Source: Kiloniellaceae bacterium (GTDB lineage: Bacteria; Pseudomonadota; Alphaproteobacteria; Kiloniellales; J153). From it: a stretch of DNA of 51,589 bases. Below are positions 1-51,589 of this stretch, piece after piece (the first letter of the stretch is position 1; every line of letters begins with the position of its first letter). The stretch spans positions 1 through 51,589 of the forward strand of contig JAJFGP010000020.1 in NCBI GenBank assembly GCA_021776055.1, read 5' to 3'. The notes under the pieces are model-generated. The model did not search any database and was not told the DNA's origin. It worked only from the letters and a program-made list of their open reading frames with translations. Made by a program: the position numbers and the translations under genes.

Positions 1-938
1 AGGCGCGCGAGAGTTCTTTTTTGGGCGGATTCCAAGTGAGCGACAAGCGCCGCGGCGGCCGCGTCGATGGAGTTCTTCAGCAGCAGTTCGAGCACCAGGC
101 GGTGTTCGGAAAGGGTCGCACTTTCATCGGAGAGGCCGAGATATTGCTGAAACGTTTGGGCTGTTGCGAGCGGCAGTTGATTTTGACGGATGATGGAAAC
201 CAGCCGCTCACTATCGATCCTCAGGATACATTCCACATGCAAGAACCGGTCGAACTGGTGCAGTAGCTCCGGAGTCAGGTTCGAATGGTCGAGTTCGAGT
301 GTCAGCATGTGATCCCGCATGCCGGATAAGGCCGCGCGGTCGAGACGGGGCGCGGCACGGATCAACGCGGCAGGCTCGAGTAACTTCCGGATCTCGTATA
401 TTTCCTTCATTGCGGCGGCGGTGAGAGGGCCGGCAATCCACCGGGAACTCGAACTTTTTTGTACCAAGCCCCGTTCATGAAGTCGGCCCAGGACGTCTCG
501 GGCGACCGTTCGGCTAACGTGAAACAAGCTTGCCAGCCGCGCTTCATGAATACGATAGCGCCCGAATGCGGCGGCGGTGGCGACTTCCTGTTCGACCCGG
601 CCATAGATACGCTGCCACGAGGATCGCGACCTGATCGCCTCATCGATATCCTGGGGCAGAGAGAGTCCTGCCTGCCGGATGTCCATGCGAATGGGGATGG
701 TGCGGCCGTTGCGTTGGGGAATGACGTAACCTCGGCCTTCGAAACGACGTATCAAATTCTCTTCATTAAGCATCTGAAGAGCCTTCTGGATCGGTGCGCG
801 GCTGGTGCCGAAAAAATCGGCGATCGGCCCTTCGAGTAGAACCAGTCCTTCTGGAAGACCGTTGGCTTCCATGTGATCGCGCAGCACCCTGTAGACGAGC
901 TCGTAGAGCCGCTCCGGCGCCCTTTGGGTCGTCGGCAT
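1..938 (-). CDS. GntR/FadR-type transcriptional regulator with two winged helices, C-terminus cut by window edge
   Basis: A continuous reading frame runs from an ATG at 938 to the left window edge (312 complete codons, no stop seen). Residues about 11-75 form one winged helix-turn-helix and residues about 111-170 a second one; residues about 175-312 match an FCD ligand-binding domain, with the expected metal-ligand pattern (DxxxH in DRFLH, His in SEHR, His in VAHL). FCD regulators normally carry one N-terminal HTH, so the doubled DNA-binding part is unusual. It is transcribed divergently from the ABC importer operon that starts at 1557 and most likely controls it and itself, responding to the imported compound or a metabolite; that role is inferred from position. 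The family is clear, the ligand unknown. Confidence 0.85.
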   Translation of the reverse strand, partial: MPTTQRAPERLYELVYRVLRDHMEANGLPEGLVLLEGPIADFFGTSRAPIQKALQMLNEENLIRRFEGRGYVIPQRNGRTIPIRMDIRQAGLSLPQDIDEAIRSRSSWQRIYGRVEQEVATAAAFGRYRIHEARLASLFHVSRTVARDVLGRLHERGLVQKSSSSRWIAGPLTAAAMKEIYEIRKLLEPAALIRAAPRLDRAALSGMRDHMLTLELDHSNLTPELLHQFDRFLHVECILRIDSERLVSIIRQNQLPLATAQTFQQYLGLSDESATLSEHRLVLELLLKNSIDAAAAALVAHLESAQKRTLAR

Positions 939-1170
939 CGGCGCTTTACCCGTCGGCCGGGCGATGCCCGGTCAATTGCCGCCGGACCATGACCGTGTGG
1001 GGACACGCGCCGGTCGGCTGGGCAGGCTTTTTAAAGAGAGTCGGGGGAGGTCCGCTCACTGTGACGTCGGGCAAAATGAGAAATGAGAGCCTGCCGCACT
1101 CTAGCGGGGGAGCTTCGAACCTACCAGTGTCGGATGCACGCATGAGCGGCAGTTTAAATCAAAAATGTTG

Positions 1171-1182
1171 TTTGTATACAAA
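1171..1182. promoter_or_regulatory. candidate GntR/FCD operator (TTTGTATACAAA)
   Basis: This is a perfect 12-bp palindrome in the AT-rich part of the divergent intergenic region. The core TTGTATACAA is the operator shape commonly found for FCD-type GntR regulators, and such a regulator is encoded next to it at 1-938. Binding is inferred from motif type and position. Confidence 0.6.
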
Positions 1183-1304
1183 AATCATTTCTGATGTTTA
1201 AAGCGCGAATCATTAGCAAGGAATATTGCGTGGAATCGCGCTGACGCGAGCAAAAAGATCGTGAAACGCCAAAAAGAGCAATACCATCGAATTGAAAAAG
1301 ACTA

Positions 1305-1314
1305 TTGCATGCAA
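1305..1314. promoter_or_regulatory. second palindrome (TTGCATGCAA), possible operator
   Basis: This perfect 10-bp palindrome shares the outer TTG and CAA with the upstream site and lies 134 bp from it (1171 to 1305), on the importer side of the intergenic region. A regulator with two DNA-binding heads could bridge two sites, but a 10-bp palindrome can also occur by chance. Confidence 0.35.
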
Positions 1315-1556
1315 AAACCATCTACGCTACCGTTTTGATAATCAAAGACGCCCGCACCGAGAGGAGCAGGCGTCGCAAAAAAATGATGTCGCGTCGCAAG
1401 GCGTCATCGACGAACAGCGGGAGGGGCAGCCGTGAAAACGGGGCTCGTGAATCTTCGCTCGTGTCCTGGATCGGGACAGGGTGTGGCATGTCGGAGGGCT
1501 GGTGCAGCCGGTGCGCAGTCAATGCTGTGCTTGGCTTGTAAGGGCCGACCCTCGAA

Positions 1557-2636
1557 ATGACCGCCATCCTCGAAATAAGAAACGTAACCAAGCTTTATGG
1601 AAACGAGCTGGCCCTCGATGGCTTGTCTGTTGGGTTGCAAGCCAATGAGTACATATCGCTTCTCGGGCCCAGCGGTTCGGGCAAATCGACGTTGCTTCGG
1701 ATCATTGCCGGTTTCGAGAAACCCGACGCCGGCGATATTTTTCTTGAAGGTAAATCCGTCGCCGGGGTTCCGGCTCACAAACGCGGTATCGGTTTCGTCT
1801 CCCAGAGTTTCGCCCTGTTTCCCCATATGTCGGTCTTCGATAACGTCGCCTTCGGTTTGCGGCACAGGGAAGAAGAGCCGGTTCGTGACGAAGGCGAGAT
1901 TACGCGCCGCGTTAATGACATGCTCGATCTCGTCGGTCTGGTGGATCTTGGAGACCGCCGCATCAGCCAGATTTCCGGCGGCCAGAAGCAGCGGGTAGCC
2001 TTAGCTCGGACGCTGGTTGCCGATCCCAAAATCATTCTCTTGGATGAGCCGCTTGGCGCTCTGGATGCCAATCTGAGGTCACGTATGCGCGCCGAACTCA
2101 GGCGCATTCGTCAGCAGTTGGGCATCACCTTCATGCACGTGACCGGCAACGAGCAGGAAGCGCTGGCCATGGGAGATCGAGTTGCCGTGCTGGATAGTGG
2201 CCGCCTGATACAGGTCGCCGATCCGGATACGGTATACAACCGCCCGGCGTCGGCGCGGGTGGCGAGATTTCTGGATTGCTACAACATGTTCGAGGGGAGA
2301 TGCGAAGACGGCGAGCGTTTCATCGCCGGCGATACCAGCTTCCCGTGTCTCGCCAACCAGAACGCTCAGGCAGGGCCGGGATTTTACTGTGTGCGGTTCG
2401 ACAAAATCCGAGTGGCGCCGGCGTCCGAGGCGCCGCAGCCGGGTGAGGTCGGGGTCCGGGCAACCTTCATCACCAGCGAATATTCGGGACCCAGCGTCAT
2501 GTATTTCTTCGAGGGCCAAGGGAACAAGGTGCTCGAGGTGGAGTACCACCTGAGCCACCGGCAGCCTGAGGAATTTTCTCTCGGCGGCGAATACGCGCTC
2601 TTGTGGTCGCCGGGAGATGCACTCGTTTACGCTTGA
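1557..2636 (+). CDS. ABC importer ATPase, PotA/spermidine-putrescine type, lacking the H-loop histidine
   Basis: A 359-residue cytoplasmic ATPase of the polyamine/opine/iron importer group. Walker A is GPSGSGKST (37-45), the Q-loop Gln is at 83, the signature ISGGQ at 139-143, and Walker B with catalytic Glu at 159-164; a TOBE-like regulatory tail follows residue about 235. The H-loop, usually VTHD, reads VTGN (Gly at 197, codon 2145-2147), so the switch histidine is missing while every other motif is intact. It is the first gene of the operon, with two permeases directly downstream and a second, canonical ATPase at 7406. The two ATPases may pair as an asymmetric dimer. The substrate is unknown; a cationic amine or small amide is a guess from family. 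Confidence 0.93.
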   Translation: MTAILEIRNVTKLYGNELALDGLSVGLQANEYISLLGPSGSGKSTLLRIIAGFEKPDAGDIFLEGKSVAGVPAHKRGIGFVSQSFALFPHMSVFDNVAFGLRHREEEPVRDEGEITRRVNDMLDLVGLVDLGDRRISQISGGQKQRVALARTLVADPKIILLDEPLGALDANLRSRMRAELRRIRQQLGITFMHVTGNEQEALAMGDRVAVLDSGRLIQVADPDTVYNRPASARVARFLDCYNMFEGRCEDGERFIAGDTSFPCLANQNAQAGPGFYCVRFDKIRVAPASEAPQPGEVGVRATFITSEYSGPSVMYFFEGQGNKVLEVEYHLSHRQPEEFSLGGEYALLWSPGDALVYA

Positions 2637-2654
2637 TAGGAAACCGTAAGTCCG

Positions 2655-3581
2655 ATGGCAGAGGTTAGGCACAGAATTCAGGACGGCACTGGGACTTCCA
2701 CCGTAGCTCGAGTGGCCGCGGAGAGGAAAGATCCGCACGCCCGCCGGATCACAGCCCTGCTGATTGCTCCTGGAACTATCTGGATGATTCTGTTTCTCGT
2801 CGTGCCGATGCTGATGATGGTTTATGTCAGTTTCTGGACGCAGAAGACATTCACGATCGAACCGACGTTGACGCTGAATAGCTGGATTGCGTTCTTCTCC
2901 AGTGAAACCTATTTCGGTGCGTTGCTCAGGACGATCAGGATTTGGTTGATCGTTCTCGCCGCGACCTTCTTTCTGGGTTATCCCACGGCTCTCTTTATCG
3001 GCCTTTTCATCAAGAACAAGACACTCCAGACCATTGTTCTCGTACTTTGTGTCGTGCCGTTCTGGACGTCGTTTCTGATCCGCGTACTGGCCTGGCGCCC
3101 GATGCTTGGCAAGGAGGGCGCGGTCAATATCGTGCTGCAGAAGATCGGTTTGATCAGTCAACCGATCGAGGTTTTGCTGTTCACCGAATTTAGCGTCGTC
3201 ATCGGCATGACGCAGATCTATGTGGTGTTCATGGTCGGGCCGATCGCCTTTATGCTGTCCCGCATCGATCCTAGTCTCATCGAGGCGGCGCGGGATCTCG
3301 GCGCAAGCACCTGGCGTATTTTCCGCACGATCATCTTTCCCTTGAGCCTTCCCGGCGTGGTCGTCGGCGCCATCTTCGTCTCGGTCATGGTATTGGGCGA
3401 ATTCGCCACATCGGCGGCATTGTCCGGGCGCAAGGTGAATTTGCTCGGGAATATCATCGTAACTCAGGTCGGCTCCCTGAAATGGGCGTTCGCCGCCGTG
3501 GTCGGGGTGATCTTGACCGTCGTCATAGCCTTCATCGTTGCCGCGTTGCTCAAGATCGTGGACCTGAGGAAGGAGCTCTGA
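2655..3581 (+). CDS. ABC importer permease, PotB-like
   Basis: A 308-residue inner-membrane permease with about six transmembrane helices; the first begins near residue 35 after a hydrophilic head. The cytoplasmic EAA loop, which docks the ATPase, is visible as EAARDLGASTWRIFRTIIFP in the middle of the protein. It starts 18 bases after the ATPase gene and ends two bases before the next permease. Family knowledge places it with PotB/PotH, whose operons import polyamines, opines or ferric chelates. It should form the translocation channel together with the product of 3584-4435. Confidence 0.93.
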   Translation: MAEVRHRIQDGTGTSTVARVAAERKDPHARRITALLIAPGTIWMILFLVVPMLMMVYVSFWTQKTFTIEPTLTLNSWIAFFSSETYFGALLRTIRIWLIVLAATFFLGYPTALFIGLFIKNKTLQTIVLVLCVVPFWTSFLIRVLAWRPMLGKEGAVNIVLQKIGLISQPIEVLLFTEFSVVIGMTQIYVVFMVGPIAFMLSRIDPSLIEAARDLGASTWRIFRTIIFPLSLPGVVVGAIFVSVMVLGEFATSAALSGRKVNLLGNIIVTQVGSLKWAFAAVVGVILTVVIAFIVAALLKIVDLRKEL

Positions 3582-3583
3582 GC

Positions 3584-4435
3584 GTGGAAAACAGGCCCGC
3601 TCTTCGCTCCGCTCTTGCGATCTACACGATGCTTTTCATCGGGTTTCTTTATGCCCCGTTCGTGGTTCTCGGAATACTGAGCTTCCAGTCCGGACCCGAA
3701 GGCGGCCCGCAATTCCCGATCATCGAATGGTCGACCTATTGGTATGAGCATATCTTCGGTCTGACGCCCCCGTCGCGAGTAGCACCGCTGCCAATAGGCG
3801 AAGCTCTTGTGCGGTCGATGACCTTGGCTTTCGTAACCATGGTGACGTCGACCGTTCTGGGGACGATGACGGCACAGGCGTTTCGGCGACGTTTCAAGGG
3901 GTCGGGGTTCGTCTTCTATCTTGTGGTTCTGGGCATGATCGTGCCCGGCGTTCTGGTTGGGCTGGGTATCGCCCTGGTCGCCAATGATCTGAGCATCGCC
4001 CGGGCGTGGTGGGGCACGGCGTTTGTGACGCATGTGCTTTACACCTTCCCATTTGCCTTCCTCGTCATGCTGGCGATCTTCAATCGCTTCGACAAGTCGA
4101 TTGAAGAGGCAGCCTGGAGCTTGGGGGTTCCGCCAATTCGCACCTTCCGGAAGGTGACGTTCCCGTTGATTTTCCCGGGTATTCTGAGTTCGATGCTGTT
4201 CGCCTTTACGCTCAGCTATGACGAATTCCCGCGAACTTTGTTCGCAGCCGGCGCCGATCTGACGTTACCGCTGGCGATCTACGGCACTTTCTCCGTGGAG
4301 ATTCACCCGAACATTTTCGCGTTCGGCGTGCTGACGACGTTGTTCTCTTTTTCCCTTCTCGCGGTCTACGGAGTCCTCATGGCCGCCTCCGTACGCAGCG
4401 CGAAGAAAATCGCCATCCAGGAAGACATCGAGTGA
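3584..4435 (+). CDS. ABC importer permease, PotC-like
   Basis: The second membrane subunit, 283 residues. I chose the GTG at 3584, two bases after the preceding stop, because a strong AGGAAGGAG lies just upstream and the first membrane helix follows about ten residues in; a longer in-frame extension to 3482 lies inside the previous gene and encodes an arginine-rich non-membrane stretch. The EAA loop (EEAAWSLGVPPIRTFRKVTFP split around Gly) is present near residue 175. It overlaps the next gene by four bases, showing translational coupling of the importer to the dehydrogenase. Confidence 0.92.
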   Translation: MENRPALRSALAIYTMLFIGFLYAPFVVLGILSFQSGPEGGPQFPIIEWSTYWYEHIFGLTPPSRVAPLPIGEALVRSMTLAFVTMVTSTVLGTMTAQAFRRRFKGSGFVFYLVVLGMIVPGVLVGLGIALVANDLSIARAWWGTAFVTHVLYTFPFAFLVMLAIFNRFDKSIEEAAWSLGVPPIRTFRKVTFPLIFPGILSSMLFAFTLSYDEFPRTLFAAGADLTLPLAIYGTFSVEIHPNIFAFGVLTTLFSFSLLAVYGVLMAASVRSAKKIAIQEDIE

Positions 4436-5178
4436 AGCACCTATCCGAACATATCGCCGTGGTGACGGGCGCCGGCAACGGAATCGGCCGGGCGATCGCC
4501 CTGCGCCTTGCCCATGAAGGGGCGCGGATTGTCGTCAATGATCTGCGTTCCGAGGCGGCAGACGAAGTGGTGGCTGCGATCAACGCCGGCGGCGGCAAGG
4601 CTGTTGCCGCGCCGGGCGATGTCTCCTCGCCCGAGGACGTCGCGGGTATGTTCGAATGCTGCCACGGTGCCTTTGGGGACTGCTCGCTGTTGGTCAATAA
4701 CGCCGGATTTGTTCATCAGGCCCTGTTCGAAAGCCTGACGGTTGACGAGTGGGACCGGATGATTGCCGTTCATTTGCGCGGCACCTTCCTGTGTGCGCGG
4801 CAGGCTATCACCGCGATGCTGGAGCGCGGCGAAGGCGTTATCGTCAACATCGCCTCGCAACTCGGGCAGATCGGCGGCATCGAGCTTTGCCACTACAGCG
4901 CGGCGAAGGCCGGCATCATCGGTCTGACCAAGGCGCTGGCGCGTGAAGTGAGTGAGCGTGGCGTTCGCGTCAATGCCGTCGCACCGGGACCGATCAATAC
5001 GGAATTAGTCCGCAACCTGTCGGAACAATGGCGCGCAGCCAAGGCGACAGAACTACCTCTTGGGCATTTCGGCGAGCCGGAGGACGTGGCCAATACGGTG
5101 GCCTTCCTTGCCTCGCCACAAGCGCGCATTTACGTGGGGCAAACACTGGGACCGAATTCTGGAGATGTGATGCTCTGA
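4432..5178 (+). CDS. SDR-family NAD(P)-dependent oxidoreductase
   Basis: A 248-residue classical short-chain dehydrogenase beginning with GTG inside the stop region of the permease gene (GTGA overlap). The cofactor motif TGAGNGIG is at residues 12-19, the NNAG structural motif near residue 87, the active-site Ser lies in NIAS and the catalytic Tyr and Lys in YSAAK. The length is normal for the family. It probably oxidises an alcohol or reduces a carbonyl generated from the imported compound; the substrate cannot be read from sequence. Its coupling to the permease genes supports a catabolic job in the same pathway. Confidence 0.9.
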   Translation: MKHLSEHIAVVTGAGNGIGRAIALRLAHEGARIVVNDLRSEAADEVVAAINAGGGKAVAAPGDVSSPEDVAGMFECCHGAFGDCSLLVNNAGFVHQALFESLTVDEWDRMIAVHLRGTFLCARQAITAMLERGEGVIVNIASQLGQIGGIELCHYSAAKAGIIGLTKALAREVSERGVRVNAVAPGPINTELVRNLSEQWRAAKATELPLGHFGEPEDVANTVAFLASPQARIYVGQTLGPNSGDVML

Positions 5179-5236
5179 CCGGTATCCGGCGATTCCAGCC
5201 GGTCGATGAAGGGGCAAAAACGAGGAAACCTGAGCC

Positions 5237-5998
5237 ATGGCGGATCACAAGAGCGTACTCATTACCGGTGGTGGTATCGGTATCGGACGAGCCACGGCGT
5301 TCGCCTTCGCGGATGCCGGTTGCCATGTGATCGTCACCGACGTGCTTGAGAAACAAGGCGGCGAGGTTGCCGATCAGATTCGCGCTAACGACGGATCGGC
5401 GGAGTTTCATCGCCTGGACGTTACGGATACGAAAAACACCGATGATGTTGTCGCTGCCGTGGAGGCGAAGCACGGCGCGTTGGACGTTATCGTCGCCAAT
5501 GCGGGTATCGCTCACAAGGTTCCGTTGGCCCAGATGACCGATGAGAAATGGGATCATACGTTCGAGGTCGACCTTAAGGGCATCATGCGCGTCGTGCGCG
5601 CTGCCGCACCCGCCATGAAGGCGCGGAAGTCGGGCGCCGTGATCGCGCTGTCCTCGATCATGGGCGTCGCCTATGGCTGGGACGAGCACGTTCACTACTC
5701 CGCCGCCAAGTCGGGTGTCGTCGGGCTGGTGCGTGGCTTGGCTGTCGAATTGGCGAAAGACGGCATTCGCGTGAACGGCGTTGCGCCGGGCTATATCCGT
5801 ACGGCCCAGGCGCTTTCCGAAGAGCATTCACTTGGGCCGGCCGGCCTGGACAAGGCAGCCGAGTTCATTCCCATAGGTCGGGTTGGGGAACCCGATGATA
5901 TTGCCGACGTCATCGTTTTCTTGGCGTCGCATGCTGCCCGATACATGACCGGGCAGACAGTCGTGGTCGACGGCGGTCTTCTTGTCGGGAGGTACTGA
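5237..5998 (+). CDS. second SDR-family oxidoreductase
   Basis: A 253-residue classical SDR with TGGGIGIG at residues 10-17, ANAG in place of NNAG, the active-site Ser in ALSS and the YSAAK catalytic pair. The C-terminus GQTVVVDGG is typical of 3-oxoacyl-ACP reductase-like members. It is a paralogue of the preceding gene, not a tandem copy, since the sequences differ throughout. The 58-base gap before it has a purine-rich ribosome site (GAGGAAACC). Acting in sequence with the first SDR is plausible but unproven. Confidence 0.9.
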   Translation: MADHKSVLITGGGIGIGRATAFAFADAGCHVIVTDVLEKQGGEVADQIRANDGSAEFHRLDVTDTKNTDDVVAAVEAKHGALDVIVANAGIAHKVPLAQMTDEKWDHTFEVDLKGIMRVVRAAAPAMKARKSGAVIALSSIMGVAYGWDEHVHYSAAKSGVVGLVRGLAVELAKDGIRVNGVAPGYIRTAQALSEEHSLGPAGLDKAAEFIPIGRVGEPDDIADVIVFLASHAARYMTGQTVVVDGGLLVGRY

Positions 5999-6063
5999 TA
6001 CGTAAGAAGTTTGTCTAGATCATCAACTAACTAAACGAGCGTCATTGAAGGGAGACACCACAG

Positions 6064-7311
6064 ATGTCTGTGAAAAATGAGTACTCTCGCCGCGATATTC
6101 TGAGCACGGCGTTGATGGGGTCGGTTGCCACCACGGCGCTGGCCCTGGGCGGCGGCACGCCGTTCATGAGCTCGCGCAAGGCTTATGCGGCTGCCATGGA
6201 TATTTCGAAGCAGCAGTTGCGTACGATCGGCCTGTCGGTGACGGTGCAGGAGCGCATCCTCGATGATTTCCGGGCCAAATCCGGCGTCGGCAGCACTACG
6301 GGGACCGCGGCTACTTTCCCCGATGCCCAGACCAAAATTCTCTCCGGCTCCAAGGATTTCGATTGCTGGGAGACCATCGGCGAGCGTTTGCCTGCCGTGG
6401 TGATGACCAACAACATCGACCCGGTTCCGACGTCGAGCCTGAAGAACTGGGGCAACATTCGGGATACCTTTACCAAGGTAAATCCCAAGTGGGAGAAAAG
6501 GGCGCAGATCACTGGTCAGATTTGGGCGGACGATGCCCAGACCAAGCTGTGGATGGTGCCGACCGTCTATAACTACGATTCGATCGGCTACAACCCGTCC
6601 GTGGTCAGCGCCGAAGAGGCCAACACCTGGACAGCCATCTTCGACAAAAAGTGGAAAGGCCGTTCGGGTCTCAACACCGATCCGTTGATTGCCCTGGGCC
6701 AGGCCGTTCTGGCGATGAACAGCTGGGGCATGTCGGACGTCAAGAACCCCGGCAACCCGAACAAGGCCCAAATCGACGAGGCCATGAAGTTCCTCATCTC
6801 CAAGAAGAAGGAAGGTCAGTTCCGGGCCTTGTGGGGTGATTTCGGCGAGCTGGTGAACCTTCTCGCTTCGGGCGAGATGGTCGTCGTCGACGCCTGGCAG
6901 CCGGCCGTGATGGCTGTGAAGGCGCAGGGCACGCCCTGCAGTTACGCGGTGCCGAAGGAAGGCTACCGTGCCTGGTCGATCGGCATTTCTCCGATTGTCG
7001 GCACACCGAACAAGGATGCCGTCAACGCCTATGCCGACTACTGGCTGTCTGGGCCGCCGGCGATCACCGTGTCCGAGCAGGGCTATTATTCGCCGACGAC
7101 CAACGTCAAGGACGCCATGGATCCAGACCGCTATGCCTTCTGGTACGAGGGCAAACCCTGGAAGGGCGAGTCATCCCGCGGCATCAATGAAGGTGATCTG
7201 CGCGATGGTGGTTCGCTCGAAGAGCGCGCCTCGACCGTGGCCTACTGGCATCAGTGGCCGGACGAATATGACTACGTGACTGCGAAGTGGGACGAATTCC
7301 TCAGCGCCTGA
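6064..7311 (+). CDS. Tat-exported ABC substrate-binding protein, PotD-like
   Basis: A 415-residue periplasmic binding protein. The N-terminus carries a twin-arginine signal (SRRDIL at residues 8-13, then a hydrophobic stretch to about 38, with an AYAAA cleavage region), so it should be exported folded by the Tat system. The mature part belongs to the PotD/family-1 extracellular solute-binding group. The segment PKEGYRAW also occurs in the leaderless protein at 27553, showing that the two are homologues. It lies between the permease/SDR block and the second ATPase and is surely the binding subunit of this importer. A hairpin follows the stop. Confidence 0.92.
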   Translation: MSVKNEYSRRDILSTALMGSVATTALALGGGTPFMSSRKAYAAAMDISKQQLRTIGLSVTVQERILDDFRAKSGVGSTTGTAATFPDAQTKILSGSKDFDCWETIGERLPAVVMTNNIDPVPTSSLKNWGNIRDTFTKVNPKWEKRAQITGQIWADDAQTKLWMVPTVYNYDSIGYNPSVVSAEEANTWTAIFDKKWKGRSGLNTDPLIALGQAVLAMNSWGMSDVKNPGNPNKAQIDEAMKFLISKKKEGQFRALWGDFGELVNLLASGEMVVVDAWQPAVMAVKAQGTPCSYAVPKEGYRAWSIGISPIVGTPNKDAVNAYADYWLSGPPAITVSEQGYYSPTTNVKDAMDPDRYAFWYEGKPWKGESSRGINEGDLRDGGSLEERASTVAYWHQWPDEYDYVTAKWDEFLSA

Positions 7312-7340
7312 GGACCTTCCCGCGCGATCTGGTGCGGAGA

Positions 7341-7370
7341 CGGGCCGGGGCTGTTCGCAGCTCCGGTCTG
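7341..7370 (+). terminator. UUCG hairpin between binding-protein and ATPase genes
   Basis: A 13-bp stem with a few G-U pairs closes on a TTCG tetraloop. It sits 29 bases after the binding-protein stop and before the second ATPase start, and no run of T directly follows. Such hairpins after binding-protein genes usually protect the upstream mRNA or cause partial termination, giving excess binding protein; that reading is inferred. Confidence 0.6.
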
Positions 7371-7405
7371 CTCCATCTTCCTAAGTTCTAAAGGGCATAC
7401 TATTC

Positions 7406-8515
7406 GTGGCATACGATCTGGAACTGACCGGCGTCGAGAAGGTCTACGATAACGGCACGATGGCCGTTCGGAATTTTGACCTTCAAGTCGAGAAGGGTGA
7501 GTTCATTTCGTTCGTCGGTCCGTCCGGCTGCGGCAAAACGACCACCTTGCGCATGATCGCCGGATTCGAATCGATCACATCGGGTGAAATCCAGATTCGG
7601 GGTCGCCGTATTAACGAGTTGCCGGCGGAGCAGCGGCCGACCTCCACGATTTTTCAGAACTACGCGCTGTTTCCTCACATGACGGTGCGACAGAACATCG
7701 AATATGGCCTTTCGGTAAAGGGCTTTAAGGCGGCGCAACGCCGGGAAAAAGCGGAAGGGATCATGGCGAAGCTCGAGCTTCTCGAGGTCGCCGACCGCCG
7801 GCATGACGTTCTCTCGGGCGGGCAGCGGCAGCGCATCGCCTTGGCGCGGGGGTTGGCTGTTGAGCCGGATATCCTTTTGCTCGACGAACCGTTGGGCTCG
7901 CTCGATGCCAACTTGCGTAAGTCGATTCAGAACGAACTCAAGTTGCTGCAACGCAACCTCGGCATCACCTTTATTTTTGTCACCCATGCGCAGTCGGAGG
8001 CGCTGGTGCTATCCGATCGCGTCGTCGTCATGAATCGGGGCGAGGTCGAACAGATCAGCCCGCCTTACGAGCTATACACCCGCCCCAAGACAAGTTTCGT
8101 GGCCCAGTTCATCGGACGTAACACCAACATTCCCGGCACAATCAAAGACCGTGATGGAGACATCGTGGTCGTTGATACGATCTACGGAGCTTTGCGAGGG
8201 TTTCTGACCGACGGTGCCCTTGAAGACGGTGCGCAGGTCATCGCCGTGGTGCCATCGGAGGCGATCGACGTCCATCCCGACAGCATCGACCGGGAAGAAT
8301 TGGTCGGCCGCTATCAGGGCAATGTGGTGGAGGGGCAGGTTCGGGCCGCTTACGTGGTCGGCCACACCGTGTTCAATGCCATTGAACTCTCCGATGGCCG
8401 GGAGGTGAACATAGAGAGCCATATCGAGAAATACCGGAACGTATTCGAGACCGGCACATCGCGCGTCCACCTGACCTGGTTGCCCAACGAGGCAACAGTC
8501 ATTGGCAAGGGTTGA
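7406..8515 (+). CDS. ABC importer ATPase, PotA-like, canonical
   Basis: A 369-residue ATPase starting with GTG. All motifs are canonical: Walker A GPSGCGKTT (38-46), Gln 84 in the Q-loop, LSGGQ at 136-140, DE at 160-161 and His 194 in VTHAQ. A TOBE-type tail follows residue about 240. It is clearly related to the ATPase at 1557 but retains the switch histidine. Since there is only one pair of permease genes, the two ATPases either form a heterodimer or serve under different conditions. It follows the binding-protein gene after a hairpin and precedes the amidase. Confidence 0.93.
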   Translation: MAYDLELTGVEKVYDNGTMAVRNFDLQVEKGEFISFVGPSGCGKTTTLRMIAGFESITSGEIQIRGRRINELPAEQRPTSTIFQNYALFPHMTVRQNIEYGLSVKGFKAAQRREKAEGIMAKLELLEVADRRHDVLSGGQRQRIALARGLAVEPDILLLDEPLGSLDANLRKSIQNELKLLQRNLGITFIFVTHAQSEALVLSDRVVVMNRGEVEQISPPYELYTRPKTSFVAQFIGRNTNIPGTIKDRDGDIVVVDTIYGALRGFLTDGALEDGAQVIAVVPSEAIDVHPDSIDREELVGRYQGNVVEGQVRAAYVVGHTVFNAIELSDGREVNIESHIEKYRNVFETGTSRVHLTWLPNEATVIGKG

Positions 8516-8556
8516 GATACGAAAGTGGATAGGTTTTTCCAAGAGGAGATGAGCGG

Positions 8557-9933
8557 ATGACCGATCTAGATACACTGTCGCGAGCCTCGGCGGCGGGTGT
8601 CGGTCGTCTTCTCGCCGGTGGCGCGTTGGATCCTGTCGAGGTCACGGAGTTTTTCCTCGGGCGGATTGATGAGGCGGCGAAACGGAACGTGTTTCTGTGC
8701 GTTACCGGAGAGCGTGCGAGGCGCGAGGCCGAGGCCAGCCGGGCGCGTTACCGGGAGGGTCGCGCTCTGGGTCCGTTGGACGGCGTGCCCGTCTCGTGGA
8801 AGGACCTGTTCGATGTCGCCGGCAGCCCGACGACGGCGGGGTCCGCATTGTTCCGGGACAGCACACCTGCCAAGCGGGACGCACCTGTTGTTGCCAATCT
8901 TGCCGCCGCCGGCATGGTCAGCCTGGGCAAGGTAAATCTCACGGAGTTCGCCTTTTCGGGATTGGGTCTCAACCCCCACTACGGAACACCGGCCAATCCT
9001 CACGACGCGACCGTCGCGCGTGCACCGGGGGGGTCAAGCTCAGGATCGGGAGTTTCGGTGGCCAGCGGGTTGTGCCCCTGTTCCATCGGCAGCGATACCG
9101 GAGGATCGGTTCGCGTTCCGGCTGCTTTCAATGGCCTGGTCGGCTACAAGACCTCGGAGCGGCGTATCGATAAGACCGGGGTCTTTCCCCTGTCCGATAC
9201 TCTCGACACGGTTGGACCGCTGGCGAAATCGGTCGAAGATGTTGTTCTTCTCGATATGGCGATGCGGGGCGAGGCGACGACGGATGTCCGGCGCGCCGAT
9301 CTGTCCGCGCTGGCCATCGTCGTTCCGGACAACGTGGTCCACGACGGTGTCGACGATGCGGTGGGGGCCAACTTTGAGACCGCAATCGAACATCTCTTGC
9401 AGGCGGGTGCGAAAGTAGTCTGGCGGCCTCTGCCGCTGCTCGACGAGGTGCAGGCTGTCACGGCGGCCCACGGGTCGATTACCGCCGCCGAGTCTTATTT
9501 TGTCCACAAGGACAGGGTCGATGGCCCGGATTGCGACAAGATCGACCGCCGTGTCGTGGCCCGGATCTTGGGCGGCAAGCGGATGTCCGCCGACGACCTA
9601 ACCGTCATCACGGGCGCTCGAAAACGGCTCATTCGTGACCTGGAAAGAGAACTCGACGGCGGGCTTCTGGCGATGCCGACGACGCCGTACACGGCGCCCG
9701 AGATCGCGCCGCTGGAAGCCGACGACGATCTTTTCCACAAGATTAATCTTGAGACCCTGCGAAACACCATGCTCGGCAATTTTCTCGCCACGTGCGGACT
9801 TGCTCTGCCATCGGGGCGGGATGCCAAGGGACTGCCCACCAGCATTCTTTTCTCTGCGCCTTGGGGGGCGGACGAGACGCTTCTGTCATATGGGCTTGCG
9901 ATTGAGTCGGCGCTTGCCGGCGCGTCGCCGTGA
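8557..9933 (+). CDS. amidase-signature hydrolase
   Basis: A 458-residue enzyme of the amidase-signature family (GatA, allophanate hydrolase, aliphatic and aryl amidases). The Ser-cisSer-Lys triad is visible: Lys in SWKDL near residue 87, the glycine/serine-rich GGSSSGSG near residue 156, and the nucleophile region GSDTGGSVR near residue 178. The ATG is preceded by AGAGGAG. It should hydrolyse a linear amide in the cytoplasm. In a cluster with ring-opening enzymes and a urea-carboxylase-like set it could act on a carboxylated or ring-opened product, as allophanate hydrolase does after urea carboxylase; this is inference. Confidence 0.92.
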
Positions 9934-9988
9934 TTTTTTGGATAACACCCGGCGTAACGGGTTACGAAAAAAGTAGAGGGAGCGGCAC

Positions 9989-12070
9989 GTGGCAAAGATC
10001 GGAGTAGACGTCGGCGGGACCTTTACCGACCTGATTCTCGAGACCGAGGTGGAAGGCGAGAGTCGGGTCTATGTCCACAAGGTGCCAAGCACACCGGAGG
10101 ATCAATCCAAGGGAGTGCTCAAGGGGATCAATGAGATTTGCCGGATGGGGAGCGTCGCCCCCCCGGACGTCAAGCTGGTCGTGCACGGAACGACCATCGC
10201 CACCAATATCACCCTCGAGCACACCGGTGCTGAAGTCGGCATGCTGACGACGCGGGGGTTTCGCGACATCCTGCACATCGCTCGCCACAAGCGGCCGCAT
10301 AATTTTTCCATGCAGTTCGATGTTCCCTGGCAGTCGAAACCGTTGGTAAAGCGTCGTAATCGGATTCCGATTTCCGAACGTCTTCTGCCGCCGTCGGGCA
10401 ACGTGGATACAGCACTTGCCGAAGACGAGGTTCGCGAGGCGGCGGCGTTGTTCCAGGCGCGCGGGATCGAGGCGGTCGTTATTGCCTTCTTGTTCTCCTT
10501 TCTTAACAACGCGCATGAGCGCCGCGCCAAGGAAATCATCCAGGAAACGCTGCCCGACGCCTACGTCTGCTGCTCGTCGGAAGTGGTCGATGTGATCCGT
10601 GAATACGAGCGGTTCTCGACGACGGCGATGAATGCTTATGTGGGGCCGAAAACGGCATACTACCTGCGCAATCTGGAGCGAAGCCTCAAACAAGAGGGGT
10701 TCGACACCCCGTTGCGCATCATGCAATCGAACGGCGGAATCGGCACCGTCGATACCTGTTCCGAGAAGGCCGTGACGATCCTGACATCGGGCCCCGCCGG
10801 CGGCGTAATCGGGGGCCGGTGGGCCGGTGCCCTTTCCGGGATCGATAATATTATCACGGTGGATATCGGTGGCACGTCGGCCGATATCAGCACCATTCCC
10901 GGCGGTGAGATCAAGATAAAGAACCCGCGTGACACCTATGTCGGCGACTATCCCGTCCTGGCGCCGATGATCGATCTGACGACGATCGGTGCCGGTGGCG
11001 GTTCAATCGCCTATATCGACGAAGGGGGTGCGTTCCGCGTGGGCCCACGTTCTGCCGGGGCTGATCCGGGGCCGGTATGTTACGCCAAGGGGGGAACCGA
11101 GCCGACGGTAACCGACGCCCAGGTCGTGCTCGGCCGGCTCGATGCCGACAAGCTTCTGGGTGGGGAGCTTGCGGCCGACCGGGATTTGGCGGGCAAGGCC
11201 ATCGAGGACAAGATCGCCAAGCCGTTGGGACTTTCGGTCGAGGAAGCGGCGCTCGGCATCATCAAGATCATCAACAACAACATGGCCCTGGCAATCCGCG
11301 TCAATTCGGTGGCGCGGGGGCTCGATCCCCGCAACTTTGCGCTGATGCCCTTTGGTGGGGCCGGACCGCTGCACGGCGTGGCGCTCGCCCGCGTCGTGTC
11401 CGCCAAAGAGGTGATCGTTCCGCCGGCCCCCGGTATCACGGCGGCGGTCGGTCTGCTGGTCACGGACATGCAATACGAGTTTACCCGCTCGGTGCTGACC
11501 GTCCTTAATGCGGCCGACCAAAAGGCGCTGGACAATATCAACGTCCAGGTCGAGAAGCTCGAACAATTGTGCCGCGAACGACTGCAGGCCGATGGCGTAT
11601 CGCCGGAGAAACACCGTTTTGTCAGGATTGCCGAGTGTCGCTATCAGGGACAGGGATTCGAGTTGCGGGCCGAAATGCCCAACGGACCCCTAACTCTGGA
11701 AAACAAGGATGTGGTGATGGAGAATTTCCATCAGCAACATCAGCAGGATTATGGCTATGCGTTCGAGGGGTCTCTGGTGGAGATCGTCACCCTGCGTGTT
11801 GTCGGCGTGGCCGAGGTGAAGAGCCTGGAATGGCCCAAGCTCGCGGCGACCGATAGCGCGGGTATCGAGGATGCCTATCTTTTCAGTCGGCCGACCACCT
11901 TCGATGATGGCCAGACGTTGGACGCCCCGCGCTACGCCCGCGGCAAGCTGCGGGCCGGCGACGAGGTAACGGGGCCGGCGATCATCATCCAGCACAATTC
12001 AACGACCCTTGTGCCGCCGGACTCCACGGCCCGTGTGCACGAATCCGGCAACCTACACATTTCAGTCTGA
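9989..12070 (+). CDS. hyuA: HyuA-type subunit of ATP-dependent hydantoinase/oxoprolinase/carboxylase (copy 1)
   Basis: A 693-residue protein with an ASKHA ATPase fold. The N-terminal phosphate loop DVGGTFTDL (residues 7-15), HGTT (about 68-71), the second phosphate motif DIGGTSAD (near residue 292) and the FGGAGPLH segment are all present. In this family (5-oxoprolinase, N-methylhydantoinase, caprolactamase, acetophenone carboxylase) this subunit phosphorylates or activates the substrate with ATP and works with HyuB. The start is GTG at 9989 with AGAGGGAG upstream. HyuB follows 23 bases later. The real substrate cannot be told from the sequence. Confidence 0.93.
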   Translation: MAKIGVDVGGTFTDLILETEVEGESRVYVHKVPSTPEDQSKGVLKGINEICRMGSVAPPDVKLVVHGTTIATNITLEHTGAEVGMLTTRGFRDILHIARHKRPHNFSMQFDVPWQSKPLVKRRNRIPISERLLPPSGNVDTALAEDEVREAAALFQARGIEAVVIAFLFSFLNNAHERRAKEIIQETLPDAYVCCSSEVVDVIREYERFSTTAMNAYVGPKTAYYLRNLERSLKQEGFDTPLRIMQSNGGIGTVDTCSEKAVTILTSGPAGGVIGGRWAGALSGIDNIITVDIGGTSADISTIPGGEIKIKNPRDTYVGDYPVLAPMIDLTTIGAGGGSIAYIDEGGAFRVGPRSAGADPGPVCYAKGGTEPTVTDAQVVLGRLDADKLLGGELAADRDLAGKAIEDKIAKPLGLSVEEAALGIIKIINNNMALAIRVNSVARGLDPRNFALMPFGGAGPLHGVALARVVSAKEVIVPPAPGITAAVGLLVTDMQYEFTRSVLTVLNAADQKALDNINVQVEKLEQLCRERLQADGVSPEKHRFVRIAECRYQGQGFELRAEMPNGPLTLENKDVVMENFHQQHQQDYGYAFEGSLVEIVTLRVVGVAEVKSLEWPKLAATDSAGIEDAYLFSRPTTFDDGQTLDAPRYARGKLRAGDEVTGPAIIIQHNSTTLVPPDSTARVHESGNLHISV

Positions 12071-12093
12071 TCGCAGGCCAGGGAGACATAGTG

Positions 12094-13863
12094 ATGAGCA
12101 TCAAGGAAGTCGATCCGATCACCCTGCAAGTGATTGGCGGGGCGTTCGACACCATCGCGCAGGAGATGGGACACGTGCTCTATCGCATGTCGTTCTCATC
12201 CATCATCCGGGAGTCCCAGGACCTCGGCGCGGGGCTGTTCGATGCCAACTTCAACACCCTGTGCGAGTCGGATTCGACACCGCTGCACATCGGCTCCATT
12301 CCCGGCTATCTGCGCGGCATTCAGGAATCCCTGCAGGGCGGGGAGTGGAACGAAGGCGACATCGTCATTCACAATCATCCCTATTACGGGGCAAGCCATT
12401 CCCCGGATATCGCCGTTGTCATACCGATCTTTTGGAAGGGCGAGTTAGTCGGCTTCTCGGCCAACACCGCCCATCATGTCGACATCGGTTCGGCAACGCC
12501 GGGCCTGATCATCGACATTCCCGACGTCTTCGCCGAAGGCATGCTGTTTGCCGGGATTAAGCTCTATGAGAAGGGCAAACGGAACGAAGCGATCTGGCAG
12601 TTCCTTGGCTACAACAGCCGCATGCCGAAGCAATTACAGGACGATATCGAAGCGCAGATCGCCTCGACCAAGCTTGGCGCCCGACGATTCATTGAACTGA
12701 TCGAAAGCTACGGCAAGGACACGGTTATGGCCGCATCGAACCAGTTGATGGATTACTCGGAACGCATCCTACGCAGCAGGATCGCGGAAATTCCCGATGG
12801 CGAATACTACGCCGAGGGTTTTCTGGACGACGATGGGCGCAATCGCGATAAGCGTTTGCCCATCAAAGTTTGTGTCCGCATCAAGGGTGATTCGGTTGAG
12901 GTCGATTTGACCGGGTCGGCCGACCAGGTTCCCACCGGTTTTAACGTCCCCTTCGAGGGGTCCACCAAGGTCGCCTGCTACTTCGCTTTCCGAGCGCTGC
13001 TCCTGGACACGGCAACATCGGACGAATACGTCCCGCAGAACGAGGGTTCTTTCCGGCCGATCAATGTGATTGCGCCCAAGGGATCAATCTTCAATCCCAA
13101 ATTTCCCGCGGCGGCCGAGGCGCGGTTCACCCAGTGTAACCGCGTCATTGATCTTATCGTGAAGGCGCTGTCGCCGGTACTGCCGGAGCGGGTCACCGCG
13201 GGCAATTCGGCGAGTCTCTCGTTTGTCGCCTATTCGGGCATTCGTCCGAGTGGCGATTACTGGGTGTTCCTCGAGGTGAACGAGGGGGCCTACGGCGGCA
13301 GGCTGCGCTCCGATGGCCCCGATTCCATCGACAATTTGATGTGCAATACCCGCAACAATCCCATCGAGGATCTCGGCATGCATCTGCCGATGATCTGCGA
13401 CCGCTACGAACTGCGCGATGACGTCATGCCGGGTGCCGGCAAATATCGCGGCGGGATCGGCGTGGTCAAGGCCCAGCGGCTCCTCACGGACGGGTCGATC
13501 ACTCATGAGAACGAGCGCCATCTCGATACGCCGTGGGGCGCCTTCGGCGGCAAGCCGGGCGCCGTCGGAAAGGTCGAGGTCTACAACACCCTGGAAGATC
13601 GGGGCGTGAAACAGCTGCCGGCCAAGTTCTCGGGGGTGCAGGTGAAGGCCGGCGACGTGATGGCGTTCTATGCACCCTGCGGCGGCGGCTTCGGGAATCC
13701 GCTCGAACGTTCGCCCGAACAGCTGCGCGAGGATGTGCTGGACGGTTTCTGTACGCGCGAGCACGCCCGGCAGGCCTACGGGGTTGTCCTGACGGACGAC
13801 GAGGAGATCGATGACATGGCAACCGCCGACCTGCGTGAAAAAATGCGGCAGAAAGTGGCCTGA
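12094..13863 (+). CDS. hyuB: HyuB-type subunit (copy 1)
   Basis: A 589-residue partner of the preceding HyuA. Typical HyuB features are the N-terminal DPITLQVI, the metal-site region with IHNHPYYGASH and TAHHVDIG near residues 90-130, and the C-terminal glycine-rich GGGFGNP. I prefer the ATG at 12094 over the adjacent GTG at 12091 because GGGAG then has an 8-base spacing. The family needs both subunits for ATP-dependent ring opening or carboxylation. The OYE gene follows 22 bases after the stop, so the reductase is probably co-translated. Confidence 0.93.
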   Translation: MSIKEVDPITLQVIGGAFDTIAQEMGHVLYRMSFSSIIRESQDLGAGLFDANFNTLCESDSTPLHIGSIPGYLRGIQESLQGGEWNEGDIVIHNHPYYGASHSPDIAVVIPIFWKGELVGFSANTAHHVDIGSATPGLIIDIPDVFAEGMLFAGIKLYEKGKRNEAIWQFLGYNSRMPKQLQDDIEAQIASTKLGARRFIELIESYGKDTVMAASNQLMDYSERILRSRIAEIPDGEYYAEGFLDDDGRNRDKRLPIKVCVRIKGDSVEVDLTGSADQVPTGFNVPFEGSTKVACYFAFRALLLDTATSDEYVPQNEGSFRPINVIAPKGSIFNPKFPAAAEARFTQCNRVIDLIVKALSPVLPERVTAGNSASLSFVAYSGIRPSGDYWVFLEVNEGAYGGRLRSDGPDSIDNLMCNTRNNPIEDLGMHLPMICDRYELRDDVMPGAGKYRGGIGVVKAQRLLTDGSITHENERHLDTPWGAFGGKPGAVGKVEVYNTLEDRGVKQLPAKFSGVQVKAGDVMAFYAPCGGGFGNPLERSPEQLREDVLDGFCTREHARQAYGVVLTDDEEIDDMATADLREKMRQKVA

Positions 13864-13885
13864 AGGCCAAAAAGGGAGCGTCACA

Positions 13886-15073
13886 TTGGCAGAGTTTTTC
13901 CCAACGCTTTTCTCCGAGGCCCGGCTTGGCAAGCTGACGTTGCGCAATCGTATCGTCATGGCGCCCCTAACCCGGCAGATGGCCGAGCCGGACGGAACGC
14001 CGACAGAGGAGATGGTTGCGTACTATGCCCGGCGGGCCCGTGGCGGGGTCGGGTTGGTCATCACCGAGGGCACGTATCAGAACGATGAGTTGGGCTGTAA
14101 AGGATATCTCGACCAGCCCGGCATCGCGAACGCGAAGCATGTTGAGGCATGGCGGAAGGTCGCAGATGCCGTCCACGAGCAGGGCGCAGCCTGCATTCTC
14201 CAGCTCATGCACGGCGGCCGGGTGGTCGACCCACGCTGCCTAAAACCCGGAGAGTCACCGGTAAGCGCTAGCGATACCCACAGCGCGGGCTGGGTGCTTT
14301 ATACGGACACCGACGACGAGAAGAATATCCGTGGCATCGAAGGGGACTGGCCTAAAGTTACCTTCCCGCCTGCAAGAGCGCTGTCTCACGAGGAAATCGG
14401 GCGCGTCGCCGACGGATTTGCCGAGGGCGCCGTACGCGCTGTCGAGGCCGGATTCGACGGTGTCGAGATCCACGGCGCCAACGGATATCTGCTCTGCCAG
14501 TTCATTCACCCGTCGACCAATCTGCGCGACGACGAATACGGTGGTTCGGCGGAAAACCGCGTGCGCTTTGTCAAGCTGGTCTGTCGCAAGGTGCGTGAGG
14601 CTATCGGCCCCGACAAGATCATCACGCTTCGGTTGTCCCAGAATGGCGTCGACGATTTTGCCGGAAGGTGGCCGGAGGGTATCGAGGACGCCAAGCAGAT
14701 CGGCGCGGCCCTAGCGGATGCGCCGATCGATGCGCTGCACTGGGCGAGTTTCGATTACACCGATAATCAAGACCCGAGCAGCGACGTTCCGATGCCCGAG
14801 GCTCTGCGTAACACCAGCGGGCTGGCCATGATCGTCAATGGCGGTATCGAAGACGGCGGCAAGGCGGAAAAGGCTCTAACCCGTGGCGCCGCCGATTTCG
14901 TCGCTATCGGCCGGCCGCTGTTTGCTCAGCCGGACTGGCCTTACATCGTTCGTTCGGGCCAACCGTACCCGTGGGCCGAGTTTGATCGGAAATACGTGGT
15001 GCAACCGCCCCTCGACTGGCGCTGGGCGTACCCGGTGCCGCCGAAGGTTTCGGATTGGCCGACGAAATGGTGA
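13886..15073 (+). CDS. NADH:flavin oxidoreductase, old yellow enzyme family
   Basis: A 395-residue TIM-barrel flavoenzyme that uses FMN and NAD(P)H to reduce activated C=C bonds. The motif HGANGYL with the substrate-binding His/Asn pair, followed by FIHPSTNLR and YGGSAENR, is diagnostic, as is the N-terminal NRIVMAPLTR. I chose TTG at 13886, with AAAAGGGAG seven bases upstream; an in-frame ATG at 13811 lies inside hyuB and adds a non-conserved head. In this cluster it could reduce an unsaturated ring or side chain before hydrolysis. That role is inferred. Confidence 0.9.
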   Translation: MAEFFPTLFSEARLGKLTLRNRIVMAPLTRQMAEPDGTPTEEMVAYYARRARGGVGLVITEGTYQNDELGCKGYLDQPGIANAKHVEAWRKVADAVHEQGAACILQLMHGGRVVDPRCLKPGESPVSASDTHSAGWVLYTDTDDEKNIRGIEGDWPKVTFPPARALSHEEIGRVADGFAEGAVRAVEAGFDGVEIHGANGYLLCQFIHPSTNLRDDEYGGSAENRVRFVKLVCRKVREAIGPDKIITLRLSQNGVDDFAGRWPEGIEDAKQIGAALADAPIDALHWASFDYTDNQDPSSDVPMPEALRNTSGLAMIVNGGIEDGGKAEKALTRGAADFVAIGRPLFAQPDWPYIVRSGQPYPWAEFDRKYVVQPPLDWRWAYPVPPKVSDWPTKW

Positions 15074-15113
15074 GAAGCACGCCGGCAAACGTTTTTTGAG
15101 AGCAGGAAAACTG

Positions 15114-15845
15114 ATGGCATTGGATATCAACTGCGACATGGGCGAGAGCTTCGGGCTCTACAAGATGGGCGACGACGAAGGCATCATGCCCTACATCACG
15201 GTGGCCAACGTCGCCTGTGGATTTCATGCCTCCGATCCTGTGGTGATGCAGCAAACCGTGCGCTTGGCCAAGGCCCATGGCGTACGCGTGGGGGCGCACC
15301 CCTCGCTGCCGGACTTGCAGGGCTTTGGCCGCCGCGAGATGAAGATGCGCCCCGACGAGCTGACAGCCTGCATTATCTATCAGGTCGGCGCGCTGAAGGC
15401 GTTTCTCGATGCCGAGGGCCTGGCGCTCAACCACATCAAGCCGCACGGTTCGCTTTATGGCATGGCGGCCCGCGACAAGGAGGTGGCGGGCGCTGTAGCG
15501 GATGCCGCCCTGATATTCGGCGTGCCGGTGTTCGGGATGGCGGGCACGGCTCACGAGGAAGTCTATAGCGAGCGCGGGCTCGCGTTCATACCCGAATTCT
15601 ATGCCGATCTCGGCTACGCCAAGAATGGCGGCCTGATCATTACGCGCGAACATGACGCGGTGGAGCCCGCGGAATCCGCCGCCAGGTGCGTGCGGGCTCT
15701 GACGGATGGTTTGGTTGCGAGTGTCGAGGGACCCGACGTCCCGGTGCGGGCCGAGACAGTCTGTATTCACTCCGATACCCCCAATGCCGTCGACGTTGCA
15801 AAGGCTGTCCGTGAAGCTCTACGTCCGTTTATTGAAGCCGCGTAG
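15114..15845 (+). CDS. pxpA: 5-oxoprolinase subunit PxpA (LamB/YcsF family)
   Basis: A 243-residue protein starting at MALDINCDMGES, the hallmark PxpA start; ACGFHASDP, GAHPSLPD and IKPHGSLY are the other conserved blocks with metal-binding Asp/His. In characterised systems PxpA acts with PxpB and PxpC to open 5-oxoproline to glutamate using ATP. Upstream in-frame ATG codons lie within the OYE gene and can be discarded. Here pxpA is separated from pxpBC by a biotinyl protein and a biotin carboxylase, an arrangement that recurs in bacteria but whose biochemical meaning is not settled. Confidence 0.93.
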   Translation: MALDINCDMGESFGLYKMGDDEGIMPYITVANVACGFHASDPVVMQQTVRLAKAHGVRVGAHPSLPDLQGFGRREMKMRPDELTACIIYQVGALKAFLDAEGLALNHIKPHGSLYGMAARDKEVAGAVADAALIFGVPVFGMAGTAHEEVYSERGLAFIPEFYADLGYAKNGGLIITREHDAVEPAESAARCVRALTDGLVASVEGPDVPVRAETVCIHSDTPNAVDVAKAVREALRPFIEAA

Positions 15846-15896
15846 CGGCCCGGCTTCGTAAGAACTATTGGGAATAGTCGAAATAGGGGCATGGCA

Positions 15897-16133
15897 ATGA
15901 AACAAATTCTCTCTCCGCTGCCGGGTACGTTTTATCGCAAACCGGCACCCGACCAGCCGGTTTACAAGTCGGAGGGCGATAGCGTCGCGCCGGGAGACGT
16001 CATTGGCCTCGTGGAAGTGATGAAATCTTTTCATGAGGTGAAGTCGGAGACCGAAGGCAAGGTGAAGGCTTTTCTGGTTGAGAACGAGGGTCCGGTAACG
16101 GCCGGACAGCCGCTGGTCGATCTCGAAGACTGA
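15897..16133 (+). CDS. accB: stand-alone biotinyl (biotin carboxyl carrier) protein
   Basis: A 78-residue protein that is almost only a biotinyl domain. The lysine to be biotinylated lies in VEVMKSF. AccB proteins are about 150 residues with a long N-terminal half; that half is absent here, so this is a minimal carrier dedicated to the adjacent carboxylase, not the usual fatty-acid AccB. ATG codons occur at 15891 and 15897; the AGGGG just upstream is better spaced for the second. It is followed by the biotin carboxylase gene 27 bases later. Confidence 0.9.
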   Translation: MKQILSPLPGTFYRKPAPDQPVYKSEGDSVAPGDVIGLVEVMKSFHEVKSETEGKVKAFLVENEGPVTAGQPLVDLED

Positions 16134-16160
16134 CGTAGGCAAGGGCTGGGTTTTACGAGA

Positions 16161-17525
16161 ATGGGCATACGCACTCTTTTGATCGCCAACCGCGGGGAAA
16201 TTGCCGTCCGGATCATCCGGGCTGCGCGCGAACTGGGCATCCGCACCGTCCAGGTCCACAGCGATGCCGATACCGATTCCCTGGCGGTGCACATGGCGGA
16301 CGAAGCGGTGAACATCGGCCCGGCGCAGGCGGCGAAATCATATCTCAATGCCACGGCTATTCTTGAGGCCGCCGCCAAGACCGGCGCTGATGCCGTTCAT
16401 CCCGGCTACGGCTTTTTCGCGGAGAATGCGGCTTTCGCGGATGCGGTCGCTAAGGCGGACCTGATCTTTGTTGGTCCGGATGGCGATACGATTCGCTTGA
16501 TGGGCGATAAGGCCGCGGCGCGTGCGGCCGCGGCAGCGGCCGGTGTCCCCACGGTGCCCGGCAGTGATGGGCGGCTCGACGATCTTGTGGCCGCGCGGCG
16601 TCTGGTCGAGGAGATCGGCTTCCCGGTCATGATCAAAGCCGCGGCCGGCGGTGGCGGTCGGGGAATTCGGGTCGTTGCTGACATAGCGGAGTTCGACCGG
16701 ATGGCGCCTCAGGCCCAGGCAGAGGCAAAAGCGGCGTTCGGAGACGGCGGAATCTATATCGAAAAGTTTGTCGAGAAAGCGCGCCATATCGAGGTGCAGG
16801 TATTGGGCGACGGGAAGGACGTCATCCATTGTTACGAGCGCGAATGTTCGCTTCAGCGGCGGCGTCAGAAGGTCTGGGAAGAAGCGCCCTCCGCGACGCT
16901 ACCACAGAACGTCCGGGAAAAATTGTGTGCGGCTGCGGTGAAACTTGCCTCGGCGGTTAACTACCGCGGCGCCGGTACGATTGAATTTCTGTATGACGAC
17001 GAAACCGGCGATTTCAGTTTCATCGAGATGAACACCCGGATCCAGGTCGAGCATCCGGTGACCGAGATGATCACCGGGATCGATCTGGTGCGTGAGATGA
17101 TTCGGGTTGCGGCGGGAGAGCCGCTTCGTTTGAGCCAGGACGAGGTGCGCCTGCAAGGTCATGCGATCGAGGTCAGAATCAATGCCGAGGACCCGTCGAA
17201 AGACTTCATGCCGTTCCCCGGCGTGGTCGAAACGCTCACCGTTCCGGGCGGGCCGGGCGTTCGCTTCGACAGTATGCTTTACAGTGGTTATGCCATCCCC
17301 CCGTTCTACGACTCGCTGCTCGCCAAGCTGATCGTCCACGACGAAACGCGGGAGGCCGCGATTGAACGCCTGCGCCGCGCCCTCATGGAATTTGACGTAG
17401 GCGACCTCAAAACGACGAAGCCCCTATTCACAGCACTAGTGCGCGATGAAAACGTGCGGACGGGGGCGTTTCATACGCGCTGGCTTGAGCAATGGTTGGA
17501 TACGAATACAAGCCGGTTGGCATGA
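16161..17525 (+). CDS. accC: biotin carboxylase subunit
   Basis: A 454-residue ATP-grasp enzyme that carboxylates biotin with bicarbonate and ATP. NRGEIAVRI at the N-terminus, the GGGGRGI lid loop, FIEMNTRIQVEHPVTE and the C-terminal domain give a full-length biotin carboxylase. In the nucleotide-site segment the usual QRRHQK is QRRRQK: the position of E. coli His236 is Arg. Urea carboxylases also vary at this position, which fits a specialised paralogue. Flanked by the lone biotinyl protein and PxpB/PxpC, it would supply carboxybiotin to them, by analogy with urea carboxylase. Confidence 0.92.
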   Translation: MGIRTLLIANRGEIAVRIIRAARELGIRTVQVHSDADTDSLAVHMADEAVNIGPAQAAKSYLNATAILEAAAKTGADAVHPGYGFFAENAAFADAVAKADLIFVGPDGDTIRLMGDKAAARAAAAAAGVPTVPGSDGRLDDLVAARRLVEEIGFPVMIKAAAGGGGRGIRVVADIAEFDRMAPQAQAEAKAAFGDGGIYIEKFVEKARHIEVQVLGDGKDVIHCYERECSLQRRRQKVWEEAPSATLPQNVREKLCAAAVKLASAVNYRGAGTIEFLYDDETGDFSFIEMNTRIQVEHPVTEMITGIDLVREMIRVAAGEPLRLSQDEVRLQGHAIEVRINAEDPSKDFMPFPGVVETLTVPGGPGVRFDSMLYSGYAIPPFYDSLLAKLIVHDETREAAIERLRRALMEFDVGDLKTTKPLFTALVRDENVRTGAFHTRWLEQWLDTNTSRLA

Positions 17526-17544
17526 CAGGGAGAATGGTTGAGCG

Positions 17545-18420
17545 ATGAAAACCAGATACAGCTTCGGAGGAGACGAGCACATTTTCGTCGTGATGGACGA
17601 AGAGATGTCGCTCGATGCGTTTTTCAAAAGCCTTTCCATGACCAATGCTGTCCGTGCGGCGCAGATCGATGGTGTCACCGAGATATGCCCGTCCAACGCC
17701 AGTTTCCAGGTCAAGTTCGATCCGGACAAGATCGCGCCGGACGACATGCTGGCGGAGCTGAAGACTCTGGAAACCGCGGCGGAGAGCGCAGAGAGGCGCA
17801 TGAACACGCGGATCATCGAGGTTCCCGTGTTCTATCAAGATCCTTGGACGCACGAGACACTGATGCGGTTCCGCGAGCGGCATCAGGATCCGAACGGTAC
17901 GGATCTGGACTATGCGGCGCGCATCAACGGCTTCGATAGTGCCGCGGAGTTTATCACCGCGCACCATTCGTCGCCGTGGTTCGTGTCGATGGTCGGTTTC
18001 GTCGCCGGGTTGCCTTTCCTCTATCAGTTGGTGGAGCGCGCGCGCCAACTCGAGGTACCGAAGTACCTGCGGCCACGCACCGATACACCAAAGCAGACCG
18101 TTGGGTATGGCGGCTGCTTTTCCTGCGTCTATTCGGTGCGCGGTGCCGGTGGCTACCAGATGTTCGGCATTACGCCGATGACCATTTACGACCCCACGCA
18201 GACGACCTCGTACCTGCGGGACTTCCTGGTGTTCTTTAATCCAGGCGACATCGTCAAGTGGAAGCCGATTGACCGGGAAGAATACGACTCGATTCTGGCT
18301 GACGTTGAATCGAACCGCTACGAGCCGTTGGTCAAGGAGGTGGAGTTTGATCTAACCGCCTTCAATGCGGACATCGATGGCTACAACGCAAAGCTGATGG
18401 AGGCTCTCCATGGCGTTTAA
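17545..18420 (+). CDS. pxpB: 5-oxoprolinase subunit PxpB (KipI, AHS1 domain)
   Basis: A 291-residue protein of the KipI/allophanate-hydrolase-subunit-1 family. The conserved blocks are CPSNASFQVKFD near residue 50, the VPVFY strand near 92, GFVAGLPFL near 150 and the GYGGCFSCVY segment, which occupies the place of the usual GS.AI.. motif. The same domain forms half of the carboxyltransferase part of urea carboxylase. It is longer than many PxpB proteins (about 220-240 residues), with an extended C-terminus after residue 235. Its 3' end overlaps pxpC by 11 bases. Confidence 0.9.
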   Translation: MKTRYSFGGDEHIFVVMDEEMSLDAFFKSLSMTNAVRAAQIDGVTEICPSNASFQVKFDPDKIAPDDMLAELKTLETAAESAERRMNTRIIEVPVFYQDPWTHETLMRFRERHQDPNGTDLDYAARINGFDSAAEFITAHHSSPWFVSMVGFVAGLPFLYQLVERARQLEVPKYLRPRTDTPKQTVGYGGCFSCVYSVRGAGGYQMFGITPMTIYDPTQTTSYLRDFLVFFNPGDIVKWKPIDREEYDSILADVESNRYEPLVKEVEFDLTAFNADIDGYNAKLMEALHGV

Positions 18421-19381
18421 AGTCCTCAATCCAGGCCTTTTCACAACCGTTCAAGATCTCGGGCGGCCGGGATACTTCCATCTTGGCATTCCCATATCCG
18501 GTGCGATGGATCGTTTCGCCCTGCGCGCCGCCAACCTCCTCGTCGGCAACGACGAAGGTGCGGCCGCCCTCGAAAGCGTCTTCATGGGACCGCAGCTTGA
18601 ATTCGAGGTCGATGCGACGGTCGCCGTCACCGGTGCCGACATGCCCGCCCGCGTGGATGGCGAGGCGAAACCGGGTTGGACCGCGTTTAAGGTTCGTGCC
18701 GGACAGGTGCTCACCTTCGACTATTTGAAGGGCGGAGCGCGAATCTACATAGCGATATCCGGTGGCGTCGATACGCCGCCGTCGCTGGACAGCCGCTCCA
18801 CCTATCCGATCGGTGCCCTCGGCGGTGTGGAGGGTCGCCCCTTGGCGATTGGTGACATTGTGCCGCTGGGGAATGGCGTGGGCATCAAGGAAGGTCGAAG
18901 CGTTCCGGAAAATTTACGGCGCCTGCCGGGATCGCCGGTGGAGCTTCGGGTGCTGCCCGGCTTGTATTGGCGCTTGATTACGGAAGAGGCCGGACGAAAT
19001 TTTTTCGGCGACGAATGGACCGTAGCACCGGAGGCGGATCGAATGGGATATCGCTTCCGGGGTGGGCGACCCATCCAGTTCGAGGAGCGGAAACAACCGT
19101 TCGGCGCCGGTTCCGATCCGTCGAACATCGTCGACGGTTGTTATCCGTACGGATCGATTCAGGTGCCGGGTGGAACGGAGCCAATCGTCCTGCACCGCGA
19201 TGCCGTATCGGGTGGCGGGTATTTCACGCTCGGTGCGGTTATTTCGGCGGACATGGATCTTATCGGTCAACTTCAACCGCACACGCCGACGCGTTTTGTC
19301 AAAGTCGATATGAAGACGGCGCTGACCGCCCGGCACGACAGGCAATCTCTGCTTGGCAAAGTGCGAGCATCGCTAAGCTAA
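18410..19381 (+). CDS. pxpC: 5-oxoprolinase subunit PxpC (KipA, AHS2 domain)
   Basis: A 323-residue KipA/AHS2 protein, partner of PxpB. Recognisable blocks are LFTTVQDLGRPGY at the N-terminus, PISGAMDRFALRAANLLVGN, the AVTGADM strand, IAISGGVDTP and the terminal GYFTLGAVISADMDLIGQL. PxpB and PxpC together resemble the carboxyltransferase of urea carboxylase, so biotin carboxylase + biotinyl protein + PxpB + PxpC contain all modules of a split urea-carboxylase-like enzyme. The gene overlaps pxpB and is followed 28 bases later by the biotin transporter gene. Confidence 0.92.
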   Translation: MAFKVLNPGLFTTVQDLGRPGYFHLGIPISGAMDRFALRAANLLVGNDEGAAALESVFMGPQLEFEVDATVAVTGADMPARVDGEAKPGWTAFKVRAGQVLTFDYLKGGARIYIAISGGVDTPPSLDSRSTYPIGALGGVEGRPLAIGDIVPLGNGVGIKEGRSVPENLRRLPGSPVELRVLPGLYWRLITEEAGRNFFGDEWTVAPEADRMGYRFRGGRPIQFEERKQPFGAGSDPSNIVDGCYPYGSIQVPGGTEPIVLHRDAVSGGGYFTLGAVISADMDLIGQLQPHTPTRFVKVDMKTALTARHDRQSLLGKVRASLS

Positions 19382-19409
19382 TTCGAAACACAATAGGGAG
19401 GGACTTGTG

Positions 19410-20003
19410 ATGAACACTGTCCTCGTATCGGCCTTTTGGCCCCAGAAAAGTCAGTCATTGATATTCAAGGTGGGGTTCGTCCTCGTCGGGTCACTCTTGC
19501 TCGCCGTCTCGAGCAAAATTCAGGTGCCGTTCTGGCCCATTCCAATGACCATGCAGACTTTTGTCGTGTTGGTTATCGGCATGGCCTTCGGGCCGGGTCT
19601 TGGGTTGGCCACGGTGGGGCTATATCTCGTCGAAGGGGCGTTCGGTCTCCCGGTTTTCGCGGGCACGCCGGAGAAGGGACTGGGCCTCGCTTACATGGTC
19701 GGCCCGACGGGAGGGTATCTCGCCGGATTCGTTGTCGCCACAATGCTTGTTGGCACGCTTGCGGCACGTCGATGGGACCGGCATCCGATGACCACGGCGG
19801 CGGCGATGTTGGTTGGTATGGTGGCGATTTACGCCCTCGGCGCGGCGTGGCTGGCCACCTTTATCGGTATTGAGAAAGCGCTTCAATTCGGTGTTGTGCC
19901 GTTCCTGTTGGCGGACGCTCTGAAGATCCTTCTGGCGACAGCGCTCATGCCGTTGGCATGGAAAGCTGTTCGCGGGTTTCGGGGGGATGATCATGTCCGC
20001 TGA
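19410..20003 (+). CDS. bioY: BioY biotin transporter (ECF S-component)
   Basis: A 197-residue membrane protein with about six helices. The BioY signatures KIQVPFWPIPMTMQTF and GLYLVEGAFGLPVF are clear; the family binds and imports biotin, alone or with an energising ECF module (bioMN), which is not present here. AGGGAGGGA lies six bases before the ATG at 19410 (a GTG at 19407 is the alternative). Its place directly after a biotin-dependent enzyme set argues that biotin supply is coupled to expression of that enzyme. Biotin identity is family knowledge; the coupling is inferred. Confidence 0.92.
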   Translation: MNTVLVSAFWPQKSQSLIFKVGFVLVGSLLLAVSSKIQVPFWPIPMTMQTFVVLVIGMAFGPGLGLATVGLYLVEGAFGLPVFAGTPEKGLGLAYMVGPTGGYLAGFVVATMLVGTLAARRWDRHPMTTAAAMLVGMVAIYALGAAWLATFIGIEKALQFGVVPFLLADALKILLATALMPLAWKAVRGFRGDDHVR

Positions 20004-20298
20004 GCGTCCCCGGGCAAGGGCCACGGTTCAGGTCGACGATGCTCATGTCAAGGTCACCGAGTGGCGATTTTCGCCTGGTGCGGCGACCGGATATCACCGG
20101 CACGAGATGGATTATGTGGTGGTGCCGATGACATCCGGAAGCCTGCTCCTGAAAGGCCCCGATGGTGAGGCGACGGCCAATCTCACGGCGGGGCAATCCT
20201 ATGCGCGGAACGCCGGCGTCGAACATGACGTCATTAACGCCAACGAATACGACTTCGTTTTTGTCGAAGTTGAAATCAAAAATGAGGAAAGGAAATAG
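19993..20298 (+). CDS. small cupin protein
   Basis: A 101-residue single-domain cupin. The first metal motif reads [11 protein letters not shown] and the second region is [10 protein letters not shown]. Its start overlaps the end of bioY (ATG 19987 or 19993; GGGGGG suits the second). Cupins of this size can be enzymes or small-molecule sensors; no catalytic residue pattern allows a choice. It ends four bases before the deacetylase gene, so the two are co-translated, suggesting a joint function. Confidence 0.8.
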
Positions 20299-20302
20299 GC
20301 CG

Positions 20303-21181
20303 ATGGCCAAGGAAATTCTCTGCGCTTTTGGCGTCGATGTCGACGCAGTCGCCGGTTGGCTTGGATCGTATGCCGGCGAGGACTCGCCTGATGATATTTC
20401 GCGCGGCTTGTTTGCCGGCGAAGTGGGGTCCATGCGCCTACTCGAACTGTTCGACCGTCTGAATATCAAAACAACCTGGTTCATTCCGGGACATTCGGTG
20501 GAGACGTTTCCCGAGCAGATGAAGGCCGTGGTGCAAGCCGGACATGAAGTCGGCATGCACGGTTATTCTCACGAGAATCCCATTGCCATGACTCCTGAGC
20601 AGGAGGAAGCGGTCATGGATAAGTGTATCGACGTCATCACCGATCTCTCCGGCAAACGCCCTACCGGTTATGTGGCGCCGTGGTGGGAGTTTAGCCCGGT
20701 CAGCAATGAACTTCTTCTGAAGAAAGGCATCAAGTACGACCACAGTCTGATGCACAAAGATTTCTCGCCCTACTATGTGCGTGTCGGCGATACCTGGACA
20801 AAGATCGATTATTCGAAGAAACCCAAGGACTGGATGAAGCCACTTGTCCGCGGCGAGGAAACGGATCTCGTCGAGATTCCGGCGAACTGGTATCTCGATG
20901 ATCTGCCGCCGATGATGTTCATCAAGAAGGCTCCGAACAGTCACGGTTTCGTCAGTCCCCGCCATCTCGAGGAAATGTGGCGCGACCAATTCGACTGGGT
21001 GTACCGCGAAATGGACTATGCGGTGTTTACCATGACCATCCACCCGGATGTGTCGGGTCGCCCGCAAGTTTTGATGATGTTGGAGCGTCTATACAACCAC
21101 ATCATTCGGCATCCCGGTGTCAAGTTCTTGACATTCGACGAGATCGCCGATGACTTCGCCCGCCGCTCCCCCCGCAAGTAG
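20303..21181 (+). CDS. NodB-type polysaccharide deacetylase family protein (PgdA/cyclic imidase-like)
   Basis: A 292-residue NodB-fold hydrolase. The catalytic Asp region is FGVDVDA (residues 9-15), the metal HxxxH motif is HGYSHE near residue 92, and the second-half blocks APWWEFS and [11 protein letters not shown] match the HpPgdA-like subgroup, which includes enzymes acting on cyclic imides and allantoin rather than on cell-wall sugars. There is no signal peptide, which argues for a cytoplasmic small-molecule substrate. The ATG at 20303 has GAGGAAAGGAAA upstream; longer in-frame starts lie inside the cupin gene. A cyclic imide or lactam hydrolase is a reasonable hypothesis. Confidence 0.85.
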
Positions 21182-21214
21182 GTGGGCAACACGGTGCCGG
21201 ATTAGGCCATAGAT

Positions 21215-21547
21215 ATGTGCAGCTTATGTGGACTCCTGGGGGAAGATCATTGGACCGACATGTCGGCCAACCCCGAGGCGTTTGGCGGGCGACAGGGCGT
21301 TATGCCACGGCGTCAGGAACGCTTCTACCGGGTGAAACTCATCAACGAAATTCTCAAGAGTTTCGCGCTACGCCTCGACGACTGGCAGGGCCAATCCTTC
21401 ATTTTGAGCAACCGGACCGGCAAAACCGAAATCGTCGACGATCTCATGGCGGTGTGGCCGGCGGCGGAGAAGATGATCGGGCGCCAGCTTGACCCGACGG
21501 ACCCGGCGCTGTTGGCACATCTTCGGCAACAGACGATGGGGCACTGA
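21215..21547 (+). CDS. small conserved protein with N-terminal CxxC, next to CobW GTPase
   Basis: A 110-residue protein beginning MCSLCGLLGEDHWTD. I do not know a function. Visible features are the N-terminal Cys-x-x-Cys with a nearby GEDHW, a basic middle (RRQERFYRVKLIN) and no signal peptide or membrane segment. It ends six bases before the CobW-family gene, so the pair is probably co-translated; as I recall, proteins of this look often accompany CobW GTPases. A metal-client or metal-relay role is a speculation from the Cys pair and the neighbour. Confidence 0.75.
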   Translation: MCSLCGLLGEDHWTDMSANPEAFGGRQGVMPRRQERFYRVKLINEILKSFALRLDDWQGQSFILSNRTGKTEIVDDLMAVWPAAEKMIGRQLDPTDPALLAHLRQQTMGH

Positions 21548-21553
21548 ACGGTG

Positions 21554-22609
21554 ATGACGGAGTTGAGCCATATTCCCGTCAACATTATCACGGGATTTCT
21601 GGGGAGCGGCAAAACCACATTGTTGCAATGCCTACTCAACTCCGACGAATTTGCCGATACGGCTGTTCTGATCAATGAGTTCGGTGAGGTCGGTTTAGAC
21701 CATCATCTTCTCGAGAAAATCGATGAGAATACGCTGCTTCTGCAAAGCGGCTGCATTTGCTGCACGATACGGGGCGATCTGCAGGATGCGATCCGGGATC
21801 TCTACTCGCGCCGCGAGCGTGGAGAGATTCCGGCGTTTCGGCGCCTGGTGATAGAGACAACAGGACTGGCGGACCCGGCACCCATCCTTGCCACCATCAC
21901 CTCCGAGCCCGTGATCCGGCATCATTTTCGGTTGGGCAACGTGATCACCACGGTCGATGCCGTGAACGTCGCGATGCAGCTACGGCGTCAGCCCGAATCG
22001 ATCAAGCAGGTGGCGGTCGCGGACCGGATTGTTCTAACCAAGACCGACCTTGCCGAACCAGACGTGGCGGTGGCGGCCAAGGAAGCGATCAGGAGGATTA
22101 ATCCAGCGGTCCCTTTGGTCGAATCGGCCAACGCGCCAGTCGACCCATCGTTGCTTTTGGTGCACGACATTCATGATGACAACCATAAGTCAGCCGAGGT
22201 CGTGCGTTGGCTTGGAGAAATTCCGCAGGACACCCCTCACGAGAGACCGCATCATCACGACGTAAACAGACATGACGCGCGGATCGCGGCATTCGCCTTG
22301 GTATTCGAAAAGCCGATGGATTGGACCGCCTTCGGTATCTGGTTGACGATGCTGTTGCAAAGCCGTGGCGAGGATGTCCTGCGGGTCAAAGGAATACTGA
22401 ACGTTATAGGGGTTGCGACACCGGTGGTGATCCACGGCGTGCAACACATCGTTCATCCCCCGGTTCACATGAAGGCATGGCCTGATAGCGACCGTCGGTC
22501 GCGCGTCGTTTTCATCGTTCGCGATATCGCGAAAACGGAAATCGAGCAGTCGCTTTCAGCCTTTAACGATCTCGCGCTGGGGATGAGCAGCGCGTCGGAT
22601 GCGGCTTAG
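21554..22609 (+). CDS. CobW/COG0523 family GTP-binding metallochaperone
   Basis: A 351-residue G3E-family GTPase. Walker A is GFLGSGKTT (about 14-22), the family's metal-binding CxCC is in SGCICCT near residue 66, and LTKTDLAE is the guanine-specificity loop. A histidine-rich linker (HERPHHHD) lies around residue 235, and the CobW C-terminal domain follows. COG0523 proteins deliver metals such as zinc or cobalt to client enzymes. Candidate clients nearby are the metal-dependent NodB-type hydrolase, PxpA and HyuB proteins. The client assignment is inferred. Confidence 0.92.
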   Translation: MTELSHIPVNIITGFLGSGKTTLLQCLLNSDEFADTAVLINEFGEVGLDHHLLEKIDENTLLLQSGCICCTIRGDLQDAIRDLYSRRERGEIPAFRRLVIETTGLADPAPILATITSEPVIRHHFRLGNVITTVDAVNVAMQLRRQPESIKQVAVADRIVLTKTDLAEPDVAVAAKEAIRRINPAVPLVESANAPVDPSLLLVHDIHDDNHKSAEVVRWLGEIPQDTPHERPHHHDVNRHDARIAAFALVFEKPMDWTAFGIWLTMLLQSRGEDVLRVKGILNVIGVATPVVIHGVQHIVHPPVHMKAWPDSDRRSRVVFIVRDIAKTEIEQSLSAFNDLALGMSSASDAA

Positions 22610-22654
22610 GGTGAAATCTATTCGCTAGGGCATAAGACAGCGAGGAGCATGGCA

Positions 22655-24415
22655 ATGTCGAGAAAAGTCGATCCCATTACACTGTCGGTGGTTCGTGGAG
22701 TCTTGGAAACAACGCAACGCGAAATGACAGTGGCGCTGGAGAAGACCGCTCGGTCCAGCGTCTTTAACCTGGCGCATGACTACTCGAATGCGATTTTCAA
22801 TCACACCCCCGAGATGATTATGCAGGGGCAGGATATTCCTATCCACCTTGGCTCACTGATTCCAGCGATGAAATGCGTGGCCGGGTATTTCGGGGACGAC
22901 ATCCATCCCGGAGATGTGATTCTGCATAACGACCCCGCCTACATGGGGTCGCACATGATCGACACCTGTATGTACAAGCCGGTGTACTACAACGACGAAC
23001 TCGTTTTCTGGACGGTGTGCAAAGGACACCTTACGGATATCGGCGGTCCTGTTCCGGCGGGCTACAACCCGGATGCCAAGGAACTCTATGCCGAGGGACT
23101 TCGTATCCCCCCGGTGAAGATATTCGATAAGGGAGTGAAGCGCTACGACGTGATGAATCTTATTCTCACGAACCTGCGTGCGCGCCGCGATCAAGAAGGC
23201 GATTTCAATGCGCAGCTTGGTGCCGTGCAGGTGGGCGAGCGGAACCTAATTGCCCTGCTCGATAAATACGGCATCGACGTCGTGCGCGCCTGTATCGACG
23301 AGCTCATGGCGATGGCGGACAGGCAAATGCGTTCGCTGATGCGCAGCGTTCCCGACGGCGTTTATGTCGGTAAGGCGATCGTTGAGGATGCCGGACATGG
23401 CCTTGGTGACATGGAGATTACCGGGACGGTAACCATCAAGGACGACACCTGCCATATCGATATCGTTAGCCCACCGCAGGTGCCGTACTTCATCAATTCC
23501 TATGAGGGTAACTCGTACTCGGGTGTTTATCTCGGGGTGATGATGTTTGCCCAGTTACCGCCACCCTACAACGAAGGTCTCTATCGTTGCGTCAGTGTCG
23601 ACATGGGTCCGAAGGGCACGCTCTGCAATGCTAAGGAACCGGCCCCTCATATGAACTGTACGACAACGCCAATGGAGACTTTGGCGGATGCCGTGCGTCT
23701 CGCCTTCGAACAGGCGGCGCCTGAGCATGTCTCCGCATCCTGGGGGCACGCCAACGGCTGCAATATCGCCGGCTGGGATACGCGCCACGACGAAGAGTAC
23801 GTAACGATGGTTCTTGCCTCTATCATCTCGGGGGCAGGAGCGACGCCGCTGCAGGACGGTTGGCATGCGTGCGGTCCGGAATGTTGCTTCGGGGCTCTAA
23901 CGTCGGGCGATGTCGAGCTTCTCGAATATTCCTATCCCATCATCATTCACCGCTACGGCCTGATGACCGATTCGGGCGGTGCGGGAAAGTTTCGGGGCGG
24001 TTCGGGAACCTGTTGGGAAGTCGAGCCTTTGGACAAGCCCATGACGTTTATCACTTTCGGCGAGGGCCGGCGTATCCCGGCGATGGGCGCGGCGGGCGCA
24101 ACGTCCAAGCTTGTGGAATCCAAGGTGGGGCGCATCGAGATCAGCCGCGGCGGCGAGGTCGAGATCGTGAAGAAGAATATTATCGAGACCATAGAACCGG
24201 GTGAGCGGGCCGCGAACATGAACCCCGGTGGGGGCGGTTATGGCGAGGCCTTCGAACGACCCGTCGACAAGGTGGTTTGGGACGTCAAGAACGGCCTGGT
24301 TTCTCTTGAGGGAGCTCGAGGGGATTACGGAGTCGTAATCCTCGATCCCGAATCGCTTGAGGTCGATACGGCCGCGACCAGTGCGCTTCGCACGCAACCG
24401 GCCGCGGCCGAATAG
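22655..24415 (+). CDS. hyuB: HyuB-type subunit (copy 2)
   Basis: A 586-residue second HyuB, clearly diverged from copy 1 (for example LHNDPAYMGSHMIDTCM where copy 1 has IHNHPYYGASHSPDIAV). N-terminal DPITLSVVRG and C-terminal NPGGGGYGEAFERP fit the family. GAGGAG gives a seven-base spacing to the ATG at 22655, so the earlier ATG at 22649 is less likely. Here HyuB precedes HyuA, the reverse of copy 1, so the pair is not a recent tandem duplicate. A separate substrate or a second ring-opening/carboxylation step is likely. Confidence 0.93.
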   Translation: MSRKVDPITLSVVRGVLETTQREMTVALEKTARSSVFNLAHDYSNAIFNHTPEMIMQGQDIPIHLGSLIPAMKCVAGYFGDDIHPGDVILHNDPAYMGSHMIDTCMYKPVYYNDELVFWTVCKGHLTDIGGPVPAGYNPDAKELYAEGLRIPPVKIFDKGVKRYDVMNLILTNLRARRDQEGDFNAQLGAVQVGERNLIALLDKYGIDVVRACIDELMAMADRQMRSLMRSVPDGVYVGKAIVEDAGHGLGDMEITGTVTIKDDTCHIDIVSPPQVPYFINSYEGNSYSGVYLGVMMFAQLPPPYNEGLYRCVSVDMGPKGTLCNAKEPAPHMNCTTTPMETLADAVRLAFEQAAPEHVSASWGHANGCNIAGWDTRHDEEYVTMVLASIISGAGATPLQDGWHACGPECCFGALTSGDVELLEYSYPIIIHRYGLMTDSGGAGKFRGGSGTCWEVEPLDKPMTFITFGEGRRIPAMGAAGATSKLVESKVGRIEISRGGEVEIVKKNIIETIEPGERAANMNPGGGGYGEAFERPVDKVVWDVKNGLVSLEGARGDYGVVILDPESLEVDTAATSALRTQPAAAE

Positions 24416-24437
24416 TGGTGGGGGAAGGAGGTTAGTC

Positions 24438-26516
24438 ATGCGTACAAAATACCGTTTGGGTGTTGACGCCGGAGGCACTTTCACCGACTTCGTGCTGGCC
24501 GATAACACGGGAAACGTCAGGCTCTACAAAGCGCTTTCGACACCAGATGACCCGACTAAAGCGATCAAGAACGGATTGGATTTGATTGCCGAAGATCTTT
24601 TGGCCAGTCCTCGCGACATCGTCTCCGGGTGCGATCTTTGCATCAACGGTACCACGGTCGGCCTTAACGCACTCATCCAGCACAAGGGCGTGAAAACCGG
24701 CCTGATCTGTACGTCCGGCCATGAGGACTCGATCGAGATTCGTCTCGGTCACAAGGAGGATGGGTATCGTTACGATGCCGAATACCCGCCGGCGGTGATG
24801 CTGGTCCCGCGATATCTGCGTGCCGCCATTCGCGAGCGCATACTTTCAACTGGAAAAACGCAAACGCCCCTCCATGAGGAGGACGTGCGGGCGGCGTGCG
24901 ACCTCTTCATCAAGGAAGGTGTCCAGGCTGTCGCAATTTCCTTCGTCTGGTCCGTGCTAAATCCGGATCATGAGCGGCGCGCGGCGGAAATTGTCCGGGA
25001 AATGATGCCAGATGTCTTTCTCACCGTTGGAGGTGAGCTTTATCCTCAGGTGCGCGAATATACACGGACGTCCACGGCGATCACCAATGCGTATCTTGGG
25101 CCGATTCTCAAGAAGTACGTGAAATCCATCGACCACTACTTCGCCGAGCTTGGCGCAAAATATCCAGTCAGGTACTTTCAGTCGAACGGTGGTCTTGCGA
25201 TTGGCCAGGCGATGAGTGACCGCTCGGTCTACGCGATCAATTCGGGCCCCGCGTCAGCGCCACAGGCGGGGCTTTACGTCGCCAATCCCTTCGACAAGAA
25301 GGACGTAATCACCGTCGATATGGGCGGCACGTCATTCGACATTACGCTTACCAAGGATGGCGTTACCAATCTCAACAAGAATATCGATTTCTTGCGGTAC
25401 CGCATTGGCGTTCCGATGATTCAGGTTGAAACACTTGGTGCGGGCGGTGGCTCGATTGGGTGGATAGACGAGATGGGGCTGCTTCAGGTCGGACCGCAGA
25501 GTGCCGGCGCCGATCCGGGACCGGCTTGCTATGGCCAGGGAGGTGCGGAACCGACGGTGACCGATGCCAATGTGATCCTGGGCTATGTCAACCCCACCGC
25601 GTTGCTTGGCGGGCGCATGTCGCTCGATAAGCAAAAAGCGTATGACGCCGTTAAGGCGCGCATTGCGGATCCGCTGGATTTATCGGTCGAGCGAGCGGCT
25701 TATGGCATGTTTACGATCGTCAACAACAACATGGTCAACGGCATTCGCCGTGTGTCGGTGGAACGGGGCTATGATCCTCGCGATTTCGTCTTGGTTGCGG
25801 CCGGTGGCGCAGGGGCCGCGCACATCACGGCACTTGCCACCGAGATGGGTGTGGATACCGTGCTTGTCCCGAAACTTGCTTCGGGGCTGTGCGCTTTTGG
25901 TCAGATCATCTCCGATGTGAAATACAACTATATGGCTTCCGCGCCGCTCCGCCTGGAAGGCGTGGCGGCCTATGACCGCCTCAATAGTCTCTACAAGGAG
26001 ATCGAGGGTCAGGGGGTGCAGCATCTCGAGGCGGACGGCTTCGAACGCGATCGCATAGACATTACGCGTAGCGTCGACATGCGTTATGTCGGTCAGGTTC
26101 ATGAATGCACTGTGGAAATCGGTAATTTTGAGATTAGCGAAGACACGGTAGATAAGGTGAAGAACGCATTTCATGGCCGCCACGAGCAACTCTATACCTA
26201 TTCCGAACCTCACAACGCGGTCGAGGTCGTCAATATCGAAAGCACGCTCTATGGCCGTGTCGACAAGCCACAGCCACCTCGGCTTGGCGGTGGTGGGAAT
26301 GCGGAGGCGGCTATCATGTTACGCCGGCCGATGATTTTTTCTGCCGACGGATCGGCTATCGAAGGGCCTGTCTATAACGGTGGAATGCTGGGTGCAGGCG
26401 ACGAGATTCCCGGTCCGGCAGTGATCGAGGAAGAGACGACCACGATCGTGATCGAGCCGGGTTGGCACGCCAAACTTCACGAGAGCGGTTCCTATGTTCT
26501 TCGACGCGACGCCTAA
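24438..26516 (+). CDS. hyuA: HyuA-type subunit (copy 2)
   Basis: A 692-residue HyuA. The phosphate loop DAGGTFTDF is near residues 9-17, the NGTTVGLNAL motif near 70-80, DMGGTSFD near 296 and AAGGAGAAH near the end of the ATPase domain. The ATG at 24438 follows GGAAGGAGG. Compared with copy 1 the first motif has Ala instead of Val and the LGHKEDGYR segment replaces the RHKRP block, so substrate preferences probably differ. It forms the ATP-using partner of the preceding HyuB. Confidence 0.93.
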   Translation: MRTKYRLGVDAGGTFTDFVLADNTGNVRLYKALSTPDDPTKAIKNGLDLIAEDLLASPRDIVSGCDLCINGTTVGLNALIQHKGVKTGLICTSGHEDSIEIRLGHKEDGYRYDAEYPPAVMLVPRYLRAAIRERILSTGKTQTPLHEEDVRAACDLFIKEGVQAVAISFVWSVLNPDHERRAAEIVREMMPDVFLTVGGELYPQVREYTRTSTAITNAYLGPILKKYVKSIDHYFAELGAKYPVRYFQSNGGLAIGQAMSDRSVYAINSGPASAPQAGLYVANPFDKKDVITVDMGGTSFDITLTKDGVTNLNKNIDFLRYRIGVPMIQVETLGAGGGSIGWIDEMGLLQVGPQSAGADPGPACYGQGGAEPTVTDANVILGYVNPTALLGGRMSLDKQKAYDAVKARIADPLDLSVERAAYGMFTIVNNNMVNGIRRVSVERGYDPRDFVLVAAGGAGAAHITALATEMGVDTVLVPKLASGLCAFGQIISDVKYNYMASAPLRLEGVAAYDRLNSLYKEIEGQGVQHLEADGFERDRIDITRSVDMRYVGQVHECTVEIGNFEISEDTVDKVKNAFHGRHEQLYTYSEPHNAVEVVNIESTLYGRVDKPQPPRLGGGGNAEAAIMLRRPMIFSADGSAIEGPVYNGGMLGAGDEIPGPAVIEEETTTIVIEPGWHAKLHESGSYVLRRDA

Positions 26517-26566
26517 AAAACAACCACGAGAACCTGGATGGCGACGGCTTTCGCCCAGGAGAACGA

Positions 26567-27502
26567 ATGGAAGCGGTCGTCAATGTGGTCATCCCGGTCT
26601 TCGCGGTGATCCTGAGTGGATATGGCGCGGGACGGTTTGGCATTCTGGGCCCGGCAAGTAGCGAGGCGCTCAATCGCTTCGTCTATTTTGGAGCGCTGCC
26701 GCCGCTTCTTTTTGTATCGATGGCCAGTGTCGCGCCCGCGGCAATTTTCAACTGGTCCTTTGTCAGCGCCTATCTGGGCGGAATTCTCATCGTCTCGGCA
26801 TTATCGTTTTTCTTGTCGAAATTCCTGTTCGGGCACGATTTGCCGTCGTTGAGCATCCATGGAATGACGGCGATCTATGGAAACACCGGCTATATGGGCA
26901 TCCCGCTTTCCCTGGTGGCGTTCGGCCCCGAAGCGGTGGTGCCGGCCGCGGTCGCCACGGTGATCAACAGTGCCATCGTCATCGGGGTTGTCACGGCGCT
27001 TGTCGAGGTCGGACAAAACAAGGCGCAAGGATTGACCGTCGGGCGTGACGTTCTGCGCGCCCTAATACGCAACCCCCTTCTTATTGCCTCTCTGGGGGGT
27101 ATCGCCATATCGATCATCGGTTTGTCGCTGCCTACACCGATTGAGACTTTCTGCCGGATTCTTGGAGGTGCGGCCGGCCCTGGCGCCTTATTTGCCATCG
27201 GTCTTTTTCTTGTCGGCCGGTCATTCCGCGGGCATGCCGGTGAAGTTGCGACCATGGTCTTGCTGAAGCTTGTGGCGCAACCGATCGTCACATTGGCGCT
27301 TGTGATGGCATTTTTCCCCATGGACCCGTTGTGGGCTGGTATGGCGATACTTCTGGCAGCCCTGCCAAGTGGTGCAAATATTTTCGTTATTGCCCAACGC
27401 TATGGTACCTACGTTGAGCAGTCGTCGTCGGCGATCCTGTTTTCCACATGTGTTTCGGTCGTTTCCATAGCCTTGATCCTTGCACTCATGGGTGAGGGGT
27501 AA
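26567..27502 (+). CDS. AEC (auxin efflux carrier) family permease
   Basis: A 311-residue secondary transporter with about ten transmembrane helices in two repeats of five, as expected for the AEC/BART group. The segment GNTGYMGIPL in the first half and the ALPSGANIFVIAQRYG segment in the second half are typical discontinuous-helix regions. The ATG at 26567 follows AGGAG by five bases; an in-frame start at 26462 would lie within hyuA. Known members move malate, auxin-like acids and other anions. In this cluster it may export or import a carboxylate product of ring opening. Confidence 0.88.
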   Translation: MEAVVNVVIPVFAVILSGYGAGRFGILGPASSEALNRFVYFGALPPLLFVSMASVAPAAIFNWSFVSAYLGGILIVSALSFFLSKFLFGHDLPSLSIHGMTAIYGNTGYMGIPLSLVAFGPEAVVPAAVATVINSAIVIGVVTALVEVGQNKAQGLTVGRDVLRALIRNPLLIASLGGIAISIIGLSLPTPIETFCRILGGAAGPGALFAIGLFLVGRSFRGHAGEVATMVLLKLVAQPIVTLALVMAFFPMDPLWAGMAILLAALPSGANIFVIAQRYGTYVEQSSSAILFSTCVSVVSIALILALMGEG

Positions 27503-27552
27503 AGGAAATCCATGGACCACCGAGACTGCGGTTATCCGAAGGAGACCTGGGG

Positions 27553-28806
27553 ATGGTGAAACGGGGCGAAAAGCAGAAGCTGGCTTCGCCCAACGTTCGG
27601 ACCGCCGGCAAGCCGGTCCTCCGGGTGCTGGGCACCGGCGTGACGCTTATCGAGCAGATTAAACAAAGAGCCGAGAAAGACCTTGGTATCGGCTTACAGT
27701 TCGAGATTCTCGACGGTGTTGCGGCGCAAGCCAAGGGGGTGATGCAGCCGGGCAGTTATGACGTCTACGATCAGTGGTTTCACAGTGTCGAGTTGCTTTG
27801 GCTGTCCGGTGCCATTCAGCCCATAGATATCGGCCGAATCGAGCTTTGGAACGAGGTCAACACGCTGGCTAAGGAGGGGCGGTTGACGCCGGATGCCCGC
27901 TTCGGATACGGAGACAATCCGGTGAACCGACTCTACGTGCATCCAGGGCGCGGTTTGGGGCGGGAGCCCAACGGCAAGATTAGCATGCTGCCGGGTGCTC
28001 ATAATGTGGACAGTTTCGCCTACAATCTGGAGGAGGTTTCCGCCGGCGTGCCGTATCAGACGGAAAGTTGGGGATGGTTGCTCGACGACCAATGGAGAGG
28101 CAAGGTTGCTCTGGTCAACGACCCGGCGATCGGAGTCATCGATGCCGCCCTGGCGGCCGAAGCGCAGGGGCTGATGAGCTTCGCGAATGCCGGCAATATG
28201 ACGCTCGAGGAAATTGACTGCCTCATCGATATCCTATTGGAAAAAAAGAAGGCAGGGCATTTCAAAGCCTTTTGGAATTCTTTCGCGGAAGCGGACGAGT
28301 TCATGGCGCGTCGCGACGTGGTGATCGAGAGCATGTGGTCGCCGAGCGTGACGCGACTCAAGGCGCGCGGTATTCCGGTGCGATATGCCGCGCCTAAGGA
28401 AGGTTACAGGGCGTGGCAGGGCGGGATGTGCATCTCGTCGCGCACCGAAGGCCGTGTTCTAGATGCAGTCTATGATTACCTCAACTGGTGGATGTCCGGT
28501 TGGCCGGGCGCAATGATGGCGAAGCAGGGGTATTATTTTTCGGTCCCCGACCGTATCCGCGATCACCTGTCCGACAATGAATGGGCCTACTGGTACATGG
28601 GAGAGGAGGCCGCAAGCGATCTACCTGGTCCCAATGGCCTCGTTGTCGCGCGGGCCGGTGAGCGCCGGGACGGTGGGTCCTACTGGAAACGATTCGCCAA
28701 CATCGGTGTGTGGAACTCGATCATGGACGAGCACAACTACCTCGTGCGACGTTGGCAGGAACTGACAGCGTCGAATGGTACGTCGGCAAGCCGCGCCAAA
28801 AGGTAG
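27553..28806 (+). CDS. PotD-like substrate-binding protein without signal peptide
   Basis: A 417-residue homologue of the Tat-exported binding protein at 6064; both share PKEGYRAW and the QGYY segment. The start MVKRGEKQKLAS is hydrophilic and no upstream in-frame sequence supplies a hydrophobic leader, so as written the protein should remain in the cytoplasm. The binding-protein fold seems complete. Possibilities are an intracellular sensor or carrier of the imported compound, a protein exported by an unusual route, or a decayed leader. It is the last gene of the catabolic cluster and ends 38 bases before a convergent cytochrome gene. Confidence 0.88.
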   Translation: MVKRGEKQKLASPNVRTAGKPVLRVLGTGVTLIEQIKQRAEKDLGIGLQFEILDGVAAQAKGVMQPGSYDVYDQWFHSVELLWLSGAIQPIDIGRIELWNEVNTLAKEGRLTPDARFGYGDNPVNRLYVHPGRGLGREPNGKISMLPGAHNVDSFAYNLEEVSAGVPYQTESWGWLLDDQWRGKVALVNDPAIGVIDAALAAEAQGLMSFANAGNMTLEEIDCLIDILLEKKKAGHFKAFWNSFAEADEFMARRDVVIESMWSPSVTRLKARGIPVRYAAPKEGYRAWQGGMCISSRTEGRVLDAVYDYLNWWMSGWPGAMMAKQGYYFSVPDRIRDHLSDNEWAYWYMGEEAASDLPGPNGLVVARAGERRDGGSYWKRFANIGVWNSIMDEHNYLVRRWQELTASNGTSASRAKR

Positions 28807-28844
28807 CGGGAAGATGGCTTGCCGCCTGCCCCTGAGTTAGAATC

Positions 28845-29201
28845 TCAATTCGGCATCTCTATGGTTATTTTGATGCTGGAATACCACTCCGCCACATTTT
28901 CGATATCGTCGTCGTTGAGCATTTTTGCGATTATGTTCATCTGCTCATGGCGCCGCTTACCCGCGCGATAGGCCTCGAGTTGGGCGACGATATACTCTTT
29001 CAGTTGGCCGCTTAGGTTCGCGGCCATGGGCGCGGTAGCTTGGCCATCTATGCCATGACACACTTGGCAGGTGGCCTCGACCTTCGCTTTTCCGGCCATC
29101 AGATCCCCGGCGAAAGCCTGATTGTCGGTTAATCCCCCGGCCAATCCCAATGCAAGAATTAGCGTGGCAGCAAGGATGGGTAGCATTCTTGTCACAACCA
29201 T
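28845..29201 (-). CDS. periplasmic monohaem cytochrome c
   Basis: A 118-residue exported class I cytochrome c. A signal peptide of about 31 residues ends AFAGD, and the haem site CQVCH is at residues 45-49; a Met near residue 88-94 could be the sixth ligand. It lies downstream of the sorbosone-type dehydrogenase gene on the same strand, after a strong hairpin, and is its probable electron acceptor. Electrons would pass to a terminal oxidase encoded elsewhere. The electron-partner role is inferred from position. Confidence 0.9.
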   Translation of the reverse strand: MVVTRMLPILAATLILALGLAGGLTDNQAFAGDLMAGKAKVEATCQVCHGIDGQATAPMAANLSGQLKEYIVAQLEAYRAGKRRHEQMNIIAKMLNDDDIENVAEWYSSIKITIEMPN

Positions 29202-29219
29202 ATTTATCCGATCAAAAGC

Positions 29220-29249
29220 ATTTGGACCGGGTTCTCACCCGGTCCAAAT
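29220..29249 (-). terminator. perfect 13-bp hairpin between dehydrogenase and cytochrome genes
   Basis: An exact inverted repeat (arms 29220-29232 and 29237-29249, loop of four) sits between the dehydrogenase stop at 29275 and the cytochrome start at 29201. On the minus strand it is followed by TGCTTTTG, a weak T-run. It may be a partial terminator or a 3'-end stabiliser that sets different levels of the two proteins. Confidence 0.75.
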
Positions 29250-29274
29250 CTCACATTACCTGTTCGCTAGGAGG

Positions 29275-30552
29275 CTAGTTGCCGCTGTAGGAGATACGGT
29301 AAATCGCCCCAGCCTTGTCGTCCGATACCAGGATTGAACCGTCGACATACTGCTGCACGTCAACCGGACGACCGAGGTAGACTCCGTTCTCGTTCATCCA
29401 ACCTTCGGCAAAGGGCTCTGTGCTCGCGGCGTTCCCTTCGTCATCCAAGTACGTGACCATGACTCTGGCACCTCTGGGAACCACGGCGTTCCAAGACCCA
29501 TGCTGAGCACTGAAGATCGCGTTGTGGTATTTCTTGGGAAACATCTTACCCGTGTAGAACATCATCCCCAGGTCCGCGGCGTGCGCGATCATTTCAACTT
29601 GAGGTGGCACATACTTGGCCGCCCGGTCGTCGGGAATCGCCTGATCCTGGTACTCATTCGTCCGGATGCTTCCACCGCCATAGTAGGGGTGGCCGTACCA
29701 CATACCCATTTCAGGCATTTTGTTCAGCTCTCCCGGCGGGATCTCATCCCCCATACCGTCGACCTGATTGTCGGTGAACCAGAGGCTACCGTCTTGAGGA
29801 TTGAAGGCATGACCGACCGAATTACGAATCCCGGTGGCCACCACTTCGCGCCCCGAGCCGTCCCTGTTCATGCGGATCATGCCACCGATCCCGATTTTGG
29901 CGTAAAGCTCCACTTTTTCAGGCGGCGTTACGTTGAACGGTTGGCCCATACTGACGTAAAGCTTATTGTCCGGGCCGATCGCACAGACGCGCGCGGTATG
30001 GTTGTAAGACTCTTCGTCTTCGGGAATCAGGTCGCCTTGTTTCACGATTGGGATGGCGACAGTATCTGACCCTTCCATGAAGTATTCCGCGGCCGGGAAC
30101 ATCATCACGCGGTTTCTCTCCGCGACGAATAGGAAACCGTCCGGCGAGTAGCAGACGCCGTTCGGGATATCGAATTTGACGCTCGGGCTGAAGGCTTCCA
30201 CCGTGTCGGCGGCATTGTCCATATCCCGGTCCGTGACCGACCAGACCGCGGTTTTCCGCGTGCCCACCCAGACGGTGGCCTTGTTCCGGCTGACCGCCAT
30301 GTTTCTGGCATCGGGTACGATCGCGAAAAGCTCGATCTTGAAGCCATCCGGCATTCTGATGTTTTGCAGGGCTTTCTTCAGGTTCTCCGCATACTTGCCG
30401 CCTTGCGGCACGCGCTCCATCGCACCGGTGTCGGTTTTCTTGAAGGCGCCCAATTTGGACAGATTTGCATCATCGCCCGCCGCGAAACTAGAATTTGCGG
30501 ACATTAGTAATGTCAGGCCCATGGCCGACAAGATGAGACCACTCTTTTTCAT
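29275..30552 (-). CDS. periplasmic PQQ-dependent sugar/aldose dehydrogenase family protein (sorbosone dehydrogenase type)
   Basis: A 425-residue secreted six-bladed propeller enzyme. The signal peptide ends SFAAGDD (about residue 25). Blocks typical of the soluble glucose/sorbosone dehydrogenase family are seen: PDGFKIELFA, GFLFVAERNRV, GIRNSVGHAFNPQDGSLWFTDN and the terminal GRPVDVQQYVDGSILVSDD. Members use calcium-bound PQQ, and the pqq operon lies 4 kb away. The substrate, sugar or alcohol, is unknown. A cytochrome gene follows after a hairpin. Transcription probably starts from a promoter near 30660-30690. Confidence 0.85.
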   Translation of the reverse strand: MKKSGLILSAMGLTLLMSANSSFAAGDDANLSKLGAFKKTDTGAMERVPQGGKYAENLKKALQNIRMPDGFKIELFAIVPDARNMAVSRNKATVWVGTRKTAVWSVTDRDMDNAADTVEAFSPSVKFDIPNGVCYSPDGFLFVAERNRVMMFPAAEYFMEGSDTVAIPIVKQGDLIPEDEESYNHTARVCAIGPDNKLYVSMGQPFNVTPPEKVELYAKIGIGGMIRMNRDGSGREVVATGIRNSVGHAFNPQDGSLWFTDNQVDGMGDEIPPGELNKMPEMGMWYGHPYYGGGSIRTNEYQDQAIPDDRAAKYVPPQVEMIAHAADLGMMFYTGKMFPKKYHNAIFSAQHGSWNAVVPRGARVMVTYLDDEGNAASTEPFAEGWMNENGVYLGRPVDVQQYVDGSILVSDDKAGAIYRISYSGN

Positions 30553-30657
30553 CGCTTCCTCCCCTGATTTTATCGGTATTGAGCACCCGCTTTTTTAAAC
30601 ACGCTATATTGTGCGAGTGCCAAGAACATCGCAATCGGAGACAAATAAGAAGTAATT

Positions 30658-30687
30658 ACCCTACTGCGCGGTATAAATAAGTGTCAA
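30658..30687 (-). promoter_or_regulatory. candidate sigma-70 promoter for the sorbosone-type dehydrogenase
   Basis: On the minus strand a perfect TTGACA (30687-30682) is followed after 18 bases by TAGGGT (30663-30658). This would start transcription about 100 bases before the dehydrogenase ATG at 30552. The -10 box is weak, so the call rests mainly on the -35. Confidence 0.4.
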
Positions 30688-30737
30688 CTCGATGGTTGGA
30701 CGTTACCCCGATCAAGATCGAGGTGACGGTTCAAAAA

Positions 30738-30750
30738 ATACCATTGGTAT
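30738..30750. promoter_or_regulatory. short inverted repeat ATACCA-T-TGGTAT before the ankyrin gene
   Basis: A 6-1-6 perfect inverted repeat lies 15 bases before the ATG at 30766, inside the 213-base divergent region. It could be an operator; no regulator in the window is an obvious partner. Confidence 0.35.
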
Positions 30751-30765
30751 AAGGTCCTGGATGCC

Positions 30766-31617
30766 ATGACCTACCGGGTGCTCCGAACGGCGATCTTCAC
30801 GACCCTTTGCGCCGTATCGGTCGGCGCCGGCTGGGTCGGTGCGCAAGTGCCGCAGTCGCTGGTCTGCGACGAGGTCGAACAGAGTTATATCGTCAAGCAG
30901 ACTCGATTGCAGGATCGGGATCTCGACTTTTTCCTCTTCGACGCGGCGGCGAGAGGTTGCGAAACGCTGGTTCGGCGTTTTCTCGATCTTGGCGCCTCGC
31001 CCATGGCGCGCGACCGGGTTGGCAACACAGCGCTTCTACTGGCGGCGAAAGCCGGCAAGGGCAAGATCGTTCAGACTCTGATCGACGAAGGTGCTCGCCA
31101 CGACCATAAAAACCAGGCTGGCGAGACTGCCCTGTTGCTCGCCGCGACGGCGAACCGGCGTAGTATCGTAAAATTGCTTACGAAGATCGACGCCGATCCC
31201 AACGTCGGCAGCAAACGCGGCGTGACACCGCTCATGGCTGCTGCCTTTAACGGTAACGGGCCGATTTCCACGATCCTCCTGAACGCCAGCGCCGATCCCA
31301 CCCCCACTGACGCGACCGGCAAAACCGCCACTATCTATGCAGCGGCTCGTGGCTTTTCCAAAGTTGTGGCGCTTTTGCTGGATGCCGGTGCGGACGTAAA
31401 TCAGCGCGCCGGTAACGGCCTAACCGCGCTCATGTGGGCGGCGGGCCATAGCAACGACGTGCCGGAGAAAGACGCGCTCGCCACCGTGGATCTCTTGTTG
31501 GCGCGCGGTGCGGCCGTAAACCTTACCGATAACCGCGGCCGCACGGCACGCATGACGGCGGTGGCGCAAGGCCATGCGGGCATAGCGTCACGGCTTCTGG
31601 AAGCGGGCGCCCGCTAG
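30766..31617 (+). CDS. secreted ankyrin-repeat protein
   Basis: A 283-residue protein with an N-terminal signal (hydrophobic to GAGWVGAQ, about residue 27) and five to six ankyrin repeats between residues about 50 and 283, recognisable by G.TALLLAA, G.TPLMAAA and GLTALMWAA. Ankyrin domains bind proteins; in the periplasm this one could scaffold or chaperone one of the quinoprotein or cytochrome partners on either side. It is the only plus-strand gene between two minus-strand dehydrogenase/cytochrome pairs and meets the dihaem cytochrome gene tail to tail with eight bases between stops. No enzymatic motif is seen. Confidence 0.9.
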   Translation: MTYRVLRTAIFTTLCAVSVGAGWVGAQVPQSLVCDEVEQSYIVKQTRLQDRDLDFFLFDAAARGCETLVRRFLDLGASPMARDRVGNTALLLAAKAGKGKIVQTLIDEGARHDHKNQAGETALLLAATANRRSIVKLLTKIDADPNVGSKRGVTPLMAAAFNGNGPISTILLNASADPTPTDATGKTATIYAAARGFSKVVALLLDAGADVNQRAGNGLTALMWAAGHSNDVPEKDALATVDLLLARGAAVNLTDNRGRTARMTAVAQGHAGIASRLLEAGAR

Positions 31618-31625
31618 ACTATGAT

Positions 31626-32201
31626 CTATAGACCCGCCAGGTAGTGCGCCATGGCGGCGATTTCGTCGTCGCCATAGGAGGCGAGAAGCGAGCCCTTCGC
31701 TGCCGAATTCAGGCGAACCTTGGTCTTGAACTCCAGCATAGTGCGCTCAAGATAGTCGGCCTGCTGGCCCGCCATACGCGGGATCCGGCTGTTCCCCTCA
31801 TAACCGCCCAGGTGGCACTGCACGCACTGACCGGCGCCCAATGCGGCGAGGGCCGTGCTCTCCTCGGCCTCCGGCGCCCTGTAGCCGATATTGGGCCAGG
31901 CCTGCTCGGAGAAATGCTGGGCCAGGGCCTGCATCGTCGCTTTGTCGAGATCGGCAACAATGCCACTCATGATCTCGTTGGCCCGCCGCCCCGCCTTGTA
32001 GTCCTTGAGCTGGACATAGAGGTAATAGAACTCTTGGCCCCAGAGGATCGGGATATCCGGGGCCGTTGGCATGCCCGCTTCGCCGTGGCAACCGGCACAA
32101 ACAGCTAGGGTCTCGGCCGGAACGTTACCGGCGGTTGCATTGTCTGGCGGCGAAAAAAACAACAGGGCACCAACTACGGAAGCCCAGAGCGAGCGGTTCA
32201 T
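31626..32201 (-). CDS. periplasmic dihaem cytochrome c (c4-like)
   Basis: A 191-residue exported cytochrome with two haem sites, CAGCH at residues 35-39 and CVQCH at 126-130, in two similar halves, the layout of cytochrome c4/c553-type dihaem carriers. The signal peptide covers about 24 residues (ATAG). It follows the lanthanide-type alcohol dehydrogenase gene on the same strand after a hairpin and should accept its electrons or those of a small partner cytochrome. Met ligands are probably those in NEIMSG and MAHYLAGL. Confidence 0.9.
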   Translation of the reverse strand: MNRSLWASVVGALLFFSPPDNATAGNVPAETLAVCAGCHGEAGMPTAPDIPILWGQEFYYLYVQLKDYKAGRRANEIMSGIVADLDKATMQALAQHFSEQAWPNIGYRAPEAEESTALAALGAGQCVQCHLGGYEGNSRIPRMAGQQADYLERTMLEFKTKVRLNSAAKGSLLASYGDDEIAAMAHYLAGL

Positions 32202-32235
32202 GAACGCCTCTTATTCTTTGGTCGCGAGAGATTAC

Positions 32236-32269
32236 GGGCGGGGTCGCCTGAGAAATTGCGACCCCGCCC
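32236..32269 (-). terminator. 12-bp GC hairpin between alcohol dehydrogenase and dihaem cytochrome genes
   Basis: Perfect arms at 32236-32247 and 32258-32269 with a ten-base loop lie between the dehydrogenase stop (32283) and the cytochrome start (32201). There is no T-run on the minus-strand side. The position is the same as that of the hairpin at 29220-29249, which suggests mRNA stabilisation or partial termination in both units. Confidence 0.7.
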
Positions 32270-32282
32270 CTAGAACATTCGA

Positions 32283-33998
32283 TTAGTCAGCTAACGTGAA
32301 GGCAATGATGTTATTGCCCCGCTTGTAGTTGAGTTGGGTGTTTCCACCCGCGGCAACGACGACATATTGCTTGCCGTCCACCGTGTAGGACGAGGGCGGC
32401 GCATTGACACCGGCGCCGGCCTGGAACTTCCAGAGCACGGACCCGGTCTCGGAGTCGTACGCCTTGAACAGGCCGTTGCCTTCACCGGTAAAGACCAGCC
32501 CGCCGGCTGTCGCCATGATGCCGCCGATCATCGGCTGTGCGGTCTTTACCTTCCAGCGGATCTTGCCGGTGTTGTAGTCGACCGCGGTGACGTTGCCCCA
32601 CTGTTCCTCCGACGGGATCACCTTGAAGGCGCCGCCCAGCCACAGTTTGCCTTCCGGATAGGGTGAGTTCTCCACATGGTAGGTCATCGGCTGGTGCAGG
32701 TTGATGGCGTAGGCCAGCCCCAAATTCTCGTCGACCGTCATGGGCGACCATTCGACGCCGCCGTTGGCGCCCGGCAGCATCCGCGCGCCCTCGGCCGTTG
32801 GCAGAACCCACATGTTCTCCTGCGGCACCATGGCCTCGGAGTAGCGGACCAAGCTGCAATCGCGCCGGTCATGGACGTAGACGTGACCGGTCTTGCCGCC
32901 GTGCAGCAGTCCCGGCACCATCTTGCCATCCTTGTCCTTCACATCAACCAGGATCGGCGGGCTCACCGCGTCCAGGTCCCAGACGTCATGGGCGATGTAC
33001 TGGAAATGACACACGTATTCCCCGGTATCCAGGTCCACGGAAACCAGCGAGTCGGTGTAGAGGTTGTCGCCGGGGCGGATACCACCATCCAAATCGGGCG
33101 AAGGATTGCCCACAACAAAGAAAATGCGGTTCAAATCCTTGTCGACGGCTGGGTTCTGCCAGACGCCGCCGCCCAAGGTCTTATAGGGATCGCCTTGTGC
33201 GGCCAGCGTCGCCTTTTCTGCCGCGATATCGCGCAGCATGTCGCGGCCGGTGGCATCATGGGTCGCCCAGACGCCCACGGAGTTTTCCGGAATGGTGTTG
33301 AAGGTCCAGAGTAAATCCCCGGTCTTCGCATCGAAGGCTTTGACGAAACCGCGGATGCCGTACTCGCCACCGTTGGTCCCGATGAGGATTTTGCCGTTCA
33401 CCGCCGTTGGGGCCATGGTTTCGCTGTAGCCCAACTCGGGATCGGCGATTTGCTTCTCCCAGACGACCTTGCCGGTCTTGGCGTCGAGGGCCACCAGCTT
33501 AGCATCCAGCGTACCCAGATAAACCATATCGCCATAAACGGCGACGCCACGGTTATTCGGGCCGCAGCAATAGGTCGTGATTGGTCCCATCTTGTGCTTG
33601 TAGTGCCAAATCTGCTGACCGGTGGCCGCGTTTAACGCATAGGCGTGGCTGAACGATGTGGTGACGTACATGATCCCGTCCACGACGATGGGCGACGTCT
33701 CCATGGACTCCACCACCTCGGTCTGGAAAATCCAGGCCGGGCGCAACTCACCCACATTGGACGTGTTGATCTGCCGCGACGGGTAGTAGCGCGTCTGCGC
33801 GTAGTTGCCGTTGGTGTGTAGGAAATTGTTCCCGTCACCGGCTGCCCTGTCCAACAGATCCTGGGTAACGGTCCGCATATCGCCATACAGCGTTCCGCCG
33901 GTAACCTCCTGGGCTTTAACAGCGAGTGGAGATACCGCGAAAAAAACAATGCCGGCCACGGCCGCGAGGGCGGGCCGAATCAGAGATCGAAACGACAT
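32283..33998 (-). CDS. PQQ-dependent alcohol dehydrogenase, lanthanide type (XoxF/ExaF/PedH-like)
   Basis: A 571-residue periplasmic quinoprotein with a signal peptide (cleavage near AVKAQ, residue 30). The vicinal disulfide that stacks on PQQ is Cys144-Cys145, metal ligands are Glu212 (GGEYGIRG) and Asn298 (VGNPSPD), and the catalytic Asp341 is followed by Asp343 in WDLD. The second Asp marks lanthanide enzymes; calcium enzymes have Ala or Ser there. Repeated propeller blocks such as [16 protein letters not shown] are present. The ATG at 33998 follows GGGAGGAT; a longer frame to 34253 is not conserved. It is downstream of pqqABCDE on the same strand. The substrate may be a multi-carbon alcohol rather than methanol. 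Confidence 0.92.
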
Positions 33999-34108
33999 CT
34001 TGGAGATCCTCCCATAATCATCGATTGATGAATTTTTATGCGGCGTTCTCTCGACGCCTTGGTCGTTAACCATAATGCTAGCGCGGATCGGCTCTCCCGG
34101 ACAACGGA

Positions 34109-35230
34109 CTAACGCCGATGCTGGTAATTTGGCGCGCCGGAAGCGGCGCTGTCTTCGGCCATGGCCACTAGCAGATCGTGGTTCGGCGATAGGGCGCAGA
34201 CCGGATCGGTCGCGGCGGCATCGCCTGTAATAGCGAAGGCCTGGCAACGGCAACCGCCAAGATCGCGATCGCGAAATTCACAAGACTGGCAGGGTTCCGG
34301 CATCCAATCGGTGCCGCGAAAGCGTTGGAAGGCTGGGTCCTGGCGCCAGATCCAATCCAGCGTGTGATCTCGCAAGGACGAGAAGGTCATGCCGGTGATG
34401 GTCTCGGCGGCATGGCACGGCAGCACCAGGCCACGCGGCGTGATCGCAAAGAATTGATTGCCCCAGCCGTCCATGCAGCGCTTGGGGCGCCGCGCGTAAT
34501 AGTCGGGAACCACATAGTCGATCACCATGCGGCCGCGATAGGTCTCGCTCGCCGTTGCCGCTGCCGCATTGGCGCGCGCGACTTGATCGGCGGTCGGCAT
34601 AAGGGCGGCGCGGTTCCGCAAGGCCCAGCCGTAATACTGCACGTGGGCGATTTCCAGACGGTGGGCGCCAAGCCCCGCCGCCAGATCGATGATGGCCTCC
34701 AGATGATCGAGGTTCTGGCGATGTACGACGGCGTTCACGGTCAACGGCAAGCCGGCTTCGCGCACCCACGCGGCAACGGCTAGCTTCTTGGTGTGCCCGT
34801 TCTTGTAGTTTGCAATGCGATCGGCGTTCGCTGCTTCGTTATCCTGGATCGAGAGTTGCAGATGGTCGAGACCGCTCTCCTTATAGGTTTGAATCTTTTC
34901 GGGGGTTAGCAGCACGCCCGCGGTGATCAGGTTGGTATACAGGCCGTTCTCGCGCGCCGCCGCGATCAGCTCGGGCAGATCGGTGCGGGCCGTCGGCTCG
35001 CCACCGGAAAGATGGATTTGCAAGACCCCCAGCGCCGCCGCCTGGCGGAAGATATCCACCCATTCCCCGGTGCTCAGCTCATCACTGCGGCGTGATAGGG
35101 CCGTAGGGTTGGAGCAGTAAGGGCATTGCAGCGGGCAGCGATGGGTCAGCTCGGCCAGCATGGCCACCGGCGGCCGCTGCCCGGCGCTGGTGGTCTGCTT
35201 GGTGGGCGCCTCAAGGCTGGTCATCGACAA
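34109..35230 (-). CDS. pqqE: PqqE, radical SAM enzyme of PQQ synthesis
   Basis: A 373-residue radical SAM protein. The 4Fe-4S SAM-cluster cysteines are C32, C36 and C39 in [16 protein letters not shown] follows. The C-terminal SPASM region shows further cysteines (LPCHAAE, CQSCEF, GCRCQAF) for auxiliary clusters. PqqE joins Glu and Tyr side chains in PqqA, assisted by PqqD. It overlaps pqqD by 20 bases, so translation is coupled. It is the last gene of the pqq operon; the dehydrogenase gene follows 110 bases later. Confidence 0.96.
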
Positions 35231-35513
35231 TCTCGAGGAAATTCTTTTCCGCCAAGAGTCTTAGCACGGTTAGGACGTCGTGTTGGATCACATCTGCGGG
35301 CGCGTCGTATTCCTCGGCCAGCCGGGCCGCGATCTCGCTAACCGTGACCGCCCCGGTCGCGCGGTCGAGAATCTCCTTACCGGTCTCGTCCAGGACCAGA
35401 ACCCGCTCGGGCGCCTGCAAGATCCAACGCTCGCGCGCCTTGTCGAACTCGACACGGACGAAATCCGCGAGTTTGGGACGGCTTTCCTCGGTAATCGCTT
35501 CCGCCACGGTCAT
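35211..35513 (-). CDS. pqqD: PqqD, PqqA peptide chaperone
   Basis: A 100-residue PqqD. It binds the PqqA peptide and presents it to PqqE. The segments ERVLVLDETGKEILDR and VSEIAARLAEEYDAP are the typical RiPP-recognition winged-helix blocks. It begins 11 bases after the pqqC stop and overlaps pqqE. The length is close to the normal 90-100 residues. Confidence 0.95.
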   Translation of the reverse strand: MTVAEAITEESRPKLADFVRVEFDKARERWILQAPERVLVLDETGKEILDRATGAVTVSEIAARLAEEYDAPADVIQHDVLTVLRLLAEKNFLEIVDDQP

Positions 35514-35524
35514 GGGGCCCTCCC

Positions 35525-36268
35525 TCAGGTGTCCGGTGTAGAAACGCTGGGTACAAAAGCGCCAGATGGTGGCAGCTTTGGGTCGACATAGGCAAAATGG
35601 AGCGCATCGAGCTGGGCCCAGAGGACATCGGTCTTGAAGAGCAAGGCATCGCAGACGGCCTGGCGCTTTTCGATCGTATCGGCGTGGGTTTTGACATAGT
35701 CGAGTGCGAAATCGGCATCACGCGGTGCTTGGGTCAAGCGCGCGTCAAAATAGATCAGGGCATCTTCATCGATGAAGTCGTACTGGGCCAACAAACCCGC
35801 GGTCCGCTCGCCGATGATGGTGGGTGCGAACATCTCGGTAAGCGAGGACGCAATAGCTTCCAGCAAGGGCCGCTCGCGTACGAAGTGGACGTAAGCCTCG
35901 ACCGCGAAGCGGGTGGCCGGCAGGATGCCGTGTTCGGCGCGGACCATGGCCGGATCTAGACCGAGACGTTCGCAAAGATGCAGCCAGCGGCTGATGCCGC
36001 CTTGCCCCTCGCGGGTACCGTCGTGATCGATGACCCGTTGCGACCAGATGCGCCGCAAATCCGGGTCGATCAGGCGCGCCATAATCGCCGAATCTTTGAT
36101 CGGGATACGGCTTTGATACAGGTAGCGATTGAGCGCCCAGGCCTGGATTTGCCCCTTGTCGAGCTTGCCGTCACGCATCAGGGCGTGAAAGGGGTGATTG
36201 TTGTGATAGCGCTCGGCGCCGATTTGGCGCAGCCGGGCTTCCAGGGCGCTTGCTGAATCCAGGTTCAT
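35525..36268 (-). CDS. pqqC: PqqC, pyrroloquinoline-quinone synthase
   Basis: A 247-residue all-helical oxidase that performs the last ring closure and oxidation to PQQ with O2. Conserved blocks are RYHNNHPFH near residue 20, ALNRYLYQ, DHDG.REGQGGI and PTIIGERTAGLL. The ATG at 36268 overlaps the pqqB stop (ATGA); an upstream in-frame extension to 36763 lies in pqqB and is not conserved. It acts in the cytoplasm, after which PQQ is exported to the periplasmic dehydrogenases. Confidence 0.95.
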   Translation of the reverse strand: MNLDSASALEARLRQIGAERYHNNHPFHALMRDGKLDKGQIQAWALNRYLYQSRIPIKDSAIMARLIDPDLRRIWSQRVIDHDGTREGQGGISRWLHLCERLGLDPAMVRAEHGILPATRFAVEAYVHFVRERPLLEAIASSLTEMFAPTIIGERTAGLLAQYDFIDEDALIYFDARLTQAPRDADFALDYVKTHADTIEKRQAVCDALLFKTDVLWAQLDALHFAYVDPKLPPSGAFVPSVSTPDT

Positions 36269-37200
36269 GGCAGCGTGATTTCCAAGCCGTCTTCGGCCAC
36301 CTGCCAGCCGGCGGCGGCTAGTTCGGTCCGTTCGGGGCTGTCGCCCAGCAACGCCGGATTTGTGTTGTTGATATGGATGAAGACCCGCCGTCCGATGTCG
36401 AGATCGGCGAGCGCCGCCATGGACCCTTCCGGCCCGGCCATGGAGATGTGGCCCATCCGCTGGCCGGTTTTCACGCCTTCTCCGCGGGTGACCATCTCGT
36501 CGTTGCGCCACAACGTCCCGTCGAAAAACAGCAGGTCGGCGCCGGCGCAGCGCGCCCGCACCGCCTCGTCGACGGCCGCGCAATTGGCGATAAAGACCAG
36601 GCGGCCGGTCTGGCCCTCGTGGGTAATCTCCAGGCCGATGGTATCGCCCTCCTGGGTGCCGAAGTTCTCGCCGTCGCCGGTTGTTTCCATGTAGAGCGCG
36701 ACCTTTCCGGGCACGGCGAATGGGGTTACGCGCAGGCCGCTGTCCACGCCGTCGGGCCCGCATAGGGCCGTGGTCGCACCGGTCGATAGTGTCTCGCGCG
36801 TGACCACATCGGGTGCGAGAACCGAGAAGATCGGATTGGCGTCAAGCACGCTCAAAATCCGCGCGTGAGCATAGATTCTGTAGGGCGTCCGCTCGCGCAA
36901 ATGCAGCAGTCCGGCGACCGCGTCCACATCGCCATTGGTCAGGACGATCCCGGCGATGGGCGACGAGCGAAGGCCGTCGGTGGGATGAAGTTGCGGTTGG
37001 CGGTTGATCTGCTCGCGCAAATCCGGCGCCGCGTTGATTAGAAACCAGTGGTGGCCGTCAGCGCTCACGCCGATCGACGCCTGTGTTGCCGGGCGCGCAA
37101 AAGGGTCGCCGACGCGCGCACGGCGACAGGCTTCGCTGTTGCTGTTCCACTGGGGAAAACCGCCCCCGGCGCCCGCGCCCAAAACAAGTACGCGGATCAT
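36265..37200 (-). CDS. pqqB: PqqB, metallo-beta-lactamase-fold hydroxylase of PQQ synthesis
   Basis: A 311-residue PqqB. The start MIRVLVLGAGAGGGFPQWN and the late motif HINNTNP are diagnostic. PqqB is reported to be an iron-dependent hydroxylase acting on the Glu-Tyr intermediate. No Shine-Dalgarno sequence precedes the ATG at 37200; the bases right before it are the arm of a hairpin (37201-37227), so its translation probably depends on the upstream pqqA or on opening of the hairpin. Confidence 0.95.
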   Translation of the reverse strand: MIRVLVLGAGAGGGFPQWNSNSEACRRARVGDPFARPATQASIGVSADGHHWFLINAAPDLREQINRQPQLHPTDGLRSSPIAGIVLTNGDVDAVAGLLHLRERTPYRIYAHARILSVLDANPIFSVLAPDVVTRETLSTGATTALCGPDGVDSGLRVTPFAVPGKVALYMETTGDGENFGTQEGDTIGLEITHEGQTGRLVFIANCAAVDEAVRARCAGADLLFFDGTLWRNDEMVTRGEGVKTGQRMGHISMAGPEGSMAALADLDIGRRVFIHINNTNPALLGDSPERTELAAAGWQVAEDGLEITLP

Positions 37201-37227
37201 GGCGCAACCGATCTAGCGGATTGCGCC
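37201..37227 (-). promoter_or_regulatory. hairpin between pqqA and pqqB abutting the pqqB start
   Basis: Arms GGCGCAA (37201-37207) and TTGCGCC (37221-37227), extended by CCG/CGG with one bulged base and a six-base loop, end exactly before the pqqB ATG on the minus strand. It may lower pqqB translation or stop part of the transcripts, leaving the PqqA peptide in excess, as is known for other pqq operons. Confidence 0.6.
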
Positions 37228-37246
37228 GTCGGTAGAAGCGTGAGCC

Positions 37247-37327
37247 CTACAGCTCCGCGCAGACGTAGAGATTGATCTCCATGCCGACGCGAATCTCTTG
37301 GATAACCGGGCGATGCCACTTTTTCAT
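37247..37327 (-). CDS. pqqA: PqqA, precursor peptide of PQQ
   Basis: A 26-residue peptide gene. The conserved Glu and Tyr that become PQQ are E17 and Y21 in MEINLY, with the E-x-x-x-Y spacing required by PqqE; the start MKKWHRPV is also typical of longer PqqA forms. It lies 46 bases upstream of pqqB on the same strand. PqqA is cut by a protease (PqqF or TldD/G type) that is not encoded in this window. Confidence 0.95.
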   Translation of the reverse strand: MKKWHRPVIQEIRVGMEINLYVCAEL

Positions 37328-37459
37328 CGATCCTGCCCATTTCTTTGTCGTTGAAGGTTTTCTTCGTTAACGCTCGTATCTTGCCTCGCTCGCGCGGCGG
37401 AAGTCAATTCGCTAGGATACGGACCTGGCGCGGACACTCTTGGGGCAACTGGCAGGCGC
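37328..37459. promoter_or_regulatory. divergent promoter region pqqA / ABC system
   Basis: These 132 bases separate pqqA (minus) from the PedB-like ATPase gene (plus) and must hold promoters for both units. I cannot pick boxes with confidence. Shared control of PQQ synthesis and the ABC-type system is likely from the layout. Confidence 0.4.
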
Positions 37460-38212
37460 ATGGACGAAACACGAGGGATCGAAATTGTCGACGTGAGCTA
37501 CGCTTATGGGGCCAAGCCGGCGCTGGCGGGTGTCTCGATGGCGCTTCGCCCGGGCCGCTTTACCGCTCTGCTGGGCCCAAACGGCGCCGGGAAATCGACG
37601 TTGGTCTCTCTACTCTCCGCGCTTTTCGTGCCGCAAGACGGCCGGATCTCCATCTTCGGGCTCGATCTGGCCAAGGACCCGTTGTCGGCGCTCTCGGGCA
37701 TGGGGATCGTTTTTCAACAGCAGACCCTCGATCTCGATCTGTCGGTGCGCCAGAACATGGCGTACTTCGCGGCACTTCATGGCTTAGGCGGACGCCGGGC
37801 CGGGCGGCGAATAGAGGCGTGCTTGGCGCGCCTGGGCCTGGCGGCGCGGCAAAAGGAAAAGGTCCGGGCATTGAATGGTGGACACCGCCGCCGCCTGGAA
37901 ATCGCCCGCTGCCTGCTGCACGAGCCGCGCTTCCTATTGCTTGACGAGCCGACGGTGGGCCTCGATGTTCCGGCCCGAGCCGATCTGGTGGCCCACGTGC
38001 ACGCGCTCTGCCGCGACGAGGGCCTGACCGTCCTGTGGGCGACCCATCTGGTCGACGAGGTCGAAGCCGACGATGATCTCATCGTCCTTCACGAGGGAAC
38101 AGTACGGGCACAGGGCGCGGTTCCCGACGTGCTCGCGGCCAGCGGTGCGCACGATGTGCTGGCGGCCTTCCATAACCTGACCACGCCCGCACCGGTCGAA
38201 GCCGTATCATGA
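37460..38212 (+). CDS. ABC transporter ATPase of the PQQ-alcohol-dehydrogenase system (PedB-like)
   Basis: A 250-residue ABC ATPase. Walker A is GPNGAGKST (about 39-47), Q-loop VFQQQ, Walker B LLLDEP and H-loop ATHL. The signature reads LNGGH instead of LSGGQ, which I recall as a family trait of ATPases in PQQ-dependent alcohol catabolism. With the permease (overlapping by four bases), the YVTN protein and the binding protein it forms a PedA1A2BC-like set. The molecule moved and the direction of transport are not established for this family. Confidence 0.9.
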   Translation: MDETRGIEIVDVSYAYGAKPALAGVSMALRPGRFTALLGPNGAGKSTLVSLLSALFVPQDGRISIFGLDLAKDPLSALSGMGIVFQQQTLDLDLSVRQNMAYFAALHGLGGRRAGRRIEACLARLGLAARQKEKVRALNGGHRRRLEIARCLLHEPRFLLLDEPTVGLDVPARADLVAHVHALCRDEGLTVLWATHLVDEVEADDDLIVLHEGTVRAQGAVPDVLAASGAHDVLAAFHNLTTPAPVEAVS

Positions 38213-39018
38213 CCCGGCCCGCCGGCATTTATCTGACCTGTTTGACGGGCGTGCTATGGCGCGAGGCGCTGCGCTTCGTGCACCAGCGCGAACGCTTCAT
38301 CGCCGCCCTGGTACGGCCGTTGATCTGGCTTTTGATTTTCGCCGCCGGGTTTCGCTCCATCCTCGGGGTGTCGATCCAGCCGCCGTATGCGACCTATGTC
38401 ACCTACGAGACCTATATCGTGCCGGGGTTGATTGCCATGATCCAACTCTTCAATGGGATGCAATCCTCGCTCTCCATGGTCTACGACCGTGAAATGGGGT
38501 CCATGCGGATTCTCCTGACCGCGCCGCTGCCGCGCTGGTATCTCTTGGCCAGCAAACTCATGGCCGGCACCGTGGTTTCGCTGCTCCAGGTCTATGCCTT
38601 TCTGATTATCGCCGAGCTAACCCTGATCGATCTGCCGCCCATCGGCTATCTGGCGGTGTTGCCGGTTTTGCTGCTGACCGGCTTGATGCTCGGGGCACTG
38701 GGCATGTTGCTTTCGTCGACCATCCGCCAGCTCGAGAACTTCGCCGGGATCATGAACTTTGTGATCTTCCCGATGTTTTTTCTCTCCTCCGCACTTTACC
38801 CGCTGTGGCGCATGCAGGAATCGAGCGATCTTATCTATCGCCTCTGCATCGCCAATCCGTTTACCTATGCGGTGGAGAGTCTGCGTTTCGCCCTCTATCT
38901 TGAAGCCGGGCCGCTCTCGCTCGGCATTGTCGCCGGGGCGCTGGTCGTTTTCTTCGGACTCGCGGTCTGGGGGTATGACCCCAAGAAGGGTTTGGTTCAT
39001 CGCCGTGGCAAGGGATAG
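38209..39018 (+). CDS. ABC transporter permease of the PQQ-associated system (PedC-like)
   Basis: A 269-residue ABC-2 type permease with about six helices; TAPLPRWYLLASKL and SALYPLWRMQE are the conserved stretches of the ABC-2 group. It starts within the stop region of the ATPase gene (ATGA). ABC-2 permeases mostly export, unlike the neighbouring binding-protein-dependent importers, although this system also encodes a binding-type protein. Role: membrane subunit of the PedABC-like transporter. Confidence 0.9.
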   Translation: MTRPAGIYLTCLTGVLWREALRFVHQRERFIAALVRPLIWLLIFAAGFRSILGVSIQPPYATYVTYETYIVPGLIAMIQLFNGMQSSLSMVYDREMGSMRILLTAPLPRWYLLASKLMAGTVVSLLQVYAFLIIAELTLIDLPPIGYLAVLPVLLLTGLMLGALGMLLSSTIRQLENFAGIMNFVIFPMFFLSSALYPLWRMQESSDLIYRLCIANPFTYAVESLRFALYLEAGPLSLGIVAGALVVFFGLAVWGYDPKKGLVHRRGKG

Positions 39019-39022
39019 TAAG

Positions 39023-39997
39023 ATGCGATGTCTGATGGGCTTGGCCCTATGCGTTAGCCTGCTGTCGGCTAACGGTGCCCTGGCCAAGGGAACCGGCCTT
39101 ATCTTCATCAGTAACGAAAAATCCAGCACCATCACGGTGCTCGATGCGACCGACCAAGTCGTCAAGACCATGGAGACCTGCGCCCGCCCGCGGGGCATGC
39201 ACTTCAGCCAAGACCGCGAGGCGTTCTATGTGGCTTGTGCGGATGATTCCCTCATCGCGATCTATGATGTGGCCAGTCAGGAACTGCTGGGACGGATCAT
39301 CAACGTCGCTCAGCCGGAGACCTTCGATCTGCATCCCAATGGCCGGCACCTCTACATCTCCAACGAGGAGGACGCGACGGCGACGCTCTTCGACTTGGAG
39401 ACCGGCGAACAGCTTGCCGAGTTTGAAACCGGCGAGGAGCCGGAGGGCGTTCAGATAACCGCCGATGGCCGGCTGGTCTTTGTGGCCTCCGAGGCGGCCA
39501 ATTTGGTCCACGTGATCGATACGGAAACCCAGGACGTCATCAAAGACATTCTGGTCGATACCCGCCCGCGCCGATTTGCCCTGACCCCCGACGAAAAAGA
39601 GCTCTGGGTTTCGGCCGAGCTTGCCGGGATCGTCGATATCATCGACGTCGCGACGCTTAGCATCACCGGGGACGTTGCCTTTCTGCCGGCCGGATTTCGC
39701 AAGGAACAGATCACCCCGGTCGACCTGCTAATCACCAAGGACGGGGCGCGCGCCTATGTCGCCCTTGGCCGTGCCAATCACGTCGCCGTGGTCGATGTGC
39801 GGCAGCGTAAGGTTCTCGACTACATCCTGGTTGGCAAGCGAGCTTGGGGTTTGGCGCTCACCGACGACGGGACGAAGCTTTATGTCGCCAACGGTCTTTC
39901 CGACGATGTCTCGATTATCGACACCGCAACCCTGAAGGTCGTCACCTCGGTGCCGGTTGGACTGGTGCCGTACGGAATCCTGATTGATGACCATTAG
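39023..39997 (+). CDS. periplasmic YVTN beta-propeller protein (PedA2-like)
   Basis: A 324-residue secreted propeller protein with a short signal (GALAKG, about residue 22). Seven YVTN-type blades can be followed: ISNEKSSTITVLD, VACADDSLIAIYD, ISNEEDATATLFD, VASEAANLVHVID, VSAELAGIVDIID, VALGRANHVAVVD and VANGLSDDVSIID. Family members occur with PQQ-dependent alcohol dehydrogenases. No catalytic residues are visible; it may bind the quinoprotein or substrate. The ATG at 39023 comes four bases after the permease stop, and it overlaps the next gene. Confidence 0.92.
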   Translation: MRCLMGLALCVSLLSANGALAKGTGLIFISNEKSSTITVLDATDQVVKTMETCARPRGMHFSQDREAFYVACADDSLIAIYDVASQELLGRIINVAQPETFDLHPNGRHLYISNEEDATATLFDLETGEQLAEFETGEEPEGVQITADGRLVFVASEAANLVHVIDTETQDVIKDILVDTRPRRFALTPDEKELWVSAELAGIVDIIDVATLSITGDVAFLPAGFRKEQITPVDLLITKDGARAYVALGRANHVAVVDVRQRKVLDYILVGKRAWGLALTDDGTKLYVANGLSDDVSIIDTATLKVVTSVPVGLVPYGILIDDH

Positions 39998-41168
39998 GCT
40001 GGCCTGTCTGTTCGTCCTGCTAACAGTACTGTCTGGCCCGGCCTTCGCGGCCGAGCGCGAGACCTTCGATTTTGCCTATCTGATGCGCGACGGCGACCTG
40101 GCCTATGCGCGGCACCGCGCCTACACCGGGTTGAGCTTGCGCGATAGGCAACGCCCCCTAGAGGGTGCCCGCCTCGGGGTTAGGGACAGCAAGGCGATCG
40201 GCCGGGCGCTGGGGTTCCGCTTCGGCCTGCGGGAAGAAAATCTATCCGAGGATGCGTCGAGCCTGGAGCGAATCGAGATCCTCGCCGCCGAGGGTATCCG
40301 GGTTTTCCTGCTCGACTTGCCGCTGGCGGAGGTAACCGAGCTGGCCCGCGCGGTGGCGAACCGGGACTTGCTGCTGTTCAACATCCGCCATCCCGATGAT
40401 GGCCTGCGCGGCACCGACTGCGCGCCCGTGCTATTCCACACCCTGCCGAGCCAAGCCATGCGGATGGATGCTCTGGCCCAGTTCCTGCTGAAAAAGAATT
40501 GGCGCGATGTCCTCATTCTTGAGGGTACGGGCGCGGCGGATAAGACCCTGAGCACGGTTTTCCAAGCGGCGGCGCGCAAGTTCGGCCTGGACGTAACCGG
40601 TGTCCGCCCCTTCGTCCTGAGCAACGATCCGCGCCAACGCGATCAGACCAATCTGCCGATCCTTACCAGCGGTGTCGACTACGACGTGGTGTTCCTGGCC
40701 GACAGCGTAGGCGAGGTTGGCCGTTATCTGCCCTACAACACGAAGGACCCGCGGCCGGTTGTGGGCAGCGAAGGTCTGGTGCCGGACACCTGGCACTGGA
40801 CCTGGGAGCGATATGGCGCGCCGCAACTAAACCAGCGCTTCGACAAGCGTGCCGGCCGCCGTATGACCAGCGAGGACTGGGCCGCCTGGGCCGCCATCAA
40901 GGTCGTGGTCGAGGCCATCAGCCGGACCAAAAGCGGGGACGCTTCGGCGCTTCGGGCGTTTCTGCGCGGCGATGCCCTGACCTTCGACACCTACAAGGGT
41001 CTGGCCGGCTCCTTCCGGCCCTGGGACAATCAACTGCGCCAGCCGATCCTGCTGCACACCCATAATGCGGTGGTTGCCCGCGCCCCACTCGAAGGTTTCC
41101 TGCACCAGACCAATACCCTGGATAGCCTGGGTATCGACAAATCGGAGTCCGCGTGCGTTATGCCGTAA
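39987..41168 (+). CDS. ABC transporter substrate-binding protein of the PQQ-associated system (PedA1-like)
   Basis: A 393-residue periplasmic protein of the branched-chain-amino-acid-binding fold. The signal peptide ends PAFAAE (about residue 22). Blocks such as FNIRHPDDGLRGTDCAPVLFHTLPS and the late DWAAWAAIKVVVEAI match the PQQ-dependent catabolism-associated binding proteins. ATG at 39987 is preferred to TTG at 39984. It overlaps the propeller gene by 11 bases and its stop is three bases from the convergent gene at 41172. The ligand is unknown. Confidence 0.9.
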   Translation: MTIRLACLFVLLTVLSGPAFAAERETFDFAYLMRDGDLAYARHRAYTGLSLRDRQRPLEGARLGVRDSKAIGRALGFRFGLREENLSEDASSLERIEILAAEGIRVFLLDLPLAEVTELARAVANRDLLLFNIRHPDDGLRGTDCAPVLFHTLPSQAMRMDALAQFLLKKNWRDVLILEGTGAADKTLSTVFQAAARKFGLDVTGVRPFVLSNDPRQRDQTNLPILTSGVDYDVVFLADSVGEVGRYLPYNTKDPRPVVGSEGLVPDTWHWTWERYGAPQLNQRFDKRAGRRMTSEDWAAWAAIKVVVEAISRTKSGDASALRAFLRGDALTFDTYKGLAGSFRPWDNQLRQPILLHTHNAVVARAPLEGFLHQTNTLDSLGIDKSESACVMP

Positions 41169-41171
41169 GAC

Positions 41172-41600
41172 CTATTTGACGTTGAACACACCTTCGAAAC
41201 CTTGGGTGCGCAGGTTCTCAATATAAAAGCTGTAGCGCCCCGGTCGGATCACCAGAAAAAACACGTCGATCTCTCCTTCGTCGTCGAACTCCAGGGCATA
41301 AATCCCGCCATAGGGTTTCACCTCTTTGTCCTCGATGACGATTTGGTCGATCCAAGCGTTGCGAAATAGCTCCGGGGCCCGGAGTTTGTATTCCTCGCGC
41401 CCGTCACTGACGATGCGCCAGCGGTAGAATTGCCCTGTTTCGATCTCATAGGTCTTGACCGAAAATCCGTCAGCCGCATCGAGTGTCAAAGGCGGCAATC
41501 GCACAGCACGGACCGCAAGATTGCCTTCCGCGAGAACGGGCGATACCACGCAAAAGAAAAGGATCGCCGAAAGCGTCAAAAAACGGTGCATCATCCACAT
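41172..41600 (-). CDS. secreted cupredoxin-like protein without copper ligands
   Basis: A 142-residue exported protein; the signal ends PVLAEG (about residue 25). I do not recognise a named family. The end reads RPGRYSFYIENLRTQGFEGVF, which follows the cupredoxin pattern PG.Y.F-C..H....GM.G but has Tyr, Asn/Leu and Phe at the copper-ligand positions, and the protein has no cysteine beyond the signal peptide. It lies at the end of the PQQ island, convergent with the binding-protein gene. It could be a structural periplasmic partner of the quinoprotein system; that is speculation. Confidence 0.75.
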   Translation of the reverse strand: MWMMHRFLTLSAILFFCVVSPVLAEGNLAVRAVRLPPLTLDAADGFSVKTYEIETGQFYRWRIVSDGREEYKLRAPELFRNAWIDQIVIEDKEVKPYGGIYALEFDDEGEIDVFFLVIRPGRYSFYIENLRTQGFEGVFNVK

Positions 41601-41884
41601 CCCAGAATCCCCCTATGGCTTAACGGAGCGAGACGGACGGTGCAACGGCTGGACCGGACATGGGCTAGAAGTCAATCTGGCATCCTTTTTTGTTTTCGCG
41701 GTAGCCGGTACGCAGCCTGGGACTTTGAAATCGCGCAGATATCCCCCGGAAGCGGCGTATCCACCAGAATCCATCTTATTTTCAATGACGCTGGCGCCTG
41801 GACGAGGTTTTCGTCAGGATCAACCGTGAGATGCATGCCCTCTGGTGTGCCGAACGCGCAGATTGATTGTATACTGGAGACCTG

Positions 41885-42523
41885 ATGCCAAGTACCTCGC
41901 GAAAACAAATCCCCGAAGATGGCCAGCGCGACCCGCTTCCCGTCGGGGCGAACATTCGTCGTTTTCGCGTGGAATCGGGCATGACCTTAAAGGATCTTGC
42001 CGAGCGGAGCGGCGTTTCCATCGCCACGATCAGCAAGATCGAGAACGGCAAAAACTCCGGCGGCTTCGAAACTATCTACAAGATCGCGCGCGGTCTGGGT
42101 GTTCTGGTAACCGAGATTATTAAGTCGGAACGCGACGGCAGACAGAATTTTGTGGTCCACCGGCGCGACGATACGGATCTACACCCGACCGGGATCTATG
42201 ACTATTTCCCGCAAGCCTTTCGGCAGGCCGGATCGCTGAACCCTTATGTCATGGTCATTCACACCCACACCGTGCCGGATAAACGCGACTGGTCGGTTCA
42301 CAGCGGCGAGGAAGTGGTCTTCGTTATCTCCGGCGCTATTGAACTTCACCGGGAAGGCCGCGCGCCGGCGCGCTTAGAGGCAGGTGATAGCGCTTGCTTC
42401 GATTCAGGTATTCGGCATGCCTTCGTCTGTGCCAGCAAGGCACCGGCACGCATCTTTTCGGTGTCGACCCGCGTCGCGTCGCGGCGTGCCATCGGGCGTT
42501 CGCCCTTCGTGCAAAGTCCCTGA
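41885..42523 (+). CDS. XRE-family regulator with C-terminal cupin domain
   Basis: A 212-residue regulator. Residues about 19-80 form a helix-turn-helix (RVESGMTLKDLAERSGVSIATISKIENG) and residues about 115-200 a cupin (HSGEEVVFVISGAIELH, LEAGDSACFDSGIRHAF). Regulators of this architecture (PuuR, SutR types) respond to small metabolites bound in the cupin. The ATG at 41885 follows GGAG; a TTG at 41867 would only add six residues. It lies directly upstream of the Liv-type importer, with three AAATTTTCG repeats in between, and probably controls it. Ligand unknown. Confidence 0.9.
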   Translation: MPSTSRKQIPEDGQRDPLPVGANIRRFRVESGMTLKDLAERSGVSIATISKIENGKNSGGFETIYKIARGLGVLVTEIIKSERDGRQNFVVHRRDDTDLHPTGIYDYFPQAFRQAGSLNPYVMVIHTHTVPDKRDWSVHSGEEVVFVISGAIELHREGRAPARLEAGDSACFDSGIRHAFVCASKAPARIFSVSTRVASRRAIGRSPFVQSP

Positions 42524-42560
42524 GAAATTTTTCGGAAATTTTCGTATTTGAAAATTTTCG
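42524..42560. promoter_or_regulatory. three GAAA-TTTC repeats, candidate operator array
   Basis: Copies of AAATTTTCG (or AAATTTTTCG) occur at 42525-42534, 42536-42544 and 42552-42560; the last is within a perfect 10-bp palindrome GAAAATTTTC (42550-42559). They lie right after the XRE-cupin regulator gene and 80-115 bases before the binding-protein gene. They are candidate binding sites for that regulator. Confidence 0.5.
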
Positions 42561-42641
42561 TTCGTGCGATAGGGTTAATGCCATCTTGATGCGCCCAGCC
42601 TTACAAAGGGTGCACGACCGCACGAACAGGGAGATCGGAAC

Positions 42642-43814
42642 ATGACCTTATTCGCAAGGACCCTTACAGGGGTCTCGGCGGCGGCAATGCTTTTAACGGC
42701 AACCGTTGCGAGCGCCGAGGAAATTCTAATCGGTGGTGCGCTCAGCCTGACCGGGGTTCAAGCGCCGCTCGATGAGCCGGGTTTCAAAGGCGCGCAGGTG
42801 GCCGTCAAAGCGTTGAACGACGCCGGTGGCTTACTCGGCAAGCAAGTTAAATTCGTCAACATTGACGGCAAATCGGACCCGGTCACCGTCGGCAATGTCG
42901 CTGTCCAGCTTATCGATCAGGGCGCGCAACTCATTGTAGCGCCATGTGATTTTGATTTTGGCGGGCCGGCCAGCCGGGAGGCGCAAAGCGCCGGCATCGT
43001 CGGTATTTCGACCTGCGCCTCAGATCCGCTTTATAGCTCGTGGTCGTTGGGCGACAAGCAGTTCACCCTGTCCATGTGGAATACCACGATGGGCGCGACA
43101 GGCGCCGAGTACGCGTTCAACGAACGCGGCTGGAAGACGGCTTATGTCGTAACCGACCAGTTCATCGCCTACACCAAGTCGCTCTCGAAATACTTCGTTG
43201 CCCACTTCAAGGCGCTCGGCGGCGAGGTTCTTCTGGAAGACAGCTACACCAACGGCGACAACGACTTCTCGGCACAGTTGGCGCGCCTTCAGGCGTTGGG
43301 TCAAAAGCCCGATGTCATCTATATCTCGTCCTATGGCACCGATCTGGGTGCGATTATCCGGGCCATTCGCGAGGTCGGGATCGACAGCCCAGTCGTCGGT
43401 GGCGATGCCTATGATGACCCGGCGCTCTTCGAGGCTCTGGGAGATAAATTCGGCTCGGACGTCTATTTCGTGACCCATACCTGGATGGGCCCGGAATCGC
43501 ATCCGGATATGCCGAAGTTCATCGATCTGTACAAAAAAATGTACGACAGCGCGCCGGATACCTCCTTCGTGGCCACCGGTTGGGATACGGTCATGCTGAT
43601 GGCACAGGCAGTGGAAATCGCCGGCACCACCGATGGGGCCGCGGTCGCCAAGGCCTTGGAGGACAACGAGTTCAACCTGCTGACGGGCAAATTGTCTTAT
43701 AAGAACGCGGCCGAAGGCCACGCACCGGACAAGGCGGCGGTTCTTATCGAGTTGAAGGGCGGTAAGCCCAACTTCCTGGGTTGGCGCCGGCCGGAAAACC
43801 CGCCAGCCCCATAA
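42642..43814 (+). CDS. periplasmic substrate-binding protein, branched-chain amino acid/amide type
   Basis: A 390-residue LivJ/LivK-fold protein. The signal peptide ends VASAEE (residue 25). The mature start ILIGGALSLTG is diagnostic, and the ligand-pocket segments GISTCASDP and VVGGDAYDDP are present. In this family ligands range from leucine to urea, amides and aromatic acids, so the name does not fix the substrate. It is the first gene of an SBP-LivG-LivF-LivH-LivM operon closed by a cysteine hydrolase. Confidence 0.92.
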   Translation: MTLFARTLTGVSAAAMLLTATVASAEEILIGGALSLTGVQAPLDEPGFKGAQVAVKALNDAGGLLGKQVKFVNIDGKSDPVTVGNVAVQLIDQGAQLIVAPCDFDFGGPASREAQSAGIVGISTCASDPLYSSWSLGDKQFTLSMWNTTMGATGAEYAFNERGWKTAYVVTDQFIAYTKSLSKYFVAHFKALGGEVLLEDSYTNGDNDFSAQLARLQALGQKPDVIYISSYGTDLGAIIRAIREVGIDSPVVGGDAYDDPALFEALGDKFGSDVYFVTHTWMGPESHPDMPKFIDLYKKMYDSAPDTSFVATGWDTVMLMAQAVEIAGTTDGAAVAKALEDNEFNLLTGKLSYKNAAEGHAPDKAAVLIELKGGKPNFLGWRRPENPPAP

Positions 43815-43928
43815 GGCAAAATAAGACTGCAAACTAGTCGGGGTGGCTGTTGCGGTCACCCCGGCAGATACTCGCGGGATCGTACGTCCATTTCCTCGCA
43901 CATCGCCCTTACCGCCACGGACCTATCG

Positions 43929-44636
43929 GTGGACTTCGCCGGGTTGCGGGCGCTCGACCAAGTGTCGTTGACGCTGGCCACCGGAGAGATCGTCGGCTTG
44001 ATAGGCCCGAACGGGTCGGGCAAGACCACGCTGGTCAACGTCCTAACCGGGCAGGTCAAGCCGATCTCCGGCCGCGTCACTATTCAGGACGTCGATCTCA
44101 CCGGGCTAACCCCAAGAGCGATCGCCCTTAAGGGTATCGCGCGCTCCTTTCAGATCGTGCGTTTGTTCAATAATCTAACCGTGCGCGAAAACGTCGAAAC
44201 CGCCGCTTTGACTCACGGCGTTAGACGGCGTGCGGCTAAGGCGAAGGCCGATGATCTTTTGGCCCAATACGGCCTGACGGCCCGCGCTCACGATCTGGCG
44301 GGTGAGCTGAATTACGGTGCCAAGCGCCGGGTCGAGATTGCCCGCGCCTTGGCGGCCGATCCGCGATTTCTGCTTTTGGATGAGCCCGCCGCCGGCATGA
44401 ACGAGGAGGAGTCGGAGGCGCTCATGCGCCTGCTTGCGACCCTGCCCGCGGAGCGGGATTTGGGCTTGCTGATCATCGACCACGATATGGCCCTGATCAT
44501 GCGCCTTTGTCATCGGCTGCACGTTTTGGCGTCGGGCCGAACCATTGCCGAAGGCGACGTGGAGAGCGTGCGGAACGAGCCGGCGGTGATCGAAGCTTAT
44601 CTCGGCGCGCCCGCGGATGCTGCCAGCCATGCTTGA
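43929..44636 (+). CDS. livG: LivG-type ABC ATPase, start codon unclear
   Basis: An ABC ATPase with Walker A GPNGSGKTT, the Q-loop SFQIVRLFNNLTV typical of LivG, signature LNYGAKRRVEIAR, Walker B LLLDEPAAGMN and H-loop DHDM. The GTG at 43929 gives 235 residues but removes the first beta strand: in-frame codons just upstream encode HIALTATDLS, as expected for a LivG N-terminus. No ATG, GTG or TTG exists in this frame between the preceding stop (43812-43814) and 43929. Initiation at ATT (43890) or another rare codon, or a sequence error, is possible. It overlaps livF. Confidence 0.85.
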   Translation: MDFAGLRALDQVSLTLATGEIVGLIGPNGSGKTTLVNVLTGQVKPISGRVTIQDVDLTGLTPRAIALKGIARSFQIVRLFNNLTVRENVETAALTHGVRRRAAKAKADDLLAQYGLTARAHDLAGELNYGAKRRVEIARALAADPRFLLLDEPAAGMNEEESEALMRLLATLPAERDLGLLIIDHDMALIMRLCHRLHVLASGRTIAEGDVESVRNEPAVIEAYLGAPADAASHA

Positions 44637-45336
44637 CGTTGCCGCCCTGGAGCTGCGCTACGGCGCCATCCGGGCCGTGCGGGATGTCTCGTTGACGGTC
44701 GGCGAGGGCGAATTGGTGGCTCTTTTGGGCGCGAATGGTGCCGGCAAATCCTCGACGTTGCGTGCCATCGCGGGGGCGCATAAGCCGGCATCGGGGACGA
44801 TCCGGCTGAACGGCGAGAATGTCACCAACCAATCGCCCGAGCGCATGGTTCGCAACGGTGTCGCCATGGTGCCGGAAACGCGGGACGTCTTTCCCGACCT
44901 GACCGTTGCCGAGAACCTTCGCCTGGGCGCGTTCACCCGCCGGTCCGATGAGGCGGGCGTCGACGAGGACACGCAGCGGATGTTTCGCTTGTTCCCGATT
45001 TTATCCGAACGGGCGGAACAAGCGGGAGGCACGTTGTCGGGCGGCGAGCAGCAAATGCTCGTCATCGCGCGCGCCCTGATGTCGCGCCCACGCTTGCTCC
45101 TGCTCGACGAACCGTCGCTTGGCCTGGCGCCGACCATTGTCGGGCGCATCTTCGACATGATCGCCGAGTTGAAGAGCGGCGGCCTGACCATGCTTCTGGT
45201 CGAGCAGAACGCCGCCAAGGCCTTGGCGGTCGCGGACCGCGCCTATGTCATGCGGTCGGGCGAAATCGCGGCCGAGGGAACGGCAGCGGACATCGCCGCC
45301 GCCTCGGACCTCAAAGCCCTCTATCTGGGCGGCTGA
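44629..45336 (+). CDS. livF: LivF-type ABC ATPase
   Basis: A 235-residue ABC ATPase of the LivF group. Walker A is GANGAGKSS, the Q-loop is MVPETRDVFPDLTV, the signature TLSGGEQQMLVIARAL, Walker B LLLLDEPSLGLAP and the H-loop position has the usual LivF form VEQNAAKAL. The ATG at 44629 overlaps livG by eight bases; an ATG at 44617 would add four residues. It forms the ATPase pair with LivG. The permease gene follows one base after the stop. Confidence 0.92.
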   Translation: MLDVAALELRYGAIRAVRDVSLTVGEGELVALLGANGAGKSSTLRAIAGAHKPASGTIRLNGENVTNQSPERMVRNGVAMVPETRDVFPDLTVAENLRLGAFTRRSDEAGVDEDTQRMFRLFPILSERAEQAGGTLSGGEQQMLVIARALMSRPRLLLLDEPSLGLAPTIVGRIFDMIAELKSGGLTMLLVEQNAAKALAVADRAYVMRSGEIAAEGTAADIAAASDLKALYLGG

Positions 45337-45337
45337 T

Positions 45338-46228
45338 ATGACGGCATATATCCAATTCCTGATCGATGTGCTCAGCCTGGGCGGCGCCTATGCGCTCATG
45401 GCCTTAGGTTTGGTCATCGTCTATGGCATTCTCCGCCTGGTGAATTTCGCCTATGGCGAGCTGATCATGGTCACCGGATACACCATGTTCCTGTTGGGCG
45501 GCTCCGCGCTGCCGTGGATCGTGATGGCCGCGATCGGTGTTCTCATGGCCATCCTTGCCGGTATCGCCACCGACTATGTCGCCTTCCGCCCGGTGCGCGC
45601 AAAATCCGTCACGGCCGTTCTCATTACCTCGTTTGCGTTTTCGACGCTTCTGCAGAACGCAGCGCTGTTGTTCATCTCGCCCCGGCCGCGCAACGTGCCC
45701 TTGCCGGATATCTTTTCCGAGACGGTCCATTTCGCCGGTATCGTGACTCCAGCGCGCAACCTCATCACCATCGCCACCGCCGTGATCTTGCTTGCGGTCT
45801 TTGCCTGGGTCATGAAGCGGACGGTTCTGGGTATCGCCATGCGCGCGGCGGCAACCCATTTCACCATGGCGCGCATGCTGGGCGTGCCGGCCAATCTGAT
45901 CATCAGCACGGCCTTCGCGATTAGCGGTTTCTTGGCCGGCATTGTGTCGTTGTTCTGGATCGGCCGCATTGGCTCGGTCGTGCCGGGCATCGGCCTGGAG
46001 CCCTTGCTGGTCGCCTTCATCGCCACCGTGATCGGCGGTATGCGCAGCCTGCAAGGCGCGGTTCTCGGTGGATTTTTGCTGGCCTTCATCGATACCGGCC
46101 TCAACTACAGCCTGCCGCAGGAACTGCTGAAGTTCCGCGATGCCTTCACCTTCTCGTTGGTCATCCTGATCCTGCTATGGCGCCCGGCCGGGCTGATGAA
46201 GGGCCCGGCGTCGGGCCAACGGACGTAA
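45338..46228 (+). CDS. livH: LivH-type ABC permease
   Basis: A 296-residue inner-membrane permease with about eight helices. GGAYALMALGLVIVYGILRLVNFAYGE is the classic LivH start, and AFAISGFLAGIVSLFW and the ATVIGGMRSLQGAVLGG segment mark the ATPase-docking region. The ATG at 45338 is one base after the livF stop. It forms the translocation pore together with LivM. Confidence 0.92.
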   Translation: MTAYIQFLIDVLSLGGAYALMALGLVIVYGILRLVNFAYGELIMVTGYTMFLLGGSALPWIVMAAIGVLMAILAGIATDYVAFRPVRAKSVTAVLITSFAFSTLLQNAALLFISPRPRNVPLPDIFSETVHFAGIVTPARNLITIATAVILLAVFAWVMKRTVLGIAMRAAATHFTMARMLGVPANLIISTAFAISGFLAGIVSLFWIGRIGSVVPGIGLEPLLVAFIATVIGGMRSLQGAVLGGFLLAFIDTGLNYSLPQELLKFRDAFTFSLVILILLWRPAGLMKGPASGQRT

Positions 46229-46233
46229 TACCC

Positions 46234-47277
46234 ATGGCCGGCATGAAAGACACGGCACTGACCCTGGTGATTCTCATAGCCTTGGTCGTGGCCTTGGTGG
46301 TGGGCGCCGAGATTGCCGAAATTCGTCTCTTCGGGCGGATCGCGACCAACCTGTGCATCAGCCTGGTTCTGGTCCTGGGCTTGCAAGTTTTCATGGGTAA
46401 TTCGGGGATTCTCTCGTTCGCCCATATCGGTTTCATGGGTGTGGGAGCGTATACCTCGGCGGTGCTGACGATTCCGGCGCAGATGAAGGGCATGGCGCTG
46501 CCGGATCTGTATCCGGTCTTAGCCGCCATCCAGCTTTCGCCGTATATCGCGATCCTGATCGGTGGCCTGACGGCAGCGGTGGTCGCGGCCTTGGTATCCT
46601 ACCCGCTGATGCGCTTATCCGATGCGGCGGCGGTTATCACCTCCTTTGCGCTTCTCGTCGTTCTGCACACGGTGATGTTGCACTGGAGCGAGATTACCAA
46701 TGGCCCGCGCACCCTGTTCGGCATACCCAAGGCAACCGATCTATACCTGGCCGCGGGAATCGCAATTCTCGCCATCATCGGCGCCATGCTGTTTCGAGAA
46801 TCCCGTACCGGGCTTTTGCTGCGCGCGACCCGTGACGACGAGACGGCGGCGGGGGCGATTGGCGCCGATGTTAGCCGGCTGCGCTGGAAGGCCTTTATCA
46901 TCAGCGCCCTGTTTGCCGGTATCGGTGGGGCGTTGTGGGGACACTTCATCACCTCGTTTTCGCCAAAGGCATTCTACCTGAAGGAAACCTTCGTCATCCT
47001 CGGCATGTTGGTGATCGGCGGCGCGCCCACCGTATCCGGGGCGGTGATCGGTGTCTTTTTGGTCACTTTTTCCTTTGAGGTCTTGCGAGCCTTTGAAGCG
47101 TCGCTCAACGCGGCGAAGATTTTCACCGGCCAAGTGGTCGGCGTGACCGAAATTGTCCTGGCGTTGGCGATGATTGCCATCTTGATCCTGCGTCCGGGCG
47201 GTCTGTTCGCGACCATGGAGATCGGGGTTCTTTTCGGACGCCGCCGCCAAAAAGCCAGCGAGGGAGAAAAGCAATGA
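46234..47277 (+). CDS. livM: LivM-type ABC permease
   Basis: A 347-residue permease with eight to ten helices. SLVLVLGLQVFMGNSGILSFAHIGFMGVGAY and the docking region ATRDDETAAGAIG are typical of LivM. The ATG at 46234 is six bases after the livH stop region; an in-frame ATG at 46177 lies within livH. It overlaps the hydrolase gene by four bases (ATGA), tying that enzyme to the transporter. Confidence 0.92.
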   Translation: MAGMKDTALTLVILIALVVALVVGAEIAEIRLFGRIATNLCISLVLVLGLQVFMGNSGILSFAHIGFMGVGAYTSAVLTIPAQMKGMALPDLYPVLAAIQLSPYIAILIGGLTAAVVAALVSYPLMRLSDAAAVITSFALLVVLHTVMLHWSEITNGPRTLFGIPKATDLYLAAGIAILAIIGAMLFRESRTGLLLRATRDDETAAGAIGADVSRLRWKAFIISALFAGIGGALWGHFITSFSPKAFYLKETFVILGMLVIGGAPTVSGAVIGVFLVTFSFEVLRAFEASLNAAKIFTGQVVGVTEIVLALAMIAILILRPGGLFATMEIGVLFGRRRQKASEGEKQ

Positions 47278-47945
47278 GCTGGAAAACCGCGTACCGGTCG
47301 TTCTACTACGAGACGGCGCCGGAACCGGATGACATCGTCCTCAAGCAGGTCGAGACCGCCCTTTTGGTCGTCGATATTCAGAACACCTACCTGGAGCCCA
47401 AGGACGATCCGGCCGAGGCCGCGCGTTGGCAGCCGTTCATGGAGCGTATGCGCAGGACGGTCATTCCCAACACGGCCCGGCTGATCGAGACCTGCCGGGC
47501 CCGCGGCGTCGAGACCATGTTCGCCCGTATCGCCTGCCTGAAGCCGGACGGCCGGGACCGGTCCTTGAGCCAGAAGAAGCCGGGCTTCAACTACCTGTTG
47601 TTGCCGAAGGATCGAGAAGACAGCCAGGTGGTGAGCGAGCTCGCGCCCAAGGACGATGAGATCGTTATCCTGAAGACGACCGACAGCGCCCTTACCGGCT
47701 CCAATCTGCGCCTGATCTTGCGCAACATGGGGATCAAGAACGTCATCGTGGCCGGTATCTTTACCGATCAGTGCATCTCCTCGACCGTGCGCTCGCTCGC
47801 CGACGAAAGCTTCGATGTGGTGGTGGTCGAGGATTGCTGCGCCGCCGCCACCGACGATCTGCACCGCCGCGAACTGGAGATCATCAACATGATCTACTGT
47901 CACGTGGTGCAACTGGACGAGGCTGTCGGCTTTCTGGCGCCGTAG
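47274..47945 (+). CDS. cysteine hydrolase of the isochorismatase family
   Basis: A 223-residue cytoplasmic hydrolase. The Asp-Lys-Cys triad is visible: Asp in VVDIQN near residue 34, Lys in ILKTTDSA near 135 and Cys in TDQCISSTVRSLAD near 165. Members cleave isochorismate, nicotinamide, N-carbamoyl compounds, biuret or ureidoacrylate. Translational coupling to an amide/branched-chain-type importer suggests that it acts on the imported molecule, an amide or carbamoyl compound being most likely. The exact substrate is open. Confidence 0.9.
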   Translation: MSWKTAYRSFYYETAPEPDDIVLKQVETALLVVDIQNTYLEPKDDPAEAARWQPFMERMRRTVIPNTARLIETCRARGVETMFARIACLKPDGRDRSLSQKKPGFNYLLLPKDREDSQVVSELAPKDDEIVILKTTDSALTGSNLRLILRNMGIKNVIVAGIFTDQCISSTVRSLADESFDVVVVEDCCAAATDDLHRRELEIINMIYCHVVQLDEAVGFLAP

Positions 47946-47947
47946 AG

Positions 47948-48913
47948 TCACGCGAAATGGCAGGCCGCCGTGTGATCGGCCTCGACCGGGCGGAGCAGCG
48001 GGGCCTCGCTGCGGCAGCGGGCCTCGGCTCGGGGGCAGCGCGGCGCGAAGGGGCAACCTCCGGCTATCGTTTCAACCGCTGACGTTGGCAGGACCGGCGC
48101 GCGCCGATGACGTCGTCCGGGGTCCGGGCGTGGAATGGCGGCCAGCAGGGCTTGCGTATAGGGGTGGCGCGGGGTTGCGAAAATCCGTGGCGTAGGCCCT
48201 TGCTCGACGATGCGGCCAAGATACATGACCGCCACGTCGTCGGTCACACAGCGCACCACGCTCAGATCGTGACTGATGAACAGATAGGTCAGCCCCAACC
48301 GCTCTTGCAGATCGGACATCAGGTTGAGGACCTGCGCCTGGACCGAGACATCGAGGGCGGAGACCGGCTCGTCGGCGACGATCAGATCGGGATGGGTGAT
48401 TAGCGCCCGAGCAATGGCAATCCGCTGGCGCTGGCCGCCGGAAAATTCGTGCGGGTATTTAGCGGCGGCATTGGCCGGTAAGCCGACGGCGTCGAGAACC
48501 TCAGCCACCCGGCTCCGGCGCTCCGACCGGTTCTTGCCTTGCGCGGTCATGCTCAAGGGCTCGGCAATGATACGGCTGACCCGCTGGCGTGGATCAAGGG
48601 AGCCATAAGGGTCCTGAAAGATGATTTGCAGATGCCGGCGCAAGGCCCGCAAGTCGCGGGCCTTGAGCGCGAAAAGATCCTGGCCGCGCACCCGCACGCT
48701 ACCGGCGCTGGGCCGTTCCAGGGCCAGCACGGTGCGCGCCAGCGTCGACTTGCCGCACCCCGATTCGCCGACGATGCCGAAACTGCGCCCGGCTTCGATC
48801 CGGAAGCTCACCCCATCGAGGGCGCGTAAGCGCGGCGCGGCGGCGAACAAGCGGCGGCGCGGCAACACGTAATCGCGCACCAGATCGCGCACCTCCAACA
48901 GCGCCTCCGTCAT
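47948..48913 (-). CDS. oligopeptide/dipeptide-type ABC ATPase (OppF/DppF-like)
   Basis: A 321-residue ATPase. Walker [21 protein letters not shown], signature EFSGGQRQRIAIAR, Walker B LIVADEPVSALD and H-loop ISHDL are canonical. The C-terminal oligopeptide-transporter extension carries the cysteine cluster GCPFAPRCPRAEARC for an Fe-S cluster. The ATG at 48913 overlaps the stop of the upstream ATPase gene; a longer frame is non-conserved. It is the last gene of a minus-strand Opp-like operon, and its stop is two bases from the convergent hydrolase. Confidence 0.93.
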   Translation of the reverse strand: MTEALLEVRDLVRDYVLPRRRLFAAAPRLRALDGVSFRIEAGRSFGIVGESGCGKSTLARTVLALERPSAGSVRVRGQDLFALKARDLRALRRHLQIIFQDPYGSLDPRQRVSRIIAEPLSMTAQGKNRSERRSRVAEVLDAVGLPANAAAKYPHEFSGGQRQRIAIARALITHPDLIVADEPVSALDVSVQAQVLNLMSDLQERLGLTYLFISHDLSVVRCVTDDVAVMYLGRIVEQGPTPRIFATPRHPYTQALLAAIPRPDPGRRHRRAPVLPTSAVETIAGGCPFAPRCPRAEARCRSEAPLLRPVEADHTAACHFA

Positions 48914-49905
48914 GCGGGCACCTCGTTGAGAACGGGGTGAATGCACGCTGCGGTGTGCTCCGGGCCCACGGTCATGGCGGCCGGGACTTCGGTCCGGCAC
49001 GCCTCGGTCTGCCGCGCGCACCGGTCGGCAAAGGCGCATCCCGCCGGCCGGCGCACCGGGTCCGGCACCTGGCCGGGAATGGCAGCCAGACGCACGCGCC
49101 CTTCTGTGCTCCCGACGGATACCACCGCGGCGTGCGGCGAGGCGGCGAACAGGCCACGGGTATAGGGATGTGCCATGCGGGCGAAGACCTCGGCGGTGGG
49201 GCCTTGCTCGACGATGCGCCCGGCGTACATCACCAGCATGCGCTCGGTCGTCTCGGCAACGATCCCCAGATCATGGGTGATCATGATCAGCGCCATGCCG
49301 GTTTCCGCCGTGACCGAGGCGATGAGATCGAGAATCTGTGCTTGGATGGTTACATCGAGGGCCGTGGTTGGTTCGTCGGCGATCAGGATATCCGGATCGC
49401 AGGCAAGCGCCATGGCGATCACCACCCGCTGCCGTTGCCCGCCGGAAAGTTGGTGCGGGTAAAGCTGCGGCGAAAATCGCGGCGCCGGCAAGCCGACTCG
49501 GTCGAGCAAGCGCCGGGCCCGGTTCTCGGCCTCGCCAGGGCCAAGGCGCAGGTGCAACCGCAAACCCTCGGCGATCTGCGCGCCGATGCACATCACCGGG
49601 TTCAGGGCGGTCATCGGCTCCTGAAAGATCATGGCGATACGTCGCCCACGAATGGCGCACAGGCTGGCCTCGTCGGTGCGCAGAATATCCTGGCCATCGA
49701 ACCGAATGGCGCCGTGCGTCTGGGCGCTCTCCGGCAACAAGCCCATGGCCGCCAGGGCGGTCATGGATTTGCCGCACCCGGACTCGCCGACCAGCCCGAT
49801 GCTCTCGCCGCGCTCGAGGGTGAAGGAGACGTCGTTGAGAATCTCGGCCGTCCCCTCGACGGTCGGGATGCGTAAGGTAAGATCGGCGATGTCGAGCAAG
49901 GGCAT
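48910..49905 (-). CDS. oligopeptide/dipeptide-type ABC ATPase (OppD/DppD-like)
   Basis: A 331-residue ATPase. Walker A is [20 protein letters not shown] is the family Q-loop, [16 protein letters not shown] the signature, [11 protein letters not shown] Walker B and ITHDL the H-loop. The C-terminal cysteine motif [15 protein letters not shown] is present. The ATG at 49905 lies three bases after the permease stop; upstream in-frame sequence overlaps the permease gene and is not conserved. It pairs with the OppF-like ATPase. Confidence 0.93.
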
Positions 49906-49907
49906 GA

Positions 49908-50768
49908 TCAGCGCTCGCGCCGCAAGCGCGGGTCGAGCAGGTCGCGCAACCCGTCGCCCAGCAGATTTAGCCCAAGAACTGCCAGGGTGATCGCCATGCC
50001 GGGGAAAATGGCCAAGCGCGGGGCCAGATAGATGTACGTCTGGGCATCGTTGAGCATCTTGCCCCAGCTCGGCTGCGGCGGTTGCGCCCCAAGCCCGAGG
50101 TAGGAGAGGCCGGCTTCGGCGAGAATTCCCAAGGCGAATTGAATGGTCGCCTGCACGATCAGCACACCGGCGATGTTCGGCAGGATGTGCTCGATGGCAA
50201 TCGCCACGTCGCCCTTGGCGGCCACCCGCGCGGCGAGAACATACTCCCGCTTCCACAAACTCATTGAGGCGCCCCGCGCCAGCCGGGCAAAAACCGGCAC
50301 GTTGAAAATGCCGATGGCGATGATGGCGTTTACCGCACCGGGCCCGGCAATCGCCGTAATCATCACCGCCGACAGCAAGGCCGGAAAGGCGAAGGCGAAA
50401 TCGTTAAAGCGCATGACCGTCTCGTCCACCCAACCACGCCGGGCCGCCGCCAATAGGCCCAGTGGTATGCCAAAGCCGGCGCCGATACCGACGGCGACAA
50501 AGGCCACGACGATGGAGTTGCGCGCCCCGACCATGATCATGGAGAAAACGTCCCGGCCGAAGTGATCGGTACCGAAGAGGTGCGCCCACGATGGCGTGGC
50601 AAGCTTGCCGGGAATATCGATGCCGGCGACGGGGTAGGGTGTCCAGACAAGCGATATCAGGGCTGTGAGCACCAGAACCAGGGTTACCGCGCCGCCGATC
50701 CAGAGGTTGCGGTTTCGCCCACCGATGCGGCGCTTCGCCCGACCCTCGCGGAGGATATCAAGGCTCAT
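49908..50768 (-). CDS. oligopeptide/dipeptide-type ABC permease (OppC/DppC-like)
   Basis: A 286-residue permease with about six helices. The N-terminal helix at 22-45 is followed by the periplasmic HLFGTDHFGRDVFS motif typical of DppC/OppC, and the docking loop EYVLAARVAAKGDVAIAIEHILPN is clear. It overlaps the OppB-like permease gene by 11 bases. It forms the pore with that protein. Confidence 0.93.
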   Translation of the reverse strand: MSLDILREGRAKRRIGGRNRNLWIGGAVTLVLVLTALISLVWTPYPVAGIDIPGKLATPSWAHLFGTDHFGRDVFSMIMVGARNSIVVAFVAVGIGAGFGIPLGLLAAARRGWVDETVMRFNDFAFAFPALLSAVMITAIAGPGAVNAIIAIGIFNVPVFARLARGASMSLWKREYVLAARVAAKGDVAIAIEHILPNIAGVLIVQATIQFALGILAEAGLSYLGLGAQPPQPSWGKMLNDAQTYIYLAPRLAIFPGMAITLAVLGLNLLGDGLRDLLDPRLRRER

Positions 50769-51589
50769 CGCCGCCTCCGCTCAATCGCGGATCGAGCGCC
50801 GCGTAGGCCAGATCGACAATGAAATTGACGACGATGACCGTTATCGCCAGCAGGACGACCAGATCCTTGACGACGATAAGATCGCGCTGGGCGATGGCCT
50901 GAAAGATCAGGCGGCCGATCCCCGGCAGGGTGAAGACGTTCTCGATGATGATGGTGCCCGCCAGCAGAAAAGAGAACTGCAGGCCCATGATGGTCACCAC
51001 CGGGATCAGCGCGTTGCGCAGTGCGTGGCGCCACAACGCGGCCTCACGGGACAAGCCCTTTGCCCGGGCGGTGCGGACGTAATCTTCTTTAAGCGTTTCC
51101 AGCACCGACGAGCGCGTCACCCGCGCCAGAATGGCGGCTTGCGGCAACGCCAGCGCCACCGCCGGCAGAATGAGCGAGCGCACACCCGCCCAGGCACCGT
51201 TATCCCAGCCGCCGAAACCGCCGGCAGGCAGCCAGGCCAGCTTCACCGCGAACAGCAGGATCAACAGCAGGCCGAGCCAGAAGTTGGGCACCGCCACGCC
51301 GATCTGGCTGAACGCCATGACCGCCGCATCGGCGCCGCGGCCGTGCCGGGCTGCCGCGAAGACACCCAGCGGTATCGCCAAGGCAGTCGAGAGGACGATG
51401 GCGAAAAGCGCCAGGGGGACGCTGACCATGACCCGGTCGCCGATCAGTTCGCTGACCGGCACACCGTAGGTATAGCTCTTGCCGAAATCGCCCAGGAACA
51501 GGTTGCCGACCCAAATAAAATAGCGCTGGATCGCCGGCAGATCGAGGCCAAGCTCATGACGCAGGGCGGCGAGCGTATCCTCCCGCGCG
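50758..51589 (-). CDS. oligopeptide/dipeptide-type ABC permease (OppB/DppB-like), N-terminus outside the window
   Basis: The 3' part of an OppB-like permease; the open frame runs into the right window edge (42 more codons upstream of the GTG at 51462, ending at ARED...). The conserved LGDFGKSYTYGVPVSELI and the docking segment EDYVRTARAKGLSREAALWRHALRNALIPV are present, as is the last helix near ADPRLSGG-like ALDPRLSGG. The missing part should hold about 40-60 residues with the first helix. The binding-protein gene of this importer is not in the window and probably lies just to the right. Confidence 0.92.
   Translation of the reverse strand, partial: AREDTLAALRHELGLDLPAIQRYFIWVGNLFLGDFGKSYTYGVPVSELIGDRVMVSVPLALFAIVLSTALAIPLGVFAAARHGRGADAAVMAFSQIGVAVPNFWLGLLLILLFAVKLAWLPAGGFGGWDNGAWAGVRSLILPAVALALPQAAILARVTRSSVLETLKEDYVRTARAKGLSREAALWRHALRNALIPVVTIMGLQFSFLLAGTIIIENVFTLPGIGRLIFQAIAQRDLIVVKDLVVLLAITVIVVNFIVDLAYAALDPRLSGGGDEP

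Follow-up and report, generated by a model that had tools for sequence, protein, structure and literature searches.

A conserved leaderless PotD/YdcS-like binding protein linked to a tandem-HTH GntR-type regulator in Alpha-, Beta- and Gammaproteobacteria

Introduction

Leaderless binding proteins that act with regulators are already known. NasS, an ABC-type binding protein without the leader of its relative NrtA, is predicted to be cytoplasmic and controls NasT, and the amide-sensing binding protein AmiC of P. aeruginosa holds AmiR in a ligand-responsive complex (sections of PMC3795266). SgrR and DsvR are transcription regulators that use a solute-binding protein (SBP) domain (excerpts of PMC13060122). 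A sequence-only reading of the locus described here had called a cytoplasmic role for this fold hardly described, and these systems show that it was mistaken. In an SBP survey, around 1% of the retrieved proteins were predicted to be cytosolic, and the AmiC-AmiR paper is cited there for cytosolic single-domain proteins (excerpts of PMC9602780). NspS is a PotD homologue that serves as a periplasmic sensor for the membrane receptor MbaA (sections of PMC9993111).

The DNA analysed here (the window) is 51,589 nt long and carries a gene for a leaderless PotD/YdcS-like solute-binding protein of the SBP_bac_8 type. As outlined in the sections mentioned, the NasS-NasT system of Paracoccus and Azotobacter is alike in plan, a leaderless binding protein controlling an assimilation operon through a regulator, but it differs in its nitrate/nitrite ligand, its kinship to NrtA and its RNA-binding ANTAR partner, where the window has SBP_bac_8 and GntR. 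AmiC-AmiR belongs to an amide catabolism with chemistry similar to that of the window's gene island. AmiC has the type I binding fold and an ANTAR partner, whereas the proposed partner in the window is, by Pfam, a GntR protein with an FCD domain. In common with such leaderless regulatory SBPs, the window protein has exported homologues, lacks a leader and is encoded by a gene linked to that of a cytosolic regulator, here GntR plus FCD in place of an ANTAR protein. SgrR and DsvR differ in joining an HTH and SBP_bac_5 on one chain, whereas the leaderless group would use two proteins and SBP_bac_8. NspS-MbaA and TorT-TorS, with a binding protein as periplasmic sensor for a membrane receptor, parallel an exported, kinase-linked clade described below; their membrane partner faces the periplasm, while the partner proposed for the leaderless group is cytosolic. 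A literature search on cytoplasmic or leaderless SBPs, with or without GntR, or on SgrR, returned nothing relevant within a coverage that mostly leaves out subscription papers. What is new is a stand-alone SBP_bac_8 protein with a proposed GntR partner, and a paired change, in both compartment and partner, from one sister group to the other.

Results

A conserved binding protein without an export signal

The leaderless gene (27553–28806, plus strand) encodes 417 aa and starts with MVKRGEKQK. An in-frame TGA stop (27493–27495, plus strand) lies 60 nt upstream. Of the 19 codons that separate it from the ATG at 27553, none is ATG, GTG or TTG (CTG occurs at 27526 and 27547), and they encode no hydrophobic stretch. 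A Shine-Dalgarno-like AAGGAG (27539–27544, plus strand), 8 nt before the ATG, provides a good ribosome site. The absence of an in-frame leader, first read from the letters, is upheld by this stop codon and the lack of a start codon before the ATG. A test for Sec, Tat and lipoprotein export signals was negative, unlike typical SBP_bac_8/PotD-type proteins.

The protein matches Pfam PF13416 with 39.7 bits (cut-off 27), as do three of four other leaderless relatives, the fourth (L102) falling narrowly below at 26.9. Its AlphaFold2 model (pLDDT 90.6) has disordered residues 1–17, a mature domain from about residue 20, and a full-length, two-lobed, type-II binding fold, aligning with YdcS (6nlp; Z 33.7, rmsd 2.7, 328 aligned) and PotD (1pot; Z 30.7, rmsd 2.9, 318 aligned). 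The protein is thus full-length and PotD-like, as had been proposed. Identity to YdcS, PotD and PotF in structure alignments is 14–17%, and the closest solved structure to the profile by sequence is YdcS 6nlp (E 2.4e-11). YdcS, PotD and PotF are exported proteins; the fold is common to all over the whole domain.

A wrong start, a frameshift, a sequencing error or a decaying gene could each produce an apparently leaderless protein. Another frame upstream is indeed open, but it belongs to the gene of an AEC-family membrane carrier (PF03547; 26462–27502, plus strand, start probably at 26567) that ends 50 nt upstream, and no RR-plus-hydrophobic leader that could be joined was found in any of the three frames from 27300 on. 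Five orthologues from related genera (80–88% identity) are all leaderless, and dN/dS against them is 0.067–0.094, indicating strong purifying selection. Leaderless starts recur in independent genomes of many genera, and in relatives the start is fixed by overlap with the stop codon of a GntR gene (see below). An artefact was rejected on these grounds. The leaderless SBP is confirmed as a real, conserved protein without an export signal and, judging from its sequence, is most plausibly cytoplasmic.

Orthologues and loss of the leader

A genome scan gave 73 loci, with a match at E 0.001 or better in 50 of 58 related genomes, mostly to distant paralogues. The leaderless group of PotD/YdcS-like (SBP_bac_8) proteins spans Alpha-, Beta- and Gammaproteobacteria; the Planctomycetota, Bacteroidota and Bdellovibrionota labels of some MAG contigs may reflect contamination. 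A near-identical leaderless locus also occurs on two contigs labelled Rhodopirellula and Marinobacter (L097, L098), by contamination or recent transfer.

Leaderless proteins have short N-terminal extensions (MVKPREKSK, MVAAPLVKDST) or start right at the mature domain, as in L116 and L119, which begin MITLRVLGTSVT with a stop a few codons earlier. The leader was absent from all six leaderless loci read individually (L116–L121), and RR leaders and a kinase match were present in all five loci read from the tier with SBP scores of 477–517 bits (L122–L126). The exported proteins most similar to the leaderless SBP (48–54% identity) are kinase-linked proteins of other bacteria, in which a twin arginine was found in 15 of 18 rows and a hydrophobic leader without it in the remaining three (L048, L064, L100). 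Signal peptides are therefore missing from one whole group and present in its sister clade, and orthologues do not uniformly carry one at this site.

In a tree of 82 rows, the 18 kinase-linked exported rows form one clade (support 100/99) and the 56 leaderless rows one group with weak support (86/43), leaving 8 other exported rows. Two changes, the fewest possible, account for the three tree labels, compared with a mean of 23.9 for shuffled labels; the labels were based in part on the partner. Rows were labelled TatHK on a kinase match, with L048 and L106 added by hand; TatABC was assigned by hand to L019–L024, L031 and the exported protein of the window, and all remaining rows were called leaderless. 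Leader state, read separately, agrees with the labels except for L044, which reaches the contig end, leaving its start unsure and its state undecided. L106 and L108 (both short) and six duplicate genomes were left out before tree building, and L111 (a 52-residue match) was not used.

The end of the leader (APxV...LRVLGT) is still recognisable in many leaderless proteins, for example as SPNVRTAGKPVLRVLGTGVTL in the window protein compared with APWVHTAGKPKVRVLGTHVTL in L046. This suggests that the leaderless group arose from an exported ancestor by losing the n- and h-regions of the leader; since the root is a midpoint, the direction, loss as opposed to gain, rests on the exported outgroups. The leaderless and kinase-linked groups share the same residue, conserved to at least 95%, at 46 positions, among them W75, D153, E220, W241, R286 and W288. 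Residues 73, 262 and 291 are fixed but different, being D, W and G in 50/50 leaderless rows and E, F and V in 18/18 kinase-linked rows.

The window also encodes a Tat-exported SBP (6064–7311, plus strand) with a twin-arginine leader in which SRRDIL precedes a hydrophobic stretch. The leaderless protein had been described as its paralogue; PKEGYRAW is common to both, but the relationship is distant (113/391 identical residues, 29%; E 3e-52). An origin of the leaderless SBP from this local Tat protein was considered and rejected, given the 29% identity and the distance between the two in the tree.

Linkage to a GntR-type regulator

By neighbour clustering, a gene for an FCD-containing GntR protein was found next to the leaderless genes (one cluster, c9, was set aside as a possible antisense artefact of the simple gene caller). 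The window's member, the proposed partner, lies at 3–938 on the minus strand, its 3′ end cut by the contig edge. It has two GntR HTH stretches (PF00392, 63.2 bits in 2 stretches) and FCD (PF07729, 47.5 bits), and scored 381.8 bits against the family model. Aligned with 21 relatives, it shows a second HTH region that is conserved across the 22 proteins; by Pfam, GntR and FCD were found in 6/6 relatives scanned and a second GntR stretch in 2/6 (L061, L087).

The GntR gene was inside the fetched locus in 44/56 leaderless rows (319.8–492.8 bits, 24 of the 44 matches coming from rows outside model building) and in 0/26 other tree rows. The 44 loci comprise 22 convergent arrangements, 13 with GntR upstream on the same strand, 6 upstream on the opposite strand and 3 downstream on the same strand. 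Twelve leaderless rows had no GntR in the locus. One of these (L009) is the window genome, where the regulator is at 3–938, about 26 kb from the leaderless SBP, the two genes standing at opposite ends of one lactam/amide island. Among the other 11 genomes, a strong match (378–441 bits) was found in 10, the exception being the MAG G441. Leaderless SBP and GntR thus occur in the same genome in 55/56 tree rows. In L039, L041 and L043, both genes are on one contig (48406, 177506 and 194746 nt), about 26, 25 and 16 kb apart. The L041 protein, from Pelagibius litoralis DSM 21314, is an orthologue with 84% identity to the window's leaderless SBP.

At E 1e-30 or better, GntR was found in 0/20 kinase-linked genomes and in 0/16 further genomes with SBP scores of 477–517 bits; five leaderless genomes included as positives in the latter search were all found. 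Among 398 phylum genomes, seven have an SBP of at least 528 bits, and GntR reaches at least 320 bits in six, all within those seven, five other genomes reaching only 211–265 bits; the lines of 320 and 528 bits were drawn once scores were known, and the true partner L066 scores 319.6–319.8. The seventh genome (G778), whose SBP (at least 528 bits) is leaderless, had no GntR among all 58 candidates scored, and G441 had none although all of its first-look candidates were scored. That first look scored 4–5 candidates per genome in the class and phylum samples, so misses are possible. The class sample of 385 genomes says little on co-occurrence, because just two (G000, G152) have an SBP of at least 528 bits; both have a strong GntR, and the order of G152 is represented by one genome.

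Where GntR lies upstream on the same strand (13 loci), the distance from its stop to the SBP start falls between −8 and +11 nt in 12 loci, and the genes overlap in seven of the 13 (L066, L069, L070, L073, L083, L084, L093). This overlap fixes the start codon of the leaderless SBP in relatives and, on sequence grounds, suggests that GntR and SBP are co-translated there. Convergent gaps range from −65 to +97 nt among the 19 of 22 loci listed. Over 33 loci, pairwise distances correlate at r = 0.967 for SBP-GntR, 0.904 for SBP-PotA, 0.766 for SBP-PotB and 0.942 for GntR-PotA; over 44 loci, the SBP-GntR value is 0.953, reached by 0/500 permutations.

The relatives of the leaderless SBP are exported, mostly via Tat, a pathway that can also translocate proteins without a leader when they are bound to one that has it, so the protein might still reach the periplasm by a non-classical route or as a passenger. 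This is highly improbable: the periplasm-facing kinase of the sister clade was unmatched (E 1e-30) in 56/56 leaderless loci, 40 of them with at least 5 kb on both sides and no kinase in any, and the linkage is to a cytosolic DNA-binding protein. Cytoplasmic sensing, the role first suggested for the protein, is favoured, with the regulator linkage as its support; nothing was found specifically for the buffering role proposed beside it, or ruling it out.

The exported sister clade and its histidine kinase

A kinase ORF starts within −66 to +64 nt of the end of the SBP match in 17/18 rows of the exported sister clade, the 18th (L048) having just 495 nt of downstream sequence. No PotA/B/C match was found within about 6 kb in 10 kinase-linked loci (0/10). 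The N-terminal part of the kinase was modelled for L051 from 16 aligned sequences (pLDDT 87.6). It resembles the ligand-binding domain of McpS (Z 20.9, rmsd 2.2, 223 aligned) and TorS (Z 17.9, rmsd 3.0, 217 aligned), bearing in mind that helical bundles match easily. The TorS structure is a complex with the binding protein TorT, and that of McpS has malate and succinate bound directly. The clade thus has the arrangement of a receptor pair, an SBP gene beside that of a receptor with a predicted McpS/TorS-like sensor domain (one modelled). Such adjacency is not proof of partnership, as the products of neighbouring SBP and kinase genes in P. aeruginosa (AgtB/PA0602-AgtS and PA4985-AruS) did not bind when tested (excerpts of PMC11113362).

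The predicted compartment of the binding protein matches that of the signalling partner in both groups, leaderless with GntR and exported with a membrane histidine kinase. The family may accordingly have moved as a sensor between compartments, retaining a conserved residue set while pairing with a kinase outside and a tandem-HTH GntR inside, an idea whose odds are put just short of even.

The gene island

Divergent from the GntR gene is a gene for a PotA-like ABC ATPase (1557–2636, plus strand), followed by PotB-like (2655–3581, plus strand) and PotC-like (3482–4435, plus strand, true start probably later) permeases, both named from sequence and from the cluster c3 gene order in relatives. A second, different PotA-like ATPase is encoded at 7406–8515, and the island shows one permease set and one exported binding protein; the names of the permeases and the second ATPase come from sequence and clusters, not from domain scans.

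The region between the GntR and PotA genes holds two candidate operators with a putative regulatory role. The first (1297–1321) surrounds the palindrome TTGCATGCAA (1305), a candidate GntR site whose conservation is seen when four related intergenic regions are aligned with that of the window; the second (1158–1195) is an inverted repeat centred on TTTGTATACAAA (around 1172). The motif TTGYATRCAA is present in this region, in 4/7 related stretches and in just 2/55 leaderless loci (L078, L105), and is thus clade-limited. Within the window it occurs only at these two sites, with none beside the leaderless gene.

Downstream lie a biotin carboxylase (AccC-like) and a carboxyltransferase-domain pair (PxpB/PxpC-like) at 16161–19381, and CapB-like (22649–24415; NF050157, 1123.1 bits, cut-off 1000) and CapA-like (24429–26516; NF050156, 1248.5 bits, cut-off 1000) ATP-dependent lactamase beta and alpha subunits, all on the plus strand. 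The CapA/CapB-like pair (22649–26516) is above the NCBI caprolactamase cut-offs and lies in an alphaproteobacterial island. Other plus-strand genes of the island encode two short-chain dehydrogenases, an amidase, hydantoinase/oxoprolinase subunits, an FMN oxidoreductase, a LamB/YcsF protein, BioY, a deacetylase-type hydrolase and a CobW GTPase. A 110-aa protein (21215–21547; cluster c21) without a Pfam or NCBIfam match is kept in six clustered loci, often beside a CobW GTPase gene. The leaderless gene had been taken for the last of the cluster; among the plus-strand genes of the island it does come last, but the window continues with other genes, including, at 32283–37200 on the minus strand, PQQ-type dehydrogenase, radical-SAM/SPASM, TENA/PQQC-family and beta-lactamase-superfamily genes that form a PQQ dehydrogenase and synthesis cluster.

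An island with CapAB-like, hydantoinase/oxoprolinase and biotin-dependent carboxyltransferase enzymes could also house a binding protein as a component of its pathway, either a cytosolic carrier or store passing a scarce or unstable imported compound on to the ATP-dependent lactamase/oxoprolinase-type enzymes or an enzyme itself, with GntR merely the island's regulator. MqnA/MqnD and THI5 are cytosolic enzymes built on the binding-protein fold, and since GntR genes are often beside catabolic genes, the linkage could reflect shared regulation alone. The enzymes vary (HydB-type in 5/40, amidase in 9/40, PxpC in 12/40) across the 40 leaderless loci that extend at least 5 kb each way, and any PotA/B/C match is found in 31, whereas GntR is present in 35; the gene overlap is with GntR, and the exported sister clade is adjoined by a kinase. 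A role within the pathway is consequently considered rather unlikely.

Control loci and a second leaderless type

Forty lower-scoring SBP loci from the class and phylum samples were used as controls. A leader was present in 38/40, with RR in all 38; PotA or PotB was matched within 3 kb in 36 of these. GntR matches within the same distance peaked at 72.1 bits across the 40 loci, 14 of which reach E 1e-5.

Two loci of one genus, L163 and L164 (about 3000–4150 on the SBP strand), are 36–37% identical to P0001 and apparently leaderless, and by score fall outside the leaderless group. Within 3 kb of them, neither a GntR of this kind nor a kinase or PotA/PotB match was found, and L163 adjoins an amidohydrolase-like gene (named from sequence), a point in favour of a catabolic component. 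They possibly represent a separate, second loss of export. Leader loss can thus occur without a GntR partner, and the two loci weaken the rule that leaderless means GntR outside the leaderless group.

Because of these loci, sensing through GntR and the idea of a move between compartments were given slightly less weight, and more was given to a cytosolic receptor or buffer that serves another partner and makes no contact with GntR. G778 and G441, without a GntR match, also speak for such a protein, as does the FCD domain of GntR, which may bind an effector of its own. It remains quite improbable, as GntR co-occurs in 55 of the 56 leaderless rows, the GntR and SBP genes overlap, and the distance correlation is highest for GntR.

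Predicted ligand class

The ligand is guessed to be a lactam, an amide or an opened omega-amino acid, from the island's lactam/amide enzymes and from P. jessenii, in which four ABC binding proteins, two of spermidine/putrescine type, were induced on caprolactam (sections of PMC6061476). Polyamines are unlikely and were rejected as ligand. The NspS pocket has W261 and, two residues on, the aspartate D263 (sections of PMC9993111). The position corresponding to the polyamine-binding aspartate, equated through profile alignment to PotF, is 290. Among 50 leaderless rows it is occupied by G in 41, S in 8 and A in 1, and in kinase-linked rows by G (18/18), so that the aspartate two residues after the pocket tryptophan is missing. 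Arg286 is invariant in 68/68 rows.

Discussion

The reading preferred here is that the leaderless SBP is a cytoplasmic ligand receptor that works with the tandem-HTH, FCD-type GntR protein, with a probability of roughly 0.55 for a proposal in which location, ligand and interaction are all predicted. That the SBP would modulate GntR is proposed because no outside role is left for it and the DNA-binding partner is in the cytosol. A lactam- or amide-type compound, or its opened product, would be imported, probably via the PotABC-type transporter and its own Tat-exported SBP, and the leaderless SBP would close on it in the cytosol. The ligand-loaded protein would then alter GntR activity at the divergent GntR/PotA promoter region, in a presumed direction of control by which the catabolic island would be expressed only after substrate entry.

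If this is true, the locus would encode an intracellular sensor built from two proteins, with GntR as the DNA-binding regulator and a stand-alone type-II binding protein as the subunit that reads the ligand. Some database entries named 'ABC transporter substrate-binding proteins' may then be cytosolic regulators, a point also made for NasS (sections of PMC3795266). Should the ligand be confirmed, the leaderless SBP could be used as a lactam or amide biosensor. For the family, the two groups would constitute a natural experiment in which a nutrient-binding protein was turned into an intracellular sensor, paired outside the membrane with a kinase and inside it with a DNA-binding regulator.
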